DNA from: Cyclobacteriaceae bacterium
GTDB taxonomy: Bacteria > Bacteroidota > Bacteroidia > Cytophagales > Cyclobacteriaceae
Direction of reading: 5' to 3'
Assembly: GCA_019638235.1 (NCBI GenBank)
Contig: JAHBUE010000002.1
Location: 1 to 64,000 of the forward strand
Length of the DNA stretch: 64,000 nt
Part shown: in pieces, positions 1-64,000 of the stretch
How positions within the stretch are numbered: position 1 is the stretch's first letter
Layout: each line of letters opens with the position of its first letter
Program-made: the position numbers and the translations under genes
The notes under the pieces: model-generated
What the model saw: the letters and a program-made list of their open reading frames with translations, nothing else
Databases searched by the model: none
Told to the model about the DNA's origin: nothing

Positions 1-1
1 T

Positions 2-75
2 GGCGCGGTAGCTCAGGTGGTTAGAGCGTTGGATTCATAACCCAAAGGTCGGGGGTTCAACTCCCCCCCGCGCTA
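2..75 (+). tRNA. tRNA with CAU anticodon (Met or lysidine-modified Ile2)
   Basis: A cloverleaf can be folded by eye: acceptor 2-8 with 68-74 (first pair G-U), D stem 11-14 with 24-27, anticodon loop 34-40 with CAT at 36-38, and T stem 51-55 with 63-67 around a TTCAACT loop. The 3' CCA is not encoded. The last pair of the anticodon stem (A33-C41) is a mismatch. A CAU anticodon fits elongator Met, initiator Met or Ile2; I cannot decide between them by eye. Confidence 0.93.
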
Positions 76-82
76 CAAAAAG

Positions 83-115
83 CCCTGTTCCTGTTTTGGG
101 ACAGGGTTTTGTTTT
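83..115 (+). terminator. Rho-independent terminator after the tRNA
   Basis: A 9-bp stem (83-91 with 98-106, one G-U pair), a 6-nt loop and a T-rich tail at 107-115 lie directly after the tRNA. This separates tRNA transcription from the pgi gene, which starts about 20 bases further on. Confidence 0.8.
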
Positions 116-135
116 AAAACTCAATCTAAGCACGT

Positions 136-1788
136 ATGCTGCCCAACATTAACCCCACTAATACAACAGCCTGGCGCAACCTGGAAATGCACTTCCTGAC
201 CATGCAGGCGCAACACATGACTGAACTGTTCCAGGATGACCCGGAGCGTTTTCGCAGATTTAGCCTCACTTTTGAAAACATTCTCGTTGATTTCTCCAAG
301 AATATCATCGTGCCCGAAACGCTTCAGCTTTTGCTTGACCTGGCACGCGAAACGGAATTGCCTGTAGCCATTGAAGCCATGTTTAAGGGGCTATCTATTA
401 ATCAAACTGAAAACAGACCCGTGTTGCACGTAGCCCTGCGCAACCGCTCAAACACGCCCATATTGGTTGACGGACAGGACGTAATGCCCGAAGTGAACCG
501 GGTGCTGAGCCAGGTAGAACAGTTTTCGACTGCGTTGCTGAATGGCGAGTGGAAAGGCTATACCGGCAAGCCTATTACGGATATCGTGAACATCGGCATT
601 GGCGGCTCCGACCTTGGGCCTCTCATGGTTACGGAAGCGCTCCGCCCCTACTGGAAAAACATTACACCTCACTTTGTATCGAACGTTGACGGTACACACA
701 TTGCCGAAACACTGAAACGTGTTAATCCGGAAACCACGTTGTTCATTATTGCTTCCAAAACATTTACCACACAAGAAACCATGACCAATGCCGAAACTGC
801 ACGAAGTTGGTTTCTTGAAAAAACGAACTATGCAGGAGAAGTAGCCAAACATTTTGTTGCGGTATCTACCAATCAAAAAGCGGTAACAGCTTTCGGTATC
901 GACCCGGCCAATATGTTTGTGTTTTGGGATTGGGTAGGCGGCCGTTATTCGTTGTGGTCATCAATCGGGCTTTCCATTGCCTGTACTATCGGGTTTGAAA
1001 ATTTTACAAAACTATTAGATGGCGCACACGCGATGGATAATCATTTCCGTAACGAACCATTCGATAAAAATATTCCGGTTATACTCGCGCTTCTCGGCAT
1101 CTGGTACAACAACTTTTTCGGAGCGGCATCAGAAGCCATACTTCCGTACGACCAATACCTGCACCGGTTTGCCGCTTACTTCCAGCAAGGAAATATGGAA
1201 AGCAATGGCAAGTCGGTTGACCGCGAAGGGCAGCCGGTACTTTACCAAACGGGGCCTATCATCTGGGGCGAGCCGGGCACAAACGGACAGCACGCATTTT
1301 ATCAACTCATTCACCAGGGCACAAAACTCATCCCGTGCGATTTCATCGCACCCGCAAAAAACCACAACCCCGTTGGCGACCATCACGATAAACTGTTGGC
1401 GAATTTCTTTGCCCAAACAGAAGCGTTGATGCGCGGCAAAACACCGGAAGAAGCAGAAGCCGAATTAACGGCAGCCGGTATAACGCGCGAACAGCTAAAA
1501 TTTCACTTACCTTACCGTGTGTTTGAAGGCAACAAGCCTACCAACAGCATACTGGTTGATGCAGTAACACCCCATACCCTCGGCAGCCTGATAGCACTAT
1601 ACGAACATAAAATTTTTGTGCAGGGCGTTATCTGGAACATTTTCAGTTTTGACCAATGGGGTGTTGAATTGGGCAAAGCCTTAGCTAAAAAAATACTGCC
1701 CGAATTGAGCAACGCTGATGAAGTTAACACGCACGATTCATCAACAAACGGCCTCATAAACCATTTCAAACGATTGAAATTCCAATAA
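136..1788 (+). CDS. pgi: Glucose-6-phosphate isomerase
   Basis: Interconverts glucose-6-phosphate and fructose-6-phosphate in the cytoplasm. The 550-residue length is normal for the bacterial PGI family. The sugar-phosphate-binding motif [10 protein letters not shown] is near residue 152, the family signature [11 protein letters not shown] near 268, the catalytic Glu in NMESNGKSV near 353, the His in [15 protein letters not shown] near 385, and the Lys in [10 protein letters not shown] near 515. It is followed 58 bases later by pfkA and then a glucokinase on the same strand, so the three form a short glycolysis-entry cluster next to the alpha-glucan genes. Confidence 0.97.
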
Positions 1789-1846
1789 TACATCGGGTTG
1801 AAATAAATCAATCTGAACTGCTATTTTTGGATGATTTAGCAATTCA

Positions 1847-2830
1847 ATGTCATCAACAATTCAACGAATAGGCGTCTTCACATCAGGCGGAGATGCCCCC
1901 GGAATGAACGCTGCCATACGCGCAGTTGTGCGTACAGCCATCTTCCATAAAAAAGAAGTTTTTGGTATCACACGCGGATACGAAGGCATGATTGAAGGCG
2001 ACTTCGTAAAACTCGGAGCACGCTCGGTAGGTAATATCCTGCAACGTGGCGGCACTGTTTTAAAAACCGCCAGAAGTGAAGAGTTCAAAACACCGGAAGG
2101 CCGCAAAAAGGCATACGACCAACTCAGTAAAGAAGGTATTAACGCCCTGATTGCCATTGGTGGCGATGGTACGTTTACCGGGCTTCACAAATTTTGCCAG
2201 GAATACCAGCTTCCTTCACTATGTATTCCGGGTACGATTGATAACGACATTGCCGGAACCGATTATACTATTGGATTTGATACCGCAACCAATACAGCCG
2301 TTGACGCGATTGATAAAATCAGGGATACGGCTCTTTCACACAACCGGTTGTTCTTCATCGAAGTAATGGGGCGAAATTCGGGATACATTGCACTTTACAG
2401 CGGCATTGCCGGTGGCGCAGGCGCCATCATCATTCCTGAAAGCGAAACCTCGTTTGATAAAGTATATGAATTGCTTACTGCCGGAGAAATTACCAACAAG
2501 CGTTCAAACCTTGTAGTGATTGCAGAAGGCTCGAAAGTTGGCAGCGCTGATGAAATTGCGCGCAAAGTTGCCGAACGCACCGACTATTTCGATATAAAAG
2601 TAACCGTACTCGGTCACCTGCAACGTGGCGGTTCCCCTACTTACTTCGACCGCGTTCTTGCCAGCAAACTTGGTGTGGCTGCTGTAGAAGGCATATTGAA
2701 TGGCCAGTCGGATGCGATGGTTGGCGTGCGGGATAATAAAATAGTGTATAACCTGTTCGACTCGGTTATGAACAGGCGTCATGAAATTGACTTAGACATG
2801 ATTCGTATCGCTAAAATTCTATCTATCTGA
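1847..2830 (+). CDS. pfkA: ATP-dependent 6-phosphofructokinase
   Basis: Phosphorylates fructose-6-phosphate to fructose-1,6-bisphosphate. The 327-residue length matches compact bacterial PfkA. The ATP-binding GGDGT motif is near residues 104-108; Gly in this motif, rather than the Asp of PPi-dependent enzymes, argues for ATP. The catalytic loop PGTIDND is near 128, and substrate-binding GRNSGYIAL near 170. Its stop overlaps the start of the following glucokinase by one base (TGATG), indicating co-transcription and probably translational coupling. Confidence 0.97.
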   Translation: MSSTIQRIGVFTSGGDAPGMNAAIRAVVRTAIFHKKEVFGITRGYEGMIEGDFVKLGARSVGNILQRGGTVLKTARSEEFKTPEGRKKAYDQLSKEGINALIAIGGDGTFTGLHKFCQEYQLPSLCIPGTIDNDIAGTDYTIGFDTATNTAVDAIDKIRDTALSHNRLFFIEVMGRNSGYIALYSGIAGGAGAIIIPESETSFDKVYELLTAGEITNKRSNLVVIAEGSKVGSADEIARKVAERTDYFDIKVTVLGHLQRGGSPTYFDRVLASKLGVAAVEGILNGQSDAMVGVRDNKIVYNLFDSVMNRRHEIDLDMIRIAKILSI

Positions 2831-3807
2831 TGAAGGAAGTAACCGTAGGTATCGACATTGGCGGAACCAACACTAAATTTGGTGTGGTTGACCGTGCCGG
2901 GAATGTATTGTTTCACGACAGTATTAAAACACAGCAACACGAAGAGTTTTCTGATTTGATTAATGACCTTGTAAAGGCAATACGCGATGCCATTGCCGGA
3001 CTTGACGGTTCGTATAACCTTGTGGGTATTGGCGTGGGCGCTGCCAATGGCAACTACTACAAAGGCACCATTGAACATGCCACTAACTTAAAGTGGAAGG
3101 GCATTATACCATTAGCCGAAATGTTATCAAAACCGTTGGGCGTGCCGGTGCTGGTTACCAACGATGCCAATGCTGCCGCAGTCGGTGAGATGGTTTATGG
3201 CGCTGCCCGCAACATGAAAGACTTTATTGTTATAACACTTGGCACCGGGTTGGGAAGCGGAATAGTTTCTAACGGAAAATTAGTTAACGGAAAACACGGC
3301 ATTGCCGGTGAGCTTGGCCACACCACCGTAAACTATGCCGGGCGGTATTGCAATTGCGGCAAGCGCGGTTGTCTTGAAACCTACGTTTCGGCAACGGGCA
3401 TTAAACGTTCGGTATATAAATTATTAGCCGACCACTTAGAGCCCAGCGAGCTGCGCGGAATAAGTTTTGATGACTTGAACACAAAAATGATAACCGAAGC
3501 CGCCATCCGTGGTGATATTATAGCCCGCGAAGCTTTTGAATATTCAGGGAGAATATTAGGTACCAAACTTGCCGAAACCGTAGCCCATACCGACCCGGAA
3601 GCTATCTTTTTATTTGGCGGACTTTCCCTTGCCGGTGATTTGATTTTCAAACCCACCATCAAGCACATGGAAGTAAACCTGATGCCGCTGTTTCGTGGAA
3701 AAGTAAAAATACTTCCCTCCGGTTTGCAAAACCAGGCAGCGCCCATCTTAGGTGCAAGTAGCTTGGTGTGGAATCACCTCGAAGAAAAAAATCAAATTTC
3801 TATCTGA
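2830..3807 (+). CDS. ROK-family glucokinase
   Basis: A sugar kinase expected to phosphorylate glucose with ATP. The N-terminal phosphate-binding loop GIDIGGTNTKFG is at residues 7-18, and the ROK zinc site with CNCGKRGCLE begins near residue 174. Length (325 aa) is typical. Its start overlaps the pfkA stop, so the pair is translationally coupled; with pgi this gives a glucose entry module. Exact sugar specificity (glucose, or mannose/allose as in some ROK kinases) cannot be read from sequence, but the pgi/pfkA context favours glucose. Confidence 0.92.
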   Translation: MKEVTVGIDIGGTNTKFGVVDRAGNVLFHDSIKTQQHEEFSDLINDLVKAIRDAIAGLDGSYNLVGIGVGAANGNYYKGTIEHATNLKWKGIIPLAEMLSKPLGVPVLVTNDANAAAVGEMVYGAARNMKDFIVITLGTGLGSGIVSNGKLVNGKHGIAGELGHTTVNYAGRYCNCGKRGCLETYVSATGIKRSVYKLLADHLEPSELRGISFDDLNTKMITEAAIRGDIIAREAFEYSGRILGTKLAETVAHTDPEAIFLFGGLSLAGDLIFKPTIKHMEVNLMPLFRGKVKILPSGLQNQAAPILGASSLVWNHLEEKNQISI

Positions 3808-3818
3808 CCACCCTTCCT

Positions 3819-4097
3819 ATGGCATCTCCTGTTCACACCACCCTCATCATGCAGCAAAACGCCCAGCGAATGACGGGCGCATTTATAAAGATTGAAGAAG
3901 CCGATTTCAGAAAAATATTGAACGAGAACAAGGGGCTATTGGTGATACAATCTAAAACCGGGGTTATTTCAAAATCGCATCTCTACCTCACATCCTACAA
4001 AGGATTTGTGCTATACGCTAAAAGCAAGCAACCCATTCATATCCCTGAAGGGCATGAAGTAATTCAGGTTGCGAACGTTTCGTTGCCTATGATGTAA
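3819..4097 (+). CDS. Conserved-looking small hypothetical protein
   Basis: I do not recognise a named family. The frame stays open upstream to 3768, inside the glucokinase gene, so the ATG at 3819 (MASPVHTT, 92 residues) or the one at 3849 (MQQNAQRM, 82 residues) is the likely start. The protein is soluble, without a signal peptide or membrane segment, and alternates short charged and hydrophobic stretches, suggesting one small alpha/beta domain. It ends 2 bases before the end of the convergent GH57 gene, so the two 3' ends are packed without an obvious terminator. Confidence 0.6.
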   Translation: MASPVHTTLIMQQNAQRMTGAFIKIEEADFRKILNENKGLLVIQSKTGVISKSHLYLTSYKGFVLYAKSKQPIHIPEGHEVIQVANVSLPMM

Positions 4098-4099
4098 AT

Positions 4100-6496
4100 T
4101 CAATTCGCCACCTTCACGTTAAGGTTTTCACCCAGTTTCTTAAACTGGCTTTTCCAATCAGGCTTTAGCGTGTTGGAGTCGTTGCTGCCTTGCGAAATCT
4201 CAAAATATAAATTCTGGCTTTTATACAGTATCGGCTCAAGCTTAAACTGTTGCAGTAAAGGAAATACGCGGTTTAACCGCTCGATGCGTTTTACATTGCT
4301 GCGCTCGGCACTTATTCTTCGTAATTCTTTAAAGATACTTTCACCTGCCAGGCGTTCCACCGTATCGGGGTCTTCAATGTTTAGCTCCCACTTTGCCATT
4401 TCACCAATAATGCGTTCAAGGTCTTTTACGTTGATTCGCTCCGGTTGGAAACAATTAACCAAATCAGCATTTAACACATACTCGAACGTAGCGGTATAAG
4501 CGCGGGGAATAGGAATATCATTATTCGACAACGCATTTACCAACGGGTAATCGCGGTTATAAATTCTTCGGAAGGATTCTTCCAGTTCGCGCATACTTTG
4601 TGTGGTAATCATATCGAGCACCTTACGCTTTTCATCTTTAAACAAATGCCAAAGTGTGTAGCGATCATCGCCAAAGAAAGTCTGCATGGTAGAAATAACA
4701 TCGCCAAGGCGGCTTTCATCAAATGCCGTAACCACCCTAAACTTCATACTTTCAAAATCTTCAGGCGGCATATCTAATTTCAGGTTGCCTATAATATTAT
4801 GCTTGCCCATATACACCACCGCAAAGGCCATGCGCCTTTCTGAACGGGTAACGTTTGATTGCACACGGGTTATGCCCAATGAAAGCCGTTGCTCCCCTGC
4901 CTCTTTGCGCAAAAAGAATTCGGTAGAGGTAGTGTAGTTAAAGACCGGTGTGTTCTCCGGGTCTTCTTCAAACAACGAAGCCACTGCATAGTGCATGCCC
5001 ACGCGTTCAAGATTGGTTTTGGAAGCAAGCACATGCCGCCTGTACACGTTCGCTGCGTTTTCGAGTGTTGGTACATTGCTTGGCGCCTGCGCCAGGCGAC
5101 TGATAAATTCTTCTTCAAGATTTTCTCCGGCAGTTTTATGCAACAACTGTATAGCCCGGCAGGCATACTGTAAAATCTGCACCGTTTCAATACCCGAAAC
5201 TTCATCGAAAAACCAACCACAACTTGTGTACATCAACAAGGAATTACGCTGCATTTCCAATAAGCGGAACACCGCGTTTTGCTCCACCACTTTACTACAA
5301 TGGTCTTTTAAAAACCTGCGAATGGTAACATCATTCCGTTTCAGGATAACGTTAATGTATTCATCGCGGGCTTTCCAGGGGTCTTTCAGTATTGCAGAGG
5401 CTTCTTGTTCATAAATTGCTGTCAGCTTATCGCGAAGCCAATCCAATGCTTCGCGTAATGGCTGCCTCCATTTTTGATTCCAATACGCATTACCCCCCGA
5501 ATTACACCCGCAATCGCTACGCCAGCGTTCAACACCATGCACACAACTCCACGAACTGTTTTCGTGTATCTGCGCTTCATACATGGGCGGAAACTTTTTC
5601 AGGAACTGCGCATAATTCATTAAATGATTGTGCTTGAGCCGATAAATGTGGTCTAAGCAAAATGCCAATGCCATATCGCCATGCTTATGATGATGACCAT
5701 ACGATTCGCCATCGGTTGCAATGTTTACCAATTGCGGTTCGGGGTCATTCTCATCAAAACCATTTCTTAGCGCTTCCGAAAATTTCTCTCCGTCATTCAG
5801 CAAACCATTAAACGCAACACCTTGCGAAATTTCTCCATCGTAAAAAAATACAGCAATACTTCTTCCCGAAGGAAGGTTTATCTGATATGCTTTTCGCGGA
5901 TTGATACCGGTGTTGGTAAGCTCCGTCCATGTTTCATCGCCAATTCTGCGAGCAGCCTTTGCCTGACGGGGTGCGAGGATAGTAAACTTGATGTTATAGT
6001 CAACCAGCGCTTCGAGTGTTTCGGTATCAACAGCGGTTTCGGCAAGCCACATACCTTCAGGCATGCGTCCAAACCGATATTCAAAATCGCGTATGCCCCA
6101 TAAAATTTGTGTGCGCTTATCGCGATTGTTTGCCAGCGGCATAATCATGTGATTATACACCTGGGCTAATGCAGAACCATGTCCGTCAAAAATTTTCTGA
6201 CTCTCCTTATCCGCTTCCAGAATGGCGGCATACGTTTCGGGGTCGTTGTCCTCCATCCACGAAAGTAAGGTTGCCCCAAAATTAAAACTGATGCGGCTGT
6301 AATTATTAACAATGTTTTTGATTACTCCGTTTTCAAGAATACGCGAAGCCGCGTTTGGCGCATAACATTCGGCAGAAATGCGTTCATTCCAATCGTGATA
6401 CGGGTGAGCCGAGTCCTGAACTTCAATTACTTCAAGCCAGGCATTTTCGCGTGGCGGCTGATAAAAATGACCGTGAATACAAATGTACTTCTCCAT
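4100..6496 (-). CDS. Glycoside hydrolase family 57 protein with DUF3536
   Basis: A 798-residue cytoplasmic protein (no signal peptide). The N-terminal GH57-type fold opens with ICIHGHFYQPPRENAWL, the conserved His/Gln-rich first strand of the family. A later stretch, ATDGESYGHHHKHGDMAL, and a Cys/Trp segment around SWSCVHGVERWRSDCGC match the DUF3536 type of GH57 protein. Members are annotated as alpha-amylase/4-alpha-glucanotransferase-like; the exact reaction is unknown. It sits 38 bases downstream of glgB on the same strand, so a role in alpha-glucan trimming or remodelling is a reasonable inference. Confidence 0.88.
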   Translation of the reverse strand: MEKYICIHGHFYQPPRENAWLEVIEVQDSAHPYHDWNERISAECYAPNAASRILENGVIKNIVNNYSRISFNFGATLLSWMEDNDPETYAAILEADKESQKIFDGHGSALAQVYNHMIMPLANNRDKRTQILWGIRDFEYRFGRMPEGMWLAETAVDTETLEALVDYNIKFTILAPRQAKAARRIGDETWTELTNTGINPRKAYQINLPSGRSIAVFFYDGEISQGVAFNGLLNDGEKFSEALRNGFDENDPEPQLVNIATDGESYGHHHKHGDMALAFCLDHIYRLKHNHLMNYAQFLKKFPPMYEAQIHENSSWSCVHGVERWRSDCGCNSGGNAYWNQKWRQPLREALDWLRDKLTAIYEQEASAILKDPWKARDEYINVILKRNDVTIRRFLKDHCSKVVEQNAVFRLLEMQRNSLLMYTSCGWFFDEVSGIETVQILQYACRAIQLLHKTAGENLEEEFISRLAQAPSNVPTLENAANVYRRHVLASKTNLERVGMHYAVASLFEEDPENTPVFNYTTSTEFFLRKEAGEQRLSLGITRVQSNVTRSERRMAFAVVYMGKHNIIGNLKLDMPPEDFESMKFRVVTAFDESRLGDVISTMQTFFGDDRYTLWHLFKDEKRKVLDMITTQSMRELEESFRRIYNRDYPLVNALSNNDIPIPRAYTATFEYVLNADLVNCFQPERINVKDLERIIGEMAKWELNIEDPDTVERLAGESIFKELRRISAERSNVKRIERLNRVFPLLQQFKLEPILYKSQNLYFEISQGSNDSNTLKPDWKSQFKKLGENLNVKVAN

Positions 6497-6534
6497 TAAA
6501 CTCTAAAGGCTACTGCAAACGTTGTGTATTTTAA

Positions 6535-8508
6535 TTACGAACCGATTTCAAACTCCGTTTCTTCCTGTTCTAATTTGATTATGGTAATGCCAAGCGGGGG
6601 CAACGAGAGGTTAACTGAATTATTGTGGTTATGATACTTGATTGGTGACGTAACCAACTTACCCTGATTCAAGACTCCGCTTCCACCGTATTGTAATTCG
6701 TCTGAATTAAAAATCTCCTTCCACTGACCGCGATACGGCACACCAACACGGTATTGCTGTAATGTTTGCGGTGTGAAATTACAAACTACCAGCAACAGGT
6801 CTTCTTTCTGTTCAGCTTTGCGCTGATAAACAATAACGCTGTTTTGCTGGTCGGAATAATCAACCCATTCAAAGCCGCGGTCTTCAAATGCGTATTGATA
6901 CAAGGCAGCTTCTTGTTTATACAAGGCGTTCAAATCTTTTACTAAAGTCTGCACACCTTTATGCGGTGCATACTGAAGTAAGTGCCAATCAAGACTCTGG
7001 TCGTGGTTCCACTCGGAAGTTTGCCCGAACTCGCCTCCCATAAACAACAATTTTGTTCCCGGATGCGTGTACATATATCCAAACAACAATCTTAGGTTAG
7101 CAAACCGTTGCCATTCATCTCCGGGCATCCGGCCAATGAGCGAGCCTTTACCGTGTACTACCTCATCATGCGACAACGGAAGCATGAAGTTTTCCGTAAA
7201 GGCATACATAATGCTAAAGGTGATTTCGTTCTGATGATACTTGCGATGAACGGAATCGTGTTTAAAATATTTCAGCGTGTCGTGCATCCAGCCCATCATC
7301 CACTTCTGACCAAAGCCCAAACCACCTAAATAGGTAGGGCGCGAAACTGCCGGCCATGCTGTTGACTCTTCGGCAATGGTAATCACATCAGGAAACTGAC
7401 TGTATGCCTGTTCATTAAACTCTTTCAGAAATACAATCGACTCAATATTTTCCCTGCCGCCATATTGATTCGGTATCCACTCCCCTTCTTTCCTCGAATA
7501 ATCCAGGTACAACATACTCGCAACTGCATCTACACGCAAGCCGTCAATATGAAAACGGTCGAGCCAATACATGGCGTTGCTTATCAATATTGAGCGCACT
7601 TCGTTTCGACCGTAATTAAAAATGTAGCTCTTCCAATCCGGGTGAAAGCCTTTGCGCGGGTCTTCATGTTCGTACAAGTGTGTGCCATCAAATTTATACA
7701 GGCCATATTCATCGCCCGGAAAATGAGAAGGAACCCAATCGAGTATAATACCAATACCAGCCTGGTGAAGGCAATCTACCAGGTACATAAAATCTTCGGG
7801 TGCACCGTACCGGCTTGAAGGAGCGTAATACCCTGTTACCTGATAACCCCACGAGCCAAAAAACGGGTGTTCCATAACGGGCAGAAATTCAACATGGGTG
7901 AAGCCCATCTCCTGAACATACTCTACCAACTCTTTTGCAAGCTCACCATAACGTAATGAACGATTACCCTCCTCATGCTTTCTTCGCCACGAACCCATGT
8001 GCAGTTCATATACAGAATATGGTTTTGGTTTTCCTGCTCCTGCCTTTCGCTTGTCGAGCCATTTATTATCCTTCCATTTGTAGTTGGTTTCCCAAACAAT
8101 AGAAGCTGTTTTAGGCGGCACTTCCGAAAACAACGCAAACGGGTCGGCCTTTTCAAGGTAGTCGCCCGTGTTGGAGTGAATGGCATACTTGTATGCTTCA
8201 CCTTTTTTTATGTCGGTAAAAAACCCTTCCCATATTCCTGACTCATCCCAACGCGGTTGCAACGCATGTTTTCCATTACTCCAATGGTTGAAATTACCAA
8301 TCACCGAAACAGCTCGCGCATTTGGCGCCCACACGGCAAAGTAAGTTCCTTTCTTTCCGTTCATTGTTGTGAGATGAGAACCCATTTTCTCATACAACTT
8401 AAAATGCTTACCGGTTTTGAAAAGGTGAATATCAAAATCGGTGAGCAAGCTGTTCCCTTCTGGTGTGCTATCGGTTTTACTTTTGGCTGATGCTTTTCTT
8501 TTTCCCAT
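6535..8508 (-). CDS. glgB: 1,4-alpha-glucan branching enzyme (GH13)
   Basis: Introduces alpha-1,6 branches into glycogen. An N-terminal CBM48-like domain (about residues 40-140, containing YFAVWAPNARAVSVIGNFN) precedes the GH13 barrel. Catalytic regions are intact: nucleophile Asp in DGLRVDAVASML, acid/base Glu in VITIAEESTAWP, and stabilising Asp in LPLSHDEVVHGKGSL. A short Lys/Ser-rich N-terminal extension (about 30 residues) is poorly conserved-looking. It lies in a minus-strand run with the TreS-kinase fusion, glgE and amylase genes, which fits its role as the branching partner of GlgE. Confidence 0.96.
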   Translation of the reverse strand: MGKRKASAKSKTDSTPEGNSLLTDFDIHLFKTGKHFKLYEKMGSHLTTMNGKKGTYFAVWAPNARAVSVIGNFNHWSNGKHALQPRWDESGIWEGFFTDIKKGEAYKYAIHSNTGDYLEKADPFALFSEVPPKTASIVWETNYKWKDNKWLDKRKAGAGKPKPYSVYELHMGSWRRKHEEGNRSLRYGELAKELVEYVQEMGFTHVEFLPVMEHPFFGSWGYQVTGYYAPSSRYGAPEDFMYLVDCLHQAGIGIILDWVPSHFPGDEYGLYKFDGTHLYEHEDPRKGFHPDWKSYIFNYGRNEVRSILISNAMYWLDRFHIDGLRVDAVASMLYLDYSRKEGEWIPNQYGGRENIESIVFLKEFNEQAYSQFPDVITIAEESTAWPAVSRPTYLGGLGFGQKWMMGWMHDTLKYFKHDSVHRKYHQNEITFSIMYAFTENFMLPLSHDEVVHGKGSLIGRMPGDEWQRFANLRLLFGYMYTHPGTKLLFMGGEFGQTSEWNHDQSLDWHLLQYAPHKGVQTLVKDLNALYKQEAALYQYAFEDRGFEWVDYSDQQNSVIVYQRKAEQKEDLLLVVCNFTPQTLQQYRVGVPYRGQWKEIFNSDELQYGGSGVLNQGKLVTSPIKYHNHNNSVNLSLPPLGITIIKLEQEETEFEIGS

Positions 8509-8594
8509 GCTATTTATTTTAGTCGATGGTTACCATAATTTTGCCACTAAGGCACAAAAAGATTTTTAATCTCTCTAACTGTATATAAACTCCT

Positions 8595-11500
8595 TCACTT
8601 TTTAATCTTCTTCTTTTGCTTCTCTCTTTCCTTAGCTTCCTGATAGCGGCTTAACTGATACAAAATACCCCGAAGCGGAATGACTACCCAATCGGGACGG
8701 CCATTGAGTTCGTAACCCAGTTCGTAAATCGCTTTCTCAAGAAGAAAGATGCGAATAAGAATTTCGTTTTCATCCGATAGTTCCTTGCCAAGCCCCATTC
8801 GTTCAAGATAAGCACCGAGATAGAACCGGCTTACATAGTGCTGCCACTGTTCAGCCCATTGTTCGAGAAACTCCATATCGCGGGCACGATAATTTTCGTT
8901 CAGCAAAATTTTTCCAAAAGCGGCATACTGAAAAGAACGCATCATTCCGGCAACATCTTTCAGCGGGTTTTTCTTTAACCGTCTTTCGCTGAATGAAAAA
9001 CCGGGTTCACCTTCAAAATCAATAATTGTAAAATCCTTACCGGTAAACAATACCTGCCCCAGGTGATAGTCGCCATGAATGCGTGTTTTTATTGCAGTAA
9101 TGCGTGCTTCGTAAATTTCTTTGAAGCAATTCAACACTTCGTTTTCCAGCCCAAGAGTTTTCTTGCCCATCTCGCGTATTTCCGGAGCAAGTTTTGGCAG
9201 CGATTCTTCCAACAAATTAAACCTGTCGCGCACTAATTTGCGCAGCGAAGAATATAATGAACGTTGATAGTTAGCCGTAAAATATTCCGGGGCAAAGGAA
9301 GGGTTACTGCTGTCGGATGCTAATGCAAGGTGCATTTCGGCAGTACGCTGCCCCATACGTGCCACGCGTTCATAAAAACCTCTCCCGATAAATTCCTGAA
9401 TTAATTCAGGCGCTTCTTCAAACGCAATGCTTGCCTTGTTAATCATGCCTGGCAATTTCTCCTTACGCGCTTTGGTGATTACCCGCTCAAAAAAACGCCC
9501 GACAGAATCCGTTGTCATTGCCCAGGCATCGCCCTGGTTTTCTACTTTTTCCTGCAACAACCCAAACACCATTACTTTACCTTCCGCATCGGCAAACTCT
9601 ACACTGCCTGTATATTTCGGGCTGTTACCAAAGCTGGTGTGTTCGGAAAGGAAACGGATTATTTCCAGTTCAGGATTGATTTCACGTTCAAGCTTCCTGT
9701 AAAACTTGAAGAAATACTTATCGTTATATACAATAGCGGTGTTGCTTGTATCGGCTTTCAACACTTTTGAGTCAATATCACCATCAATACTAATCTTATT
9801 AAACACACTGGAGTTAAATTCAAGCACGCCATCATCAAGTTTGATGCGTGAACGTTTGTCCATATTCATCAACAGGAAATCGCGGAACTGCTTATCGTAG
9901 CTGCTATCTATTACAAATCCTGCTTCATCCTGAATTACGGCACGGCACACCACACTTTGCACTTGATACTCTACGCGCTCCATAACCGTATCGGACGGGG
10001 CAAACATAAGCGGAAGAAAGTAAAGTTCAGGCAATCGCTGCACGTAGTGAACTTCAACAACCATCAGATAATGGGTTTGTCCGTTCACCTTTACAGGGAT
10101 AATTTTTTCAATAGCCATTTTACTGATGGCTTTTGCCTTACCACCAAACCAGCGACACTTTTTCATAAAGGGCGGCAATATCTTGCGTTCAAACTGGCGC
10201 TTTTCGTTATAGGAATTAAAGACTTTTTCCCACGAAAGTTCTGTTGAGAACAACGGCAACTCGCCACCCGACTCAGCCTTTGTGCGCTTCTCTGCCGTAT
10301 CAAGCTGAAGCCAGTAATAACCGTAAGGGCCAATGGTAATGGAGTATTGCCCTTCGCCCACATTCATAAAACGGTTCTGGCTGAATACTTCGGTTACATC
10401 GCAATCTTTAAACTCCGCAAGGTTTAATGTTGTAACCTGAGAAAACTGCGAAAGGTTAGCCACCAAAATAATTTGCTGTTTATCGTGCGAGCGCAAAAAA
10501 CACAACACTTTATTATTTGTGCTGTCGATAAACTTCATATCTCCCCTACCGAAAACACTCAGGCGTTTGCGCATGGCTACTACCTGGCGCAGCCACCAGA
10601 GTAACGATGAAGTATTATCATCCTGCGTAGCCACGTTAACGGATTCGTAGCGATAAACCGGGTCGGTGATTACCGGCAAGTAAAGTTGTTGCGGGTTAGC
10701 GTTAGAAAAACCGGCATTCAGGTTCATGTTCCACTGCATAGGCGTTCGCACCCCGAAGCGGTCGCCTAAGTAAACGTTATCACCCATTCCGATTTCATCG
10801 CCATAGTATAACACCGGTGTGCCCGGCAACGAAAACAAAATCGTGTACAGTAATTCAATCTTTCTTCTGTCATTTTTTAACAAGGGCGCCAATCGCCTGC
10901 GGATACCTGCATTGTATTTTGTGTGCGGGTCTGTGGCATACGCTTTAAGCAGATAATCCTTTTCTTCTTCGGTAACCATTTCAAGCCCAAGTTCATCGTG
11001 GTTGCGCAAAAACAAAGCCCATTGGCAATTTGGCGGAGTAACCGGGGTTTGCTCTAATATATCTACAATGGGATAACTGTCTTCCGTGCGCAGGCCGAGA
11101 AACAATCGCGGCATTAACGGGTAATTAAAATTCATGTGGCACTCCTGCCCGTTGCCGAAGTACGCAGCGGCATCTTCGGGCCACAGGTTTGCTTCCGCCA
11201 TCAACACCCTGTCTTTATAATGTTTGTCGATATGCGCGCGTATGCGTTTTAAAAAGGCATGTGTTTGCGGAAGGTTTTCACAACTTGTTCCTTCTTCTTC
11301 AAACAGAAACGGAACGGACGCCAGGCGAAATCCATCAACACCAAGTTTCATCCAGAAGTCGATAATCTTAATCATCTCCATCTGCACTTCGGGGTTATCG
11401 TAATTCAACTCTGGTTGATGCCGGTAAAATCGATGCCAGTAGTAGTCTTTTGCTTCATTATCCCACGACCAGTTCGATGCTTCATCGCTCTGAACAATCA

Positions 11501-11942
11501 ACCGCGCTTCTTTATATTTATCAGGTGTATTACTCCACACATAAAATTCGCGATAGCGCGACCCGGCTTTGGCTTTTCGCGCACGTTTAAACCAGGGGTG
11601 CTGGTCGGACGTATGATTAAGGGCAAACTCCGTTACTACCTTAATGCCCCGTGCATGTGCTTCTTTTAAAAAGATTTTGAAATCGGCCAGCGTACCGAAA
11701 TCAGGATGCACATCGTAATGGTCGGTTACGTCATAGCCATCATCTTTTAATGGCGAAGGATAAAACGGCAATAACCATAATGCCGTTACACCTAAATCTT
11801 CCAGGTAATCAAGTTTTTCTATCAACCCGTTAAAGTCTCCAATACCATCGCCATTACTATCGTAAAAAGCGCGCACAGACAATTCATAAAAGATTGCATC
11901 TTTAAACCAGGTTGGGTCATATTTTTTTGATGCTGCGCTCAT
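8595..11942 (-). CDS. treS: Trehalose synthase-maltokinase fusion; TreS half lacks the nucleophile Asp
   Basis: The 1115-residue protein has the TreS-Pep2 fusion layout. Residues 1-560 form a GH13 trehalose synthase-like domain; about 590-1100 form a maltokinase. The kinase half keeps RIHGDYHLGQVL and DFEGEPGFSFSERR, so maltose to maltose-1-phosphate looks possible. In the TreS half the usual GFRLDAVPYL becomes GFRLASVPFL: the nucleophile Asp is Ala at residue 208 (codon GCG, 11319-11321 on the minus strand). The acid/base Glu (MAEANLWPED) and stabiliser Asp (LRNHDELGLEM) are present. Trehalose isomerisation by this domain is therefore doubtful; it may be a structural or regulatory cap for the kinase. 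The gene starts one base after the glgE stop (TGAAATG), indicating coupling. Confidence 0.92.
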   Translation of the reverse strand: MSAASKKYDPTWFKDAIFYELSVRAFYDSNGDGIGDFNGLIEKLDYLEDLGVTALWLLPFYPSPLKDDGYDVTDHYDVHPDFGTLADFKIFLKEAHARGIKVVTEFALNHTSDQHPWFKRARKAKAGSRYREFYVWSNTPDKYKEARLIVQSDEASNWSWDNEAKDYYWHRFYRHQPELNYDNPEVQMEMIKIIDFWMKLGVDGFRLASVPFLFEEEGTSCENLPQTHAFLKRIRAHIDKHYKDRVLMAEANLWPEDAAAYFGNGQECHMNFNYPLMPRLFLGLRTEDSYPIVDILEQTPVTPPNCQWALFLRNHDELGLEMVTEEEKDYLLKAYATDPHTKYNAGIRRRLAPLLKNDRRKIELLYTILFSLPGTPVLYYGDEIGMGDNVYLGDRFGVRTPMQWNMNLNAGFSNANPQQLYLPVITDPVYRYESVNVATQDDNTSSLLWWLRQVVAMRKRLSVFGRGDMKFIDSTNNKVLCFLRSHDKQQIILVANLSQFSQVTTLNLAEFKDCDVTEVFSQNRFMNVGEGQYSITIGPYGYYWLQLDTAEKRTKAESGGELPLFSTELSWEKVFNSYNEKRQFERKILPPFMKKCRWFGGKAKAISKMAIEKIIPVKVNGQTHYLMVVEVHYVQRLPELYFLPLMFAPSDTVMERVEYQVQSVVCRAVIQDEAGFVIDSSYDKQFRDFLLMNMDKRSRIKLDDGVLEFNSSVFNKISIDGDIDSKVLKADTSNTAIVYNDKYFFKFYRKLEREINPELEIIRFLSEHTSFGNSPKYTGSVEFADAEGKVMVFGLLQEKVENQGDAWAMTTDSVGRFFERVITKARKEKLPGMINKASIAFEEAPELIQEFIGRGFYERVARMGQRTAEMHLALASDSSNPSFAPEYFTANYQRSLYSSLRKLVRDRFNLLEESLPKLAPEIREMGKKTLGLENEVLNCFKEIYEARITAIKTRIHGDYHLGQVLFTGKDFTIIDFEGEPGFSFSERRLKKNPLKDVAGMMRSFQYAAFGKILLNENYRARDMEFLEQWAEQWQHYVSRFYLGAYLERMGLGKELSDENEILIRIFLLEKAIYELGYELNGRPDWVVIPLRGILYQLSRYQEAKEREKQKKKIKK

Positions 11943-11943
11943 T

Positions 11944-13893
11944 TCACATTTGAGATTCGTGGATTTCTACTTTAAATAGGTGAAAGGGAATTTTATGCGG
12001 ATTCAACTCAACATAATTCCATTCCTGTGTCCAGGTGTATTGTTCGTCCGTTATCAAATCATGCACTTTAATGTTGATATACCCGTTCACCTTTAAAATA
12101 TGTAACGGCAATTGCAAATATCCCCGATGTGTGTTATGCTGGTCGAGGTTAACCACAATCAATATAATATCCCTACGGTCGTCCGTATATTTCAAATACG
12201 CTAATAAAGATGCATCTTCAATATGACAAAAATGAATGTTCCAGGTTGACTGAAGGGCAGGGTGTTGTTTACGTGCTTTGTTGATTAAAGAAATAATATC
12301 GGTCATCCGGTTAACGCGCTTCCAATCGTATTGCTTGATTTCAAATTTTTCTGAATCAAAGTACTCTTCCTTTCCGGGGATAGGATTATTTTCATAAAAT
12401 TCATACGGTGGCCCGTAAATACCATAGTTGGAAGATAACGTTGCCGCAAGCGCAAGGCGAATGATAAACATATTCTCGCCCTGATGCTGCAAATGATACG
12501 GCAATATATCGGGTGTGTTTGGCCAAAAGTTAGGGCGGAAATAATTACGCGAAGGGCCGTGCACAAGTTCATTCATATACTCCATTAATTCCTGTTTGGA
12601 AACCCGCCAGGTAAAGTATGTGTACGATTGTGTAAATCCTGATTTACCAAGCGATGACATGATTTTCGAGCGGGTGAACGCTTCCGACAGAAAAATTATA
12701 TCCGGGTGTTGCTTATGCACTTCACCGATAACCCACTCCCAAAACGGAATTGGTTTGGTGTGGGGATTATCTACCCTGAAAATTGTTACGCCCTGTTCTA
12801 TCCAAAAAAGAATAACTGATTTTAACTCTTCCCACAACTCACGCCACAATTCACATTCAAAATTGAAAGGATAAATATCCTGATATTTTTTAGGCGGATT
12901 CTCGGCATACTGTATGGAACCATCAGGCCGTTGCTTAAACCAGTCGGGGTGTTGTTTTACATACGGATGGTCGGGTGCACATTGAAAGGCAAGGTCAAGC
13001 GCAATATCAATCTTTAATTTTTTCGCTTCCGCGATTACGTGTTTATAATCTTCCAGGGTTCCTAATTCGGGGTGAATTGATTTGTGTCCCCCCTCATCGC
13101 TACCGATAGCCCAGGGCGAGCCGGGTTCCTCCTCAACTGCACGAACGTTATTGTTCTTTCCTTTCCTGTTAATCTTACCGATAGGATGAACAGGCGGCAG
13201 GTACAACACATCAAAGCCCATAGCCGAAATACGGGGCAATAATTTTACAACGTCTTTAAACGTGCCATGCTTACCGTTAGCGGACGCAGACCGGGGAAAA
13301 AGTTCATACCATGTACTGAACATCGCCCGGCTTGATTCTACAACAACCGAAAGTTCGCGCGCAAAGCGGCTTTCATGTTTACGAAGCGGATGCGTTTGAA
13401 CAAGCTGCGCAAACTCATCTGATTGAACAAAAGCTACGTTATCATGGTACTTCTTCTCATCGCGAAAGCCTTTTGCATAGTTCAGCAGTTCCTTGTTCTT
13501 TCCGGCAGCGAGTTCATCCAGCAGCAGGGCGCCTTCCTGAAACTCAAGTTTCACATCAAGCATGGCCGATATTTTTTTCAGGATGCCGTCATGCCATGTT
13601 TCAAAATGGTCAATCCACGCTTCAACCGTAAAGCTGTAAGGTTTTTTTTCTGTTGTATGAAATGACGCCCCCCAACTGTCGTTACCAATGTGAGTCATTG
13701 GCACACGCTGCCATGTTTTGCTGCCTGTTGTTTTATAAAGCACATCGGCACGGATATGGTCGTGGCCATCGGCAAAAATATCGGCTGTAACATCAACCCG
13801 TTCGCCTACGGTGCGCCTCGCAGGATAGCGACCGCCATCAATATCCGGTTGAGCATTTTCAATAACTACACGCACCTGTCCTTCTGTTATCAT
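11944..13893 (-). CDS. glgE: Alpha-1,4-glucan:maltose-1-phosphate maltosyltransferase
   Basis: Transfers maltosyl units from maltose-1-phosphate onto alpha-glucan. The N-terminal beta domain starts RVVIENAQPDIDGGRYPARR, typical of GlgE (the motif spans residues 8-27). The GH13 subfamily 3 catalytic sequences are intact: nucleophile in IFRVDNPHTKPIPFWEW, acid/base Glu in IIFLSEAFTRSKIM, and the NTPDILPYHLQ segment. Length (649) is normal. It lies directly upstream of the TreS-maltokinase gene, whose kinase domain would supply its substrate, and 9 bases downstream of the amylase gene stop. Confidence 0.96.
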   Translation of the reverse strand: MITEGQVRVVIENAQPDIDGGRYPARRTVGERVDVTADIFADGHDHIRADVLYKTTGSKTWQRVPMTHIGNDSWGASFHTTEKKPYSFTVEAWIDHFETWHDGILKKISAMLDVKLEFQEGALLLDELAAGKNKELLNYAKGFRDEKKYHDNVAFVQSDEFAQLVQTHPLRKHESRFARELSVVVESSRAMFSTWYELFPRSASANGKHGTFKDVVKLLPRISAMGFDVLYLPPVHPIGKINRKGKNNNVRAVEEEPGSPWAIGSDEGGHKSIHPELGTLEDYKHVIAEAKKLKIDIALDLAFQCAPDHPYVKQHPDWFKQRPDGSIQYAENPPKKYQDIYPFNFECELWRELWEELKSVILFWIEQGVTIFRVDNPHTKPIPFWEWVIGEVHKQHPDIIFLSEAFTRSKIMSSLGKSGFTQSYTYFTWRVSKQELMEYMNELVHGPSRNYFRPNFWPNTPDILPYHLQHQGENMFIIRLALAATLSSNYGIYGPPYEFYENNPIPGKEEYFDSEKFEIKQYDWKRVNRMTDIISLINKARKQHPALQSTWNIHFCHIEDASLLAYLKYTDDRRDIILIVVNLDQHNTHRGYLQLPLHILKVNGYINIKVHDLITDEQYTWTQEWNYVELNPHKIPFHLFKVEIHESQM

Positions 13894-13902
13894 ATACTAA
13901 TT

Positions 13903-15699
13903 CTATTCTATCTCAAATATAAAAGCGCCATAAGCAGGTAACTCAACCTGCACTGCATTCTCTATTACTGTAAGTTCGTCACCTTGCCACAGCATATCTT
14001 TTAAGGAGTATGTTTTACCAACATCAAGCGAAAGCTTTGCAGCGATTTCCTGCGGAACAGAAACGTTAATCTTTCGGGGTGTTGCATTGAAGCCTGCCAC
14101 AATCAGCAACCGCTTACCGGACGTGTAGCGCACACAGGCAAAAACATCATCACCAAAATTTTTATTTTCAATATTGAATGCGGTAATATCTTCATACTCA
14201 CCTTCCACAATGGCTTCATGCTTTGCCGAAAGAGTTAACAACGTGGAATAAAAATTTCGCAAACGCTGTTGGTCTTCACTTAACAGCGCACCATCAAACG
14301 CTCCGCCATTCATCCATTTCTGGTGTTCGGGCACACCCCAATAATCAAATATAGTAGTGCGTCCATCATCACCCTGAAATCCTTCCGTTCCTTCTCCCGG
14401 CTCGCCTACTTCCTGTCCGAAGTAAATCATTACAGGCCCTCTGTCAACCGTTGCGCTGATTACCATTGCCGGTGCTGCCTTCCAGGGGTTGCCTGCAAAA
14501 AATCGCGAAGCAATGCGCTGTTCATCGTGGTTTTCAAGAAAGTGAAGCATGTTGGCATTAATACCGTTCAATCGTTGCTGAATAGCCGCAATGTCTTTGG
14601 TGCTGCGCTCTTTGTTAATCAGCAGGCGCAGAGTATCGTACAACAACACTTTATCATACAGGTAATCAAACCTGCCTTGCTCAATGTAATTTCGGTACGC
14701 ATCAGGATTATAAATTTCGGCAATAAAAATAATTTCCGGGTTTACCGCTTTCACTTGCGGAATTACCCAATGCCAAAACTCTACGGGAACCATCTCGGCC
14801 ATATCGCAACGGAAGCCATCTACTTTTTTACCTGCCCAGTACACTAAAATATCTTTCATCTTAACCCACGTATCGGGCACGGGGTCAAAATGTTTTGTTC
14901 TTCCGTTTTCAATATCAACTCCGTAGTTAAGTTTTATGGTTTCAAACCATTCATCTATACCGGGCGTTGCTGTAAACTGGTCGTTGCCGGTTACTTTGGC
15001 CGGTGTTTCGTCAAACTTTCCGTCTTTCGTAGGAAATTCATGTCCTTCGCCCAGCGCAACATAATCTGCCGGAACCTGAAACGACTGCCCCGGCAAATAG
15101 TAAAAGTTGTTACCTGGTTTAAACCGAACGGTATTATCATCAAACTCGCCCAAATCAATTACGCCTTTAGGTTTTGCATCCGATTTGTACGCCCGCGCAA
15201 CGTGATTGGGCACAAAATCAATCAACACGCTCATACCGTGCTTATGGGTGCGCTCAATCAACGCTTCAAATTCTTTCATCCTGTCGGGAATGTTATTCGC
15301 CAGGTCAGGATTTACATCGTAGTAATCTTTAATAGCATAAGGCGACCCTGCCCTGCCTTTCACCACATCGGCATCGTCAAGGGGTATACCATACCGGGTA
15401 TAATCCGTAATTACGCCATGTTCAATTACGCCCGTGTACCAAACATGGGTAATGCCCATTTCTTTTATCGCCTGCAATGCCTTGTCGTTTATATCGGCAA
15501 ATTTCCCGACACCGTTTTCCCCCAGGGTTCCGTAAGGCTTGTTCAGGGTTTGCTTGTTTCCAAAAAGGCGTGTCATTACCTGGTAAATAATTACCTTCCG
15601 GGAGTCCGTCTTCATAGCTGGAACAGCAGGGATTTGTTCTTTCTGCCTGCCACAGGAAATAACAACAATTGCGACTAAAATAAGAGTAATTCTGAGCAT
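13903..15699 (-). CDS. Lipoprotein alpha-amylase family (GH13) enzyme
   Basis: The reading frame is open to 15831, but the ATG at 15697-15699 is chosen because it starts a lipoprotein signal, MLRITLILVAIVVISCGRQ, with lipobox Cys at residue 17; that gives 598 residues. GH13 catalytic regions are complete: nucleophile in DGFRCDMAEMVPVEFWHW, acid/base Glu in IIFIAEIYNPDAY, and the stabilising Asp in FLENHDEQRIAS. It probably cleaves alpha-1,4-glucans or maltodextrin in the periplasm or at the outer membrane, feeding maltose to the kinase/GlgE branch encoded downstream. Substrate is inferred from family and context only. Confidence 0.9.
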   Translation of the reverse strand: MLRITLILVAIVVISCGRQKEQIPAVPAMKTDSRKVIIYQVMTRLFGNKQTLNKPYGTLGENGVGKFADINDKALQAIKEMGITHVWYTGVIEHGVITDYTRYGIPLDDADVVKGRAGSPYAIKDYYDVNPDLANNIPDRMKEFEALIERTHKHGMSVLIDFVPNHVARAYKSDAKPKGVIDLGEFDDNTVRFKPGNNFYYLPGQSFQVPADYVALGEGHEFPTKDGKFDETPAKVTGNDQFTATPGIDEWFETIKLNYGVDIENGRTKHFDPVPDTWVKMKDILVYWAGKKVDGFRCDMAEMVPVEFWHWVIPQVKAVNPEIIFIAEIYNPDAYRNYIEQGRFDYLYDKVLLYDTLRLLINKERSTKDIAAIQQRLNGINANMLHFLENHDEQRIASRFFAGNPWKAAPAMVISATVDRGPVMIYFGQEVGEPGEGTEGFQGDDGRTTIFDYWGVPEHQKWMNGGAFDGALLSEDQQRLRNFYSTLLTLSAKHEAIVEGEYEDITAFNIENKNFGDDVFACVRYTSGKRLLIVAGFNATPRKINVSVPQEIAAKLSLDVGKTYSLKDMLWQGDELTVIENAVQVELPAYGAFIFEIE

Positions 15700-15873
15700 T
15701 CTGAAAGATAAGGAATGATTGGTTGTGGCAATTATTCCGCCCTGCAAAATTTCATGCAAACGATTGCAGTTATTTCTTACCGAAAACCAGAAATCACCTT
15801 CATTTACCTTCAAAAAAATATTTTTAAACAAACTGTTCCTTTATATTTACTTGTTTCGCAAATCTAAACCGCT

Positions 15874-17595
15874 ATGTATTTGAACGTTAAAGCTGTACAG
15901 GAAAACACCTATGATGCCATTGTTGTCGGAACCGGCATAAGTGGCGGATGGGCCGCTAAAGAACTCACCGAGAATGGATTAAAAACATTAGTGCTGGAGC
16001 GCGGCCGCGATGTTCAGCACCCGAATTACCCGACAGCCACCAAAGAGCCGTGGGAGCTTCCTTACGGAGACCGCCCCACTGCCGAAGACCTTGAGAAACA
16101 GGGCGTTCAAAACAGAACGGGGTACACCATCCGGCAATCTACCAAGCACTGGTTTGTTAACGACCTTGAAAATCCATACTACGAAAAAGAAGGAAAACGC
16201 TTCGACTGGATGCGCGGCTACCATGTGGGCGGCCGGTCGATTATGTGGGGACGGCAAAGCTACCGCTTCAGCGAAATCGACTTTGAAGCCAATGCCAAAG
16301 ATGGTGTTGGTGTAGATTGGCCTGTTCGGTATAAAGATCTCGCGCCCTGGTACGACCATGTTGAAACGTTTGTTGGTATAAGCGGCCAAGCCGAAGGATT
16401 GCCACAGCTTCCCGACAGCAAATTCATTGAGCCGATGGAGTTGAATTGCGTTGAGAAGGAACTGAAAAAATCGATGATGGATAAGTTCGGACGAACCTTA
16501 ACCATTGGCCGTGTAGCAAACCTTGCAGGCCCGTTGGCACATAATAAAAGTCCGCAGCGCGGCACCTGCCAATACCGGAACCTGTGCAGCAGGGGTTGTC
16601 CGTATGGCGCGTATTTCAGCAGCAACTCCGCTACCCTTCCGGCAGCAGCAGCCACCGGCAACATGACCTTGCGCGCCAACTCTATTGTATACGAGTTGAT
16701 TTACGATGAACAAAAAGGAAAGGCAACCGGTGTAAAAGTGCTGGATGCCGAAACTGGCGAGCAACATGAGTTTTACGCACGGGTTATTTTCCTGTGCGCT
16801 TCCACGATGGGCTCGACCTATATTATGCTCAACTCAATTTCAAACCGGTTCCCCAACGGTTTTGGCAACGACAGTGGCGAGTTGGGTTGCAACATCATGG
16901 ATCACCACCTTGGTTCAGGCGCAAGTGCTCAAGTGGAAGGCTTTGACGATGTTTATTACTTTGGAAGAAGGGCTAACGGCATTTACATTCCGCGCTACCG
17001 TAACATTGGCAACGACAAGCGCGATTACCTGCGCGGGTTTGGTTACCAGGGTGGCGCAAGCCGGCAGGGCTGGTGGCGACTGGTGAGTGAAGCCAGCATT
17101 GGCGCTGATTTGAAAGAAGCCGCTACCACGCCCGGCAAATGGAGCTTTGGCATGACAGGCTTTGGAGAAATTCTGCCCGACCACAGCAACCGTGTTACCA
17201 TTAACCCCGATAAGAAAGACAAGTACGGGCTGCCCACCCTGCTGTTCGACACCGAGTTTAAGGAGAACGACTTCAAAATGCGCAAAGACATAGCTGCCGA
17301 TGCTGCCGAAATGTTAGATGCTGCCGGCTTTAAAAATGTGCACACGTTTGATAACCCCAACTCGCACGGCATTGGTCTGGGCATACACGAAATGGGTACT
17401 GCACGAATGGGCAAAGACCCGAAAACCTCGGTATTAAACAAATGGAACCAGGTGCATGCCTGCAAAAATGTTTTTGTTACCGATGGTTCGTTTATGACGT
17501 CCGCATCATGTGTAAATCCATCATTAACCTATATGGCGTTTACCGCACGCGCTGTAAACCATGCCGTTGAAGAAATGAAAAAACAAAACCTGTAA
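15874..17595 (+). CDS. GMC-family oxidoreductase (gluconate 2-dehydrogenase large-subunit type)
   Basis: An FAD-dependent alcohol/sugar dehydrogenase of 573 residues. The dinucleotide-binding motif VVGTGISGGWAAKELT is at about residues 16-31, followed by GGRSIMWGRQSYR near 120 and the GMC C-terminal active-site block HEMGTARMG and CVNPSLTYMAF around 505-560. A four-Cys patch (CQYRNLCSRGCPYG, near 233) is typical of the gluconate/sorbitol-dehydrogenase-type branch. The following gene, 12 bases on, encodes its usual small partner, so an electron-donating membrane complex acting on a sugar or sugar acid is likely. No twin-arginine signal is visible here; it may be carried across by the partner. 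Confidence 0.93.
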   Translation: MYLNVKAVQENTYDAIVVGTGISGGWAAKELTENGLKTLVLERGRDVQHPNYPTATKEPWELPYGDRPTAEDLEKQGVQNRTGYTIRQSTKHWFVNDLENPYYEKEGKRFDWMRGYHVGGRSIMWGRQSYRFSEIDFEANAKDGVGVDWPVRYKDLAPWYDHVETFVGISGQAEGLPQLPDSKFIEPMELNCVEKELKKSMMDKFGRTLTIGRVANLAGPLAHNKSPQRGTCQYRNLCSRGCPYGAYFSSNSATLPAAAATGNMTLRANSIVYELIYDEQKGKATGVKVLDAETGEQHEFYARVIFLCASTMGSTYIMLNSISNRFPNGFGNDSGELGCNIMDHHLGSGASAQVEGFDDVYYFGRRANGIYIPRYRNIGNDKRDYLRGFGYQGGASRQGWWRLVSEASIGADLKEAATTPGKWSFGMTGFGEILPDHSNRVTINPDKKDKYGLPTLLFDTEFKENDFKMRKDIAADAAEMLDAAGFKNVHTFDNPNSHGIGLGIHEMGTARMGKDPKTSVLNKWNQVHACKNVFVTDGSFMTSASCVNPSLTYMAFTARAVNHAVEEMKKQNL

Positions 17596-17607
17596 GCTGC
17601 CTTTATT

Positions 17608-18153
17608 ATGAACAGACGAGAAGTAATTAAACGTACCGCCATCCTGATGGGAGGCGTTGTTTCGGCTCCTACCATCATGGCTATACTGAAAGGCTGTAAA
17701 GCCACTCCCGGTATAGCATGGCAGCCTAAATATTTTACACAAGCGCAAGCTTATGTAGTTACAGAAGTTGCCGAAATCATAATACCCAAAACCGATACCC
17801 CAGGCGCCAAAGATGCAGGCGTGCCTGCCTTTATTGAAGAGTTGATTTTTGAAGTATATAACGAAACCGACCGCACCAAATTTGTAACCGCATTAGATGA
17901 TTTCACTACGTCAACCAATTTTCACAATCTATCTGCCGAAGAGCAAAAAAACGTAGTTATTGAAGCTCACACAAAAGCCATTAACGAAAAAGCGCAAGAG
18001 CGGCCTTTTATACTGCGTATGAAAGAACTCACCATGTCGGGCTTCTTCTCCAGCCAACCGGGAGCTACTGAAGTATTACGTTACGAAGCCGTGCCGGGGC
18101 GTTACGAAGGCTGCATACCCTTTGAAGATATTGGAAAGGCGTGGGCGATGTGA
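17608..18153 (+). CDS. Gluconate 2-dehydrogenase subunit 3 family protein
   Basis: A 181-residue small subunit that pairs with GMC dehydrogenases. It begins MNRREVIKRTAILMGGVVSA, a twin-arginine-like export signal (RRE plus hydrophobic segment), followed by Cys at about residue 31. The middle region EVAEIIIPKTDTPGAKDAGVP (starting near residue 53) is the family hallmark. It is transcribed with the upstream GMC gene. The island described below begins within about 80 bases of its 3' end. Confidence 0.93.
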   Translation: MNRREVIKRTAILMGGVVSAPTIMAILKGCKATPGIAWQPKYFTQAQAYVVTEVAEIIIPKTDTPGAKDAGVPAFIEELIFEVYNETDRTKFVTALDDFTTSTNFHNLSAEEQKNVVIEAHTKAINEKAQERPFILRMKELTMSGFFSSQPGATEVLRYEAVPGRYEGCIPFEDIGKAWAM

Positions 18154-18232
18154 TTCATCAAAATAATATTCTTACTACCATCTTACGCAGTTTACTGGTA
18201 AGGACACCGACAAAGGCTTGATAAGACCTGAT

Positions 18233-18607
18233 TTATTTCACTAACACAGGTAAAGCAAATAAAATAGTTCCGATAATGAAAATTATGGTCAGGATGTGAA
18301 TTACATAGTGATTTGCTTTGAAAAAAATGAATTACTGAACAGTTCTTATCAACCAAAATAAAGAACAGCCTAACAAAAATACATTGCCCAATTTTGTGCT
18401 TATCAACTCGGTAGGAAATGCGAAACAGAGAACTGCGACAAATAAAAAATAATAAATGATTTGAACATTCAGGATTTGCATAATTCCCCTGTTGGCAAAA
18501 ATCAATTTTTTCAAATCATCATTCCATTTGAACACTTTCCAAAAACTAATATGAAACAGAGCAAATGCTAAATTGTAAAATCCACATATATAAATCACTA
18601 ATGTCAT
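18233..18607 (-). pseudogene. Small four-helix membrane protein gene broken by an in-frame stop
   Basis: The frame runs from ATG at 18607 to TAA at 18332-18334 (91 residues, three hydrophobic segments). After that stop the same frame continues for 32 codons reading FIFFKANHYV then a further membrane helix, and ends at TAA 18233-18235. The join RTVQ-stop-FIFF reads as one protein with a CAA or CAG changed to TAA, and the fourth helix is lost. I do not know a function; the protein resembles small uncharacterised membrane proteins of Bacteroidota. It sits at the left edge of the island and is a likely decayed passenger. Confidence 0.6.
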
Positions 18608-18668
18608 AATCTTATGCTTATTCTCTATTAAAGGTGTCGTCCGTCTATCCCATCAACGCTACTCTCAC

Positions 18669-18906
18669 ACTGGCACAAGCGTCCGCCTGTGCCATAATCT
18701 TTAACTTTTAAATTTGGTGTGAATATTAGCTTTTATAGTACGATCATAAAGTTAAACACAAATCATCTTGTTGCAACAAAAGTTGGATTATATTCATGGT
18801 AATCCGGCAGTGGCGGTTTAGAAGTGCAAGAGATTATGCTGGTAAAAAAGGATTGTTTGAAATATATTTTATTGGATAGGAGGCACAAGCGGACGCTTGC
18901 GCCAGT
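18669..18906 (+). repeat. REP-bounded decayed RAYT transposase fragment, copy A
   Basis: The element is bounded by 25-bp inverted repeats at 18669-18693 and 18882-18906 (2 mismatches), each of which can itself fold into a hairpin (GGCACAAGCG...CGCTTGCGCC type), as REP sequences do. Inside, two frames carry a damaged C-terminus of a REP-associated tyrosine transposase: KLDYIHGNPAV (from 18780), then after a frameshift RSARDYAGKKGLFEIYFIG. Bases 18664-18877 recur at 32466-32680 with about nine differences, so this is one of two copies bracketing the cassette array. Confidence 0.75.
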
Positions 18907-18934
18907 AAGGGTTGTTTATTAACGTAAGTGTACA

Positions 18935-19069
18935 CTTTTAGAAAGCGGCACAGACTTGCGGTATATACAGGAACTTTTAGGGCACAATAGCAGTCGAACT
19001 ACCGAAATATACACCCATGTAAGCACCAAAAGTCTTCAAAACATTAAAAACCCTTTTGATGATTTGTGA
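18935..19069 (+). pseudogene. C-terminal remnant of a tyrosine recombinase/integrase
   Basis: 45 codons ending in TGA encode [17 protein letters not shown] followed by [13 protein letters not shown] and KNPFDDL. This is the catalytic C-terminus of a phage/XerCD/IntI-type tyrosine recombinase: His in LLGH and the nucleophile Tyr in EIYTH are present, but the upstream HxxR and first Arg are gone and a TAA lies four codons before the homologous part. The ending, with a Pro-Asp pair shortly before Leu and stop, resembles integron integrases (which end in a PLDAL-like block before a tail) and also Bacteroidota XerC-like integrases. The IntI-specific insert lies in the missing part, so the type cannot be proved. 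It ends 102 bases before the first cassette boundary. Confidence 0.8.
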
Positions 19070-19112
19070 CAGAAAAAACTATTTTTGTTACCAAAATAAG
19101 CCTTACACTTAT

Positions 19113-19177
19113 GGCGCAAAGCCAACATAAAGCGGTTGGATTGGCGCAGTTTTGTGAGGGGTATAAACGAGTTACCG
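19113..19177 (+). other. Attachment-like site at the left end of the cassette array (attI candidate)
   Basis: GTTACCG at 19171-19177 has the form of an integron core site (G/TT cleavage form), and GTTACCGGC here is the exact reverse complement of GCCGGTAAC at 25503-25511, the opening of the first downstream attC-like site. No 132-bp folded partner exists to its left, which is what is expected of an attI rather than an attC. An imperfect hairpin (19113-19126 with 19135-19147) lies just upstream. The identification as attI is inference from position between the recombinase stub and the first cassette. Confidence 0.5.
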
Positions 19178-19386
19178 GCAAGTGTAACAGACTACAATGC
19201 TAACATTAAACGGACGACCAAAATTTGAACATTAACACAAGAGCAAACCATTTTGAAAAGTGGTCAAAACATAGACCTTATTATTAACGGACAACGAGCC
19301 CTCGACACGTTGACCAACCTATGTTTTTTATTTTTTTTCCAACACACCCGAACGAAAAAATTTATACCTTTGCAGACAGATAATAT

Positions 19387-19758
19387 ATGACAAGACAAAT
19401 TTCCATAATGCTGATAGTGATGCTTGGTTTCTTTTTGACACCAACGCTGACTTACGCTTGTGGCAAATCTCACACACAAACTGAAAAATCTTGTTGCGAC
19501 AAAAAAACTTCACAGACAGACAAAAATGACTGTTGCAAAAATAAAAATTCGCATAACCAAAAAGACAATGACGATTGTGGTGGCAAATGCGGACATTCAT
19601 CTTGCCATTGCCCTACAGTTAGTTTTAGTTTTATTCCTTCTACACCTGAACTCAAATACAACTTATTAGTTGTTGCTCAAAAACAATTCTTTCTTTATTC
19701 AGACCCATACATTTCTTCGGGTTATCACTCCATTTGGCAACCGCCTAAAATAAGCTAA
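19387..19758 (+). CDS. Secreted Cys-rich protein of the copper cassette
   Basis: A 123-residue protein with signal peptide MTRQISIMLIVMLGFFLTPTLTYA, cut before CGK. The mature N-terminal half has nine Cys in pairs and triplets (SCCD, DCCK, GKCGHSSCHCP) with many Lys, Asp and His, suggesting metal binding in the periplasm. The C-terminal 50 residues lack Cys. I do not recognise a named family; proteins of this look occur beside copper or silver resistance genes in Bacteroidota. It is the first gene of the 6.5 kb copper cassette. Confidence 0.75.
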   Translation: MTRQISIMLIVMLGFFLTPTLTYACGKSHTQTEKSCCDKKTSQTDKNDCCKNKNSHNQKDNDDCGGKCGHSSCHCPTVSFSFIPSTPELKYNLLVVAQKQFFLYSDPYISSGYHSIWQPPKIS

Positions 19759-19790
19759 TTTCTTACCTTGACAGCCATAGCTGTGTCCTA

Positions 19791-19815
19791 TTGAAAGCGA
19801 TTTAAAGGCTTTCAA
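19791..19815 (+). other. Intergenic hairpin between Cys-rich gene and HMA gene
   Basis: Perfect 8-bp stem TTGAAAGC/GCTTTCAA (19791-19798 with 19808-19815) with a 9-nt loop, 35 bases before the next ATG. It has no long T tail, so it is more likely an mRNA-processing or attenuation hairpin than a strong terminator. Confidence 0.4.
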
Positions 19816-19850
19816 AGTTTAAGTAATTTAGTAATCTAAAATTTTAAAAA

Positions 19851-20699
19851 ATGAAATCATTAAAATATATAATGACTGCATTGGTAATGTTGTCATTCGG
19901 AATGAGCAACGCTCAAATCAAAAACGCCAAAACCGAAACCGTAAAAATTTACGGCAATTGCGGAATGTGTGAAACCACCATAGAAAATGCAGGAAATGTA
20001 AAGAAAGTAGCCCAAGTGGATTGGAACAAAGACACAAAAATGGCTACCATTACCTACGATGCAAAAAAGACCAATCAGAACGAAATCCTGAAACGTATTG
20101 CTTTAGCTGGCTATGACAGTGATAAATTCCTTGCTCCTGACGATGTTTATGCAAAGTTGCCTGAATGTTGCCTGTACGAACGGGTGAACAAACCTGTCGC
20201 AAAAACAGAACCGAAAACGGAAACACACGACCATTCAAGTCATACGGCATCTACAGAAATGCAGGAAGCAAACCAACTGACATCTGTTTTTAACAACTAT
20301 TTTTCGGTAAAAGATGCATTGGTAAAATCTGACGGAAACACCACTTCCACTAAAGCAAAAGACTTGCTGACGGCTCTTGGTGCGGTGCAAATGAATAAGC
20401 TTTCTAACGAGGAACATACGGTTTGGATGAAAGTAATGAAAGACCTTGCCTTTGATGCAGAACACATTGCTGAAACCAAAGATGTGGCACATCAGCGAGA
20501 CCATTTTATGAGCCTTTCAAAAAATATGTACGAACTGATAAAAGTTTCAAAACAGGAAACGCCTGTTTATTATCAACATTGCCCAATGGCGAACAAAGGC
20601 AAGGGAGCAAATTGGTTGAGCAAAGAAAATGCGATTAAAAACCCCTATTACGGTTCACAAATGCTAACTTGTGGTAGTACAGTTGAAACTATAAAATAA
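19851..20699 (+). CDS. Periplasmic HMA-domain protein with DUF3347
   Basis: 282 residues with signal peptide ending SFGMSNA-QIKNA. A heavy-metal-associated domain spans about 25-95 with the metal motif YGNCGMCETTIENAG (GNCGMC binding loop). A His/Thr-rich linker (HDHSSH) leads to a DUF3347 domain at about 135-230, which is common on periplasmic copper/silver efflux adaptors. The C-terminus carries further Cys/Met/His (YQHCPMANKGKGANWL, LTCG). It likely collects Cu+ or Ag+ in the periplasm and hands it to the ATPase/oxidase system encoded next. Confidence 0.88.
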   Translation: MKSLKYIMTALVMLSFGMSNAQIKNAKTETVKIYGNCGMCETTIENAGNVKKVAQVDWNKDTKMATITYDAKKTNQNEILKRIALAGYDSDKFLAPDDVYAKLPECCLYERVNKPVAKTEPKTETHDHSSHTASTEMQEANQLTSVFNNYFSVKDALVKSDGNTTSTKAKDLLTALGAVQMNKLSNEEHTVWMKVMKDLAFDAEHIAETKDVAHQRDHFMSLSKNMYELIKVSKQETPVYYQHCPMANKGKGANWLSKENAIKNPYYGSQMLTCGSTVETIK

Positions 20700-20705
20700 C
20701 CAAAG

Positions 20706-20740
20706 AAGCAATGAAGTGATAAAATCCATCTTCATTGCTT
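20706..20740 (+). terminator. Hairpin between HMA gene and copper ATPase gene
   Basis: Perfect 11-bp inverted repeat AAGCAATGAAG (20706-20716) with CTTCATTGCTT (20730-20740), followed by TTTTC-like sequence and the ATPase ATG 17 bases later. It could be a partial terminator tuning expression between the two genes, or an RNA stability element. Confidence 0.5.
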
Positions 20741-20757
20741 TTCAAAACTAAAATAGT

Positions 20758-22905
20758 ATGAAAAAATATACTTGTCCGATGCACCCGCAGGTGATGAAGG
20801 ACGAACCGGGGAAATGTCCGCTTTGCGGAATGGATTTAGTTCCGATGGGAGGAGCAAAAAAAGAAGCTCACAGCCATCACGGACACCATCAACATCACGA
20901 CCACAAAGAACATTCGCATCATAGTGAAAATCATAATCAGCATTCCGATAGTGGCTATGACAAACACGAAGGACATCATACCCACGATTTTCTCAAACGC
21001 TTTTGGATAAGCTTAATCATTACCGTGCCTATTTTGCTGTTATCTGAAATGATACAGGAATGGTTTGGTTTCACGGTTGTTTTTCCAGGAGATAAATATG
21101 TATTGCTGGTATTGGGAACTATTATGTATATCTATGGCGGAATGCCATTTCTGAAAGGAATGGTAGGCGAAATTAAAGCCAAAGCCATCGGAATGATGAC
21201 ACTGGTAGCAATCGCTATTTCAGTCGCTTACATCTATTCAGTTGCCGTTGTTTTTGGATTGCCCGGTATGGACTTCTTTTGGGAACTGGCAACCCTTATC
21301 GTGATTATGCTTTTGGGACATTGGCTGGAAATGCGTTCTACTATGGCAGCTTCAAAAGCATTGCAGTCATTGGTGGCACTTTTACCAAACGATGTTACGG
21401 TGGAGCGAAATGGTGAAGCCATAAAAATAAAACTCGAAGACCTAAAAAACGGTGAAACCATTATCATCAAACCCGGTGAAAAAATTCCTGCCGATGGAAC
21501 GATTGTTGATGGCGTTTCGTACGTAAACGAAAGTATGCTCACAGGCGAAAGTGTTCCGGTAAAAAAAGAAAAGGACGGAAAAGTAATTGCAGGTTCTATC
21601 AATGGCGAAGGTGCGTTAAGAGTTACGGCAACGGGAGTAGGAAAAGACAGTTATCTGAATAAGGTTATTAATTTAGTTCAGGATGCACAGGCAGCAAAAT
21701 CGAATACGCAAAACCTTGCCGATAAAGTAGCTAAATGGCTTACTTACATTGCCATTGCAGTAGGCGTAATCACGTTTATTTATTGGTTTGGCAGTAGCGG
21801 AGATATTGCTTTTGCTTTGGAAAGAATGGTTACGGTAATGGTTACGGCTTGTCCACACGCTTTGGGTGTGGCTATTCCGTTGGTGGTTGCCATTTCTACA
21901 ACGCTTTCGGCAACCAATGGTTTGCTCATCCGCAACCGTACCGCTTTTGAAACCACACGAAAACTATCCACGATAATTTTTGACAAAACAGGAACGCTAA
22001 CCCAAGGTTCTCACGCTGTGGAAAAGGTTATTCCACTGACCGATAAATATGCTGCCGATGAAATGATACAGTATGCAGCAGCCGTTCAGCAATATTCCGA
22101 ACACCACATTGCGAAAGGTATTTTAAAAACGTTGAAAGAAAGAAACCTTGAACTATGGAAGTCGGAGAATTTCAGTTATATGGCTGGTATAGGTGTAAAA
22201 GCAGTAGTACACGGAAAAGAAGTTGTAGCGGCAGGACCTAATTATTTCAAACAAAACAATCTTACAGAGCCTGAAACACCAAAAGAAATCAATCAAAGCA
22301 TTGAAACAGTCAATTATGTTTTTATTGACGGTGAAGTTATCGGCATTATTACCTTGGCAGACAGTATCCGTGAGGGTTCGCAAGAAGCCATTGACCAGTT
22401 AAGACAGATGAATATCAAATCCATTCTACTTACAGGCGACAATGAAAAAATTGCGGCAGCCGTATCTCTACAATTAGGAATGGACGGTTATATCGCCAAT
22501 GTATTGCCTCACGAAAAGCAGGAAAAAATAAAGGAATATCAAGCCAAAGGGGAAGTGGTTGCGATGACCGGAGATGGCGTGAATGATGCACCTGCACTGG
22601 CACAGGCAGATGTCGGTATTGCGGTAGGTTCAGGTACGGATGTAGCAGCCGAAACAGCCGATATTATTTTGGTAAACAGCGACCCAAGAGATGTAGTAAA
22701 AATGATTGACTTCGGTAAACGGACATATAAAAAAATGGTTCAAAATCTGCTTTGGGCAGTTGGTTACAATGTGATTGCCATTCCACTTGCAGCAGGTGTG
22801 CTTTATCCGAATTTCGTTTTAAGTCCTGCAATGGGTGCGGTTTTGATGAGCGTAAGTACAATTGTGGTTGCGATTAATGCAAGCCTTTTAAAAATTAATA
22901 AATGA
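20758..22905 (+). CDS. copB: CopB-type copper/silver P1B-ATPase
   Basis: 715 residues. The N-terminus has the heavy-metal-binding motif YTCPMHPQVMKDEPGKCPLCGMDL (split here as YTCPMHPQ and CPLCGMDLVPMGG), then a His-rich stretch (about 35-75). Catalytic features: TGES in the actuator domain near 260, intramembrane ACPHALG near 364-370, DKTGTLTQG with phosphorylated Asp near 409, and TGDGVNDAPAL near 604. The CPH rather than CPC metal motif places it with P1B-3 CopB exporters of Cu2+/Ag+ (or Cu+). It exports metal from the cytoplasm to the periplasm, where the downstream oxidase can act. Confidence 0.95.
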   Translation: MKKYTCPMHPQVMKDEPGKCPLCGMDLVPMGGAKKEAHSHHGHHQHHDHKEHSHHSENHNQHSDSGYDKHEGHHTHDFLKRFWISLIITVPILLLSEMIQEWFGFTVVFPGDKYVLLVLGTIMYIYGGMPFLKGMVGEIKAKAIGMMTLVAIAISVAYIYSVAVVFGLPGMDFFWELATLIVIMLLGHWLEMRSTMAASKALQSLVALLPNDVTVERNGEAIKIKLEDLKNGETIIIKPGEKIPADGTIVDGVSYVNESMLTGESVPVKKEKDGKVIAGSINGEGALRVTATGVGKDSYLNKVINLVQDAQAAKSNTQNLADKVAKWLTYIAIAVGVITFIYWFGSSGDIAFALERMVTVMVTACPHALGVAIPLVVAISTTLSATNGLLIRNRTAFETTRKLSTIIFDKTGTLTQGSHAVEKVIPLTDKYAADEMIQYAAAVQQYSEHHIAKGILKTLKERNLELWKSENFSYMAGIGVKAVVHGKEVVAAGPNYFKQNNLTEPETPKEINQSIETVNYVFIDGEVIGIITLADSIREGSQEAIDQLRQMNIKSILLTGDNEKIAAAVSLQLGMDGYIANVLPHEKQEKIKEYQAKGEVVAMTGDGVNDAPALAQADVGIAVGSGTDVAAETADIILVNSDPRDVVKMIDFGKRTYKKMVQNLLWAVGYNVIAIPLAAGVLYPNFVLSPAMGAVLMSVSTIVVAINASLLKINK

Positions 22906-22912
22906 AATGAGC

Positions 22913-22961
22913 CATAAAATTTTTCGAGTAATTTATTCTAACTGCGATGAAAAATTTTATG
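22913..22961 (+). other. Long-loop inverted repeat between ATPase and oxidase genes
   Basis: Perfect 12-bp arms CATAAAATTTTT (22913-22924) and AAAAATTTTATG (22950-22961) with a 25-nt loop. The arms are AT-rich, so folding would be weak. Position between two co-directional genes suggests an RNA stability or attenuation role; a DNA-binding site is an alternative. Confidence 0.4.
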
Positions 22962-22985
22962 ACGAATTACATGTGACAAAAAACA

Positions 22986-25283
22986 ATGAAATTAACACAT
23001 GAAAATTCTGAAATGGATATACAAAGTATTTTTCAAAAAAAGCTGTTGCCGATAGCACTGATGCTCCTAGCAACAACTTCTCTTTTCGCACAGAAAGTAG
23101 TGCGATACGATTTGTATGTAAAAGACACATTGGTAAACTTTGCCGGAAAAGAAAAAAGAGCCATTGCAGTAAACGGTCAAATTCCGATGCCAACACTCAC
23201 TTTTACAGAGGGCGATACTGCTGAAATTGTGGTACACAACCAGCTAAAAGAAAGTACATCACTACATTGGCACGGAGTATTTTTGCCCAATAAAGAAGAT
23301 GGTGTGCCTTGGCTTACACAAAAACCTATTGAACCCGGTACAACTTACACGTATCGTTTTCCAATCATCCAAAACGGGACACATTGGTATCATTCCCATT
23401 CGGGTTTGCAAGAACAAATTGGAATGTATGGCAATTTTGTGATGCTAAAAAAGCAAAACGACCCAACTTTTAGAAAAGGCATCGATGATTTACCAACCGT
23501 TCCCCTGATGATAAGCGAGTGGACAAATTATAATCCCAATAACATCAATCGAATGTTGCACAATGCCAACGATTGGGCAGCCATTAAAAAAAATGCAACA
23601 CAGTCATACGCAGAAGCTATTCGGGAAGGACATTTTAAAACAAAAATCAGGAACGAATGGAAACGGATGTTGGCGATGGACGTAAGTGATGTGTATTATG
23701 ATAAAATTCTACTCAACGGAAATCACACAACCGATTTAAAAACGGTTGACGGAAAAACCTTGAAAGCAGGTGATAAAGTAAGATTAAGAGTTTCAAACGG
23801 TGGAGCTTCGTCCTATTTTTGGTTGCGGTATGCAGGCGGTAAAATTACCGTAGTTGCCAATGACGGCAATGATGTAGAACCTGTTGAAGTGGACAGGTTG
23901 ATTATTGCGGTTTCTGAAACTTATGATATTGTTGTTACCATTCCTGATGACGGTGTTGCTTACGAATTTTTGGCAACCACCGAAGACAGAACACAATCTG
24001 CAAGCTATTTTATTGGAAACGGCATCAAGCAATTAATTTCCCCACTTCCAACATTGAAATATTTTGAAGGGATGAAAATGATGAACGATATGATGAAAAT
24101 GAATGGCGATCTGGACGATATGGGAATGAAAATGAGCCTGAACCAAATGGATATGAACGTGGTAATGTATCCCGAAATAACAGGAGAAGCGAAGCAAAAA
24201 CAAAAGCACGACCATAGTCAGCACAATATGGACAACGACCCAAACCGCTACAATGCCAACGAATTAGGAGAAATAAAGACCCTGAATTATGCAATGTTGC
24301 AATCGCCACATAATACAGAACTTCCTAAAGATGCTCCGGTGAAAGAATTGAAATTTACGCTTACCGGAAATATGAACCGCTATGTGTGGAGTATGGATAA
24401 TAGAATACTTTCGGAAGTGGATAAAATTCCTGTGAAGAAAGGAGAAATTCTACGCATCACGATATACAATAACTCTATGATGCGACATCCGATGCACTTG
24501 CACGGTTTTGATTTTAGAGTAATCAATGGTAAAGGCGAAAATGCTCCTCTCAAAAATGTATTGGATATTATGCCAATGGAAACCGATACCATCGAGTTTT
24601 TGGCAAATGAAGAAGGCGATTGGTTTTTTCACTGCCATATCTTATACCATATGATGGGCGGAATGAATAGAGTTTTTGCAGTTGATGACTATCAAAATCC
24701 ACACTTACCCAACAAGAAACAAGCCTACAATAAATTGCAAAGAGAAAGTAATATGCTGCACTTTATGATTGAAAATGATTTTGCAACCAATGGGAACGAT
24801 GGTGAAGCAATGGTTCAAAATGCAAGATGGAGTTTGGGTACAGAATGGCGGTTGGGCTATAATGATATGCACGGCTACGAAGTAGAAACGCATTTGGGAC
24901 GATACATCGGCAAAATGCAATGGTTTATGCCGTTTATTGGTTTTGATTACCGATACCGAAAAATGGGAATGGACGAACACGAAACAAACTTATTCAGACA
25001 AAAGAATGAAAAAGATACACGCAGAGCTGTTAGTTTAGGTTTTATGTACACCCTGCCAATGCTCGTTAACTTTCAGGCAGAAGTATATCACGATGGAATT
25101 GTCCGATTGTCTTTGATGCGTGAAGACATTCCGATTTCAAAAAGAATAAGAGCAGGTTTTATGGTCAATACCGATTTTGAATATATGGCTGAACTAAAAT
25201 ACATTATCAATAAAAATATGGGAATACGAACACATTATGACAGCGATATGGGATTTGGAGTTGGACTATCATTGAATTATTAA
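22986..25283 (+). CDS. Multicopper oxidase fused to a CopB-like outer membrane beta-barrel
   Basis: 765 residues; start could also be the ATG at 23013 (MDIQSIFQKK). Signal peptide ends SLFAQ. Cupredoxin copper ligands are visible: LHWHGVFLP, THWYHSHSGLQEQ, RHPMHLHGFDFR, FFHCHILYHMMGGM, the complete type 1/2/3 set of CopA-like oxidases. A Met/His-rich loop (MKMMNDMMKMNGD, near 360-405) resembles the Cu+-binding insert of CueO/CopA. After about residue 585 the sequence changes to alternating, Tyr/Phe/Gly-rich strands ending GFGVGLSLNY, i.e. a CopB-type barrel (PF05275-like) fused in the same chain. Expected role: oxidising Cu+ and resisting copper at the outer membrane. Confidence 0.88.
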   Translation: MKLTHENSEMDIQSIFQKKLLPIALMLLATTSLFAQKVVRYDLYVKDTLVNFAGKEKRAIAVNGQIPMPTLTFTEGDTAEIVVHNQLKESTSLHWHGVFLPNKEDGVPWLTQKPIEPGTTYTYRFPIIQNGTHWYHSHSGLQEQIGMYGNFVMLKKQNDPTFRKGIDDLPTVPLMISEWTNYNPNNINRMLHNANDWAAIKKNATQSYAEAIREGHFKTKIRNEWKRMLAMDVSDVYYDKILLNGNHTTDLKTVDGKTLKAGDKVRLRVSNGGASSYFWLRYAGGKITVVANDGNDVEPVEVDRLIIAVSETYDIVVTIPDDGVAYEFLATTEDRTQSASYFIGNGIKQLISPLPTLKYFEGMKMMNDMMKMNGDLDDMGMKMSLNQMDMNVVMYPEITGEAKQKQKHDHSQHNMDNDPNRYNANELGEIKTLNYAMLQSPHNTELPKDAPVKELKFTLTGNMNRYVWSMDNRILSEVDKIPVKKGEILRITIYNNSMMRHPMHLHGFDFRVINGKGENAPLKNVLDIMPMETDTIEFLANEEGDWFFHCHILYHMMGGMNRVFAVDDYQNPHLPNKKQAYNKLQRESNMLHFMIENDFATNGNDGEAMVQNARWSLGTEWRLGYNDMHGYEVETHLGRYIGKMQWFMPFIGFDYRYRKMGMDEHETNLFRQKNEKDTRRAVSLGFMYTLPMLVNFQAEVYHDGIVRLSLMREDIPISKRIRAGFMVNTDFEYMAELKYIINKNMGIRTHYDSDMGFGVGLSLNY

Positions 25284-25293
25284 AACCCATCAA

Positions 25294-25360
25294 TTGCAAG
25301 CACATTGCCAAAGCCACACAAGCCAACGCTCAAACCAAAGCTTTGGCAAAGAGCTTGCAA
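25294..25360 (+). other. Large hairpin downstream of the multicopper oxidase gene
   Basis: Arms 25294-25314 and 25340-25360 match at 19 of 21 positions, with a 25-nt loop. No T tract follows. The stretch from here to 25504 has no convincing gene. It may end the copper transcript, or be the relic of an older attC-like stem; the arm content (GCCAAAGC) resembles the L boxes of the array's sites. Confidence 0.4.
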
Positions 25361-25504
25361 AGCCGACTCAAGACAAAATTGTTTTAAAAAAATTCCCGAC
25401 CCTTCAAAAAAAATTAAAAAACGTAACACACAACCGACCCGACAATGACACAAAAAACTCAATACTGACAATGGTTTGCAAAGACTGGCAGACAGAACAC
25501 CAGC

Positions 25505-25637
25505 CGGTAACAAGGGTTTGGCGTAATGGCGGGCGAAGTGCTTCGTATGAAAGTTTTTGCTAAATTTGAACTTTGGTGCTTCGATTGAAGCGTAGTGCTA
25601 AAATGCCGCCACTACGCCAAGCCGCAAAACGTTATGC
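25505..25637 (+). repeat. attC-like site 1 (end of copper cassette)
   Basis: R'' CGGTAAC at 25505-25511 and R' GTTATGC at 25631-25637 bound 133 bp. Inner arms TTTGGCGTAATGGCGG and the complement of CCGCCACTACGCCAAG match at 14 of 16, giving the bulged cruciform of an attC. R'' is complementary to the core at 19171, R' to the R'' of site 2. The central loop has TTTGAACTTTGGTGCTTCG, a motif shared with the other sites. Confidence 0.82.
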
Positions 25638-25721
25638 GTCACCCTATCTGACCGCAAGTCCAGACTTCAACCGACAACAAAATTGAAAAAAATAACAAAA
25701 AAACATTGATAGTCAAAAACA

Positions 25722-25741
25722 ATATCGTAATATTGCAATAT
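25722..25741 (+). promoter_or_regulatory. ArsR operator upstream of arsR
   Basis: Imperfect palindrome beginning ATATCGTAATATTGCA, 17 bases before the arsR ATG. The same 16 bases recur at 26103-26118. The position and the form (AT-rich dyad of ArsR/SmtB type) indicate autorepression of arsR relieved by arsenite. Confidence 0.7.
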
Positions 25742-25757
25742 AAAAATTGAATAAGCA

Positions 25758-26084
25758 ATGGGAGCAACAAAAACAGAGCATTTTACAGACCGACAAAACC
25801 AAATTGCGACAATTGCCAAAGCATTGGGACATCCTGCGAGAATTGCAATTATTGAATATCTGATGAAAGTAAACGAATGTATTTGTGGCGACATTGTGAA
25901 CGAACTTCCTTTGGCTCAACCGACTGTTTCGCAACATTTGAAAGAATTAAAAAATGCTGGTATTATAAAAGGAAACATCGAAGGAAATTCAATTTGCTAT
26001 TGTATTGACGAAAAAACAATCGATATTCTAAATTCTTATTTCTCAATTATTGTACAAACCGTTACAAAAGCCAAATGCTGTTAA
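25758..26084 (+). CDS. arsR: ArsR-family arsenite-responsive repressor
   Basis: 108-residue winged-helix repressor. The recognition helix region LAQPTVSQHLKELKNAGII is typical. Cys residues that could bind As(III) are in NECICGDIV (about 37-41), CYCID and the C-terminal KCC. It starts the arsenic operon, with identical operator sequences on both sides of the gene, so it probably controls itself and, independently, the downstream genes. Confidence 0.93.
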   Translation: MGATKTEHFTDRQNQIATIAKALGHPARIAIIEYLMKVNECICGDIVNELPLAQPTVSQHLKELKNAGIIKGNIEGNSICYCIDEKTIDILNSYFSIIVQTVTKAKCC

Positions 26085-26102
26085 GCATTTTTTTGACATT
26101 AT

Positions 26103-26118
26103 ATATCGTAATATTGCA
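26103..26118 (+). promoter_or_regulatory. Second ArsR operator between arsR and the efflux genes
   Basis: ATATCGTAATATTGCA is an exact 16-base copy of the sequence at 25722-25737, in the 58-base gap between arsR and the DUF6428 gene. This suggests an internal ArsR-controlled promoter that lets the transport/reduction genes respond separately. Confidence 0.65.
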
Positions 26119-26142
26119 TTAAACAAATAAACTAAAAATAAG

Positions 26143-26595
26143 ATGAAATTATCAAGCGTAAAGCAGATTTTACCGACATTGGAAAATATTGAATTCCAAC
26201 TCGAAACCGGAACTTTTGTTCCCGAACATTTTCACGTAACAGAAGTGGGAATGATTACCAAAAACTTCATTGATTGTGGAGGTGTAATCCGTACAGAAAA
26301 AGTGGTAAACTTTCAGTTATGGAACGCAAATGATTATGAACACCGTTTAAAACCAAACAAATTGCTCAACATCATCAAACTTTCGGAAGAAAAATTAGGT
26401 ATCGAAGATTTGGAAATTGAAGTGGAATACCAAAGCGACACTATTGGGAAATATGATTTAGAATTTAATGGAAAAACCTTTTTACTGAAAAGTAAAACAA
26501 CGGCTTGTTTGGCACAAGACGCTTGCGGAATTCCGACAGAAAAGCAAAACGTTCAAACCTCTTCTTCTTGTACACCTAATAGCGGTTGTTGTTAA
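26143..26595 (+). CDS. DUF6428 family arsenic-operon protein
   Basis: 150 residues, soluble, no signal. The body has [19 protein letters not shown] near residue 28-46, typical of DUF6428 proteins found in Bacteroidota arsenic operons. The C-terminus is Cys-rich (CLAQDACG ... [10 protein letters not shown]), which suggests arsenite or thiol-metal binding; a metallochaperone-like role is an inference. It lies 4 bases upstream of the acr3 gene. Confidence 0.85.
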
Positions 26596-26599
26596 AAAT

Positions 26600-27673
26600 A
26601 TGCAAGTACGATTAAAATTTTTAGACCGTTATCTTACACTTTGGATTTTCTTGGCAATGGCAATCGGTGTTGGTTTGGGATATTTTTTTCCAAGTATTCC
26701 CGACAGTATTAACTTGGTTTCTGTAGGGACAACCAATATTCCTTTGGCAATTGGTTTGATTTTAATGATGTATCCGCCATTAGCAAAAGTGGATTATTCC
26801 TTATTACCCAAAGCATTAAAAGATAAAAAAGTAATTGGAATATCTCTATTTCTTAATTGGTTTGTTGGTACAATACTGATGTTCGGATTAGCCGTTTTGT
26901 TTTTACGAAACGAACCCGATTATATGACAGGCTTAATACTGATAGGTTTGGCAAGATGTATAGCAATGGTAATTGTTTGGAGTGATTTGGCAAAAGCAAA
27001 CAGAGAATACACAGCTATGTTAGTTGCATTAAACAGCATCTTCCAGGTACTTTCTTATAGCTTCTTAGTTTGGTTGTTTATTAATGTATTACCGAGCAAG
27101 TTAGGATTAGCAAATTTCAATGTAAGTGTGTCAATGAAAGATGTTACAGAAAGCGTATTGATATACTTAGGTATTCCATTCTTAGCAGGTTTTTTAAGTC
27201 GATATTTTTTGGTAAAATCAAAAGGTATAGAATGGTATAACAGAAAATTTGTACCTACAATTTCACCCATTACATTATATGCTTTACTATTTACTATAGT
27301 ATTAATGTTCAGCTTAAAAGGTAATAAAATTGTGGAATTGCCATTTGATGTTTTAAAAATAGCCGTTCCGCTTGTAATTTATTTTATACTAATGTTTTTC
27401 GTGAGTTTCTTTATCAATATGGCGTTAAAAATACCTTATGATAAAAATGCTTCAATATCATTTACCGCCACAGGAAATAATTTTGAATTAGCTATTGCCG
27501 TTGCAATCGCTGTTTTCGGCATAAATTCTCCGCAAGCATTTGTCGGTGTTATTGGTCCTTTGGTAGAGGTTCCCGTTTTAATATTGTTAGTAAAAATCAG
27601 CTTATTTCTCAAACAAAATATTACTCAAAATGAAAAAGAAAATTTTAGTGCTTTGCACAGGAAACAGTTGTAG
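26600..27673 (+). CDS. acr3: ACR3-family arsenite efflux permease
   Basis: 357-residue inner membrane protein with about ten hydrophobic helices. The conserved ACR3 motifs are present: [19 protein letters not shown] with the essential Cys near residue 117, and [20 protein letters not shown] with the conserved Asn-rich discontinuous helix. It exports As(III) using the proton gradient. The last 44 bases overlap arsC, an unusually long overlap; the tail (after LFLKQN) is hydrophilic. Confidence 0.95.
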
Positions 27674-28046
27674 AAGTCAAATCGCAGAAGGATATTTAAG
27701 ACATTTCGCAGGACAAAAAGCAGAAATTTATAGTGCCGGTGTGGAAACTCACGGTGTAAATCCCAAAGCAATTACAACAATGAAAGATGACGGAATTGAC
27801 ATTTCAAATCATACCTCAAACAACATTGACGAATATCGAAATATAGATTTTGAATTCGTAATTACGGTTTGTGACAACGCCAAAGAACGCTGTCCATTCT
27901 TCCCTACCAAAGCTCAAAAATTTCATTACAATTTTCCTGACCCAGCAAAAGCGACAGGAACGGACGAGGAAGTGAAAGAACAGTTTCGACAAGTTCGACA
28001 AATGATAAAAGATTACTGCAAAACGTTTGTCGAACAAAATTTGTAA
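27630..28046 (+). CDS. arsC: Thioredoxin-type arsenate reductase (LMW phosphatase fold)
   Basis: 138 residues. The P-loop [17 protein letters not shown] holds the nucleophilic Cys (residue 9) and Cys14 (CxxxxxR loop); later Cys residues in [12 protein letters not shown] provide the redox relay, and the general acid Asp is in FPDPAKATG. It reduces As(V) to As(III) for export by the upstream permease. Start overlaps acr3 by 44 bases. It is the last gene in the arsenic cassette; site 2 begins 23 bases after its stop. Confidence 0.95.
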
Positions 28047-28069
28047 CTTGCTAAACAAAAAGGGCGAAC

Positions 28070-28203
28070 GCATAACAGCGGTTTTGCAAGATTGCGGAGT
28101 TAGTGCTTAAATTAAGGTTTTTGCATATCTTTGAACTTTAGTGCTTAACCGAAAGTTTCGGCTTCGTTAGTCCGCAACCTCGCAAAGCCGCAACCCGTTA
28201 GTG
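28070..28203 (+). repeat. attC-like site 2 (end of arsenic cassette)
   Basis: R'' GCATAAC (28070-28076) and R' GTTAGTG (28197-28203), 134 bp. Arms GCGGTTTTGCAAGATTGCGG and the complement of the right side match at 17 of 20. R'' with its neighbours is the exact reverse complement of the cassette start GTTATGCGT at 25631. Confidence 0.85.
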
Positions 28204-28230
28204 GCAAGCTTATAAAGACAGAATTGAATT

Positions 28231-28839
28231 ATGGAAAAATTTTTAGAAAAACTATTTGACATTAATAAAATCCCGACAAAGTTAATCATTGTGATTTTGC
28301 TAAGTTCTGCTTTGATTTTATTTGTTCCTCAACAGTTTTTGACTAAACTAAATCTTGACGGCTTTCTTCATGACTATGGAAAATTTATTGGTATCTCTTT
28401 TATTGTAAGCTCTGGTTTTACACTAATTGCTTTATGGACTTATGTTACAAGACTTATAAGCAGACGCAGACTCTCAAAAAAAATTAAGGAAAGTATTATT
28501 AAAGACATCAACTATCTCGACTTCCATGAAAAAGCTTTGTTAAGAGAGTTTTTTATTAATGGAAAACATACATTACAATTGCCTTTTGACAATGACACGG
28601 TCGTAGGCTTAGTGAACAAGCATATAATTTATCAAGCTTCCAGCACAGGATTTACTTATTTGCATGGTGCTTATTTTCCTTATACAATTTCTGACATTGC
28701 TAATAAACACTTGACAAACAAAATTCTTGAATTACCCGAAAATCCGACTGAGGAGGAAAAACGGAAAATTTTAGACAGCAGACCAAATTGGGCTAAGGAG
28801 CGTAGTCGAATGGACGACTTGTTTAACTCAAGATGGTAA
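28231..28839 (+). CDS. Superinfection-exclusion protein B (SieB)-like membrane protein
   Basis: 202 residues: two hydrophobic helices (about 18-36 and 50-72), a basic stretch (RLISRRRLSKKIKES), then a cytoplasmic domain. The segment EKALLREFFINGKHTLQLP followed by a VVGLVNKHII stretch and a Tyr/Phe-rich end matches my knowledge of SieB-type proteins, which in phages block infection by related phages. As the only gene of its cassette it is a plausible anti-phage gene; the assignment rests on pattern memory, not alignment. Confidence 0.68.
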   Translation: MEKFLEKLFDINKIPTKLIIVILLSSALILFVPQQFLTKLNLDGFLHDYGKFIGISFIVSSGFTLIALWTYVTRLISRRRLSKKIKESIIKDINYLDFHEKALLREFFINGKHTLQLPFDNDTVVGLVNKHIIYQASSTGFTYLHGAYFPYTISDIANKHLTNKILELPENPTEEEKRKILDSRPNWAKERSRMDDLFNSRW

Positions 28840-28846
28840 AGCCAGC

Positions 28847-28978
28847 CACTAACACGGGTTTTGCGTCAGGCGGGCTGACGTGCAAACTTGGAGCTTTGTG
28901 CTTCTAATGAACTTTTGTAATAAATTGAAACTTTGTGCTCCGAAACCCGCCCGAACGCAAAGCCCGAAACCGTTAGCA
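28847..28978 (+). repeat. attC-like site 3 (end of SieB-like cassette)
   Basis: R'' CACTAAC (28847-28853) and R' GTTAGCA (28972-28978), 132 bp. Arms CGGGTTTTGCGTCAGGCGGG and the right complement match with one extra base on one side, as with extrahelical bases in attC. The opening GCCACTAAC is the reverse complement of the cassette start at 28197. Confidence 0.85.
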
Positions 28979-29000
28979 CACATAATAAAAGACGACCAGA

Positions 29001-30119
29001 ATGTATCTAATTGACAAAGAAAAAAATAGAATATCCAAACTGAAACAAATGACTTTTTCCGAACTGAAATTTAGGGAAAGAGAACATTTACAGGAATGGA
29101 TTGCTAACAACCCAAACTCACTTGGAGAAGAGCTTCTTATCATTCAAAAAGAGTTTAGCGGATTTAACGAGACAAATGAAAGACTTGACTTACTTGCATT
29201 AGACAAGCTTGGTAATCTTGTAATCATCGAAAACAAACTTGACGACTCGGGCAAAGACGTTACTTGGCAAGTAATTAAATACGCTTCCTATTGTGCAAGT
29301 TTGACAAAGCAGGACATCTTAAAAATTTACCAAGACTTTTTAGGCTCTAAAGCTGACGCACAGGAAATGATTTCGGAATTTTTCGACAATAGGGATATTT
29401 CTGAAATTGTGCTTAATCAAGGCTTAAACTCGCAAAGATTAATGTTGGTAGCCGCAAACTTCCGAAAAGAAGTTACATCTACCGTTTTATGGTTAATGAA
29501 CTTCAAAATAAGGTTGCAATGCTTTAAAGTGACACCTTTTGCTTTTGGAGAACAACTTTTCCTTAATGTAGAACAAATACTACCAACCAAAGACACAGAA
29601 GATTTTGCAATTAGCATAGCGACAAAAGCTCAGGAAGAAATTGAAGTCCAAGAATCTTTAAAAAACAGACATCTTGTAAGACTGAAATTTTGGGAACAAT
29701 TCATCAACGCAAGTAATCAAGTAAATCAACTTTTTGCAAATAACTCACCATCAAAAGAAAGTTGGATAGGCAAAGGCATCGGAATGAGTGGTGTAAACAT
29801 TAACCTTGCAATGAGTAATAACTATTGCAGAAGTGAGATAATTTTTAATCGTGGTAGCCAAGAAGAAAATAAAGAACTTTTTGACTTCATCTACCAAATG
29901 AAAGATAAAATAGAAAGTGATTTTGGCGGGCCTTTGACTTGGGAGCGTATGGACGACAAAATAACTTGCAGAATTAAATCCCAACTTGACGGTGTGAGTT
30001 ATTTTGAAGAAAGCGATTGGAAAAAAATGAACGAATTTCTAATTGACGTTTCAGTTCGGATGGAAAAAGCATTTAAAGAACCGATTAAAAAACTGAATAA
30101 CTATTGGAAAAACAAATAA
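29001..30119 (+). CDS. DUF4268-type protein with N-terminal PD-(D/E)XK nuclease-like domain
   Basis: 372 residues, soluble. Around residue 60-80 the sequence NERLDLLALDKLGNLVIIEN plus KLDDSG has the Asp-x(n)-Glu-x-Lys spacing of NucS/PD-(D/E)XK nucleases (D in LDLLALD, E and K in IIENK). The C-terminal third, with KFWEQF and the late block RSEIIFNRGSQEENKELFDF, resembles DUF4268. The function is unknown; such proteins are frequent near restriction and defence genes. It is the sole gene of its cassette. Confidence 0.75.
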   Translation: MYLIDKEKNRISKLKQMTFSELKFREREHLQEWIANNPNSLGEELLIIQKEFSGFNETNERLDLLALDKLGNLVIIENKLDDSGKDVTWQVIKYASYCASLTKQDILKIYQDFLGSKADAQEMISEFFDNRDISEIVLNQGLNSQRLMLVAANFRKEVTSTVLWLMNFKIRLQCFKVTPFAFGEQLFLNVEQILPTKDTEDFAISIATKAQEEIEVQESLKNRHLVRLKFWEQFINASNQVNQLFANNSPSKESWIGKGIGMSGVNINLAMSNNYCRSEIIFNRGSQEENKELFDFIYQMKDKIESDFGGPLTWERMDDKITCRIKSQLDGVSYFEESDWKKMNEFLIDVSVRMEKAFKEPIKKLNNYWKNK

Positions 30120-30126
30120 TTACGTG

Positions 30127-30258
30127 TGCTAACAGGCGTTTGGCTCAATGGCGGGTGACGTGGTTAATTGAACATTCTACCTCGCATCAACACTTGTGGT
30201 GTATTGACAGTTTTGTGCTCCGAAATCCGCCACTGCGCCAAGCGCCAAAACGTTATAT
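30127..30258 (+). repeat. attC-like site 4 (end of DUF4268 cassette)
   Basis: R'' TGCTAAC (30127-30133) and R' GTTATAT (30252-30258), 132 bp. Arms GGCGTTTGGCTCAATGGCGG and the right complement match at 17 of 20. The opening GTGTGCTAAC is the reverse complement of the cassette start GTTAGCACAC at 28972. The site is about 97 percent identical to site 6. Confidence 0.87.
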
Positions 30259-30279
30259 GCAAGTTGAAAAATCACTCGA

Positions 30280-30921
30280 ATGGAAAAAGGTGTTTTCGAA
30301 AAAAGTTTTATAGAAAAGCTAGATAAAAACTTTCCAGAATTAAGTAAATATTTTGAATTTAATCTGGAAATTTTCTGTGAGTTTAACACATTAATATTTG
30401 AGATAAACAAATGCTTAATTCTCGAATTTCACAGAGCTACAATAACGTTGACAAACAACTTACTAGAGCGACTTTTAAAACTTGCATTAATTAATAATGA
30501 GACAGGAATCGGACCGATACCGATTGAAAAATGGAATGAAGTATTCAAAGAACCAAATAGAAAATATGGCTCAATCCCTTTAGGAAATTCAATAGAAAAA
30601 TGCAAAAAACTTGGACTTCTATCTGAACAAGAAAAACACTTTCTATTCAATATAATTCGTGAATTAATGCGAAATGGATTCTCACACGCTGATTCAAGTA
30701 AAATCCTTGCTGATTTACCTGACAATTCACCAATGTTTCAAGGAAGTTTGACAAATCCAAATGCGGATTTAAAAGAAGTCGGGATAAATCAAAAAATCAT
30801 ACCGACTTTTCAAGCTTTACAAATGGAGAATTTTGCTAAAGAAAATGCTAAAGATTATTTTGATTTCGTTTTCCATTTAATTTTTCGAATTGAAGAACGT
30901 TTAAAAGAAAAACAGAAATAA
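30280..30921 (+). CDS. HEPN-like hypothetical protein
   Basis: 213 residues, all-alpha looking, no signal or membrane segment. The stretch IIRELMRNGFSHADSSK (about 127-143) has the R-N-x3-H pattern (RNGFSH) of HEPN ribonucleases and their relatives. No named family is recognised. As a single-gene cassette among defence-type genes, an RNase acting in abortive infection is a reasonable but unproved inference; there is no linked antitoxin gene. Confidence 0.6.
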   Translation: MEKGVFEKSFIEKLDKNFPELSKYFEFNLEIFCEFNTLIFEINKCLILEFHRATITLTNNLLERLLKLALINNETGIGPIPIEKWNEVFKEPNRKYGSIPLGNSIEKCKKLGLLSEQEKHFLFNIIRELMRNGFSHADSSKILADLPDNSPMFQGSLTNPNADLKEVGINQKIIPTFQALQMENFAKENAKDYFDFVFHLIFRIEERLKEKQK

Positions 30922-30928
30922 AACCTGC

Positions 30929-31061
30929 ATATAACACCGGCTATAGTTCATTGCTTCTGACTTTCCTCTCGGAAAGTTCTCGCAAATTTGCTATCTTCGG
31001 TTTACGGCGGAAAATCCTCGCGGATTTTCACGCAACGAAACCATAGCCAAACACGTTGTGT
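30929..31061 (+). repeat. attC-like site 5 (end of HEPN-like cassette)
   Basis: R'' ATATAAC (30929-30935) and R' GTTGTGT (31055-31061), 133 bp. The arms differ in sequence from the other sites (GGCTATAGTTCATTGC against GCAACGAAACCATAGCC) but keep length and form; an inner AT/GC-rich double hairpin fills the loop. The opening TGCATATAAC is the reverse complement of the cassette start at 30252. Confidence 0.8.
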
Positions 31062-31086
31062 GCCATTATATAAAGACCGTTGACAA

Positions 31087-31578
31087 ATGAGTATAGAGAA
31101 ACAAATAAACCAAGCAGAGACAAATCTGCAAAGAAAATTAGATTGGGTTGGACGACATGACAGCAGAACAACTTTTGTTGCAGGAATCTTAATTGCAATG
31201 CTTGGAGTTTTAGCTTCTTCAAGTTCTAAAGTTGAAGAATGGACAATATTTGCATATGTAGTTTTTGGAGTAACCGGAGTGACTTTAGCTGCTGGACTCT
31301 ATTTCATTTATAAATGCCAATTTCCACAAACAGAGTCTTCAAATAATTCATTAAATTATTTCGGGACAATTGCTGAAATGAAATTTGATGATTTCAAAAA
31401 GAAAACTCTAGGCTCATCGGACAAAGATTATTTGGAAGATATTCTATATCAAATCCATAGAAATTCTGTGATTCTAAAACTAAAATTCCAGTATCTTAAA
31501 TTAGCTTTAGTAATGTTGAGTATTTCAATTCTTCCATGGTTGGCATCAATTTATCTTTCCAACGAATACTTGAAATAA
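31087..31578 (+). CDS. Pycsar-type two-helix membrane effector (DUF5706-like)
   Basis: 163 residues. An N-terminal amphipathic helix leads to two hydrophobic segments (about 34-50 and 55-77), then a cytoplasmic loop with YFGTIAEMKFDDF and an ILYQIHRNSVILKLKFQYLK helix, then a last hydrophobic segment. This layout and the F-G-x(n)-Q-I-x-x-N-S pattern fit Pycsar membrane effectors that disrupt the inner membrane when cCMP or cUMP is made. Its stop overlaps the start of the cyclase gene by one base, so the two are coupled. Confidence 0.72.
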   Translation: MSIEKQINQAETNLQRKLDWVGRHDSRTTFVAGILIAMLGVLASSSSKVEEWTIFAYVVFGVTGVTLAAGLYFIYKCQFPQTESSNNSLNYFGTIAEMKFDDFKKKTLGSSDKDYLEDILYQIHRNSVILKLKFQYLKLALVMLSISILPWLASIYLSNEYLK

Positions 31579-32285
31579 TGGCAATATTAGATACTCTAGA
31601 AAGTGAAGTAAACTCAATTCTAAGCATAAGTTGGAATGAAAGAAATGGAACTGTCATTCCAGAGACAACAGACGTAGCGCTAAAAGATGGTGCTGTAAAA
31701 ATTGAAGCGACATTTCTTTATGCGGACTTGGCTGGTTCTTCGTTATTGGCAAAAACTTGTCCATGGCAGACGACAGCTAAAATCATTAGAACTTATCTTG
31801 ACACAGCTGTAAGACTAATTCGACATCATAATGGTGAAGTAAGAAGTTTTGATGGTGATAGAGTTATGGGAATTTTTAAGGGTCTCTATCCTAATACTTC
31901 GGCTGTGACATGTGCGAGAAATATAGACTGGGTTGTAACTAACATTATAAACCCTAAAGCAACAGAAAAATTTAAATCAATTAGAGATAACGACATAAAA
32001 ATCAAGCATTGTGTTGGTGTAGACACTAGTGAAGCACGAGCCGTTCGATCAGGAATTAGAAACTATAATGACTTGATTTGGATTGGTAAAGCTCCAGCGT
32101 TTGCAGCAAAATTATCAGACATTCGAGATTATCCCTATGAAGTTTATATTTCGAAAGAATGTTACAATAAACTTGCTGCGAGTGCTAAGAAAAATGGAAC
32201 CGAAGACGTTTGGACTGCTAAAGATGTGGTTATAAGTGGACAAACTCATACAGTTTATAGGTCTAAAACACTATTAAAACCATGA
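31578..32285 (+). CDS. Class III nucleotide cyclase, Pycsar cyclase-like
   Basis: The frame is open from 31536, but the ATG at 31578 overlaps the preceding stop (TAATG) and is taken as start, giving 235 residues. The cyclase domain has the first metal Asp in FLYADLAGSSLL (about 43-54), the second metal Asp in VRSFDGDRVMGIF (about 90), and the substrate-binding turn DLIWIGKAPAFAAKL (about 170). The compact stand-alone domain beside a membrane effector matches Pycsar systems, where PycC makes cCMP or cUMP on phage infection. Which base it uses cannot be told by eye. Confidence 0.78.
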   Translation: MAILDTLESEVNSILSISWNERNGTVIPETTDVALKDGAVKIEATFLYADLAGSSLLAKTCPWQTTAKIIRTYLDTAVRLIRHHNGEVRSFDGDRVMGIFKGLYPNTSAVTCARNIDWVVTNIINPKATEKFKSIRDNDIKIKHCVGVDTSEARAVRSGIRNYNDLIWIGKAPAFAAKLSDIRDYPYEVYISKECYNKLAASAKKNGTEDVWTAKDVVISGQTHTVYRSKTLLKP

Positions 32286-32295
32286 GAATAACGGC

Positions 32296-32427
32296 ACACA
32301 ACAGGCGTTTGGCTCAATGGCGGGTGAAGTGGTTAATTGAACATTCTACCTCGCATCAACTTTTGTGGTATATTGACAGTTTTGTGCTCCGAAATCCGCC
32401 ACTGCGCCAAGCGCCAAAACGTTAGCC
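32296..32427 (+). repeat. attC-like site 6 (end of Pycsar-like cassette, last site)
   Basis: R'' ACACAAC (32296-32302) and R' GTTAGCC (32421-32427), 132 bp. It differs from site 4 at only about four positions between the outer boxes. The opening GGCACACAAC is the reverse complement of the cassette start GTTGTGTGCC at 31055. No further site follows; the next unit begun here is interrupted after about 40 bases by the REP element. Confidence 0.87.
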
Positions 32428-32465
32428 ACAAGTGTACACCGACACCGCAAACAGACAGTCCAAAA

Positions 32466-32680
32466 CTCACACTGGCGCAAGCGTCCGCTTGTGCCATAAT
32501 CTTTAACTTTTAAATTTGGTGTGAATATTAGCTTTTATAGTACAATCATAAAGTTAAACACAAATCATCTTGTTGCACCAAAAGTTGGATTATGTACATG
32601 GTAATCCAGTAGTGGCGGTTTAGAAGTGCAAGAGATTATGCTGGTAAAAAAAGGATTGTTTGAAATATATTTTATTGGAT
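32466..32680 (+). repeat. REP/RAYT fragment, copy B
   Basis: 215 bp matching 18664-18877 with about eight substitutions and one inserted A. It begins with the same REP hairpin (32471-32495) and holds the same damaged RAYT C-terminus in the same direction, but lacks the right-hand REP that closes copy A. It lies 39 bases after the last attC-like site. The bases up to 32806 contain no visible gene. Confidence 0.78.
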
Positions 32681-32806
32681 TAAGCATTTTCAGAAATCAG
32701 TTTCATTAGAGAAGCCTGAAGTAATACACAGCTATAATTTTACTGTTATCCACATACTCAGTATTGTTCTCTATTGCCATATCAAAACTACTCAATACTA
32801 ATTGTT

Positions 32807-35569
32807 TTAAACTTTCAAATCACTCACTGAGTCAACTACACGGTAATTCACATGGTCGATTGCTTCAAAGTGCTTTTCTGCACAGGCTATTTTCAATTGC
32901 TCGCTATCCCGTAACAAGGTGCGATCTTTCATTGCTTTCGGGTCTTTAGTTTCTGCTACGAAGTAGATTTTGGTTTCTTCACCGTCTTCTTTTTTTATCA
33001 AAGCCCAATCGGGGTTGTAAGGACCTATTGGAGTTTTGACCACAAAGGTTCCCGGAAGCTTCACATAGAAAAGAATATCATCCCTGCTTTCACAATCTTC
33101 TGCAAACTTGCGTTCCGGTGAACTCAGCGAATCAATGGCCACATAGTTGTAAAGCGTTTTTGCCTGCTTCTTAACCTCTATCAGATTTTCCAGATATTGC
33201 TCAATTTCTGCGGCTTCAAACAATTTCATTTCATAGGCCTGTCCGGCAATCTTCTCGTACTGAATGCCCTTGATTTTAATTCGGTCAAATTCATGTTTGA
33301 TGATACGCACCACGCTATCCATGAATAGTTGAGGGTTATGGAAGATTTCGCCCAGGCGTTTAGAGTGCAAAACTATTCGGGTAATAGTAGCACGCGTAAG
33401 CTCTGTTTTGGATTGGATATAGGTGATAAAATCAGGAATGTCGTAATTGGTTTCTTTTACCATCTTCTCTTTTGAGCCTTTCTGCTCTCCGCCCAATTCA
33501 ATCAGTTTGCCCCGGGCATCCCTAACGAACTTTGCCGCATTCTTTTCACGATAGACTACTGGCCGCTCGATAGTGGGCATGGTTTGTAATGCAGCCACAC
33601 AATTTGTAATAAGTGCTTCGGTGCTATAATTAACTTTGTATTCTGTTTTGGCTCTGATTTTCTCCCATAGCTCAAGGAAGAGAGAATCCTCCATCCATTT
33701 GTCTTTGAGTTTTATACTGGCTCTTGCTCGGGCATTTTTGATACGGCCTTCAAACTTCACACCACAATCTTCCTCTATTTCCTTTTGCAGGGCTTTGGAG
33801 AATGATTCATAGGCTTCATTGGCAACGATAGTTAGTCTATTGATAGCGCGGTCAGGGTTTCTCGCCCCGGTTTGGTCAACGCATAAGCGGAGACCTCTGC
33901 CAATTTCCTGTCGTTTTTTTATATCAGACCTGGTTTCGTTGAGTGTACAGATTTGGAATACATTAGGGTTGTCCCATCCCTCGCGCAAAGCGGAGTGACT
34001 AAAAATGAAACGCAGCGGTATTTTTTCATCCAATAACCTTTCCTTATCGCGCATGATTAGGTTATAAGTATCGTCATCCGCCTTTGTAGCTCTGGTTTCT
34101 TTAGTGTCTTTGTATTTCCCTGCCTTATCCTGGCTGAAATAACCATCATGTACCTCCGATGCTTTGAAACTCAACAAACCTCTGTAAGCTGGCATGTTCT
34201 GCCATTTGGTATAGCTTTCTTCAAACCACTCGGCAAATTTTCCACGAATTGTGTTTCCCGCATCATCATATCCCCGATAGTTAGCCACACGGTCGATAAA
34301 GAATATAGAAAGCACTTTAATCCCTTTGCCTTGCAATTCTTTTTCCTTCCTGAAGTGATTCTCTACCGTGGCACCTATCATTTCCTTGAGTATCTGATTG
34401 GTAAGGCCGCCAACAGCTTCCCCGTAGCAGACAACCTGACCACTTGAAAACTTTATGAACTGGTTGTCGGCATCAATCTCGTTGATTACATAACCGTCTT
34501 TGTAAATATCCCAATGCTTAGAAAGTTTGTACAAATCATCACCAATCTTTGCCGAAACCTGTTTTTTCTGTACACCTCCTTTTTCATTAAGGAAAATGGA
34601 TACTTTGGCCGTAACAGATTTTTTGGCCAAACGGAAACCATCCACGCTAATGAAAGCTCCTGAACTGTCGTTTCTGGCCACAACGGAATCTACTTCAATC
34701 TGCTTAACCAAGCCCAGATCATAGGCCTTTACCGGGTCAAGCTTATACACAAGGTTGTAGGTATTCTTGTGAGTGGCTGAATACCTGAGCGTGAATAAGG
34801 GATTGAGGTTGGCGATAGCCCGCTTCCGAATATCGGTTTCCATATTCTGCGGTTCGTCAATTATCACAATCGGGTTTGATTTCTGAATGTACTCAATCGG
34901 TTTAATGCCCGATTCCCTTACCTGGTTGATAACGTTGGCATCTTTGGTGAAGGAATCAATATTGATTACGAGTATCTGAATGGCATTGCTCTTGGCAAAA
35001 TTGCCTAAATCGGTTAATCTGCCAGAATCATAAACTTTGTATTCTGAAGGTTGATTTTCATAGATCTCCTGAAAGTGGTCGAAGGTGATTTGCAGTGATT
35101 TGATAACCCCTTCGCGAATAGCCACAGAAGGAACCACAATTACAAATTTCCTGAAACCATAAACTTTGTTGAGTTCATAGATAGAACGCAGGTATACATA
35201 GGTTTTTCCTGTTCCGGTTTCCATCTCTACAGAATAGTTAGCAAACCCGGTTACTGTTGTTTTTCCTTCCTGCACATCCTTCACTGAAGCATCTTCATTA
35301 TACCATAGTTTTTCTACTTCGGAAGAAATTTCATCTTCCCGCAATTCATTCTTTCGCTGAACCTTGCTGAGATTGACAAGTAATTCTTCTTCTGTAAGAG
35401 CAAGACTGTTACCCACTCCGGCTTCCGTAAATTTGATACTACCGGTATTGCCATCATCCTTCGAAAACTCAAAAGCTGAATTGCTCATAGGCTGTCCATC
35501 AAACAAGTCAACGACTGATTGGATAGCCTGTAATTGGTATTCCTGGTTTTTATCAAATTTAAACCTCAT
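32807..35569 (-). CDS. res: Type III restriction endonuclease, Res subunit
   Basis: 920 residues. An SF2 helicase core: Walker A METGTGKTYVYLR near residue 110, DEPQ box in PIVIIDEPQNMET (about 235), and motif VI QEIGRGLRLC (about 545). The C-terminal nuclease domain has the PD-(D/E)XK elements IGPYNPDWALI and FVAETK (about 855-885), the catalytic Asp and Glu-x-Lys. It translocates or signals along DNA and cleaves with Mod bound at unmethylated sites. The Mod gene is upstream on the same strand, separated by one additional gene. Confidence 0.95.
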   Translation of the reverse strand: MRFKFDKNQEYQLQAIQSVVDLFDGQPMSNSAFEFSKDDGNTGSIKFTEAGVGNSLALTEEELLVNLSKVQRKNELREDEISSEVEKLWYNEDASVKDVQEGKTTVTGFANYSVEMETGTGKTYVYLRSIYELNKVYGFRKFVIVVPSVAIREGVIKSLQITFDHFQEIYENQPSEYKVYDSGRLTDLGNFAKSNAIQILVINIDSFTKDANVINQVRESGIKPIEYIQKSNPIVIIDEPQNMETDIRKRAIANLNPLFTLRYSATHKNTYNLVYKLDPVKAYDLGLVKQIEVDSVVARNDSSGAFISVDGFRLAKKSVTAKVSIFLNEKGGVQKKQVSAKIGDDLYKLSKHWDIYKDGYVINEIDADNQFIKFSSGQVVCYGEAVGGLTNQILKEMIGATVENHFRKEKELQGKGIKVLSIFFIDRVANYRGYDDAGNTIRGKFAEWFEESYTKWQNMPAYRGLLSFKASEVHDGYFSQDKAGKYKDTKETRATKADDDTYNLIMRDKERLLDEKIPLRFIFSHSALREGWDNPNVFQICTLNETRSDIKKRQEIGRGLRLCVDQTGARNPDRAINRLTIVANEAYESFSKALQKEIEEDCGVKFEGRIKNARARASIKLKDKWMEDSLFLELWEKIRAKTEYKVNYSTEALITNCVAALQTMPTIERPVVYREKNAAKFVRDARGKLIELGGEQKGSKEKMVKETNYDIPDFITYIQSKTELTRATITRIVLHSKRLGEIFHNPQLFMDSVVRIIKHEFDRIKIKGIQYEKIAGQAYEMKLFEAAEIEQYLENLIEVKKQAKTLYNYVAIDSLSSPERKFAEDCESRDDILFYVKLPGTFVVKTPIGPYNPDWALIKKEDGEETKIYFVAETKDPKAMKDRTLLRDSEQLKIACAEKHFEAIDHVNYRVVDSVSDLKV

Positions 35570-35571
35570 AG

Positions 35572-36288
35572 CTAAAGTCTTTGATAGCCTAATTGCCCGA
35601 TAGCATCTATAACTTGTGGCACATCGAGAGCATTGCTTAGGTAAATAACGCGGTATGTACTCCTAACTGCAAAAGAATCATCATCCCAAGGTGTTAAGGG
35701 TACATTTACTCCTTGATCTACCATCGTATCCCAAGTTGAGCCACCTACAAGAGAAAAAGTGACTGTTTGTGCAGTAAGTAAATCGGCTTTCTGCGTATCG
35801 AACAACACAGCGAGATAGAGGTTCTTTTGCACTTCACCTGGCTTTATACTATTTGAATAAGGGCCAATGTTCTTAAAATTTGCATTAGTATTACATAAGG
35901 CAAACTTCACTCCTTTCCGAGGAAATGATGAGCGCACTTCAATACGATGACCTCGATTTAACTGAATATCAATTTGAATTGAGGCATTTGTAAAAGGAGT
36001 TGGCGAGGCAATAGTATTGAATGTTGCATTAATATATTGTTCCCAACCGGATTCTGCACACAAACCACCAAAAGAATCGATTCTTCTTCTTTGAAGCGTT
36101 CTTTCAACTTGTGCATTATTTGCAGCCCCTGTACTTACAAGGCGAGCTAATTGATCTGCTCGTTCAAGGATTGACTTGTACTCGGGCGTACCGCGTACTA
36201 AAGTACATTGAATGATACTAAATGAGCGCGTAGAATATCTTGTGTTCGGGGGAACCTGGCACTTAATCGTATTTGGTGTAAGATTCAT
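35572..36288 (-). CDS. Unknown protein inserted in the type III R-M operon, PD-(D/E)XK-like
   Basis: 238 residues, no recognised family. A Gly/Trp motif ESGWEQYINATFNT (about 79-92) precedes strand-like IQIDIQLNRGHRIEVRSSFP (about 105-124), which looks like an Asp...Glu-x-Arg nuclease core, with Arg where Lys is usual, followed by a GPYSNSIKPGEVQKNLYLAV stretch. It starts 13 bases after mod and ends 2 bases before res, so it is an integral operon member. A nuclease or specificity accessory is an inference; a bystander is possible. Confidence 0.8.
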   Translation of the reverse strand: MNLTPNTIKCQVPPNTRYSTRSFSIIQCTLVRGTPEYKSILERADQLARLVSTGAANNAQVERTLQRRRIDSFGGLCAESGWEQYINATFNTIASPTPFTNASIQIDIQLNRGHRIEVRSSFPRKGVKFALCNTNANFKNIGPYSNSIKPGEVQKNLYLAVLFDTQKADLLTAQTVTFSLVGGSTWDTMVDQGVNVPLTPWDDDSFAVRSTYRVIYLSNALDVPQVIDAIGQLGYQRL

Positions 36289-36301
36289 TCTTCCGGGCTT
36301 T

Positions 36302-38185
36302 CTAAATTGATTTCAATTCTATTCCATTTTCCTGAAGCTTTAAGATTATGTTCGTTTTAATGCAATCCTCATTAGTAAAGGAGCTATCAAGGCAAACAAA
36401 CTGACTGGGCTTAATTGATACTATCAATTCTTTAACTACAGTATCTGTAACTTGACTAAAACAAAAAGCAAGGCTTGGTTTCTTAACATAATAGATTGTT
36501 GAATTTTCAAACTCTTTTATGTTGACTTTGGAGGAGAGGCTTAACCCATTTTTTATCATCAATTCCCAAAGGAATTTCACTTCTACTATATTGTCATCAT
36601 GCGAATTTCCAAATAGTTCAACCTGGGCTTTTAATTCGTCTTCATTCGTGATTTGATCACTCTTCCAGACTTTAAAATTTGAACGAGATAATTTAAAAAA
36701 TCTAAATCCCTGTACTCTCCTTTTATCAAATTGTAATCGTGGCTCACCACTTTCTCCAACTTGCTTAATAACATTTGCTAATCTCTTTCTTGTTATTTCT
36801 GAAATATACTTATACCCTGCTTTGTAAGCTTCAGTATTTTGCTCGATCTTTTCAGGCATTTGAATAAGTATGAATTTTCGATTTCCGCCTGTTTCCTTAT
36901 TCAATTCAATGACCGCTTGACCCGTTGACCCGGAGCCGGCAAAAAAATCAAGTATTATTTCGCCTTTATCATTAGAGGAGGCAAGATTTATAAGCGTTTT
37001 AAGTAATTCAACAGGTTTTGGATTATTGAAAATATTAGCGTTGCCCAACACCTCAGTTAACGTTTGTTTACCCTGACTATTACGAGCTTCATTGAGAAAA
37101 AGTGAACGGGGTACTTTTTCCTTCTTCTCACCATCTGAACTATTCAAGTAAAGTTTATACTCAACAACCCATCTATCTTTATCATCTTTCCGAATAATTA
37201 CCTTATCCTCTTTCAGTGCTTCAAGAAATGAATTCTCTTCCCATTTCCATTCATTGAAAATTTCCGTACCGTCTGGACACCTGATAGCATATTGGAGGCC
37301 AGGTCGAGGATCATCAGGGCGCATCCTTAAAAAGGATTTTGTTTTATAAGGCCCTAAAGTAGCAAAATGCCTGTCTTTATGTTTATACTGAGCTATATCC
37401 TTTTGAGAAAGAGGCATTCTGAGTTTATCAATCGAAGAAATATTCTTTGCATAGCACAAAATAAATTCATGATCAACTGCGAAGTATTTGGAATCATTTC
37501 CGCCACCTGCATGGCGTTGCCATACTATTTCCTGAATGTAGTTTTCTTCACCAAAAACTTCATTCATTAAAAGTCTAAGGTTTGCTATTTCATTGTCGTC
37601 AATATGCACGAAAATAATTCCATCATCTCTTAGGAGGTTTCTCGCTAAAAACATTCTTGAAAGCATCATGGAAAGCCAATTCGAATGAAATTGACCATTC
37701 TCTTTTCTGTTGGGGCGAAATAAACCCTCTTTCATTAAATGACCTTCTTCGTTTTTATCCCCAACTCTGCGAGCATATTCTTCTTTTGTTTCAGAAAATT
37801 TATCTGGGTAAATGAAGCTATCTGAACCAGTGTTATATGGAGGGTCAACGCAAATAACTTTTACTTTTCCATAGTAGGATTTCTGTATGACCTTTAAAAC
37901 ATCCAGGTTTTCACCTTCAATAAGAATATTTTCAGCATCCTCCCAGTTTATCGATTCTGAGGGAGATGGAGCTAATGTTGAGGTGGTCGGGTTTTGTAAA
38001 ATTTTGTAAGCATCTGTTTTTCCAGCCCAACTCATCTGATACCTTTCGGCATCGGTATTGATATGTTCACCCAATATCTGCTTGAGTTGCTCCACATTGA
38101 TTTTACCCTCCGTAAAGGCGCCCGGAATGACTTCCTTCAGCTTAGAAATAATATCTTTCGTAACATTCAAAGATTTGCCATTCAT
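36302..38185 (-). CDS. mod: Type III DNA modification methyltransferase, Mod subunit
   Basis: 627 residues from the ATG at 38183-38185; a TTG six bases upstream (38191) would add two residues. Motif IV DPPYNTGSDSFIYPDKF (about 117) comes before the AdoMet motif LDFFAGSGSTGQAV (about 420), the beta-class order of type III Mod proteins, with a variable target-recognition region between them. It would make N6-methyladenine at an asymmetric site. It follows the TMEM220-like gene with almost no gap, at the right edge of the island. No repeat tract of phase-variable type is visible. Confidence 0.95.
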   Translation of the reverse strand: MNGKSLNVTKDIISKLKEVIPGAFTEGKINVEQLKQILGEHINTDAERYQMSWAGKTDAYKILQNPTTSTLAPSPSESINWEDAENILIEGENLDVLKVIQKSYYGKVKVICVDPPYNTGSDSFIYPDKFSETKEEYARRVGDKNEEGHLMKEGLFRPNRKENGQFHSNWLSMMLSRMFLARNLLRDDGIIFVHIDDNEIANLRLLMNEVFGEENYIQEIVWQRHAGGGNDSKYFAVDHEFILCYAKNISSIDKLRMPLSQKDIAQYKHKDRHFATLGPYKTKSFLRMRPDDPRPGLQYAIRCPDGTEIFNEWKWEENSFLEALKEDKVIIRKDDKDRWVVEYKLYLNSSDGEKKEKVPRSLFLNEARNSQGKQTLTEVLGNANIFNNPKPVELLKTLINLASSNDKGEIILDFFAGSGSTGQAVIELNKETGGNRKFILIQMPEKIEQNTEAYKAGYKYISEITRKRLANVIKQVGESGEPRLQFDKRRVQGFRFFKLSRSNFKVWKSDQITNEDELKAQVELFGNSHDDNIVEVKFLWELMIKNGLSLSSKVNIKEFENSTIYYVKKPSLAFCFSQVTDTVVKELIVSIKPSQFVCLDSSFTNEDCIKTNIILKLQENGIELKSI

Positions 38186-38191
38186 GCTCAA

Positions 38192-38554
38192 TTACTTCTT
38201 AGTTTCTCCATTCTGTTTCTCTTGTCTTTTTAAAGCGTATCGCCAGGAGCAATACAAAAACACAATAAGAACAACTACACAGAAGAATACCTTAGCAACG
38301 GGAGAGAAAAGAAAATCGTAAGATTCGGGGTTGGCTGATTGATTCATTTCAGCAAACAGGAAATAACACCAGGCACTTAGGCCAACCAGCAATACAACCA
38401 ACACCTTAGCAAAATATAATTCAAAAATTGCCATTACAGAAAGTATCGCCATTATACCAAAAAGCAAAACCCATTGCCACGCATCGCTTACCTGCGTATG
38501 TGTGGCCGCCAACACAACAAACAGTATGGCAAGAAGAGTATTAACAACACGCAT
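38192..38554 (-). CDS. Four-helix membrane protein, TMEM220-like
   Basis: 120 residues with four hydrophobic segments and a basic tail (RYALKRQEKQNGETKK). The start MRVVNTLLAILFVVLAATHT resembles transmembrane-220-family proteins of Bacteroidota, but I hold this loosely. Its function is unknown. The stop is immediately before the mod gene. It marks the right border of the island by composition and by its association with the cytochrome c and sugar-metabolism genes next to it. Confidence 0.75.
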   Translation of the reverse strand: MRVVNTLLAILFVVLAATHTQVSDAWQWVLLFGIMAILSVMAIFELYFAKVLVVLLVGLSAWCYFLFAEMNQSANPESYDFLFSPVAKVFFCVVVLIVFLYCSWRYALKRQEKQNGETKK

Positions 38555-38583
38555 GACGAGATTACAATAAGGATTTGGTATGA

Positions 38584-38967
38584 TTACTTGCGCTCCTCGC
38601 CATCGAGCGAAAGAACATAAATCGCCATCTTTTCCGCATCTTCCTGCGATAAATCCGGGTGAGCGTTCATCGGCACTTCACCCCATACGCCTGTACCGCC
38701 TTCAATAATGCGCTTGGCCAACAGCTTAATGTTCGCATCGGTAAACTCATATTTCTCCGCTACCTCTTTATGTGCAGGGCCAATGATTTTATTGGTTGCA
38801 TGATGACAGGTTTTGCAATCCGATTCATCTACCAGCATTTTCCCGATAGCCACTAATTGATTGGTGGATAATTGCACCGGCTCATCCTGACCGGAAGTTT
38901 CCTGTTTACCACCACATGACATTAAAAAAACGACCAACAAGGTCGCAACACTTAATTTATTAATCAT
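38584..38967 (-). CDS. Lipoprotein c-type cytochrome
   Basis: 127 residues. Lipoprotein signal MINKLSVATLLVVFLMSCGG, lipid-anchored Cys near residue 18. One haem motif CKTCHH near 52-57 and a likely distal Met in VPMNAHP. It is the cytochrome that usually accompanies GMC dehydrogenases in this phylum and could take their electrons. Its start overlaps the stop of the upstream isomerase by four bases, so the two are co-translated. Confidence 0.93.
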   Translation of the reverse strand: MINKLSVATLLVVFLMSCGGKQETSGQDEPVQLSTNQLVAIGKMLVDESDCKTCHHATNKIIGPAHKEVAEKYEFTDANIKLLAKRIIEGGTGVWGEVPMNAHPDLSQEDAEKMAIYVLSLDGEERK

Positions 38968-40016
38968 AGTCCTAATATTTTTTTGTTTAATTTAGTATCT
39001 GTTCCTGCCGAAGCAAAATCGTCAAATGCTTTTTCTGTTACCTGTATGATATGATTTTTAATGAACGGTGCGCCCTCGCGTGCGCCTTGTTCCGGGTGTT
39101 TGATGCAGCACTCCCACTCCAGCACCGCCCATCCGTCATAATCATACTGCGCTAATTTGGAAAAGATACTTTTGAAATCAACCTGACCATCGCCTAACGA
39201 CCGGAAACGACCGGGGCGGTCAATCCAATCCTGGAAACCTCCGTAAACGCCACTCTTACCGGTGGCATTAAATTCTGCATCTTTAACATGAAACATTTTT
39301 ATGTAAGGATGGTAGAAATCGATGTACTGTAAATAGTTAAGCTGCTGCAATACAAAGTGGCTTGGATCGTATAGGATATTTACTCTCGGATGATTTCCGG
39401 TTTCTTTCAGGAAACGTTCAAAGGTTACGCCATCGTGTAAATCTTCTCCAGGGTGAATTTCATAGCACACATCAACATTGGCTTTATCAAAGGCATTTAA
39501 TATCGGGATCCATCGCTTTGCCAACTCTTTAAAGCCGGTATCGGCCAACCCTGCCGGGCGCTGTGGCCAGGGATAAACCGTATGCCACAACAACGCCCCC
39601 GAAAAAGTAGCGTGGGCTGTCAGCCCAAAGTTTTTACTTGCCTTCGCAGCAAGTTTAAGCTGCTCCACTGCCCAGGCTGTGCGGTCTTTATAATTGCCTC
39701 TTAATTTTTTTGGCGCAAAGCCATCGAACATCACATCATAGGCAGGATGCACCGCCACAAGCTGACCCTGAAGGTGAGTGCTTAACTCAGTTATCTGAAC
39801 ACCACAATCTTCAATCATTTCGCGATACTCATCTGCATAAGTCTTACTCTCTGCAACCCGTTTTAAATCAATACAGCGTTCATCCCACGTGGGTATCTGC
39901 ACACCTTTATACCCTAACGATGCTGCCCATTTACAAATCGACCGCATATCATCAAACGGGGGTTCATCACTCAAAAACTGCGCAAGAAAAATTGCGGGGC
40001 CTTTTATCGTTTTCAT
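38964..40016 (-). CDS. Xylose isomerase-like TIM-barrel sugar isomerase/epimerase
   Basis: 350 residues, cytoplasmic. AP-endonuclease 2/sugar isomerase fold: metal ligands are likely Glu in VDVCYEIHPGEDLHDG (about 183), Asp/His in NILYDPSHFVLQQ (about 220), His in MFHVKDAEF (about 250), and Glu in WAVLEWECCIKHP (about 303). Substrate is unknown; it probably converts a keto- or lacto-sugar made by the GMC/Gfo-Idh enzymes of the same cluster. Confidence 0.92.
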   Translation of the reverse strand: MKTIKGPAIFLAQFLSDEPPFDDMRSICKWAASLGYKGVQIPTWDERCIDLKRVAESKTYADEYREMIEDCGVQITELSTHLQGQLVAVHPAYDVMFDGFAPKKLRGNYKDRTAWAVEQLKLAAKASKNFGLTAHATFSGALLWHTVYPWPQRPAGLADTGFKELAKRWIPILNAFDKANVDVCYEIHPGEDLHDGVTFERFLKETGNHPRVNILYDPSHFVLQQLNYLQYIDFYHPYIKMFHVKDAEFNATGKSGVYGGFQDWIDRPGRFRSLGDGQVDFKSIFSKLAQYDYDGWAVLEWECCIKHPEQGAREGAPFIKNHIIQVTEKAFDDFASAGTDTKLNKKILGL

Positions 40017-40053
40017 TAACTCTATTTGTTTTTAAGAAACAGTGTAAACTAAC

Positions 40054-41205
40054 TTAAATCTTAACCCACTTCTGTTTTCGTTCTGATGATTTGATTGCAG
40101 CCTCAATAAAGGCCATGCCTTTCACACCATCATCTACACCAGGGAAGTCGTATTTTGTTAAATCGATTTTCTTGCCAGGCTTGTAGGCACGAACTGCTTT
40201 TGCAAAAGCAACGTAAATATTGGCAAAGGCTTCAATATATCCTTCGGGATGACCGGAAGGCGCCCGTGTATTCAGTTTCGATATATCGGAAGTATAGGGC
40301 ATACCAGTCCGGTATATTTCTTTTGCCTTATCAGGCCACTTCAACAACAACGTATTGGGTTCTTCCTGTCGCCATTCCATTCCGCCTTTTTCGCCATACA
40401 CCCGGATAGATAAATTGTTTTCTTCTCCGGCTGCAACCTGCGTAGCCAGTAACGTTCCATGTGCGCCATTATCGAAATGAACAAACATCATATCATCATC
40501 ATCCAGTAACCTGCCCGGCACTACCGAATGTAACTCTGCACAAAGTTCGGTGATGGATAATCCGGTTACATACTCGGCAAGGTTGGCGGCATGTGTACCA
40601 ATATCACCCAGGGCACCGCCTAAACCGGATTTCTTCGGGTCTGATCGCCAGCTTGCCTGCTTCTGCCCTGTTTTTTCTATCGCGGCATGTAGCCAGCCCT
40701 GTATGTATTCAACATATACTTTTCTAATCTTACCCAACTTACCCGACATGATTACTTTTCGTGCCTCTTTAATCATGGGGTAGCCGGTATAGGTATGCGT
40801 GAGCGCAAACACAAGCCCCGATTTATCAACAGTTTTCTTCAATCGTTTTGCTTCATCTGCGGTAAGCGTCATGGGCTTATCGAGAATGACATGAAAACCG
40901 TTTTCCAATGCGGCTTTTGCCGGGCCGAAATGAAGATGATTAGGCGTTACAATGGAAACAAAATCCATGCGTTCATCAGCCGGCAGTTTCTTTTCTCCGG
41001 CAATCATTTCTTCATAACTTGAATAAATACGTGTTGGATTGAGGTAAAGCGAATCGCCCGTGGCTTTTGATTTTTTAGGGTCGCTGCTGAACACGCCACA
41101 TACCAATTCGATTTGTCCGTCCATGTCTGCGGCCTTACGATGCACTGCCCCGATAAAGCCATCGAGGCCCCCGCCTACCATGCCCATACGTAATTTTCTA
41201 TGCAC
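40054..41205 (-). CDS. Gfo/Idh/MocA-family NAD(P)-dependent oxidoreductase
   Basis: The frame is open to 41271, but family members start close to the Rossmann motif RMGMVGGGLDGFIGAVH, so the GTG at 41203-41205 (VHRKLRMGMV) is preferred; the ATG at 41271 would add 22 residues. The catalytic Lys is in VILDKPMTLT (EKP-like), and the C-terminal domain has the His/Asp pair in LGDIGTHAANLAEYV. Likely oxidises a sugar or inositol-like polyol together with the adjacent TIM-barrel isomerase. Confidence 0.9.
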   Translation of the reverse strand: MHRKLRMGMVGGGLDGFIGAVHRKAADMDGQIELVCGVFSSDPKKSKATGDSLYLNPTRIYSSYEEMIAGEKKLPADERMDFVSIVTPNHLHFGPAKAALENGFHVILDKPMTLTADEAKRLKKTVDKSGLVFALTHTYTGYPMIKEARKVIMSGKLGKIRKVYVEYIQGWLHAAIEKTGQKQASWRSDPKKSGLGGALGDIGTHAANLAEYVTGLSITELCAELHSVVPGRLLDDDDMMFVHFDNGAHGTLLATQVAAGEENNLSIRVYGEKGGMEWRQEEPNTLLLKWPDKAKEIYRTGMPYTSDISKLNTRAPSGHPEGYIEAFANIYVAFAKAVRAYKPGKKIDLTKYDFPGVDDGVKGMAFIEAAIKSSERKQKWVKI

Positions 41206-41347
41206 AATTGTTTTGTTTTGGTGAACGGGCAATATATCCAAAAGATTGTAAAACAAATACCCCTTCATCAAACATTTGAAATATGTAAACGGGTTTGCGC
41301 AATTGATTTATTCGTGCAATTTTAGGGACTTCAATCCTATACCAACC

Positions 41348-42619
41348 ATGAGCACTACACAATCTAACCTGCAACTCCGACTCAGCGTCATGATGTTCTT
41401 CCAGTTTTTCATCTGGGGGGGCTTTTTTGTTACTATGGGCAGCTACCTGCTGGAAGTATTTAAAGGCGCTGACGGCATTAACTCTATAATCGGGAGCGCT
41501 TATGCTACGCACAACTGGGCAGGGTTGCTCGCCCCGTTGTTTGTAGGCTTAATAGCCGACCGCTACATTAATGCCGAACGGGTAAATTCCTTTTGTCACT
41601 TGGTTGGTGGTGCATTATTATGGTATGCAGCCGGTGTTACCGACCCCGGAACATTTATCTGGGTGATGTTTGCCTACTTTATGCTGTTTATGCCCACGCT
41701 TGCGTTGGTTAATGCCATTTCGTTTGCCAACATTGAAAATCCCGATAAACAATTTCCCGGTATTCGCGTGTGGGGAACCATCGGCTGGATTGTGGCCGGC
41801 CTTGTGGTAGCGCAAACGGTGTTGGGCTGGATTGACATACCGCTTATTAAAGCGATAACCGGTGTTGAAAATGCGCAGGCTACCAACATACCGCTTAAAA
41901 TGTGCGCAATCATGTCGCTTATATATGGTGTGTACAGCTTTACACTTCCGGCAACTCCGCCACAAGCAAAGGGACAGGCGTTTAGTTTCAGTAAAGCGCT
42001 TGGCTTAGACGCCATTAAACTGATGACTCAACGAAACTTTGGCATTTTTGCGTTGTGTAGTTTCCTGATTTGCATTCCCCTCGCCTTTTATTACGCCCGC
42101 ACCAACGATTTCATTTCGGCTATGGCATTCGGGCAGGAGTCGGCTTCGTTTATGACCATCGGGCAGATAAGCGAGGTTTTGTTTATGCTGTTGGTTCCGT
42201 TCTTCTTATTACGATTGGGTGTTAAGTGGATGTTGCTGGTGGGCATGTTAGCATGGACACTCCGCTACTTTCTGTTTGCAAGTTTTCCTGAATCGCCTGC
42301 ACTACTTGTTGCGGGCATTGCCCTGCATGGAATTTGTTACGATTTCTTTTTCGTAACCGGCCAGTTGTATGTAGATAGAAAAGCGCCAAAAGATATTCGC
42401 GCCAGTGCGCAAGGTTTGTTTGCGTTGCTAACGTATGGTGCGGGTATGCTTATCGGCAATTACATATTGGGTTGGTGGGGCGATAACATTAACCTTGATG
42501 GTTCATCGCAAGCCGGTTGGCTTGACGGAGCATTTATGTTCTGGATTATGCCTTCTGCATTGGCATTAGGTGTGGCCATCTTGTTTCTGATAACTTTCCG
42601 TGAAAAGAAGGAAGTGTAA
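41348..42619 (+). CDS. NupG/XapB-like nucleoside:H+ symporter family MFS permease
   Basis: 423 residues from ATG 41348 (MSTTQSNLQLRLSVM); the frame is open from 41276 but the first 24 codons look non-coding. Twelve hydrophobic helices. The start LRLSVMMFFQFFIWGGFFVT and the loop GLIADRYINAERV fit the nucleoside-permease branch of MFS, which in Bacteroidota lies near Gfo/Idh and isomerase genes and may import sugars or nucleosides. It is divergent from the oxidoreductase gene; the shared 140-base gap should hold both promoters. Confidence 0.9.
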   Translation: MSTTQSNLQLRLSVMMFFQFFIWGGFFVTMGSYLLEVFKGADGINSIIGSAYATHNWAGLLAPLFVGLIADRYINAERVNSFCHLVGGALLWYAAGVTDPGTFIWVMFAYFMLFMPTLALVNAISFANIENPDKQFPGIRVWGTIGWIVAGLVVAQTVLGWIDIPLIKAITGVENAQATNIPLKMCAIMSLIYGVYSFTLPATPPQAKGQAFSFSKALGLDAIKLMTQRNFGIFALCSFLICIPLAFYYARTNDFISAMAFGQESASFMTIGQISEVLFMLLVPFFLLRLGVKWMLLVGMLAWTLRYFLFASFPESPALLVAGIALHGICYDFFFVTGQLYVDRKAPKDIRASAQGLFALLTYGAGMLIGNYILGWWGDNINLDGSSQAGWLDGAFMFWIMPSALALGVAILFLITFREKKEV

Positions 42620-42632
42620 GATTATATCCTTT

Positions 42633-42809
42633 CTATGTGGACACAGAACAAGGAGTTGGGGTTAGAGTTTCATTAGAAAAGACACCTTTGTATTTATCAG
42701 AAAGCTTAGGCTTGGCTATATCAATATTCTCTTTTAATACTTTAATCAGGCGTAACTCTTCCAACTCACACAAAAGCTTTACCGCCTTTTGGTTGGTTAA
42801 TTGTATAAG
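42633..42809 (-). pseudogene. Remnant of a small antitoxin-like protein
   Basis: An open stretch without a start codon encodes QKAVKLLCELEELRLIKVL followed by an Asn-Ile block and KLSDKYKGVFSNET. The pattern (helix, then LSDKYKGVFS) resembles C-terminal parts of small Bacteroidota antitoxin-type proteins, with the final tail replaced by unrelated sequence and the N-terminus cut by TAG. The match is from memory and weak. The rest of 42620-42893 shows no gene. Confidence 0.3.
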
Positions 42810-42893
42810 CTATCGTGCCTTTCATCTTTCTGTGCCTTTGATACACAGGAAACTTAACAAAAAACCATTCATAAAAATAAACCGAATAATAAT

Positions 42894-43256
42894 TCAATAT
42901 TGTCCGGTACGCAACAAAACTAACGTACAGGCTTCGGTTGTGTCAATGCCTTTTTCGTTTGCTAATTTTTCAAACACAGGGTTTTCCGTTCCTGGATTAA
43001 AAATTATTCTGTTGGGTTTCAATCCCAGAATATAGTCGTACCATTCGGGTTGATGACGCGGGCCAATGTAAAGCGTAACCGTATCAACATCATCAATCGC
43101 GGGCTTGGCGCGAATATCAAGTATTTCTTTTCCAAACACGATACCCTTTTTAATACCGACAGGCACAAAATCCTGATTATTTTCTGTAAGCATTTCGGCA
43201 GCCAAATAAGCATACCGCGAAGGGTCAGGTGTTGCACCGATAATAACTGTTTTCAT
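42894..43256 (-). CDS. CoA-binding domain protein
   Basis: 120 residues, single Rossmann domain. The start MKTVIIGATPDPSRYAY and the block IIFNPGTENP are those of CoA_binding_2/YccU-like proteins. It binds a CoA-type nucleotide in other members; the role is unknown. It begins 4 bases into the end of the upstream FAD gene (overlap at 43253-43256), so the two are co-transcribed. Confidence 0.9.
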   Translation of the reverse strand: MKTVIIGATPDPSRYAYLAAEMLTENNQDFVPVGIKKGIVFGKEILDIRAKPAIDDVDTVTLYIGPRHQPEWYDYILGLKPNRIIFNPGTENPVFEKLANEKGIDTTEACTLVLLRTGQY

Positions 43257-44836
43257 TTTCTATGTTTTACTCCAATCATTAAACAAACAGCCTCCGCACA
43301 TCGTTCACCGTCCATAGCCGCAGATACAATTCCTCCGGCATAGCCTGCACCCTCTCCGCACGGAAACAAACCTTTTACTTGCGGATGCTCAAGCGTTTCG
43401 CGGTGGCGGGGAATGCGAACCGGTGATGAGGTGCGGCTTTCAACACCCACTACCTGCGCTTCGTTTGTAAGATAACTCTTCATCTTTGACCCGAAATTTT
43501 TAAAGCCCTGCCGCAGCGATTCAGCAATAAACTTTGGTAACACTTCTTTCAAATCAACTGATTTCAATCCGGGTTGATATGAGGTATCAAGCAACGAAGC
43601 GGAAAACTTCGACTCAACAAAATCAACCAGCCGTTGAGCCGGGGCCATCTGTGTTCCTCCGGCTACGCTGCAAGCTCGCTGTTCAATTTCCGCCTGAAAG
43701 TGCATCCCCGCCAGGGGGCCGAATTGTGAATAGGGTTTGAAATCTTCTTCGCTCACCGAAACAACAATACCGGAATTGGCAAAACGTGAATCCCGCCTTG
43801 ACGGACTCATGCCGTTTACCACAACTTCACCGGGCGCTGTTGCAGCCGGAACGATAAACCCGCCCGGGCACATACAAAATGAAAACACACCACGCTGCTG
43901 CCCGTTAACAGTTGCCTGATGCACCAATGCGTAAGACGAAGCGGGTAAGTATGGCCCACGATTAACGGGGCAATGATATTGAATCCGGTCGATTAGCTGC
44001 TGGGCGTGCTCTACCCGCAACCCTAAAGCAAAAGGCTTTTGCTCAATCAGAATTTTATGCACATGGAGCAGTTCAAAAATATCGCGGGCTGAATGACCGG
44101 TTGCCAGGATTACGGCATCACCGGAAAATATTTCACCGGAAAGAGTTTTAACACCTTTAAGTTGATTGTCCGTTATTACAAAATCTGTAACCCGTGTGTT
44201 GAAATGAATTTCTCCGCCCGCTCCCAAAATACTTTTCCTGATTTCTTCGATTAACTTCGGCAACTTGTTTGTTCCGATATGCGGATGCGCATCAAAAAGA
44301 ATTTCTTCCTTTGCACCGTGCGCAACCAATATTTCCATAATACGCGCAACATCGCCACGTTTTTTTGAGCGGGTGTAAAGTTTTCCATCCGAATAGGTTC
44401 CGGATCCCCCTTCGCCAAAACAATAATTTGAGTCGGGATTAACGATATGCTCTTTATTAATCGCAGCGAGGTCGCGCCTGCGTGCGCGCACGTCAGCGCC
44501 ACGCTCAAGTATTACAGGCTTAATACCATGTTCAATCAGCCGTAAGGCGGCAAATAAACCCGCAGGCCCTGAGCCGACAATCACAACGCTACGCGCGTTT
44601 TGTACATCCGGGTAATTGCGCGTATAGGTTATCAACGGCTTTTTGTGTGAAGACGAAAACACTTCGCATTGCACGCGCACTACTATTTTTTTTCCGCGCG
44701 CGTCAACAGAACGCTTAACGGGTCGCACCCAATAGTCGCCATCCTGCTGTAAGCCAAGTTTTTCATACAAAGAAGTTTGAAAACGGGCATCATCAAATGC
44801 CTCTTCGGGCGAAAGAATAATTTCCTGTAATGACAT
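43253..44836 (-). CDS. FAD-dependent dehydrogenase (COG2509 type)
   Basis: 527 residues. FAD-binding VVIVGSGPAGLFAALRLIE near residue 84, preceded by an 80-residue N-terminal domain typical of this uncharacterised family. Further blocks: GGSGTYSDGKLYTRSK (about 160), ILATGHSARDIFELL (about 240), and the C-terminal GLFPCGEGAGYAGGIVSAAM. Widely conserved, with unknown substrate. Four-base overlap with the CoA-binding gene. Confidence 0.92.
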   Translation of the reverse strand: MSLQEIILSPEEAFDDARFQTSLYEKLGLQQDGDYWVRPVKRSVDARGKKIVVRVQCEVFSSSHKKPLITYTRNYPDVQNARSVVIVGSGPAGLFAALRLIEHGIKPVILERGADVRARRRDLAAINKEHIVNPDSNYCFGEGGSGTYSDGKLYTRSKKRGDVARIMEILVAHGAKEEILFDAHPHIGTNKLPKLIEEIRKSILGAGGEIHFNTRVTDFVITDNQLKGVKTLSGEIFSGDAVILATGHSARDIFELLHVHKILIEQKPFALGLRVEHAQQLIDRIQYHCPVNRGPYLPASSYALVHQATVNGQQRGVFSFCMCPGGFIVPAATAPGEVVVNGMSPSRRDSRFANSGIVVSVSEEDFKPYSQFGPLAGMHFQAEIEQRACSVAGGTQMAPAQRLVDFVESKFSASLLDTSYQPGLKSVDLKEVLPKFIAESLRQGFKNFGSKMKSYLTNEAQVVGVESRTSSPVRIPRHRETLEHPQVKGLFPCGEGAGYAGGIVSAAMDGERCAEAVCLMIGVKHRK

Positions 44837-44873
44837 AACGGAAGGGAGTTAACCTTCAATGGCGCAAATATAC

Positions 44874-45007
44874 TACAAGCCATCTCAAAAATCATATAGA
44901 ACAAATTTGTCATTCCGGGCTTGACCCGGAATCTGTTTTTTTTTGGCTTTTTTACGGGATCGCGGATCAAGTCCGCGATGACAACCTGATTTTTGAGATG
45001 GCTTGTA
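44874..45007 (+). repeat. 134-bp palindromic (MITE/REP-like) element
   Basis: Perfect 21-bp terminal inverted repeats at 44874-44894 and 44987-45007 (start ACAAGCCATCTCAAAAATCA). Inside are two GC-rich hairpins: ATTCCGGG-CTTGA-CCCGGAAT and TCGCGGA-TCAAG-TCCGCGA. Such CTTGACCCGGAATC and GATCAAGTCCGCGATGACA motifs recur in many bacterial genomes as dispersed repeats. No coding sequence within. It lies between the FAD and MORN genes and could also act as a bidirectional terminator. Confidence 0.75.
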
Positions 45008-45090
45008 CTACGTTCATTATTTAGGCAACATGGATTGATAGACTGTTTATGTCTAACATAACAATGTTTAAACCACGTAGTACATAGTAG

Positions 45091-46878
45091 CTACCGATAC
45101 GGAAATACATTGCCTATGTTAAGCCCGAATGTAAACGTGGTAATAAGTTTATCCTGGTCAACATTCTGAAAATAGCTGGCGCTCATCTCGTCAACAACAA
45201 CAGTACGATACCCGATACCGGCAGCGCCATAAAGGTCAATGGTAAATCCGCTGGCGTTGCTGCGCTGAATGATGCGGTAGCCCAACATAACACCATACTC
45301 AATACGCTGGTCGGGGGCTGTAACCGTGATGATGCTTTCGGGGGTTGCATTAAAGATTACATTGGTAAAGTGCCCAAGGTTGGTAAACCGTACCTGATGA
45401 CCGAAATACCACATTCCGGCTTTTACAGGATTATAAAATTTTTGTTTTATAGAAATGCTGTAACCCCGCTCGAATAATTTATAGGGTGTTACTTTTTCGT
45501 CTGCTTCAAAAAACGGGTTGCGGATGCCGATAAACTCGAAGGAATGCCCAAGTCTTTCCTGCGAATAAAATTCAACGGCCATCGGGAAACGGCCGGCAAA
45601 CATCAGCACCGGGTTTCCTTCTACAATAACACCTTTATACTCATTAACGCGCGGCACAAAATAAGGAAACGTGTTGCCGGTAGCGGGCTTTGCTTTCTGG
45701 TTGCGTTCTGCCAATTCGGTAATCTCTTTTGCAAGGTTGGGTTGGTTGTTATAGTACGGTTTGTAGTAACCCGATAGTGTTCCATCACGTTCATACAACT
45801 CCCACGTGCCAATTCGTTTATCGCCATCTATTTCACCGCGTGTTTGCAGCGAGCCATCCGGGTAATAACCAAAATAAGTTCCTTTGCCATTTTGAAATTC
45901 GCACTCCCCTTCTTTCTTTCCATCTTCATAAAAATACTCCCACTTGCCTTCGCGCATATCTTCTTTCATGGCGCCTTTCGATTTCAGCTTGCCGCTGATA
46001 TAATACTCGCGATATTCACCGGAGCCTTTATCGTAGGTTATTTCACTAAGCAATTTTCCGTTTGAAGAAAATGAACTCCAATACCCGTTTTTCTGTCCGC
46101 CTAAATATTCTCCTGATGAACTTATTGTTCCATCTTCAAAATAGTATTCCCATTTTCCAACAGGCGCATCATGTTCATAAGTTCCACGTACTGCCAACTT
46201 ACCCGATTCAAAATAGGTTAACCATTCACCGTGCTTCTTGCCGTTTTCGTAATCGCCTTCAACCTGTAACGTGCCGGAAGTTTCGTCATAAAAACGCCAA
46301 TGCCCTACATTGCGCACACCCGATTTAGGACCTTCGGCAGCTACCTTGCCGGAATGATAGTATTCGGTGTAGCGGCCATAATCATCCTTGTAATCTATTT
46401 CGCCTTTTTGAATACCATCTTCGTAAAACGAAATCCATAACCCTGTACGCTTGTTGTTTACATAAGCTCCTGTTTCTTTTATCTCTCCGTTTTCGTAATA
46501 GGCTTTCCATTCGCCTTCGCGCGCTTTTCCATTCACGGTGCCTTCCATGCTTTTCTGCCCGCTTTCATAAAAATATTCCCACAAGCCGTAGTTGGAATTT
46601 TGCCGCAAGGCTCCGCGCATTTTCAGGTTTCCCGATTCAAAGTAAAACTCCCATATTCCGGTTGTTTCGTTGTTAGTAAAATATCCTTTCGATTCCATGT
46701 TCCCGTTAAGGAAATACGAAACATAACGACCGTGCAGAATATTCCTGATAGTATCTTTAACCTGGTACACTTCCTTGATGTAACGCTTTTCGCGGTCGTG
46801 ATAGATTTGCCGGGTAAAAACCTGCGCATAGGTTTGAACCGAAAGAATAACGAAACCGATGAGGGCTAATCTTTTCAT
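45091..46878 (-). CDS. MORN-repeat protein with C-terminal beta-barrel-like domain
   Basis: 595 residues with signal peptide ending SVQTYAQ. From about 45 to 385 are some fourteen to fifteen MORN_2-type repeats of about 22 residues (pattern G-x-W-x-Y-Y-x-x-G-x-x-x-x-x-G), e.g. TGIWEFYFESGNLKMRG. The last 190 residues are strand-rich with GYGI/Tyr/Phe pattern, ending in NIGNVFPYR, and may form an outer-membrane barrel. The YwqK-like name 'antitoxin' is used for such repeats, but there is no toxin here. The role is unknown; cell-surface or cell-envelope interaction is inferred. Confidence 0.85.
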   Translation of the reverse strand: MKRLALIGFVILSVQTYAQVFTRQIYHDREKRYIKEVYQVKDTIRNILHGRYVSYFLNGNMESKGYFTNNETTGIWEFYFESGNLKMRGALRQNSNYGLWEYFYESGQKSMEGTVNGKAREGEWKAYYENGEIKETGAYVNNKRTGLWISFYEDGIQKGEIDYKDDYGRYTEYYHSGKVAAEGPKSGVRNVGHWRFYDETSGTLQVEGDYENGKKHGEWLTYFESGKLAVRGTYEHDAPVGKWEYYFEDGTISSSGEYLGGQKNGYWSSFSSNGKLLSEITYDKGSGEYREYYISGKLKSKGAMKEDMREGKWEYFYEDGKKEGECEFQNGKGTYFGYYPDGSLQTRGEIDGDKRIGTWELYERDGTLSGYYKPYYNNQPNLAKEITELAERNQKAKPATGNTFPYFVPRVNEYKGVIVEGNPVLMFAGRFPMAVEFYSQERLGHSFEFIGIRNPFFEADEKVTPYKLFERGYSISIKQKFYNPVKAGMWYFGHQVRFTNLGHFTNVIFNATPESIITVTAPDQRIEYGVMLGYRIIQRSNASGFTIDLYGAAGIGYRTVVVDEMSASYFQNVDQDKLITTFTFGLNIGNVFPYR

Positions 46879-46935
46879 CTTTAAAAGACTACCGAAAGAT
46901 ACGATAAGAAATTTAAGATTTTAGATTCGCAACTG

Positions 46936-47880
46936 CTACTTACGGATGAAGGCAGCCTTACCCCACTCTGCCTTTTCGGTTTCGTTCCAAAGTTCAGGAA
47001 AGAAGATTATGCGCTGGAAGCGGGGCGGAAGATATTTCTGCCAATTTGTGCCCCCGGTGGCTTTAATATCTTCCGGGTCTTTTTCAAGGTAATGCGCAGC
47101 CGACTTCATGTGCGCCAACGGCCACAGCACATTTGCGAGTGTATCAAACTCCCGCAACCGCGTAATTACACGCTGGTTTCCTTCAAAATGTTTTTTGTAA
47201 AGATGATACAGGTTTCGGTTTGTAAGGGATAAGCTCAACTCACTAAATTCATCTAAATATTTTTTCTCGAATTGCTGAAGTGTAAGGGTTTTCTTGCCGG
47301 TGGCTAATTCAGTAGCTCCGCTTCGCCAATACAATCGTTCAAAAACCGGGTCAATATTTTTCGGGTCGGTAATGTACTGCCTGTCTTTTTCGGCAACGAG
47401 GTTTATAGGGTCAGTGGCATAAAATTCAATTACTCTATATTGTGCCGATTGAAATCCGCTTGCCGGGAGCAACGACATACGGAATTTCAAAAACTGTTCG
47501 CGCTCCATTCCCTTAACCATAATATCGAATGAATTTTCCAGGTGATTGAAATACCGGTTCACCCGGTCTAACCGTTCAATAAAAAATTTCTCGTCCGGGT
47601 TTTCTGCCGAGGTGATTTGCTCCAGTTCAAGAATTACCAACCTGAAATAAAGCTCGGTTATCTGATGATAGATAATAAAAATATGCTCGTCCGGGAAACT
47701 GGTTTTCGGGTTTTGCAAGCTCAACAGCGTATCAAGGTGAATGTAATCCCAATAGGTGAGGTAATCGGAATACAGCAATCCGTCTAAGTAAGACGATAAG
47801 TCCTGCCCCATTACGTCATACTTTTCCTGGAGCTTTTTAAGTTGGGTCAGTAATTCGGGGTTAATTTTCTGTTCGTCCAT
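46936..47880 (-). CDS. Tryptophan 2,3-dioxygenase family protein
   Basis: 314 residues, all-alpha haem dioxygenase fold. Recognised by YWDYIHLDTLLSLQNP, EHIFIIYHQITELYFRL, FRMSLLPASGFQSAQYR and the haem-His region LWPLAHMKSAAHYL, followed by ATGGTNWQKYLPPRFQ, which replaces the GTGGSSG loop of classical TDO. It probably opens the indole ring of tryptophan to N-formylkynurenine. The gene is divergent from a glutaryl-CoA dehydrogenase gene 56 bases away, the last step of the same catabolic route. Confidence 0.9.
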   Translation of the reverse strand: MDEQKINPELLTQLKKLQEKYDVMGQDLSSYLDGLLYSDYLTYWDYIHLDTLLSLQNPKTSFPDEHIFIIYHQITELYFRLVILELEQITSAENPDEKFFIERLDRVNRYFNHLENSFDIMVKGMEREQFLKFRMSLLPASGFQSAQYRVIEFYATDPINLVAEKDRQYITDPKNIDPVFERLYWRSGATELATGKKTLTLQQFEKKYLDEFSELSLSLTNRNLYHLYKKHFEGNQRVITRLREFDTLANVLWPLAHMKSAAHYLEKDPEDIKATGGTNWQKYLPPRFQRIIFFPELWNETEKAEWGKAAFIRK

Positions 47881-47936
47881 AATACTACGGATTTAAAAAC
47901 GCTTTACTAAATTGCACGCTAATTAAACAAAATCTT

Positions 47937-49145
47937 ATGGCTCAGGAGCAAAAAGCAGCAAAATCAATGAAACAAGACGTGTTTGAACACCCGGATTTTT
48001 ATGCAATTGACAGTCTGCTTACCGAAGAACACAAACTCATCAGAAGCTCCATCCGCGATTTTGTAAAAAAGGAAATCAGCCCCTACATTGAAGACTGGGC
48101 ACAACGTGCACATTTTCCTTATGAAATAGTAAAGAAGTTTGGCGATATAGGCGCCTTTGGGCCAACTATACCAACCGAGTATGGCGGTGGCGGATTAGAC
48201 TATATTTCGTATGGGTTGATTATGCAGGAGATTGAACGCGGAGATTCAGGTATGCGCTCTACGGCCTCAGTGCAGGGGTCATTGGTTATGTACCCTATTT
48301 ATAAATTCGGAAGTGAAGAACAACGCAAAAAATACCTGCCCAAACTTGGGTCGGGCGAGTGGCTGGGTTGTTTCGGCCTTACCGAACCCGACCATGGCTC
48401 GAACCCCTCCGGGATGGTTACTAATTTTAAAGATATGGGCGACCATTATTTATTGAATGGTGCCAAGATGTGGATATCCAATTCGCCCAAAGCCGATGTA
48501 GCCGTAGTATGGGCCAAGAACGAAGAAGGCCGTATTCACGGCTTGATAGTGGAACGCGGTATGGAAGGTTTTTCTACCCCCGAAACACATGGCAAATGGT
48601 CGTTGCGTGCGAGCACAACCGGTGAACTTGTTTTTGATAATGTTAAAGTTCCAAAAGAAAATTTACTGCCCGGCAAAAGCGGGTTGGGCGCACCCATGAT
48701 GTGCCTTGACTCGGCACGTTACGGCATTGCCTGGGGCGCTGTTGGCGCGGCTATGGATTGCTATGATTCTGCAAGACGTTATGCGTTGGAGCGCATTCAG
48801 TTCGGAAAGCCTATTGCATCGTTTCAGTTAGTACAAAAGAAACTGGCAGAAATGCTTACCGAAATCACCAAGGCGCAACTGCTAAACTGGCGACTTGGCA
48901 CATTAATGAATGAGGGTAAAGCGACCACTGCACAAATCTCGCTTGCGAAGAGAAACAATATTGAAATTGCCCTTGAGATAGCCCGTGAAGCACGGCAAAT
49001 TCACGGTGGCATGGGCATCACCGGTGAATACCCCATTATGCGCCACATGGCCAACCTTGAGTCGGTAGTAACGTACGAGGGCACACACGACATACACCTG
49101 CTGATTCTGGGTAAGGAGATTACAGGAATACAGGCGTTTGTTTAA
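47937..49145 (+). CDS. gcdH: Acyl-CoA dehydrogenase, glutaryl-CoA dehydrogenase type
   Basis: 402 residues. FAD/substrate signatures CFGLTEPDHGSNPSG, RIHGGMGITGEYPIMRHMANL-like (RQIHGGMGITGEY) and the catalytic Glu in VVTYEGTHDIHLLILG. RSTASVQGSLVMYPI (about 104-118) is characteristic of glutaryl-CoA dehydrogenases, which oxidise and decarboxylate glutaryl-CoA to crotonyl-CoA in lysine and tryptophan degradation. The N-terminus has a short basic lead (MAQEQKAAKSMKQD). Confidence 0.92.
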   Translation: MAQEQKAAKSMKQDVFEHPDFYAIDSLLTEEHKLIRSSIRDFVKKEISPYIEDWAQRAHFPYEIVKKFGDIGAFGPTIPTEYGGGGLDYISYGLIMQEIERGDSGMRSTASVQGSLVMYPIYKFGSEEQRKKYLPKLGSGEWLGCFGLTEPDHGSNPSGMVTNFKDMGDHYLLNGAKMWISNSPKADVAVVWAKNEEGRIHGLIVERGMEGFSTPETHGKWSLRASTTGELVFDNVKVPKENLLPGKSGLGAPMMCLDSARYGIAWGAVGAAMDCYDSARRYALERIQFGKPIASFQLVQKKLAEMLTEITKAQLLNWRLGTLMNEGKATTAQISLAKRNNIEIALEIAREARQIHGGMGITGEYPIMRHMANLESVVTYEGTHDIHLLILGKEITGIQAFV

Positions 49146-49440
49146 TGCTTGTGCTTAAATATCCTTTAATCAGGGTTACATAACTATCTAAAAATCAGCC
49201 TTACAAGATGTTTGAAATGCTCAAAATCAGAGCTTTCGTTTGCCCTATATTTCATCGTACTACTCAATAATAATTAATACCTGTTAGCTGATTTCTATTT
49301 GCATCGGTTCGCAACTGATTGCATAAATTTTTCTTCCGAAAACGTTTGTCCTCCTTTTTTGAGCCATTTACCCCCCTTCTGATACTTGCCGATAGTTGAC
49401 CTTACCGACAGATTAAAATGAAAAACAGGGTTAAGGATGT
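49146..49440. other. Leader region of the mannan utilization locus
   Basis: About 295 bases without a convincing gene between gcdH and a small ORF. It should contain the promoter of the SusC-led operon and the binding site for the hybrid regulator encoded at 59455, but I see no clear -33/-7 pair or direct repeat. TATATTTCATCGTACTACTC near 49248 is AT-rich and a weak candidate only. Confidence 0.4.
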
Positions 49441-49569
49441 ATGGACACCATGCGTACTAAATTCAGAAAGTTGCTTCGTAATGAACGCTTCCTAAAGCGC
49501 CTCGAAATAGGCATTGGAATTTTTGCGCTGGTGTTCATCCTTATTCTGCTTCGCATTTTTTTCTACTAA
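49441..49569 (+). CDS. 42-residue single-pass membrane protein before susC
   Basis: ATG at 49441 (or 49450) preceded by AAGGAT; 42 codons to TAA at 49567-49569. A basic N-terminus (RTKFRKLLRNERFLKR) is followed by one hydrophobic helix (IGIGIFALVFILILLRIFFY). It ends 25 bases before the SusC start. I know no family; it might be an inner-membrane peptide or a leader ORF. The ribosome-binding sequence and lysine/arginine-then-helix make-up argue that it is real. Confidence 0.5.
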   Translation: MDTMRTKFRKLLRNERFLKRLEIGIGIFALVFILILLRIFFY

Positions 49570-49594
49570 ACCTTAACACCCTAAACCCATCATT

Positions 49595-52500
49595 ATGAGA
49601 AAATTGTTTTTACTGAAAAACAAACTGCGGATAGCCGGCCTGTTGGCGTGCCTGTTGTTTGCAGGGTCACAGGCCATAGCTCAGACTGCTATCGTCAGTG
49701 GAGTTGTAAAAGACCCATCCGGAGAAGGGATGCCCGCTGTTAACGTTCTGATTAAAGGATCATTAACAGGTGTTACTACGGATCCTACCGGTAAGTTCAG
49801 CATTGAGGCGTCACCCCAGGACATACTGGTATTCTCCTTCATCGGGTACAGCACGCAAGAGGTGAAAGTCGGTAACCAAACCGTACTAAACATTACCATG
49901 CAGGAAGACATAACCTCGCTTCAGGAAGTTGTGGTGATCGGGTACGGTGCTCAGAAAAAGAGCGACCTTACCGGTGCTGTCTCTATTATATCTGGCAATG
50001 AACTCAGAAATACGGTTACTGCCAGTGTTGACCAGGCTTTGCAAGGCCGTGTTGCGGGGGTGCAGGTAACCCAAAATTCCGGGCAACCTGGTGGCGCTGT
50101 TTCCATCCGCATACGCGGAACAACCTCACTCACTCAAAGCAGCGAACCGCTGTATGTAATTGATGGTGTGCGTATGGGCGGCAATGCCGCTGGCATTACC
50201 GGTTTCGACTGGCAGGGTGGTTCGGGCGGACAACAGGGCGCCAGTGTAAACCCGTTGGCAACGCTTAACCCGAATGACATTGAAAGCATTAACGTTCTTA
50301 AAGATGCATCCGCATCAGCTATATACGGCTCGCAGGCGGCAAACGGTGTGATAATCATCACTACCAAACGCGGCAAACGAAACGAGGCTACGGTAAGCTA
50401 TGACGGCTTCTATGCCATGCAGGATGTCTATAAAACTTTTGACATGATGAACCTGCGTCAGTATGCAGATTATAATACCGAGGTGGCGCGGGAGATATTT
50501 CAGGATGAAGACCCGCGTTTTGCCGACCCCAGCATACTTGGTAAAGGTACGGATTGGCAGGCGGCAATTTTCCAGCCTGCACCCATGCAAAGCCATACCA
50601 TTAGCATATCGGGCGGAACAGATGCTACCAACTACTTAATATCCGCTGGCTACTTCTCGCAAGAAGGGATAATAATCGGCTCGAACTTTAACCGCTTTAA
50701 TTTACGCGCCAATGTAGATACCCAGATAAAGGACTGGATGCGTGTAGGTACCAGTCTTGCGCTTTCGCGGAAAGATGAAAGAATAACCTTGCAGGATGGT
50801 GGTGATGGTGTGATCTCGCAGGCTGCCCAAATGGCTCCGCACATCCCGGTAAAAAATTTCGATGGCACCTACGCAGGCCCCGATCAGGCCAACCAATCGG
50901 CCAACATAGGCTCCAACCCGGTGGCCCTTGCTTTGCTCCGTAACAATACCGTGCTGGCTAACCAGATGATAACCAACCTGTATGCCGAATTTAATATCAT
51001 TAAAGAATTAAAGTTCCGCTCTGAGATATCGGTAAACTATAATAACAATGTGAATATGTCATTTCAACCCACCTACGAGTGGGGACAAATCAAAAACATT
51101 ACAAGCCGGTTGAGTAATTCCTTAGGTCAGAGTTTCTTCTGGAGCTGGACAAATTATGCAACCTATTCTAAAACCTTCGGCAGCCATGAGATTACAGCGA
51201 TGGCCGGTACCGAAGCGCTGAAGAGCACATGGGATGGCTTTACTGCTTTTAAAATTGATGTACCTAACGACATTCCCGTAATGAACCAGGGCGTGGTGGC
51301 TACCCAATTGAACGATGGGTACAAAGGCTGGAACTCATTAGCCTCGTATATGGCCAGGGTTAATTATTCATTTTCCGATCGCTACCTGTTAACGGCCACC
51401 ATACGCAGAGACGGCTCATCGCGATTCGGCCCGGGCAACCGTTGGGGGTGGTTCCCGTCTGTTTCTGCGGGATGGAAACTATCAGGAGAAAATTTCCTTT
51501 CGCAGGTTGATGCCGTTAGCAGCTTAAAATTAAGAGCAGGCTGGGGCCTGGTGGGTAACCAGGAAATTGGTGAGTATCGTTTTGGCTCATCGCTGGCTAC
51601 TGAAATTACATATTTCGGCACAGGTGTTCGCAACAATGCCTATTCCAATCCACTGCTAAAGTGGGAGTCAACCGAAATGCTTAACGTAGGTGTCGATCTG
51701 GAATTATTTGGCGGTCGCGTAGAATTTGCCGGTGAGATTTACAAGAAGCTTACTAATGACCTGTTACTAACTGTTACCCTGCCAGCCACCTTTGGTACAC
51801 GGGTACAAGGCCCTTCTGCCAACGTGGGCAGCATGGAAAACAAAGGTGTTGAGCTTTCGCTTAACACCGTGAATATCGACAAGGGTAAATTGAAATGGAC
51901 AACCAACGCTAACGTTACCATAAACCGTAATAAGGTAACGAAGTTGGCCGGGGCAGACCTCACCCGTAACCTCTACTGGTATACAGGCTTTGAAACAGCT
52001 TCGCGCACAACGGTAGGTCGCCCCGTTGGCATGTTCTATGGCTATATAATGGAAGGCATCTTTACGTCAAAAGAAGAAATCGCAAATCATGCCGTACAAA
52101 TACCCAATTCAGCAGAGCCGGGTACAAACCTGATTGATCGCTCCACAGGGTTATGGTTGGGCGATGTGAAATGGAAAGACATCAGCGGCCCGGACGGTGT
52201 ACCGGACGGAATTATTGATGCGCACGATCAAACCTTTATTGGCGACCCGAACCCCGACTGGACGTTTGGTTTCAATAACTCGGTAAGCTATGGGCCTTTC
52301 TCATTAGATGTGTACCTGATCGGCTCCATAGGCGGAGAAATTCTGAACTATTCAAGAGCGCGTAACGAACAAATGTATTACCGGTTCGATAACCAGTCTG
52401 CTTCAGTAGTTAATCGTGCCCGTACCGAGCTGATTAACCCGGAATTCGGAGACCCCAGGAGTATTGATGATGTGCGCCTGATAAATCCCAACACCAACAT

Positions 52501-52810
52501 GCCAAGGTTTCGTAACGGTACGGAAAACGGAAACTTCTACATGTCAACACGATGGCTTGAAGATGCCACGTATGTGCGGATTCAAAACATAAAACTGACA
52601 TACTCCTTACCGACTTCGCTTATACAAAAAGCAAAAATGTCGCGTGCGGTGGTGTACGGCAACATTCAAAACATAGCCACTTTTACTAAATATTCCGGGC
52701 TTGATCCCCAGATCGGGGCCTTCAATCAAAGCGCTTTGCAGCAAAACGTGGATATGGGCCGCTACCCGGCACCTCGTGTATATACATTGGGCATAAACGT
52801 TGTTTTTTAA
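49595..52810 (+). CDS. SusC/RagA-family TonB-dependent outer membrane transporter
   Basis: 1071 residues. Signal peptide ends SQAIAQ. A carboxypeptidase-regulatory-like domain (about 30-110) is followed by the SusC TonB-box region and plug: EVVVIGYGAQKKSDLTGAVS, IRIRGTTSLTQSSEPLYVIDG, then the 22-strand barrel. It imports oligosaccharides with TonB energy, paired with the SusD lipoprotein 15-20 bases downstream. The locus (GH26, two glycan-binding proteins) indicates mannan or galacto-/glucomannan oligosaccharides. Confidence 0.96.
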   Translation: MRKLFLLKNKLRIAGLLACLLFAGSQAIAQTAIVSGVVKDPSGEGMPAVNVLIKGSLTGVTTDPTGKFSIEASPQDILVFSFIGYSTQEVKVGNQTVLNITMQEDITSLQEVVVIGYGAQKKSDLTGAVSIISGNELRNTVTASVDQALQGRVAGVQVTQNSGQPGGAVSIRIRGTTSLTQSSEPLYVIDGVRMGGNAAGITGFDWQGGSGGQQGASVNPLATLNPNDIESINVLKDASASAIYGSQAANGVIIITTKRGKRNEATVSYDGFYAMQDVYKTFDMMNLRQYADYNTEVAREIFQDEDPRFADPSILGKGTDWQAAIFQPAPMQSHTISISGGTDATNYLISAGYFSQEGIIIGSNFNRFNLRANVDTQIKDWMRVGTSLALSRKDERITLQDGGDGVISQAAQMAPHIPVKNFDGTYAGPDQANQSANIGSNPVALALLRNNTVLANQMITNLYAEFNIIKELKFRSEISVNYNNNVNMSFQPTYEWGQIKNITSRLSNSLGQSFFWSWTNYATYSKTFGSHEITAMAGTEALKSTWDGFTAFKIDVPNDIPVMNQGVVATQLNDGYKGWNSLASYMARVNYSFSDRYLLTATIRRDGSSRFGPGNRWGWFPSVSAGWKLSGENFLSQVDAVSSLKLRAGWGLVGNQEIGEYRFGSSLATEITYFGTGVRNNAYSNPLLKWESTEMLNVGVDLELFGGRVEFAGEIYKKLTNDLLLTVTLPATFGTRVQGPSANVGSMENKGVELSLNTVNIDKGKLKWTTNANVTINRNKVTKLAGADLTRNLYWYTGFETASRTTVGRPVGMFYGYIMEGIFTSKEEIANHAVQIPNSAEPGTNLIDRSTGLWLGDVKWKDISGPDGVPDGIIDAHDQTFIGDPNPDWTFGFNNSVSYGPFSLDVYLIGSIGGEILNYSRARNEQMYYRFDNQSASVVNRARTELINPEFGDPRSIDDVRLINPNTNMPRFRNGTENGNFYMSTRWLEDATYVRIQNIKLTYSLPTSLIQKAKMSRAVVYGNIQNIATFTKYSGLDPQIGAFNQSALQQNVDMGRYPAPRVYTLGINVVF

Positions 52811-52830
52811 CATTGATAAGCTGAATGATT

Positions 52831-54564
52831 ATGAAAAAGATATATAAATACTTAATGATAACTGCGTTAACGTTTTCGTTCACCGCATGTTCGGATCAAT
52901 TCCTGGAATATGTTCCCCAGGATCAGGCTACTGTAAACGGCTGGTATCGTAATGCAACTGAAATCCGGCAGGCTACAGCCGCCATGTACGGACGACCCTG
53001 GTGGGAATTTACAGATGTATTTCAATGGTGCGCTGGCGACTTGTTGGCTGGCGATATGTACCACACCTGGGAAGCTGAAGGCGAGTTTTTCAAGAACAGC
53101 TATGGCGCTAACAACCGCCACATCTTAGACGGATGGAGAGGATTGTACAATGTAATATCTTATGCCAACCTGATCATTGACGATATGCCTGCCATAGCGG
53201 GCGGGTATAACGTAAGCCAGGAAGTAATCAATGCCGGCCTGGCCGAAGCAAGGTTTTTCCGTGGAGTGTCCTATTTTCTGTTAGCAGAATATTGGGGCGA
53301 AGTGCCCATCGTTGAAAACCCGGCAGTAAAAGTAGCGGCTAATGATCTGCAACTGTCTAAACATACCGAGAGCAGTGTGTATGAGTTTGTTCGCAGAGAC
53401 CTGGTATTCGCAGCAGAAAATCTGCCCTCTACCGATGAAGCCGGACGGGTAACTTCATGGGCTGCCAAAGGCATGTTGGCCAAGTTGCACCTTACACTCG
53501 CCCAGCGCGGAGCATCAGGCGATTTTACAGTAGCGGCAAACTATGCCAGAGATGTTATCAATAACAGCGGACGCACGTTGTTCAACAATTATGAAGATAT
53601 GTTTAAGGTGACCAATGAACATAACCCTGAAATACTCTGGGCTATTCAGTGTATCAACAACGGTTGGGGTACAGGCAGCAGTCGCCAGGCACGTTTTGCT
53701 CGCCACACCGCTGTTACCGGTGACGGCACAGCATGGGGAGGCGGCAAAGGCCCTACAGTAAGTTTTATTAACAATTTGCTTGATAATGCCGGCACAGCTA
53801 CTGACAAGCGTCAAAGGGCGATCTACATGCAACAGGGCGATACCTATAATTACTTAGCTACTCAAAATGGTGGCTATACGTACTCCATCGTATTTCGCGA
53901 TGCAGATGGTGTTGAGCTGAATGGCTCCGACCCTACACTCACGGCTGTTAAGAAACACGTCATCGGGAACGCTGACGATAACGGAGGCTATACCATTACT
54001 AACCAGGACTCGCCCCTTGACATATACATGCTGCGCCTGGCAGATGTTTACCTGTTGTTAGCCGAAGCCGAGTTGGGTACCGGAACTACACTTGGCGCAG
54101 GTGCAGGCTTAGATGCTCTTAATGCAGTGCGACAGCGAGCCGGACTTGACGCAAGGGGATCAGCTACATATCAAGACATCTTCAATGAACGCAGGGTAGA
54201 GTTTGGATTTGAATCGCAAAGCTGGATCGATGTGAAGCGCAGGTACTACCGCGACCCAGCCGGTACAATCGCTTATCTGAATAGTCAAAGCCGCGCTGTA
54301 CGGTATTATAACTTGCTAACAGGCCTTGACCAGACTGCCCAGGAAAATGACCCGAATGGTTATGCATTGGTTTATTCCGGTTCAGATGGTACCAGCAACC
54401 CTCCCGGAGGATACCCCTACATAGGTACCCGCCCTACCGGTGAAGTCTATAGCGAGTCGGTTAATGCATTTACCACCGACCGTATGAGATTACCCATCCC
54501 TACGGCCGAGATTATTGTGAACCATAAGTTGGGTGAAGAGGCTGTAGAATACGTGTTCAATTAA
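52831..54564 (+). CDS. SusD/RagB-family glycan-binding lipoprotein
   Basis: 577 residues from ATG 52831 (MKKIYKYLMI; an ATG two codons upstream at 52825 is possible). Lipoprotein signal ends SFTACSD with the lipid Cys near residue 20. SusD features: ATAAMYGRPWWEFTD, AGLAEARFFRGVSYFLLAEYW (about 135) and the C-terminal ERRVEFGFESQSWIDVKR. It forms the lid of the SusC transporter. Confidence 0.95.
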   Translation: MKKIYKYLMITALTFSFTACSDQFLEYVPQDQATVNGWYRNATEIRQATAAMYGRPWWEFTDVFQWCAGDLLAGDMYHTWEAEGEFFKNSYGANNRHILDGWRGLYNVISYANLIIDDMPAIAGGYNVSQEVINAGLAEARFFRGVSYFLLAEYWGEVPIVENPAVKVAANDLQLSKHTESSVYEFVRRDLVFAAENLPSTDEAGRVTSWAAKGMLAKLHLTLAQRGASGDFTVAANYARDVINNSGRTLFNNYEDMFKVTNEHNPEILWAIQCINNGWGTGSSRQARFARHTAVTGDGTAWGGGKGPTVSFINNLLDNAGTATDKRQRAIYMQQGDTYNYLATQNGGYTYSIVFRDADGVELNGSDPTLTAVKKHVIGNADDNGGYTITNQDSPLDIYMLRLADVYLLLAEAELGTGTTLGAGAGLDALNAVRQRAGLDARGSATYQDIFNERRVEFGFESQSWIDVKRRYYRDPAGTIAYLNSQSRAVRYYNLLTGLDQTAQENDPNGYALVYSGSDGTSNPPGGYPYIGTRPTGEVYSESVNAFTTDRMRLPIPTAEIIVNHKLGEEAVEYVFN

Positions 54565-54578
54565 CTTAACGAACGAAG

Positions 54579-55853
54579 ATGAAACTATCAAGACATATAC
54601 GCTACATACTCGTGACCTGCGTGGCCATGAGTGTACTGTTCTTTTCCGCCTGCGAAGATGAAGATGGAATACACATCGAATCGCCAGACGGGCCTCCCGT
54701 TATTAATTATATACGGGTAACGAACCCGGCCTCTGCCGACTCGCTGTTGGTGAGAGCGCCATTGGGTACAACCATTGCTATTATGGGAAAAAACCTGGGT
54801 GGTACGCGCGAGGTATGGTTTAACGATCGACAGGCGATTATAAATCCAACCTGGGTAACCAACCGATCAATTATAGTTGCCGTGCCTAACCAGGCTCCGC
54901 TATTAGCAACCGATGAACTTTACTTAGTCAATGCTAATGGAGAAACACTCCCCTATCCTTTTGAAGTTACTATACCGCCTCCGCTTATTGTGAGTGCGCG
55001 CAACGAATGGCCTCAGCGTGAATCAGGCGAAAAGTTGGTCATCCATGGAAATTATTTCTTTGATGTGGATGGTGAAGTGCCCGTGATTGTAACATTTACC
55101 GGGGGAGTAGAAGCTACGGCTACGGTAATAAGCCAGACCTTGCTGGAAGTAGAAGTGCCCGATAACGCTGAAGAAGGCCCGATAACAGTTAAAACCAACT
55201 TTGGCGAAGTAGAATCTACTTTCCATCTGTATGATTCCAGGAACATCATCTTAGACTTTGATAATGTGAGAGGAAACGCATGGCGAATAGGGTTGGTAGA
55301 AAGTGGTGATGGCGGAATTGATGGCGCCTACAATGTGTTCAGGGCAGGCGTTAATGCCAATGAAAGAAATGAAGGGCCTGGGGCGCCTGCCGAATCGGGT
55401 TACTTGTTTGAGTTTTGGGGAGGAAATGCAGGTCGTACCGAAAATTTCTATCCGTTGTATCCTAACTCCTACAAAGATTACGTGCTGAAATTTGAAGCTA
55501 AGGTAAAGAAATGGTATGGCGGTTATCTGAACATCTGCTTGTCATCGCCTACACATGCCGGCAACAACCAGGAAATCTGGAGTAACACCTATAACCCGCG
55601 TGCCATTTGGGGGCCCTGGGATGCAGCCGGTGCAGAATTTTCTACCGATGATGGCTGGATTACCGTAGTGATTCCGCTTACTGAATTTCAATACTTTATG
55701 GGTACCAGTAACGATGAGGTTGTTTACACCGGTGGCCAGGTATTTAATGAGGCGAATGCCGGTACCATCAGCATGTGGCTATTAGGCTCTCCGCAAAGCG
55801 ATGGCCGCGAAGTAGAATTTTATATTGATAACATCCGATTTGTTGAACCTTGA
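54579..55853 (+). CDS. Surface glycan-binding lipoprotein with IPT/TIG domains (SusE/F position)
   Basis: 424 residues. Lipoprotein signal MKLSRHIRYILVTCVAMSVL with Cys in FFSACEDED. Two to three IPT/TIG-like beta domains (about 38-220: LGTTIAIMGKNLGGTREVWF, SGEKLVIHGNYF) lead to a C-terminal carbohydrate-binding-like domain (about 225-424) ending VEFYIDNIRFVEP. Expected at the cell surface, binding mannan to hand to SusCD. Related in architecture to the next gene. Confidence 0.88.
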   Translation: MKLSRHIRYILVTCVAMSVLFFSACEDEDGIHIESPDGPPVINYIRVTNPASADSLLVRAPLGTTIAIMGKNLGGTREVWFNDRQAIINPTWVTNRSIIVAVPNQAPLLATDELYLVNANGETLPYPFEVTIPPPLIVSARNEWPQRESGEKLVIHGNYFFDVDGEVPVIVTFTGGVEATATVISQTLLEVEVPDNAEEGPITVKTNFGEVESTFHLYDSRNIILDFDNVRGNAWRIGLVESGDGGIDGAYNVFRAGVNANERNEGPGAPAESGYLFEFWGGNAGRTENFYPLYPNSYKDYVLKFEAKVKKWYGGYLNICLSSPTHAGNNQEIWSNTYNPRAIWGPWDAAGAEFSTDDGWITVVIPLTEFQYFMGTSNDEVVYTGGQVFNEANAGTISMWLLGSPQSDGREVEFYIDNIRFVEP

Positions 55854-55869
55854 CAAAACCAGAAAAAAA

Positions 55870-57903
55870 ATGAAAACCATACTGAAGCATAAAATCAAGG
55901 CCTTCTTCGCCCTGTTGTTCATACTAACGGGTATGACGTTTATAACAGCTTGCGAGGAAGAAGAAACATTAAGCGAAGTGATGCTGCTGAGTTTCGGGCC
56001 ATCGGGTGTGCATCATGGCGATGAGATTACTTTCTTCGGGCAAAACCTCGATAAGGTAACAGCTATTGTATTCAAGCCTGCCGTAGAAGTACCGAAGAGT
56101 GCATTTAATTCTTCTTCCAAAGAGAGGATAAACGTAACCGTGCCCCAGGCTGCCGAGGCCGGATTGGTAATATTGAAAACACCTAAGGGCGATATTGAAT
56201 CGAAAACGATTCTCAACTTTGAAGTACCCGTTGTGCTTTCCAGCATTACACCGGCAGAAGCAAAACCCGGAACGAACATCACCATCACCGGTGAAAAGAT
56301 AAACTGGATTGAGCAGGTAACGTTTACCAACGATGTAATTGTAACAAAGGATAACTTTGTGAGCCGATCGGAAACACAAGCCGTTATTACCGTACCCTTT
56401 GGGGCACAAACCGGTTTCCTTATATTTTCTACCGGAGGAACAGAACCGTTAACCTTTGGTTCGGAAGATCAGTTGATCGTAACAATGCCCACTGTTAGCG
56501 GCATTGCTCCCACTTCCATAAAGCATACGGAAAACCTGACTATAACCGGTACTAATCTCGACCTGATCACCGCAGTTGTTTTTGAAGGAGGCGACATGGT
56601 TTCCAGGGCCGGCTTTGTGAGTCAGACGGAAACTACAATCGTTGTCAGTGTTCCGGCAACAACCGTTAAAGGCAAGCTCACCTTAATGCAGGCATCACCC
56701 ATAGATGTTGTTACCAACGATGAACTGACGATCATTCTGCCGATAGGTACTGCCATTACGCCTGCCATTGCTGTACCCGCAGTAGATAATGTAACCATTA
56801 CAGGAACAGACCTCGATCTCGTAGCTGAACTTTCTCTTTCAGGTTCAGGAACGATAGCCGCTGCCTCGTTTTTAACCCACACCTCAACCGGAATTTCCTT
56901 TGCATTACCTGAAGACGCAAAATCAGGCGCAATCGGATATACAACGGTGCACGGATTTTCGGGATTGCTTGGTGTAACCTTGCGCGTGCCGGCTCCCGGC
57001 CCTGCTCCGCTTGCCATTACGCTGTATGACGAAACCATTGCTCCCGGTGGCGACAACTGGAGTTGGAACGGAACTTCAGATGTAGCCAGTGGCGAGCAGT
57101 TTTATTCGGGCGATGTTTCCTGGAAATTCACATCTACTGATGGAGGCGGACTTTCTGCCGGAGGCATTACAGCAATTGATGCCAGTAGTCAGGGGTCATT
57201 TATTTTTGCCCTGTATGGAGGCGACTTATCAGGACAAAGCAAAGTTGATGTAGCCGTTATCCTCAACGATAACTGGAGTGATTACAATTCGGTTAAATTA
57301 GTGCCAGGCGTATGGACGGAGTACGAAATACCGTTGACTAATTTCCCGACTACTAATCTTGCGCAGATCACCAGGTTTGCATTTAAGGTAGAGGGGATAT
57401 CTAATTCAACCATTTATGCCGATTATGTAGGCTTTGATGCAAAAACTACACCTCCGCCTTTGAGTATTGTGGTGTTTGATGATGTTATTGCCGATGGACT
57501 TGAGCCAGGAGGCTGGGGTTCAGGCTATACGAACTTCGCCAGCACGGAAGTGTACCGCAGGGGCGCGAACCCTCACGCCATCAAAGTAAATTTCCCTGGC
57601 GGATGGGGTGGCGGTGGCCAGTTAGTGGTGCCGTCAGATGGTTCCAATATATCGTTGGCCGGCATGACCAAGTTTGCATTCTCGGTATATGGCGGTGAAG
57701 GCTCCGATGGCAAACAGATACAGGTTAACCTTAAAGTGGACGCTGATAATCCTAAAACGGTTACGTTGCAAGAGGGTAAATGGGTTGATGTGGAAATACC
57801 CATCACCGACTTTGCTGCCATCACAGAGTTCAGGGAAATCTGGTTCCAGGATAGAGGCGATGCCGTTACCGTGTATATTGACAATATCGGGTTCAGACCA
57901 TAA
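55870..57903 (+). CDS. Surface glycan-binding lipoprotein with IPT/TIG repeats and two C-terminal modules
   Basis: 677 residues from ATG 55870 (MKTILKHKIK); the frame is open 45 bases upstream into the previous gene. Lipoprotein Cys in FITACEEEE. Four IPT/TIG-like repeats (about 35-375, e.g. HGDEITFFGQNLDKVTAIVF). Two similar beta-sandwich modules (about 380-530 and 545-677) both end in YADYVGFD/YIDNIGFRP and resemble the C-terminal domain of the preceding protein. Likely a longer-reach mannan-binding protein. No catalytic motifs. Confidence 0.87.
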   Translation: MKTILKHKIKAFFALLFILTGMTFITACEEEETLSEVMLLSFGPSGVHHGDEITFFGQNLDKVTAIVFKPAVEVPKSAFNSSSKERINVTVPQAAEAGLVILKTPKGDIESKTILNFEVPVVLSSITPAEAKPGTNITITGEKINWIEQVTFTNDVIVTKDNFVSRSETQAVITVPFGAQTGFLIFSTGGTEPLTFGSEDQLIVTMPTVSGIAPTSIKHTENLTITGTNLDLITAVVFEGGDMVSRAGFVSQTETTIVVSVPATTVKGKLTLMQASPIDVVTNDELTIILPIGTAITPAIAVPAVDNVTITGTDLDLVAELSLSGSGTIAAASFLTHTSTGISFALPEDAKSGAIGYTTVHGFSGLLGVTLRVPAPGPAPLAITLYDETIAPGGDNWSWNGTSDVASGEQFYSGDVSWKFTSTDGGGLSAGGITAIDASSQGSFIFALYGGDLSGQSKVDVAVILNDNWSDYNSVKLVPGVWTEYEIPLTNFPTTNLAQITRFAFKVEGISNSTIYADYVGFDAKTTPPPLSIVVFDDVIADGLEPGGWGSGYTNFASTEVYRRGANPHAIKVNFPGGWGGGGQLVVPSDGSNISLAGMTKFAFSVYGGEGSDGKQIQVNLKVDADNPKTVTLQEGKWVDVEIPITDFAAITEFREIWFQDRGDAVTVYIDNIGFRP

Positions 57904-57918
57904 TTGAAACGATAGCTT

Positions 57919-57956
57919 AAAAAATCCCCCGGCTCACCGGCCGGAGGATTTTTTTT
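57919..57956 (+). terminator. Rho-independent terminator after the glycan-binding operon
   Basis: GC-rich hairpin (AATCC-CCGGC with CCGG-GGATT arms, one mismatch) flanked by A tract and a run of eight T. It lies 16 bases after the second glycan-binding gene stop and separates the SusCD operon from the GH26 gene. Confidence 0.75.
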
Positions 57957-58048
57957 GCCATTGAATGAGGCCTCTTCGTAATACTTTAACATTGCAAAAA
58001 ATGTATATCTTAACAGTGGCATTGGATTTATAAAAACCTGATTTTGCA

Positions 58049-59446
58049 ATGACAACCCTATCCACATTCATGAAGTTTGCATGGTATTGCATTTTGCTCC
58101 TTACATCAGCAGGTATGTATGCACAAGTGGATACGGACGTTACCGAAAAAACAGCCACACTTTACAACAACCTGAAGATCGTACAGAACAGTAATTACTT
58201 TTTATTCGGGCAGGAATTTTTCAACAGCTTCCGGTACAATTCGGGTAGTGCGCATGGCAATAAAGATTATGCCGATGCACATGCAGTAACAGGTGCGTAC
58301 CCTACCGTGTTAGGATCTGATTTTCATTACTACCTCGATAAAAGCGCTACGGAAAGAGGCTACCACACCGAAGCAGTGAAGTGGGCCTATCAGCAAGGTT
58401 TTGTTATCACATTCGATTGGCACATCAGTGCCCGGAATACATCGTCATATCAATGTAGCGGATCGCCTGCTAACTTAGCTAAAAACATTGCCAATCAAAA
58501 CGATACCAACGGTGACCTTACCTGGTTTTATGGCGAGTTGGATAAAATAATCGCCATCATTAACAACGACCTGGTAGTTGATGATGAGCGTATCCCGATT
58601 GTCTTCCGTCCGTTCCATGAAATGAACGGCAACTGGTTTTGGTGGGGCGCCAACTGTTCGGGTTTTAATGCCGCTGACTACAAAAAATTATATCAGCTTA
58701 CCGCAGATTACATAAAAGAACGAACTACAAGTGTATTGTTTTGCTGGTCGCCCAACAGCCCGGTTACCAGCACTGTTATGACCAACTATTATCCGGGCGA
58801 TGATTATGTGGATATACTTGGGTTGGATATGTACGAAGTTACGGCCTCTCCTTTTCGTCAGTACATGGGGCTTTTGGTTGATTATGCACAACAGCACAAC
58901 AAGGTAGCTGTATTGGCAGAAACCGGCTACCGCAACGATACCGGAAATGGTGAAACTGCCGCCCGATACTGGAACGAAACCGTGTTGCCGGCCATTGTAA
59001 ACGATCCTTCCGGCAAGTCGCTTAAAATTGCGTGGGCGCTCACCTGGATAAATTCAAGTTGGTCGCACCCGTATGTGCCGCATGCAACCAGTACAACTGC
59101 TGCCAAACAAAGTTTTATCAATTTCAAAAACTCAACGCATGTTGTGTTAAGCGATAAAGCGCACAATATGTACGAACAGTTGATCGTATCAGCAGAACAA
59201 ACGCGAGCGCCTGAGATTTCCATTTTTCCAACGCCCACAACAAACGAAATCACCATAAGTTTAAACGGATACAACAGCCCTGTTTTAGTAAGCATACTCG
59301 ATATTAAAGGGTCTGAAATAATCAGCAAAACAATCCATACGGAAATAACCTTTTCCAGTAAAAAATTAAAAATGAAACCCGGTGTGTACATTGTTATGAT
59401 AACCGGACACGGCCTTCTTGAAAGGCAAAAAATTGTTGTACTTTAA
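58049..59446 (+). CDS. GH26 beta-mannanase with type IX secretion C-terminal domain
   Basis: 465 residues; the ATG at 58070 (MKFAWYCILLLTSAG) is an alternative start beginning directly with the signal peptide, which ends GMYAQ. GH26 catalytic residues: acid/base Glu in VFRPFHEMNGNWFWWG (about 190) and nucleophile Glu in VAVLAETGYRND (about 290). The last 75 residues (SIFPTPTTNEITISLNG to VYIVMITG) form a T9SS type-A sorting domain, so it is secreted or surface-anchored. It cuts beta-1,4-mannan; products would enter via SusCD. Confidence 0.94.
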   Translation: MTTLSTFMKFAWYCILLLTSAGMYAQVDTDVTEKTATLYNNLKIVQNSNYFLFGQEFFNSFRYNSGSAHGNKDYADAHAVTGAYPTVLGSDFHYYLDKSATERGYHTEAVKWAYQQGFVITFDWHISARNTSSYQCSGSPANLAKNIANQNDTNGDLTWFYGELDKIIAIINNDLVVDDERIPIVFRPFHEMNGNWFWWGANCSGFNAADYKKLYQLTADYIKERTTSVLFCWSPNSPVTSTVMTNYYPGDDYVDILGLDMYEVTASPFRQYMGLLVDYAQQHNKVAVLAETGYRNDTGNGETAARYWNETVLPAIVNDPSGKSLKIAWALTWINSSWSHPYVPHATSTTAAKQSFINFKNSTHVVLSDKAHNMYEQLIVSAEQTRAPEISIFPTPTTNEITISLNGYNSPVLVSILDIKGSEIISKTIHTEITFSSKKLKMKPGVYIVMITGHGLLERQKIVVL

Positions 59447-59454
59447 CCCGATTA

Positions 59455-62400
59455 ATGAACAATGGAAAAACATACCCGGCACTCGTAACTGTAAAACTAT
59501 TCATCGTTTTACTGTTGCCTGTTGCAGCATTATGGGCGCAACCTGAAGAACTTCGCAGCAAGAAAATTTTGTTCGATCAGTTTTTAGAGGAGCAGGATCT
59601 TTCACAAAGTTCCATAAACTGCATACTGCAAGACAGGGAAGGTTACTTGTGGATAGGCACCTGGTCGGGGTTGATACGTTACGATGGGTACACCACTACC
59701 GTATTCCATTCCGAAAATCAACCGGGCAAGCTGCAAAGCAATAAAATACTTGCCCTACACGAAGACAAAACGGGCCAGCTATGGATTGGCACGCATCAGG
59801 GCGGACTATTCCGGTACAATAAAAATCATAACACGTTTGAGAAATTTACACATAATGAACGTGAACCAACAAGTTTGAGCAATAACAATGTATGGGCCAT
59901 AGATGAAGATGAAGCAGGAAACTTATGGGTTGGCACCGAATACGGGCTTAACATGTTAGAAAACGGAGCAACCGGTTTCCAACACATCACAACCGAAAAT
60001 TCACCATCGCTTACGCACAACTTCATAACCGATATTTACTACTCTCCTGATAATGAGTTGTGGATTGGCACCGAATACGGGCTTAACAAATTACAGAGTA
60101 GCAAAAATGGCTATACATTCAAAAACTACTTCTACGAAAAAGACACTGTAAACTTTGCTTTCCATAATGCCATTTACACCATTGGCGGATTGCCGGAAGA
60201 AAGCGGATCAACCATCTGGCTGACTACCCGCAAAGGATTAAAATCATTAGACATCACAACAGGCGCATTTGTAAATCACGTAGTGCCCAACAAACCGCTT
60301 AGTTATAGTTTATTTAAAAGCCTGCTGGTAGTTCCGGGCGAACAGCCTTACTTAGTTGTTGGCTCTGAATCAGGTATTTCATTTTTCGATGTAGCTACCA
60401 TGCAATTTGAAAAGCGAACAGATACTGATTTTGAAACAATGAACATCAGTCATGGTTCTGTTACTTCATTGTACATGGATCGCGGTGGCGTACTCTGGGT
60501 TGGCACTAAAAAAGGGATTAACAAATTCGACACCTATACAAAGGAGTTTGAATCCTTTACTGTATCGCAATTCGATAAATCGAAAAGCATTATAACCGGC
60601 ATACAAGTTTCGGCAACTGGCGGCTATTGGGTATCCACTATTGGCGGTGGACTCTACAAATTCGATGGAAATAATTCATTCAGAAAATACAACATTGTCG
60701 GCAAAGCTGAGAACAACTTCGGTGAATTTATCCAAACCTTGTACGCTGACGGCAAAGGAAACATCTGGGTTGGCACAGCCGGGGCTGGTGTATATCACTT
60801 TAATGAATTTTATCTTCATTCAACAGATATTACCGATTACCGGCAATACGCCTTGTACACCGAAAAGCCGATTCGTGATGATTACATCATGTCCATCACA
60901 AGCGATGGACATGATAATGTACTGATTGGTACCTGGAGTGGCGGGATGAGTAAAATTACCCGGCAGGGTGACGTCATCAACTACACCCATCCCCTGCTGA
61001 AACAAGCGCCCATAGTGGTACTGTATGTCGACAAGGCTGAAACAGCGTGGATAGGTACACGTGGCAACGGACTTTATAGTGTTCGTGAAGACGGAAACGA
61101 AACGCATGTGGAGCACTATAAAAAATCGGAAAGCAACTCCATAAACGATAATTTCATAAACTCTATTTACGAAGATCACGCAGGGATATTATGGATTGCT
61201 ACTGATGGCGGACTTAGCTCGTTCGATCGCAGGCGTAACCTTTTTGAAAACTACACCATTGAAGGCGGGCCGAGCAACAAAGTTATCGTGAGCATATTGG
61301 AAGACAACAACGGCAAACTCTGGCTTGCGCATTGGAACGGACTTACTGTAATAGATCCATCCGACAAAAACTATATGCGCAATTATGATCGCAATGATCA
61401 CATCATGGGAGGTTTCTTTTACAGCAACGTGTGCGTGAAGAACAGAGAAGGGCACTTGTTGTTTGCGGGTTCGGAGGGCTTTAACCGTATCGACACAAAA
61501 AAAATCATTCAGCGTCCGGAAAATTTCCCATTGGTCATCACCAAGTTTGAACTTTCAGGAAAACGGATTTCTATCGGAGATGAAGTAAATAACCGCGTGT
61601 TGTTTAATCAGCCGTTGTGTAATAATTCAGAAATACAACTAAAGCATTTTGAAAACTCAATTGCATTCGATTTTGCCTCGCTTGATTTTGCGGCTCCCCG
61701 AAAAATACACTATGCCTACATGCTGGAGGGGTTCAATGATACCTGGAACTACACCGATAGCGACAGGCGGTTTGCAAACTATACCAACCTGAACCCAGGC
61801 ACGTACATATTCAAAGTGAAAGCCTCTGGAATAGATGGCGTGTGGCAGGACAAATACACACAAATTGCCATCACCATACTGCCGCCCTGGTGGAAAACTT
61901 ACTGGGCAGCAGTTTTATATGTATTGCTTGGATTTGTTATATTATACGTGTTCAGAAAATTTGTTCTCTTGCGTGCCAACCTGCTGCACGATATAAAAGT
62001 AGAGCGGCTTCAACGCGAAAATTTAGAAAAACTAAACAAAGCCAAACTCGATTTCTTCACCAACATATCGCACGAGTTCCGTACACCGCTCACGCTCATA
62101 CTCGGCCCGGCACAATCGCTTCTTGAATCGGGTGAACTGAGTAAGCATGCAAGAAATGACGTATCCCGGATAAGCGACAACTCGCAACGTTTGCTCAGAC
62201 TTGTAAACCAGTTGCTGGATTTCAGGAAAGCTGAATCAGGCAACCTTAACCTGAAGGTATCTGAAGGCAACATTGTACGGTTTGTACGCGAAATCAAACT
62301 TTCGTTTGATACACTCGCGGAGCAAATGCAGGTAAACTTCCTGATGCAATCTTCCCACGAAAACATAAAAGTGTGGTTTGACCGCGATCAGTTTGAAAAA

Positions 62401-63618
62401 ATCCTGTTCAATCTGTTATCAAATGCGTTTAAACATACTCCGCAAGATGGAACAATCCTTATCGAAGTAAATGATATGGGTAACTCCGTAGAGATCATCG
62501 TTAAAGATTCCGGCCGGGGCATCCGGCAAGAACACTTTGAACAGATTTTTCAAACCTTCTTCAGCTATGATGAAGACCGGCAACATACGGGAACAGGCAT
62601 TGGGCTTGCACTTTCAAAAAGCCTGATCGATATGCATCATGGCAACATTAATGTTGAAAGCAGAGAAGGAGAACACACGCGGTTTCAGATTACACTTAAA
62701 AAAGGAAAAGCACATTTCAGCAAAGACGAAATACAATCGTGGTCGGATGACCTTGAGTCAATGGATCACTACCCTTCATTAATTGATACAGAATGGGATT
62801 CGATTGTTTATGACGAACCGGTGGAAAAGACCGGAAACAAATCATCCTTACCTAAAATGTTGGTAGTTGAGGATGTTGGCGCAGTGCGGGCTTACATAAA
62901 ATCCATTTTCAACAACAACTATACGATCATAGAAGCCTCGCATGGTGAAGAAGGTTGGGATAAAGCCACAACCAACATTCCGGATATTATTATCAGTGAT
63001 GTAATGATGCCGGTAATGGATGGCATTACATTGTGCCGGAAACTAAAATCCGACAAGCGGACATCTCACATTCCGATGATACTGCTAACGGCACGCACAT
63101 CTTTAATTTTTAAAGTAGAAGGGCTTGAAACGGGTGCCGATGAATACCTCACCAAACCATTCAACCCCAGGGTGCTGGAATTAAAAGTGCGAAACCTGCT
63201 GCAATTGCGCGCACGTATGCACGAAGCTTTCAGAAACAGCCGGGTATTGAGTATTGAACCTAAAAAGGTAACGCTCAATTCTGCCGATGAACTGTTTATT
63301 CAGCAAGTTATGGAGAGCATTGAAAGCAACATGATTAATTCCGAATACACCATAGAACATCTTTGCCGCGATGTAGCCATGAGTCGTATGCAGCTTTACC
63401 GGAAACTAAAAGCGCTTACAGGTTTTTCGGCCAACGAGTTTATACGCTGTATGCGATTAAAACGAGCTGCTCAACTATTGGAGCAACAACAACTTACCGT
63501 TGCAGAAGTAACTTACGAAGTCGGCTTCACCGACCTGCCCTACTTTCGCGAATGTTTTAAAAAGATGTTTGGCGTTACGCCTTCTGAATACAGTCAACAA
63601 CACAACATTGAAAAATAG
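59455..63618 (+). CDS. Hybrid two-component system sensor-regulator (HTCS)
   Basis: 1387 residues in one chain. Signal peptide, periplasmic Reg_prop beta-propeller repeats (about 40-720, e.g. DREGYLWIGTWSGLIRYDG), a Y_Y_Y domain, a membrane helix (about 815-835), HisKA with phospho-His in NISHEFRTPLTLIL (about 870), HATPase (DSGRGI, GTGIGLALS), receiver with Asp in DIIISDVMMPVMDG (about 1180), and an AraC-type HTH at the C-terminus (EVTYEVGFTDLPYFRECF). Senses mannan oligosaccharides in the periplasm and switches on the locus; ligand is inferred from the neighbouring GH26. Confidence 0.95.
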   Translation: MNNGKTYPALVTVKLFIVLLLPVAALWAQPEELRSKKILFDQFLEEQDLSQSSINCILQDREGYLWIGTWSGLIRYDGYTTTVFHSENQPGKLQSNKILALHEDKTGQLWIGTHQGGLFRYNKNHNTFEKFTHNEREPTSLSNNNVWAIDEDEAGNLWVGTEYGLNMLENGATGFQHITTENSPSLTHNFITDIYYSPDNELWIGTEYGLNKLQSSKNGYTFKNYFYEKDTVNFAFHNAIYTIGGLPEESGSTIWLTTRKGLKSLDITTGAFVNHVVPNKPLSYSLFKSLLVVPGEQPYLVVGSESGISFFDVATMQFEKRTDTDFETMNISHGSVTSLYMDRGGVLWVGTKKGINKFDTYTKEFESFTVSQFDKSKSIITGIQVSATGGYWVSTIGGGLYKFDGNNSFRKYNIVGKAENNFGEFIQTLYADGKGNIWVGTAGAGVYHFNEFYLHSTDITDYRQYALYTEKPIRDDYIMSITSDGHDNVLIGTWSGGMSKITRQGDVINYTHPLLKQAPIVVLYVDKAETAWIGTRGNGLYSVREDGNETHVEHYKKSESNSINDNFINSIYEDHAGILWIATDGGLSSFDRRRNLFENYTIEGGPSNKVIVSILEDNNGKLWLAHWNGLTVIDPSDKNYMRNYDRNDHIMGGFFYSNVCVKNREGHLLFAGSEGFNRIDTKKIIQRPENFPLVITKFELSGKRISIGDEVNNRVLFNQPLCNNSEIQLKHFENSIAFDFASLDFAAPRKIHYAYMLEGFNDTWNYTDSDRRFANYTNLNPGTYIFKVKASGIDGVWQDKYTQIAITILPPWWKTYWAAVLYVLLGFVILYVFRKFVLLRANLLHDIKVERLQRENLEKLNKAKLDFFTNISHEFRTPLTLILGPAQSLLESGELSKHARNDVSRISDNSQRLLRLVNQLLDFRKAESGNLNLKVSEGNIVRFVREIKLSFDTLAEQMQVNFLMQSSHENIKVWFDRDQFEKILFNLLSNAFKHTPQDGTILIEVNDMGNSVEIIVKDSGRGIRQEHFEQIFQTFFSYDEDRQHTGTGIGLALSKSLIDMHHGNINVESREGEHTRFQITLKKGKAHFSKDEIQSWSDDLESMDHYPSLIDTEWDSIVYDEPVEKTGNKSSLPKMLVVEDVGAVRAYIKSIFNNNYTIIEASHGEEGWDKATTNIPDIIISDVMMPVMDGITLCRKLKSDKRTSHIPMILLTARTSLIFKVEGLETGADEYLTKPFNPRVLELKVRNLLQLRARMHEAFRNSRVLSIEPKKVTLNSADELFIQQVMESIESNMINSEYTIEHLCRDVAMSRMQLYRKLKALTGFSANEFIRCMRLKRAAQLLEQQQLTVAEVTYEVGFTDLPYFRECFKKMFGVTPSEYSQQHNIEK

Positions 63619-63630
63619 CCGGTCATTGTC

Positions 63631-64000
63631 ATGCCATTCAACTTAAAATTTCTCCTGCCTGTTGTTCTGTTGTTCACAATCATCACAACAAAAGCCAATG
63701 TGATACTACCTTCTATCTTCAGCGATCACATGGTACTGCAACAACATACTACCGTTTCCATTTGGGGATGGGCAAAGACTCTTGAAGAAGTAAAGATCAC
63801 CGTAAGCTGGAATCCCGGCAAGGTGTACAGCGAGGTTACTGATGTAACAACATACTGGAGCTTTGATATTGAAACTCCTGTAGCCGGAGGGCCGTACCAG
63901 ATCACCATACAAGGTTATAATACTATTGTTATCAATGATGTATTGATAGGTGAAGTCTGGCTGGGCAGCGGCCAGTCTAATATGGAATGGACACCGGCCA
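63631..64000 (+). CDS. Sialate O-acetylesterase-type esterase, 5' part (cut by window end)
   Basis: First 123 codons only. Signal peptide ending TTKANV, then ILPSIFSDHMVLQQHTTVS and the nucleophile block VWLGSGQSNMEW, as in SASA-type carbohydrate esterases. Such enzymes often deacetylate xylans or mannans in PULs, which would suit acetylated mannan. The rest, with the catalytic Asp/His, lies outside the window. Confidence 0.88.
   Translation, partial: MPFNLKFLLPVVLLFTIITTKANVILPSIFSDHMVLQQHTTVSIWGWAKTLEEVKITVSWNPGKVYSEVTDVTTYWSFDIETPVAGGPYQITIQGYNTIVINDVLIGEVWLGSGQSNMEWTPA

Follow-up and report, generated by a model that had tools for sequence, protein, structure and literature searches.

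An integron-type cassette array in a Bacteroidota genome, probably moved by a tyrosine recombinase without the IntI additional domain

Chromosomal (sedentary) integrons with IntI, such as those of Vibrio and Xanthomonas, resemble the locus described here in their arrays, AAC/GTT cores, hairpin arms, circle-closed cassettes, insertion at attI and accessory genes. The present system differs from them in having an integrase without the additional domain, an attI located 3′ of the gene, ten attI copies and many site locations. The IntI of the Treponema integron also carries the additional domain, and cassette insertion at attG sites is the subject of published work. Messier and Roy (2001) reportedly found that integrons cannot function without the additional domain. 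It is likewise regarded as essential in the available part of PMC8138268, which counts against the explanation preferred below. Archaeal integrons, according to the available text of PMC9668308, are similar to the present system in that attI lies immediately downstream of intI, whereas their IntI has the additional domain.

The "integron-like" simple tyrosine recombinases (Smyshlyaev et al. 2021, PMC8138268) share the sequence neighbourhood of IntI, but the accessible portion of that work describes no arrays for insertion-less members, a comparison made by description and not by protein. The delta-attI cassettes of mobile integrons (PMC12901181, as far as its text was available) likewise contain attI pieces away from the integrase; there the pieces lie inside cassettes, whereas here the copies head separate arrays of one genome. 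The preliminary description of this locus treated integrons as merely little described in the phylum. That view found no support in this form: one complete integron in Bacteroidetes proper, that of Salinibacter ruber, is published (PMC9024848, consulted in part), and canonical IntI exceeded the cut-off in 84/296 genomes of the GTDB phylum, of which 83 belong to classes other than that of the window. Among the matches listed from the open-licence PMC literature (which does not include bioRxiv), the text available held no description of Bacteroidota arrays that go with a recombinase lacking the domain, nor did the available part of PMC8946536.

Unit-specific ends of the six cassettes

The window, the whole 64,000-nucleotide stretch of Cyclobacteriaceae DNA that was analysed, contains the array set out in Table 1. 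By itself it holds at least two clustered attC-like sites (the CALIN criterion) and no adjoining integrase except a gene remnant.

Table 1. Features of the cassette array and its flanks, in window coordinates
Feature	Position	Strand	Description
Flanking repeat, 238 bp	18669..18906	.	left flank of array; ~25-nt inverted ends (GGCACAAGCG...)
Recombinase gene 3′-end remnant	18935..19069	+	last ~44 codons and stop; 96% identical to 3′ end of intact gene
attI-like site	19070..19173	+	crossover at GTT 19171-19173; TATAAACGA directly before
Array span	units start 19171, 25631, 28197, 28972, 30252, 31055; last site ends 32420		six same-direction units
Cassette 1	19171..25630	+	copper genes: HMA/DUF3347 protein, P-type ATPase, multicopper oxidase; plus 123-aa ORF
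attC-like site 1	25503..25640	.	end pairing, fold, family model
Cassette 2	25631..28196	+	arsR-type regulator, DUF6428, SBF-fold transporter (probably ACR3-like), LMW phosphatase fold (probably ArsC-like)
attC-like site 2	28068..28206	.	end pairing, fold, family model
Cassette 3	28197..28971	+	SieB-like superinfection-exclusion protein, 202 aa; PF14163, E 3.4e-30
attC-like site 3	28845..28981	.	end pairing, fold, family model
Cassette 4	28972..30251	+	DUF4268 protein; PADLOC candidate defence family PDC-S11, E 3.9e-155
attC-like site 4	30124..30261	.	end pairing, fold, family model; other genera have stretches of up to 98% identity
Cassette 5	30252..31054	+	213-aa protein
attC-like site 5, divergent	30926..31064	.	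10-nt end pairing
Cassette 6	31055..32420	+	Pycsar defence pair: PycTM effector 31087-31578, PycC cyclase within 31536-32285
attC-like site 6, last of array	32293..32430	.	end pairing, fold, family model
Second long copy of flanking repeat	32466..32680	.	96% identical, same orientation

AAC...GTT cores and an imperfect inverted repeat were found at the sites, although 5/44 and 7/56 of those listed had one end without a recognisable core. In all six cases the first 9, 9, 9, 10, 10 and 10 bases of units 1 to 6 (GTTACCGGC, GTTATGCGT, GTTAGTGGC, GTTAGCACAC, GTTATATGCA and GTTGTGTGCC, in order) recurred as an exact reverse complement where the 3′ site of the same unit opens, in agreement with the preliminary description; the chance of one such tag match within 170 nt is estimated at roughly 170/4^9. 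From the tag to the following GTT the sites were 127-129 nt long, and 137-139 nt long if the tag of the next unit is counted, against the 132-134 bp given there.

In three site sets, adjacent site pairs whose own-unit tags matched at no fewer than 5/6 bases numbered 11/16, 24/35 and 26/36, while about a third of the pairs (5/16, 11/35 and 10/36) had no match, perhaps owing to missed sites in between. For the core and pairing counts the own-genome set went from 45 to 44 sites (two cut by contig ends were removed and window site 5 was added by hand), and 4/60 sites of relatives were excluded, two as weak, one as partial and one as a duplicate stretch; pairs separated by more than 5 kb, and pairs in which no core could be recognised, did not enter the pairing counts. 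Tags paired within a site in 0/39, 3/49 and 10/72 cases, compared to an all-against-all background of about 7%. Pairing across units and not inside sites is, on the sequence evidence, the signature of circle-closed cassettes.

We give almost no credence to the idea that intergenic repeats, RNA hairpins, terminators or REP/MITE elements merely resemble attC here. The array is indeed flanked by REP/MITE-like palindromic repeats (a single second long copy, the right-hand one, turned up in the genome), and at the named loci within-site pairing (10/72) runs somewhat higher than background, but the tags pair mainly across units, boundaries fall at GTT, and an Rfam search of the window returned only a tRNA above threshold and no family matching the sites. 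The RNA hairpin, terminator and REP reading was rejected on these counts, and the RNA structure that the preliminary description had named as a possible source of the end pairing was not found.

Sites 1-4 and 6 match a common family model, by construction because these five built it, and their bottom strands fold into long hairpins with imperfect pairing. The model had no match to site 5, for which the further basis is its own inner arms (by eye) and one similar stretch, 75% identical, in another genome. Bottom-strand DNA folding energies of all six sites lay below the mean of random window segments, with those of sites 2, 5 and 6 not below the lowest of 100 such segments. Inspected by eye, the folds had an asymmetric spacer and a C.A mismatch, and no bulged (extrahelical) base, the kind of base that marks polarity in attC, was identified.

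The gene content of the units is given in Table 1. Cassette 1 is very large (6.46 kb), a point counted against the preferred explanation. The 213-aa protein of cassette 5 matched nothing in Pfam or PADLOC, and the pair in cassette 6 was recognised by profiles for PycC (E 5.5e-84) and PycTM (E 6.6e-28). A homologue (74%) of the cassette-4 gene in another genome had no obvious attC in the two stretches examined.

A 1,205-nt cassette occurs twice in the genome at 100% identity, directly after attI at C2:235518-236722 and after attC at C2:263387-264591, and the flanks of the two copies diverge at GTT. An identical cassette in two arrays indicates recent movement. Among the two or three matches listed per genome for 117 other genomes of the family, no two neighbouring window unit bodies were found together; units 2-6 were represented by single genes, by pieces of the arsenic operon (unit 2) or by site-only stretches ending at the crossover. 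Conserved unit order was rejected on this basis, and the always fixed gene order in relatives that had been proposed as evidence against a cassette array did not appear within these matches.

The attI-like site and the linked recombinase

The array head (18935-19173) consists of a cut-off recombinase 3′ end, matching positions 271-315 of TIGR02249 (E 2.5e-11), and an attI-like site. An intact recombinase gene encoding 344 aa (C1:1755562-1756596, minus strand) heads another array in the same genome, and many further attC-like sites are scattered over many places in it. The preliminary description included neither the remnant and attI directly 5′ of unit 1 nor the intact gene and the additional sites.

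This attI adjoins the recombinase gene and has a fixed crossover, G|TT. It is present in ten copies in the genome, whose sequences differ beyond the GTT, and all 9 of the 9 testable copies lead a unit with matching ends at a minimum of 6 bases. Two further attI types occupy four and two loci in the same genome. The attI motif also lies 3′ of the recombinase gene in other species, and the attI dyad was more symmetric than shuffles (a mean of 3.95 of 6 pairs vs 2.16), but with at least 5 pairs in only 24/61 sites. The dispersed attI copies are probably in use.

The recombinase matched PF00589 (E 6.8e-43) and fell below the TIGR02249 cut-off (204 bits vs 265). Across 38 sequences, residues R201, K226, H291, R294 and H317 did not vary and Y326 hardly did; we take these to be the catalytic R-K-H-R-H and Y of tyrosine recombinases. 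The additional domain of IntI, of about 40 residues (I2 helix, patch III region), is missing: 20-25 residues separate the anchors in 69/69 aligned relatives, compared to 62 residues in 19/19 IntI sequences. Sequences with stops were dropped from this alignment (1/20 IntI loci and 1/41 of the named loci, of which 41 of 80 entered), as were 3/30 family loci (the own copy and two with stops). Alignment to IntI4 (2a3v) skips the additional domain, and the predicted structure has no helix at 251-267.

XerA and archaeal XerC-like recombinases are chromosome-type resolvases that are not known to have cassette arrays. These enzymes (5hxy, 4a8e) were among the best matches of the recombinase both by sequence and by fold. 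A tree gave no firm branching order for the IntI clade and the domain-less rows, the latter lying on one side with a support of only 60/83, and the "array" label on 51 rows was given by recombinase similarity and not by an array seen at each row. Because all 69 aligned relatives are without the IntI domain, the enzyme is best described as not an IntI as defined, in a system that probably works like an integron. What is new, as judged here, is the enzyme: the recombinase of the array lacks the IntI domain, its attI lies 3′ of the gene and many attI copies are present in its own genome.

In IntI the missing domain reads hairpin landmarks, and its absence lends support to a version of the same system in which the recombinase acts on double-stranded attC and not on a folded single strand. 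We consider this version unlikely: arm sequences vary between sites while pairing tends to persist, and the shared cores and stems together with the kept pairing suit structure recognition. Stem covariation in 74 sites outside model building scored 0.264, compared to 0.114 for shuffles and at most 0.174 for slid controls; in the same sites, with the alignment fitted to the model, 54.4% of cells paired, against 56.4% in one slid control. The recombinase would read the folded bottom strand.

Recombinase and arrays across Bacteroidota

Among 80 loci collected by recombinase similarity, all 74 modelled sites (in 36 loci) were co-directional with the gene and 72/74 lay 3′ of it; the other 44 loci had no modelled site, many having little 3′ sequence. 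A modelled site lay 3′ of the gene, within the available stretch, at 8 of the 13 recombinase loci inspected, and in 7/8 the predicted cassette start fell 78-144 nt past the last aligned codon (one locus failed). The attI motif was present no more than 170 nt 3′ of the gene in 61/75 named loci (chance 28/3000 per 110 nt), and 40/49 testable heads paired with the downstream core at 6 or more bases. The earlier matches from which the motif was derived gave 19/59 loci (control 104/1180), and in the wider recombinase family 9/12 testable heads had paired ends, with identical counts at 6 and 7 bases; controls for these two sets probably overstate chance because they were drawn from those very loci and some may fall on true heads. 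Of 13 model-free chains, 5 had length 0; among 560 controls, 2 had length 1 and 558 had none.

Sites were found, own genome included, in 37/60 genomes of the family and 94/296 of the phylum. In the phylum sample they occurred in 30/35 recombinase-bearing genomes vs 64/261 others (Fisher p 2.4e-12). Canonical IntI ran in the opposite direction, with sites in 17/84 IntI genomes vs 77/212 without, and 77/94 site-bearing genomes had no canonical IntI; for the 17 genomes with both, the site model does not separate canonical attC from the present kind. No close recombinase was found at E<=1e-80 in 64/94 site-bearing phylum genomes. In the family, sites were present in 29/41 genomes with a recombinase relative vs 8/19 without, and 8/37 site-bearing genomes, one of them with 11 sites, had no relative even at E<=1e-40. 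Such genomes weigh against the explanation preferred below, although loss, action in trans or a more distant enzyme could account for them.

These last eight genomes are also what would be expected if ordinary integron cassettes (CALIN) had been placed by a canonical IntI elsewhere or since lost, the linked recombinase being a bystander. The attC-like sites, the occurrence of canonical IntI in the phylum and the possible trans mobilisation of CALIN cassettes (available text of PMC9668308) are in keeping with this; yet canonical IntI was found in 1/60 family genomes vs sites in 37/60, the domain-less recombinase stands at array heads with a conserved attI, and co-occurrence tracks that recombinase and not IntI. 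An IntI in the own genome was rejected, with no match over the cut-off, although a gap is possible because the genome is 99% complete. We judge this explanation improbable. That host XerC/XerD move the cassettes, with another role for the linked recombinase, is more doubtful still: the own genome has two Xer-type genes and Xer enzymes serve other mobile elements, but Xer genes are near-universal, whereas the arrays track the linked recombinase and attI adjoins that gene.

A model for the array and its meaning

Site anatomy, unit-specific pairing, a fixed attI boundary 3′ of the gene, recombinase-array linkage, the missing IntI domain and one identical cassette found twice are all read directly from the DNA. 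Taken together with the attI and the recombinase linkage, the end pairing bears out the integron-like array with attC-like sites first proposed for this locus. Very probably, it is an integron-type cassette array moved by a Bacteroidota tyrosine recombinase without the IntI additional domain, from attC-like hairpins to attI, and the linked recombinase is the likely agent of the reaction. Cassettes would be excised as circles at the hairpin sites and reinserted at the attI-like site by this enzyme. The gene would read towards its own attI, with the crossover about 70-145 nt past the last aligned codon, and cassettes would enter there in the same direction as the gene. The intact recombinase would act in trans on the ten attI copies, of which the one behind the cut-off gene end heads the window array.

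Surveys recognise IntI by profile or by the additional domain (PMC2426708, PMC9024848, both available in part), and arrays headed by domain-less recombinases would therefore probably be classed as headless or be overlooked. The acquisition of an I2-like domain has been put forward as a possible route to hairpin substrates (available part of PMC4792948); if the present recombinase is the actor, this idea needs revision or a second route. The domain-less family may show what integrases were like before the IntI domain was acquired, or independently of its acquisition.

We consider it likely that this is a second, widespread kind of integron in Bacteroidota, with hairpin cassettes moved without the IntI domain and attI copied about the genome, such that one enzyme serves many platforms. 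The paired heads of the wider family (9/12) and the plasmid copies in Chryseobacterium suggest a large overlooked cassette pool. If true, bacteria would have a second way to collect and swap genes, using an enzyme without the part held to define integron integrases, with many attI platforms per integrase in one genome and a reservoir of metal-resistance and phage-defence cassettes that is in some cases plasmid-borne.

Pairing of cassette ends and folding of the sites

The six units of the array are all encoded in the same direction and carry copper genes, an arsenic operon, a SieB-like protein, a PDC-S11 candidate defence, a 213-aa protein of unknown kind and a Pycsar pair. The preliminary description had proposed unit-specific end pairing, and this was borne out: in 6/6 units the opening 9-10 bases recur as a perfect reverse complement where that unit's own 3′ site begins, and the sequence differs from unit to unit. 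Sites 1-4 and 6 could be aligned, and folding gave long hairpins on the bottom strand with AAC/GTT cores and a lopsided spacer; a C·A mismatch was seen by eye in 5/5. Site 5 is divergent and was recognised by its 10-nt end pairing; one similar stretch was found, in another genome (G003).

A covariance model built from the five alignable sites, with rough E-values, was run on this genome, 60 Cyclobacteriaceae genomes and 296 Bacteroidota genomes. There were 49 matches in this genome at E≤1 (43 at E≤1e-3), while matches occurred in 37/60 family genomes (E≤1e-3) and 94/296 phylum genomes (E≤1e-8), both counts including this genome. Near-identical sites, up to 98%, were present in other genera. 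In 27/117 other genomes matches were confined to sites 3, 4 or 6 (two or three per genome among the matches listed), and most of these listed site-only matches stop no more than a few bases from the crossover.

Tags, the short end sequences of a unit, matched at ≥5/6 bases across the same unit in 11/16 adjacent pairs in this genome, 24/35 in family relatives and 26/36 at named loci, compared to 0/39, 3/49 and 10/72 within a site and 128/1720, 185/2704 and 407/5329 in all-against-all comparisons. An RNA or terminator hairpin would predict the opposite pattern, with pairing within the site and not across the unit, and an RNA-structure origin, which the preliminary description had raised against its own reading, was rejected. 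Stem arms covaried in 74 sites outside model building (score 0.264 versus 0.114 shuffled and ≤0.174 slid); with the alignment fitted to the model, paired cells in these sites reached only 54.4%, and one slid control 56.4%.

The two flanking repeats are the only long copies found in this genome, with shorter pieces elsewhere; if the two long copies recombined with each other, the array would be lost. In the window, AAGTGTACAC, a 10-mer, has only two + strand occurrences, one at 18926 immediately outside the recombinase remnant and one at 32430 immediately behind the last site; this may be chance.

Features of the array, its surroundings and related loci (C1 and C2, contigs of the 3.66-Mb genome; the window is C2:1-64000, and positions without a contig refer to it)
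Feature	Position	Strand or orientation	Remarks
Flanking repeat, copy 1	18669-18906	direct	215-238 bp, inverted ends; copies 96% identical
Recombinase remnant and attI-like stretch	18935-19173		directly 5′ of unit 1
Six units	19171-32420	all same direction
Flanking repeat, copy 2	32466-32680	direct	as copy 1
Type III restriction-modification genes (ResIII with RE_endonuc; N6_N4 methylase)	32807-38191	-	directly 3′ of array, opposite strand
Identical cassette, copy 1	C2:236722-235518		directly after attI
Identical cassette, copy 2	C2:263387-264591		after another attC
Intact recombinase gene	C1:1755562-1756596		344 aa; heads another array

Recombinase genes and attI-like heads

Unit 1 is preceded by the 3′ end of a tyrosine recombinase gene (its final ~44 codons), followed by 104 nt ending at GTT. 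Ten copies of this 104-nt attI-like stretch were found in the genome with a query cut at GTT, all matched to the last base with varying 5′ extents; separate comparisons showed that they diverge beyond GTT. All testable copies (9/9; the tenth, 27 nt from a contig end, was left out) lead a unit whose 3′ site has a matching tag of at least 6 bases. Two more attI-like head types occur in this genome, at four loci (L069, L070, L072, L073) and two loci (L076, L078), and at each a unit whose ends pair follows; L072 contains a stretch reading as the 3′-end remnant of another recombinase. The attI copies at L012, L013 and L015 have a common preceding stretch that by eye resembles the beginning of a glutathione-peroxidase-like gene; only one of the copies seems to have more of this gene next to it. 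This stretch may show how attI copies spread.

A modelled site lies 3′ of the gene at 8/13 recombinase loci, with the predicted cassette start 78-144 nt past the last aligned codon in 7/8. A scan for relatives provided 80 loci, the best of more, from Flavobacterium, Kaistella, Chryseobacterium, Algoriphagus, Cyclobacterium, Pedobacter, Galbibacter and many Bacteroidota MAGs; two MAG labels from non-Bacteroidota groups may be binning errors. One contig filed under an Azoarcus MAG (L113) holds the attI motif and the recombinase, the latter 74% identical, and is probably misbinned Bacteroidota. The model identified 74 sites in 36/80 loci, co-directional with the recombinase in 74/74 cases and 3′ of it in 72/74. 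The motif [AT]ATA[ATC]NNNAGTT, derived from 19/59 loci that pairing alone had identified (control 104/1180), was present at most 170 nt downstream of the gene in 61/75 sufficiently long loci (chance expectation 28/3000 per 110 nt), and 40/49 testable heads pair with a downstream core. Model-free chaining recovered at least one unit from 8/13 starts, including five units in F. limicola (controls 2/560).

Two Chryseobacterium plasmids (L201, L202) encode the recombinase (identities 66% and 65%), and most of the genes behind it point the same way. A paired unit was detected on one plasmid and none on the other. The existing annotation of one plasmid copy reads 'site-specific tyrosine recombinase/integron integrase'. 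Relatives at E≤1e-60 appear in 41 plasmid records (Acinetobacter 24, Klebsiella 4), with 46-51% identity among the matches listed.

Across the phylum, sites were found in 30/35 genomes with the recombinase (E≤1e-80) versus 64/261 without (p 2.4e-12). Canonical IntI showed no positive association with sites in the phylum sample (17/84 with IntI versus 77/212 without). The linkage does not hold everywhere: 64/94 of the phylum genomes with sites have no recombinase at this threshold, and in the family sites occur in 29/41 genomes that have a relative (E≤1e-40) and in 8/19 that have none. Arrays in genomes without a near recombinase could be served by more distant enzymes, left after loss, or acquired.

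Probable movement of a cassette

A 1,205-nt cassette is base-for-base identical in two arrays of this genome; a comparison of 31 units gave no other duplicate >200 nt. To the left of the two copies the sequences are different as far as GTT, and to the right they diverge immediately beyond GTT; a homologous duplication would not be expected to end at the crossover. Because no canonical IntI over cut-off was found in this genome, the simplest reading of the sequences is that the linked recombinase moved the cassette.

Relationship to integron integrases

The best NCBIfam match of the recombinase is NF040815 (223.9 bits, cut-off 220), and TIGR02249 scores 204 bits, in two stretches, below its cut-off of 265. 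Fixed anchors are separated by 62 residues in canonical IntI (19/19), compared to 20-25 in recombinase relatives (69/69 aligned, 51 close and 18 from a wider family) and 26 and 28 in two Xer proteins. Aligned to IntI4 (2a3v), the interval runs from residue 180 to 242 in 2a3v versus 246 to 266 in the recombinase, and the AlphaFold2 model of an 85%-identical protein (pLDDT 89, pTM 0.64) predicts no helix at 251-267. For residues 1-50 of the recombinase, modelled on L087, the prediction shows an additional N-terminal strand-helix domain, whose likeness to an arm-binding domain is limited to its outline; a Pfam search of these residues gave no match. Foldseek ranked XerA, archaeal Xer and IntI4 highest for the model.

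In the tree, IntI forms one clade (100/100) and 50/51 close recombinase relatives a second (95/98), which the wider Bacteroidota family surrounds; the order of these three groups is left unfixed. Heads in the wider family also pair (9/12 testable; control 45/720), so the system may extend into that family.

The literature comparison used excerpts of open-licence papers. An attI on the 3′ side of the integrase gene, as here, has been described from Treponema and from Archaea (PMC3607928, PMC9668308). The survey excerpt names one complete integron in Bacteroidetes proper, Salinibacter (PMC9024848); that of an attC study covers 11 modelled taxa, none Bacteroidota (PMC8352920), and that of a review places Bacteroidota among integron-bearing phyla without detail (PMC8618304). 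In further excerpts the additional domain is the criterion used for intI (PMC2426708), is called essential (PMC8138268) and is put forward as the step permitting single-stranded substrates (PMC4792948). Canonical IntI contains this domain, whereas the recombinase lacks it and, because this defining feature is absent, is not a member of the IntI-defined family. Taken together, the sequence data strongly support a model in which the system works like an integron.

Follow-up and report, generated by a model that had tools for sequence, protein, structure and literature searches.

Architecture of the cassette array

The window, namely the whole stretch of 64,000 nucleotides analyzed here from a Cyclobacteriaceae bacterium (contig JAHBUE010000002.1), contains an array of six cassettes bounded by the attC-like sites b1-b6. 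The whole array is enclosed by a direct repeat of ~215 bp, which has just two full-length copies genome-wide. The features are as follows, the cassettes of the three genes of interest being given from the G of GTT to the C of AAC.

18664..18877, +, flanking direct repeat, left copy (~215 bp), 96% identical to 32466-32680
18935..19069, +, recombinase C-terminal remnant (44 aa), 97.7% identical to an Xer-like recombinase intact at L042:11563-12597 (-)
19060..19171, +, attI-like segment, 10 copies in the genome, 91-100% identical
19171..25511, +, probable first cassette, copper/silver-resistance cluster of 6.3 kb, functions read by eye from ORFs
25509..25633, +, attC-like site b1 (AAC to GTT), model R1 132.5 bits
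25631..28076, +, arsenic-resistance cassette (ArsR-type regulator, transporter, and ArsC-like ORFs), functions read by eye
28074..28199, +, attC-like site b2, model R1 111.6 bits
28197..28853, +, SieB cassette, 9-bp perfect inverted ends, 6/6 outer pairing
28231..28839, +, SieB-family membrane protein, 202 aa, PF14163 3.4e-30
28851..28974, +, attC-like site b3, model R1 134.4 bits
28972..30133, +, PDC-S11 cassette, 10-bp perfect inverted ends
29001..30119, +, RecB/NucS-like PD-(D/E)xK nuclease with DUF4268, 372 aa (PADLOC PDC-S11); D63, E77-N-K79, Q90xxxY94
30131..30254, +, attC-like site b4, model R1 132.3 bits
30252..30935, +, HEPN-like cassette, 10-bp perfect inverted ends
30280..30921, +, putative HEPN ribonuclease, 213 aa, RNGFSH as R131-x4-H136 (from conservation, model, and fold comparison)
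30933..31057, +, attC-like site b5, the most divergent, model R1 65.5 bits
31055..32302, +, Pycsar cassette, 10-bp inverted ends
31087..31578, +, PycTM (PADLOC)
31578..32285, +, PycC (PADLOC), ATG most likely at 31578
32300..32423, +, attC-like site b6, the last of the array, model R1 139.6 bits
32466..32680, +, flanking direct repeat, right copy, after b6

Cassette ends and hairpin sites

A preliminary description had placed three single-gene cassettes at 28198-31055, and we indeed found three intact ORFs on the + strand, each alone between two hairpin sites of ~125 bp; the range was essentially right, the measured cassette limits being 28197-28853, 28972-30133, and 30252-30935. Every one of the three starts with GTT, ends with AAC, and has perfectly inverted ends of 9-10 bp: GTTAGTGGC / GCCACTAAC in the SieB cassette, GTTAGCACAC / GTGTGCTAAC in the PDC-S11 cassette, and GTTATATGCA / TGCATATAAC in the HEPN-like cassette. 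Such perfect inverted ends (9-10 bp) are common to all five fully bounded cassettes, including that for arsenic resistance (GTTATGCGT / ACGCATAAC), and no mismatch occurs among the outer six bases in any of the five inter-site intervals of the window. At the head of the array, the attI junction GTTACCGGC at 19171 pairs with R'' of the site b1, while the search for a downstream partner of R' of b6 found none. In the four defense cassettes, furthermore, the start codon lies 28-34 nt after GTT and the stop codon 12-15 nt before AAC.

When the genome of origin and its relatives were taken together, 6/6 pairing of the ends was observed in 91 of 119 intervals, as compared with 2.4% after shuffling of the partners, and 12 of the 13 pairs in the hairpin show compensatory changes among 26 sites compared. 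At least 51 attC-like sites were counted by search in the source genome; 48 of the 59 relatives searched also have them, in some cases in arrays of tens of cassettes, and no matching family was found in Rfam. The sites also contain promoter-like TAnnTTTG boxes. Hairpin attC-type sites with R' and R'' ends that pair within the cassette, which is one of the integron features tested, are present here, and the three genes belong to the cargo of a cassette array of the integron type. Indeed, the inverted GTT...AAC ends and the single gene between two hairpin sites are as expected if each cassette was formerly circular, with a single folded attC-like site closing the circle, and later became integrated at a GTT, where the Xer-like recombinase would cut. 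By analogy with integrons, cassettes may be inserted and excised through folded single-stranded sites.

Proteins encoded by the three cassettes

The first of the three proteins was proposed to be a SieB-like membrane protein, which is supported by the match to PF14163 (3.4e-30; 105 bits, cut-off 26) and by two hydrophobic segments (residues ~11-38 and ~50-70). Resemblance to SieB of lambda and P22 thus includes the full-length Pfam domain and the two N-terminal hydrophobic segments, but the phage proteins are prophage-borne, whereas the gene here resides in a chromosomal cassette. Superinfection exclusion by SieB is proven for the lambda and P22 proteins, not for this Bacteroidota branch. Because a search of 241 genomes of the order found no close relatives, the family profile was used for finding relatives. 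A homologue with 65% identity is likewise in a cassette (L099), and a distant SieB-like gene (28% identical) lies on the opposite strand among the head genes of a viral contig.

The second protein has the proposed Glu-x-Lys nuclease core, E77-N-K79, together with DUF4268 (PF14088, 1e-30) and shows weak matches to NucS (1.5e-5). No change at D63, E77xK79, or Q90xxxY94 was seen between the window protein and five homologues sharing 42-81% identity. The suggestion that this nuclease is undescribed has to be withdrawn, however; it is already catalogued as the PADLOC candidate PDC-S11 with a full-length match (residues 1-370, 3.9e-155). PDC-S11 is presumably a candidate named from its genome context, and our literature search found no test of it. 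Non-defense surroundings, which the preliminary description had raised as a point against a role in defense, were not seen: both homologues with surroundings read (L094 and L096) lie in type I R-M islands, immediately downstream of hsdR. The window copy is cassette-borne, whereas inspection of five other homologues revealed no cassette site around any of them.

In the third protein, the proposed HEPN-like RNGFSH motif, i.e., the Rx4H form of the HEPN Rx4-6H motif, is well supported by conservation: R131 is found in 24/24 and H136 in 23/24 sequences, and a Tyr replaces the His in one homologue (L077). The protein also appears to be undescribed as proposed, given that no significant family match was obtained in Pfam, NCBIfam, PADLOC, or PHROGs; a sequence search against PDB returned nothing, and the models had no significant hit with Foldseek alone. 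In fold comparison, the best chains (four for the first model and three for the second) were HI0074, a HEPN toxin, MtlR, and the HEPN parts of Csm6 and Csx1, where HI0074 and MtlR are taken by us as members of the HEPN superfamily. The best Z scores of 9.6 and 7.1 are moderate, and such values can arise by chance between all-helical proteins; a HEPN family missing from the match tables was not counted as evidence. In its models, the protein resembles HEPN ribonucleases (HepT-type toxin, the HEPN parts of Csm6/Csx1, and the HI0074 and MtlR fold) in its all-helical fold and in the position of Rx4H at a helix end. It departs from them in that none of the Pfam HEPN models matches it significantly, a stretch of ~40 residues containing a beta hairpin separates the motif from the last helix, and a nucleotidyltransferase partner is missing. 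With the models and the conserved motif combined, the protein probably represents a new family of HEPN RNases.

As to its surroundings, neighbors of the HEPN-like homologues in other arrays include PDC-S47, PDC-S15, and an NsnA/PD-T4-2 gene, and no relatives were found in viral contigs. Some homologues (L055/L072 and L057) nonetheless stand alone in ordinary chromosomal (housekeeping) surroundings, so that context alone is not proof of defense. The other concern, loss of the suspected catalytic residues, was not borne out in either family, in which D/ExK/QxxxY (PDC-S11) and Rx4H (HEPN-like) are kept. At the DNA level, the HEPN-like cassette is 94.5% identical over 30247-30923 to a sequence of Kordia, which belongs to another class (Flavobacteriia). 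This match starts and ends at the cassette edges, and none was found beyond 30247-30923, which shows that two bacterial classes have precisely this cassette, as one unit, in common.

Neighboring cargo

Adjoining the HEPN-like cassette is the Pycsar cassette, in which a PycC cyclase is found with a TM effector; PADLOC matches were 6.8e-84 for PycC, 6.6e-28 for PycTM, and 4.2e-38 for the 2TM effector. As in known Pycsar (PycC + PycTM), both genes are matched in PADLOC and overlap at stop and start codons, and here both are inside one cassette. Defense-like cassettes therefore amount to four of the six in the array (SieB, PDC-S11, HEPN-like, and Pycsar). The proposed bias of the cargo to phage defense holds only in part, as resistance to copper/silver and arsenic is the cargo of the remaining two cassettes. 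In addition, the type III R-M genes, which had been counted among the cargo, are placed outside the array and rejected as such, because b6 has no downstream partner and the flanking repeat comes next.

Other cassettes of the source genome carry PDC-S02, SoFic, and UzuA. In a PADLOC control scan, 93 cassette proteins of other arrays matched 176 models and 94 non-cassette proteins matched 22, mostly for general enzymes; these counts are of models, not of proteins, and are inflated by methyltransferase models, so that no enrichment ratio is stated. The results suggest that cassette proteins are enriched in matches to defense models.

Possible functions of the three genes

We consider it probable that the three genes, as integron-type cassette cargo, act as three independent single-gene anti-phage factors. 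The SieB-family protein in the inner membrane would halt the development of a superinfecting phage, and the RecB/NucS-like nuclease of PDC-S11 would cut invading or phage-altered DNA, for which DUF4268 is a likely recognition or regulatory part. The HEPN-like protein would be a metal-independent ribonuclease, probably dimeric, with its Arg-x4-His active site released on infection for cutting RNA; such cutting would stop phage production, whether or not the cell survives. Together with the adjoining Pycsar cassette, the array would work as a small mobile defense island with metal resistance at its head.

Alternatively, at least one of the three genes may serve a different purpose within a genuine cassette, which we regard as unlikely. 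The HEPN-like protein could then be a growth-regulating or addiction RNase keeping the cassette in the array, the nuclease could serve in repair, and the SieB-like protein could be a membrane stress factor. Integron arrays carry toxin-antitoxin cassettes as stabilizers, and the HEPN-like gene also occurs alone near housekeeping genes; phage protection by the three genes is, moreover, itself deduced. The single-gene HEPN-like cassette has, however, no antitoxin-like partner gene, and neighboring cassettes often carry defense genes. The two PDC-S11 homologues behind hsdR and the sporadic occurrence (6/390 and 10/241 genomes) also speak against another task. An anti-phage role is furthermore in line with what is known of Vibrio cholerae, where ~10% of the integron cassettes conferred protection against phage in tests (Darracq et al. 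2025, as reported in PMC12409362).

Recombinase and relation to known integrons

An attI insertion point beside the integrase gene was found in 9/10 arrays tested, in which an attI-like junction lies 69-781 nt behind a recombinase; in the window, the remnant and the attI-like segment take these places, and the intact copy of the remnant's Xer-like recombinase heads another array of the same genome. Could the array then be a canonical one, in which an IntI integrase, and not Xer-like recombinases, acts on ordinary attC sites? Its hairpin sites, GTT/AAC cores, attI-like site, and arrays are integron-like, and the array-adjoining recombinases end in SP(L/F)D, as IntI does. These recombinases nevertheless match XerC/XerA better than IntI4, their closest solved relatives are XerC-like and XerA, and the IntI-type insertion between boxes I and II is absent, with a spacing of 91-96 residues against 132 in the IntI of a relative (G041). 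This G041 is the only one of 99 relatives with a TIGR02249 match above cut-off, and no attC-like site was found at that locus. A canonical array is hence quite improbable, and the array is to be called an integron variant, given the Xer-like recombinases devoid of the IntI-defining insertion.

An array of ordinary REP/MITE or terminator palindromes spread by transposition, i.e., a normal defense island with no cassette mechanism, can practically be dismissed: REP-like palindromes are present immediately outside the array and many sites in the genome are alone or in small groups, but the inverted ends that differ between intervals, the attI junctions, and the homology stopping at cassette edges would all be left unexplained, and the end-pairing result is strongly against it.

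As an integron variant, the array resembles the integrons described as anti-phage reservoirs (Darracq et al. 2025, Kieffer et al. 2025, both as cited in PMC12409362) in its small, mostly single-gene defense cassettes, hairpin attC-type sites, and arrays, and also in the modest share of anti-phage cargo. Those are, however, classical Vibrio and mobile integrons, whereas the host here is a member of Bacteroidota and the recombinase is Xer-like without the IntI insertion. Unlike in classical integrons with defense cargo, furthermore, the recombinase is encoded on the same strand as the cassettes. In Bacteroidetes, the IntegronFinder 2.0 survey lists integrase-only elements from earlier work and subsequently a single complete integron, found in Salinibacter (PMC9024848). 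We found no paper on Bacteroidota arrays of this kind in the open-access literature searched.

Conclusion

Taken together, it is about an even chance that Bacteroidota own a widespread class of integron, run by an Xer-type recombinase without the IntI domain and both collecting and spreading single-gene phage defenses, and that the HEPN-like cassette is a new RNA-cutting defense family travelling across classes on it. Defense-carrying integrons were known before in Vibrio and among mobile integrons, and here one recognizable kind of site is present in 48/59 relatives. If the recombinase works as we infer, cassette capture would not require the IntI-specific domain, and small, clonable defense candidates would become searchable in large numbers by their sites. 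Among them, the HEPN-like family is a compact candidate for stand-alone RNA-targeting defense.

Three single-gene cassettes and their ends

The three genes that the preliminary description took for single-gene cassettes are indeed intact, and each stands alone between two repeats of about 125 bp in a genome (G000) of 3.66 Mb, of which the window is G000:C2:1-64000.

Features of the cassette array, with the inverted ends of each cassette
19060-19171, attI-like segment, following a recombinase remnant; ten copies in G000
28231-28839, SieB-family ORF, intact; ends GTTAGTGGC/GCCACTAAC
29001-30119, PDC-S11 nuclease/DUF4268 ORF, intact; ends GTTAGCACAC/GTGTGCTAAC
30280-30921, HEPN-like ORF, intact; ends GTTATATGCA/TGCATATAAC
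Pycsar cassette; ends GTTGTGTGCC/GGCACACAAC
ars cassette; ends GTTATGCGT/ACGCATAAC

Between consecutive sites, the bases that follow GTT are the reverse complement of those that precede AAC. Among 119 such intervals in G000 and its relatives, the outer six bases were paired 6/6 in 91, as against 2.4% with shuffled partners, and many of the intervals failing this pairing look like cases of a weak site missed or misplaced. Also, compensatory changes were found in 12 of the 13 pairs of the site hairpin (26 sites). Judged from the sequences, inverted ends together with hairpin sites are the anatomy of integron cassettes, where a cassette would be a circle joined at a single folded site and opened at GTT. 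Start codons of the four defence cassettes lie 28-34 nt past GTT and stops 12-15 nt ahead of AAC; the largest ORF reads along the array in 99 of 112 ORF-bearing cassettes.

Proteins encoded by the cassettes

The first protein was rightly called SieB-like (PF14163, 3.4e-30) and has two hydrophobic segments close to the N terminus. Its family is rare in Bacteroidota, being above the cut-off in 4 of 198 genomes, and the closest relative found (locus L099, 65% identical), from another family of the same class rank, is also a cassette given its flanks GTTGGTGGCA/TGCCACCAAC. A distant relative lies on the opposite strand among the head genes of a viral contig, a common sort of location for genes of prophage exclusion.

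The second protein combines a C-terminal DUF4268 with an N-terminal RecB/NucS-like nuclease core (weak NucS profile matches, 1.5e-5), and the proposed Glu-x-Lys core is borne out by D63, E77-N-K79 and Q90xxxY94, all invariant in six sequences. It had been considered a possibly undescribed system, which does not hold, as it is already the PADLOC candidate PDC-S11. No cassette sites were found around five homologues; in both contexts read, the homologue directly follows hsdR, and in one locus (L094) CD-NTase-like and AAA/TOPRIM-like ORFs, named by eye, lie nearby.

The same suggestion of novelty survives for the HEPN-like protein, which had no family match in Pfam, NCBIfam, PADLOC or PHROGs. Its 23 relatives in genome contigs are all from Bacteroidota records (aligned set 55-95% identical), and in the RNGFSH motif R131 and N132 are invariant and H136 is kept in 23 of 24 sequences. 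The AlphaFold2 model from 24 sequences had a mean pLDDT of 86.6. A first model matched best the chain HI0074 (Z 9.6, 3.3 A over 114), then a HEPN toxin chain (Z 8.1, 4.0 A over 121) and two MtlR structures (Z 7.3 and 7.0), after which Z falls to 5.5, and a second matched MtlR (Z 7.1, 4.3 A over 126) and the C-terminal parts of Csm6 (Z 6.4, 4.3 A over 118) and Csx1 (Z 5.8, 5.6 A over 114), all values within the range reachable by chance for helical proteins. Since the same superfamily ranked first twice and the motif sits, as in HEPN proteins, at a helix end ahead of the last helix, we consider the predicted fold quite probably that of HEPN.

The DNA of this cassette matches Kordia periserrulae (class Flavobacteriia) at 94.5% over 30247-30923 and not beyond; at the level of sequence, these limits establish that it is the cassette that is transferred as a unit. 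Beside it in other arrays lie, among others, PDC-S47, PDC-S15 and an NsnA/PD-T4-2 gene, and some copies of it stand alone amid other genes. One array (L068:1062-1580 and 6818-7336) has what appears to be a single acetyltransferase-like gene in two copies, one of them immediately after the HEPN-like cassette.

Recombinases and layout of the array

With the covariance model, 48 of the 59 genomes proved to have sites, the arrays of G004, G014 and G016 being long, and G000 had at least 51 sites, a lower bound since 53 candidates were scored. Tyrosine recombinases adjoin the arrays on the same strand. The sequence that pairs with the left end of the first site was located, in 9 of the 10 cases, 69-781 nt past the recombinase stop codon, and this position is on sequence grounds the attI-like point. 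The G000 recombinase is XerC-like (1.5e-43) and XerA-like (2.9e-40), with a weaker match to IntI4 (2.3e-34). Boxes I and II are 91-96 residues apart in array recombinases versus 132 in the only true IntI found (genome G041; IntI4 match 5e-58), so that the insertion present in IntI is missing from the former. IntI proteins end in SP(L/F)D, an ending common to most array recombinases and the IntI of locus L016 (G041:C13:43538-44470). This integrase of a related genome is over the TIGR02249 cut-off, and no array-type site was found in the short locus around it. Some array recombinases seemingly have a repeated N-terminal module with an RW/KW..K.W pattern (L148:7937-9301, L153:6141-7508).

The window's array is headed by the remnant of a recombinase, 44 C-terminal residues with 97.7% identity to the intact recombinase L042:11563-12597 of another G000 array. 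Besides the copy in window 18935-19171, G000 has the attI-like segment at nine further places, and several of the copies share the recombinase 3' end; one intact recombinase was seen beside the ten copies, and one enzyme may serve satellite arrays in trans. At 19171 the junction GTTACCGGC pairs with the first site, b1, at that site's left end; a 9-mer would be weak alone, but this one coincides precisely with where the attI-like segment ends. With the remnant and the attI-like segment, the order is therefore remnant, attI, copper/silver, ars, SieB, S11, HEPN-like, Pycsar and end. The first cassette (19171-25511) would be 6.3 kb, very large for a cassette, and hold the whole copper/silver-resistance cluster.

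A 215-bp direct repeat (18664-18877 and 32466-32680, 96% identical), found at full length only twice in G000, flanks the whole array and may record its arrival or give a recombination route for its loss. A REP-like palindrome, GGCACAAGCGGACGCTTGCGCC, occurs at window 18882-18906 and in about 20 places across the genome, including both array flanks.

Expression and cargo

The cassettes would be captured behind the attI-like site, by a chemistry surmised from integrons' likeness, and spread as units, each gene acting, to go by families and residues, as a putative one-protein defence: membrane exclusion, DNA cutting and RNA cutting. Expression would perhaps be driven from upstream, or else by promoter-like boxes that the sites contain. 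TAnnTTTG is the -7 promoter box of Bacteroidota; in alignment A5 of 107 sites it occurs on the array strand in 31 versus 7 in shuffles, and on the other strand in 3 versus 10, so these boxes are possibly site-borne promoters. In the window they lie at 25561 and 28126.

The claimed bias of the cargo to defence is upheld in part: four of the six cassettes in the window's array are defence-like, but the type III R-M genes (32807-38191) counted with them lie outside the array, beyond the flanking 215-bp repeat. Between their mod and res genes is a 238-aa ORF (35572-36288) with no family match in profile searches. Strong PADLOC matches were found in 3 of the 12 other G000 cassettes with at least 4/6 end pairing, namely PDC-S02 (5e-143), SoFic (3.5e-111) and UzuA (4e-63). 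A HindIII-type restriction enzyme, a C5 methylase, a type IV restriction enzyme and AbiLi are encoded in other arrays; among the remaining cargo are metal resistance, a beta-lactamase family protein, membrane proteins and unknowns. With such mixed cargo, defence is therefore a frequent, not an exclusive, content of these arrays; for Vibrio cholerae, PMC12409362 puts the share of integron cassettes that gave protection when tested at about 10%.
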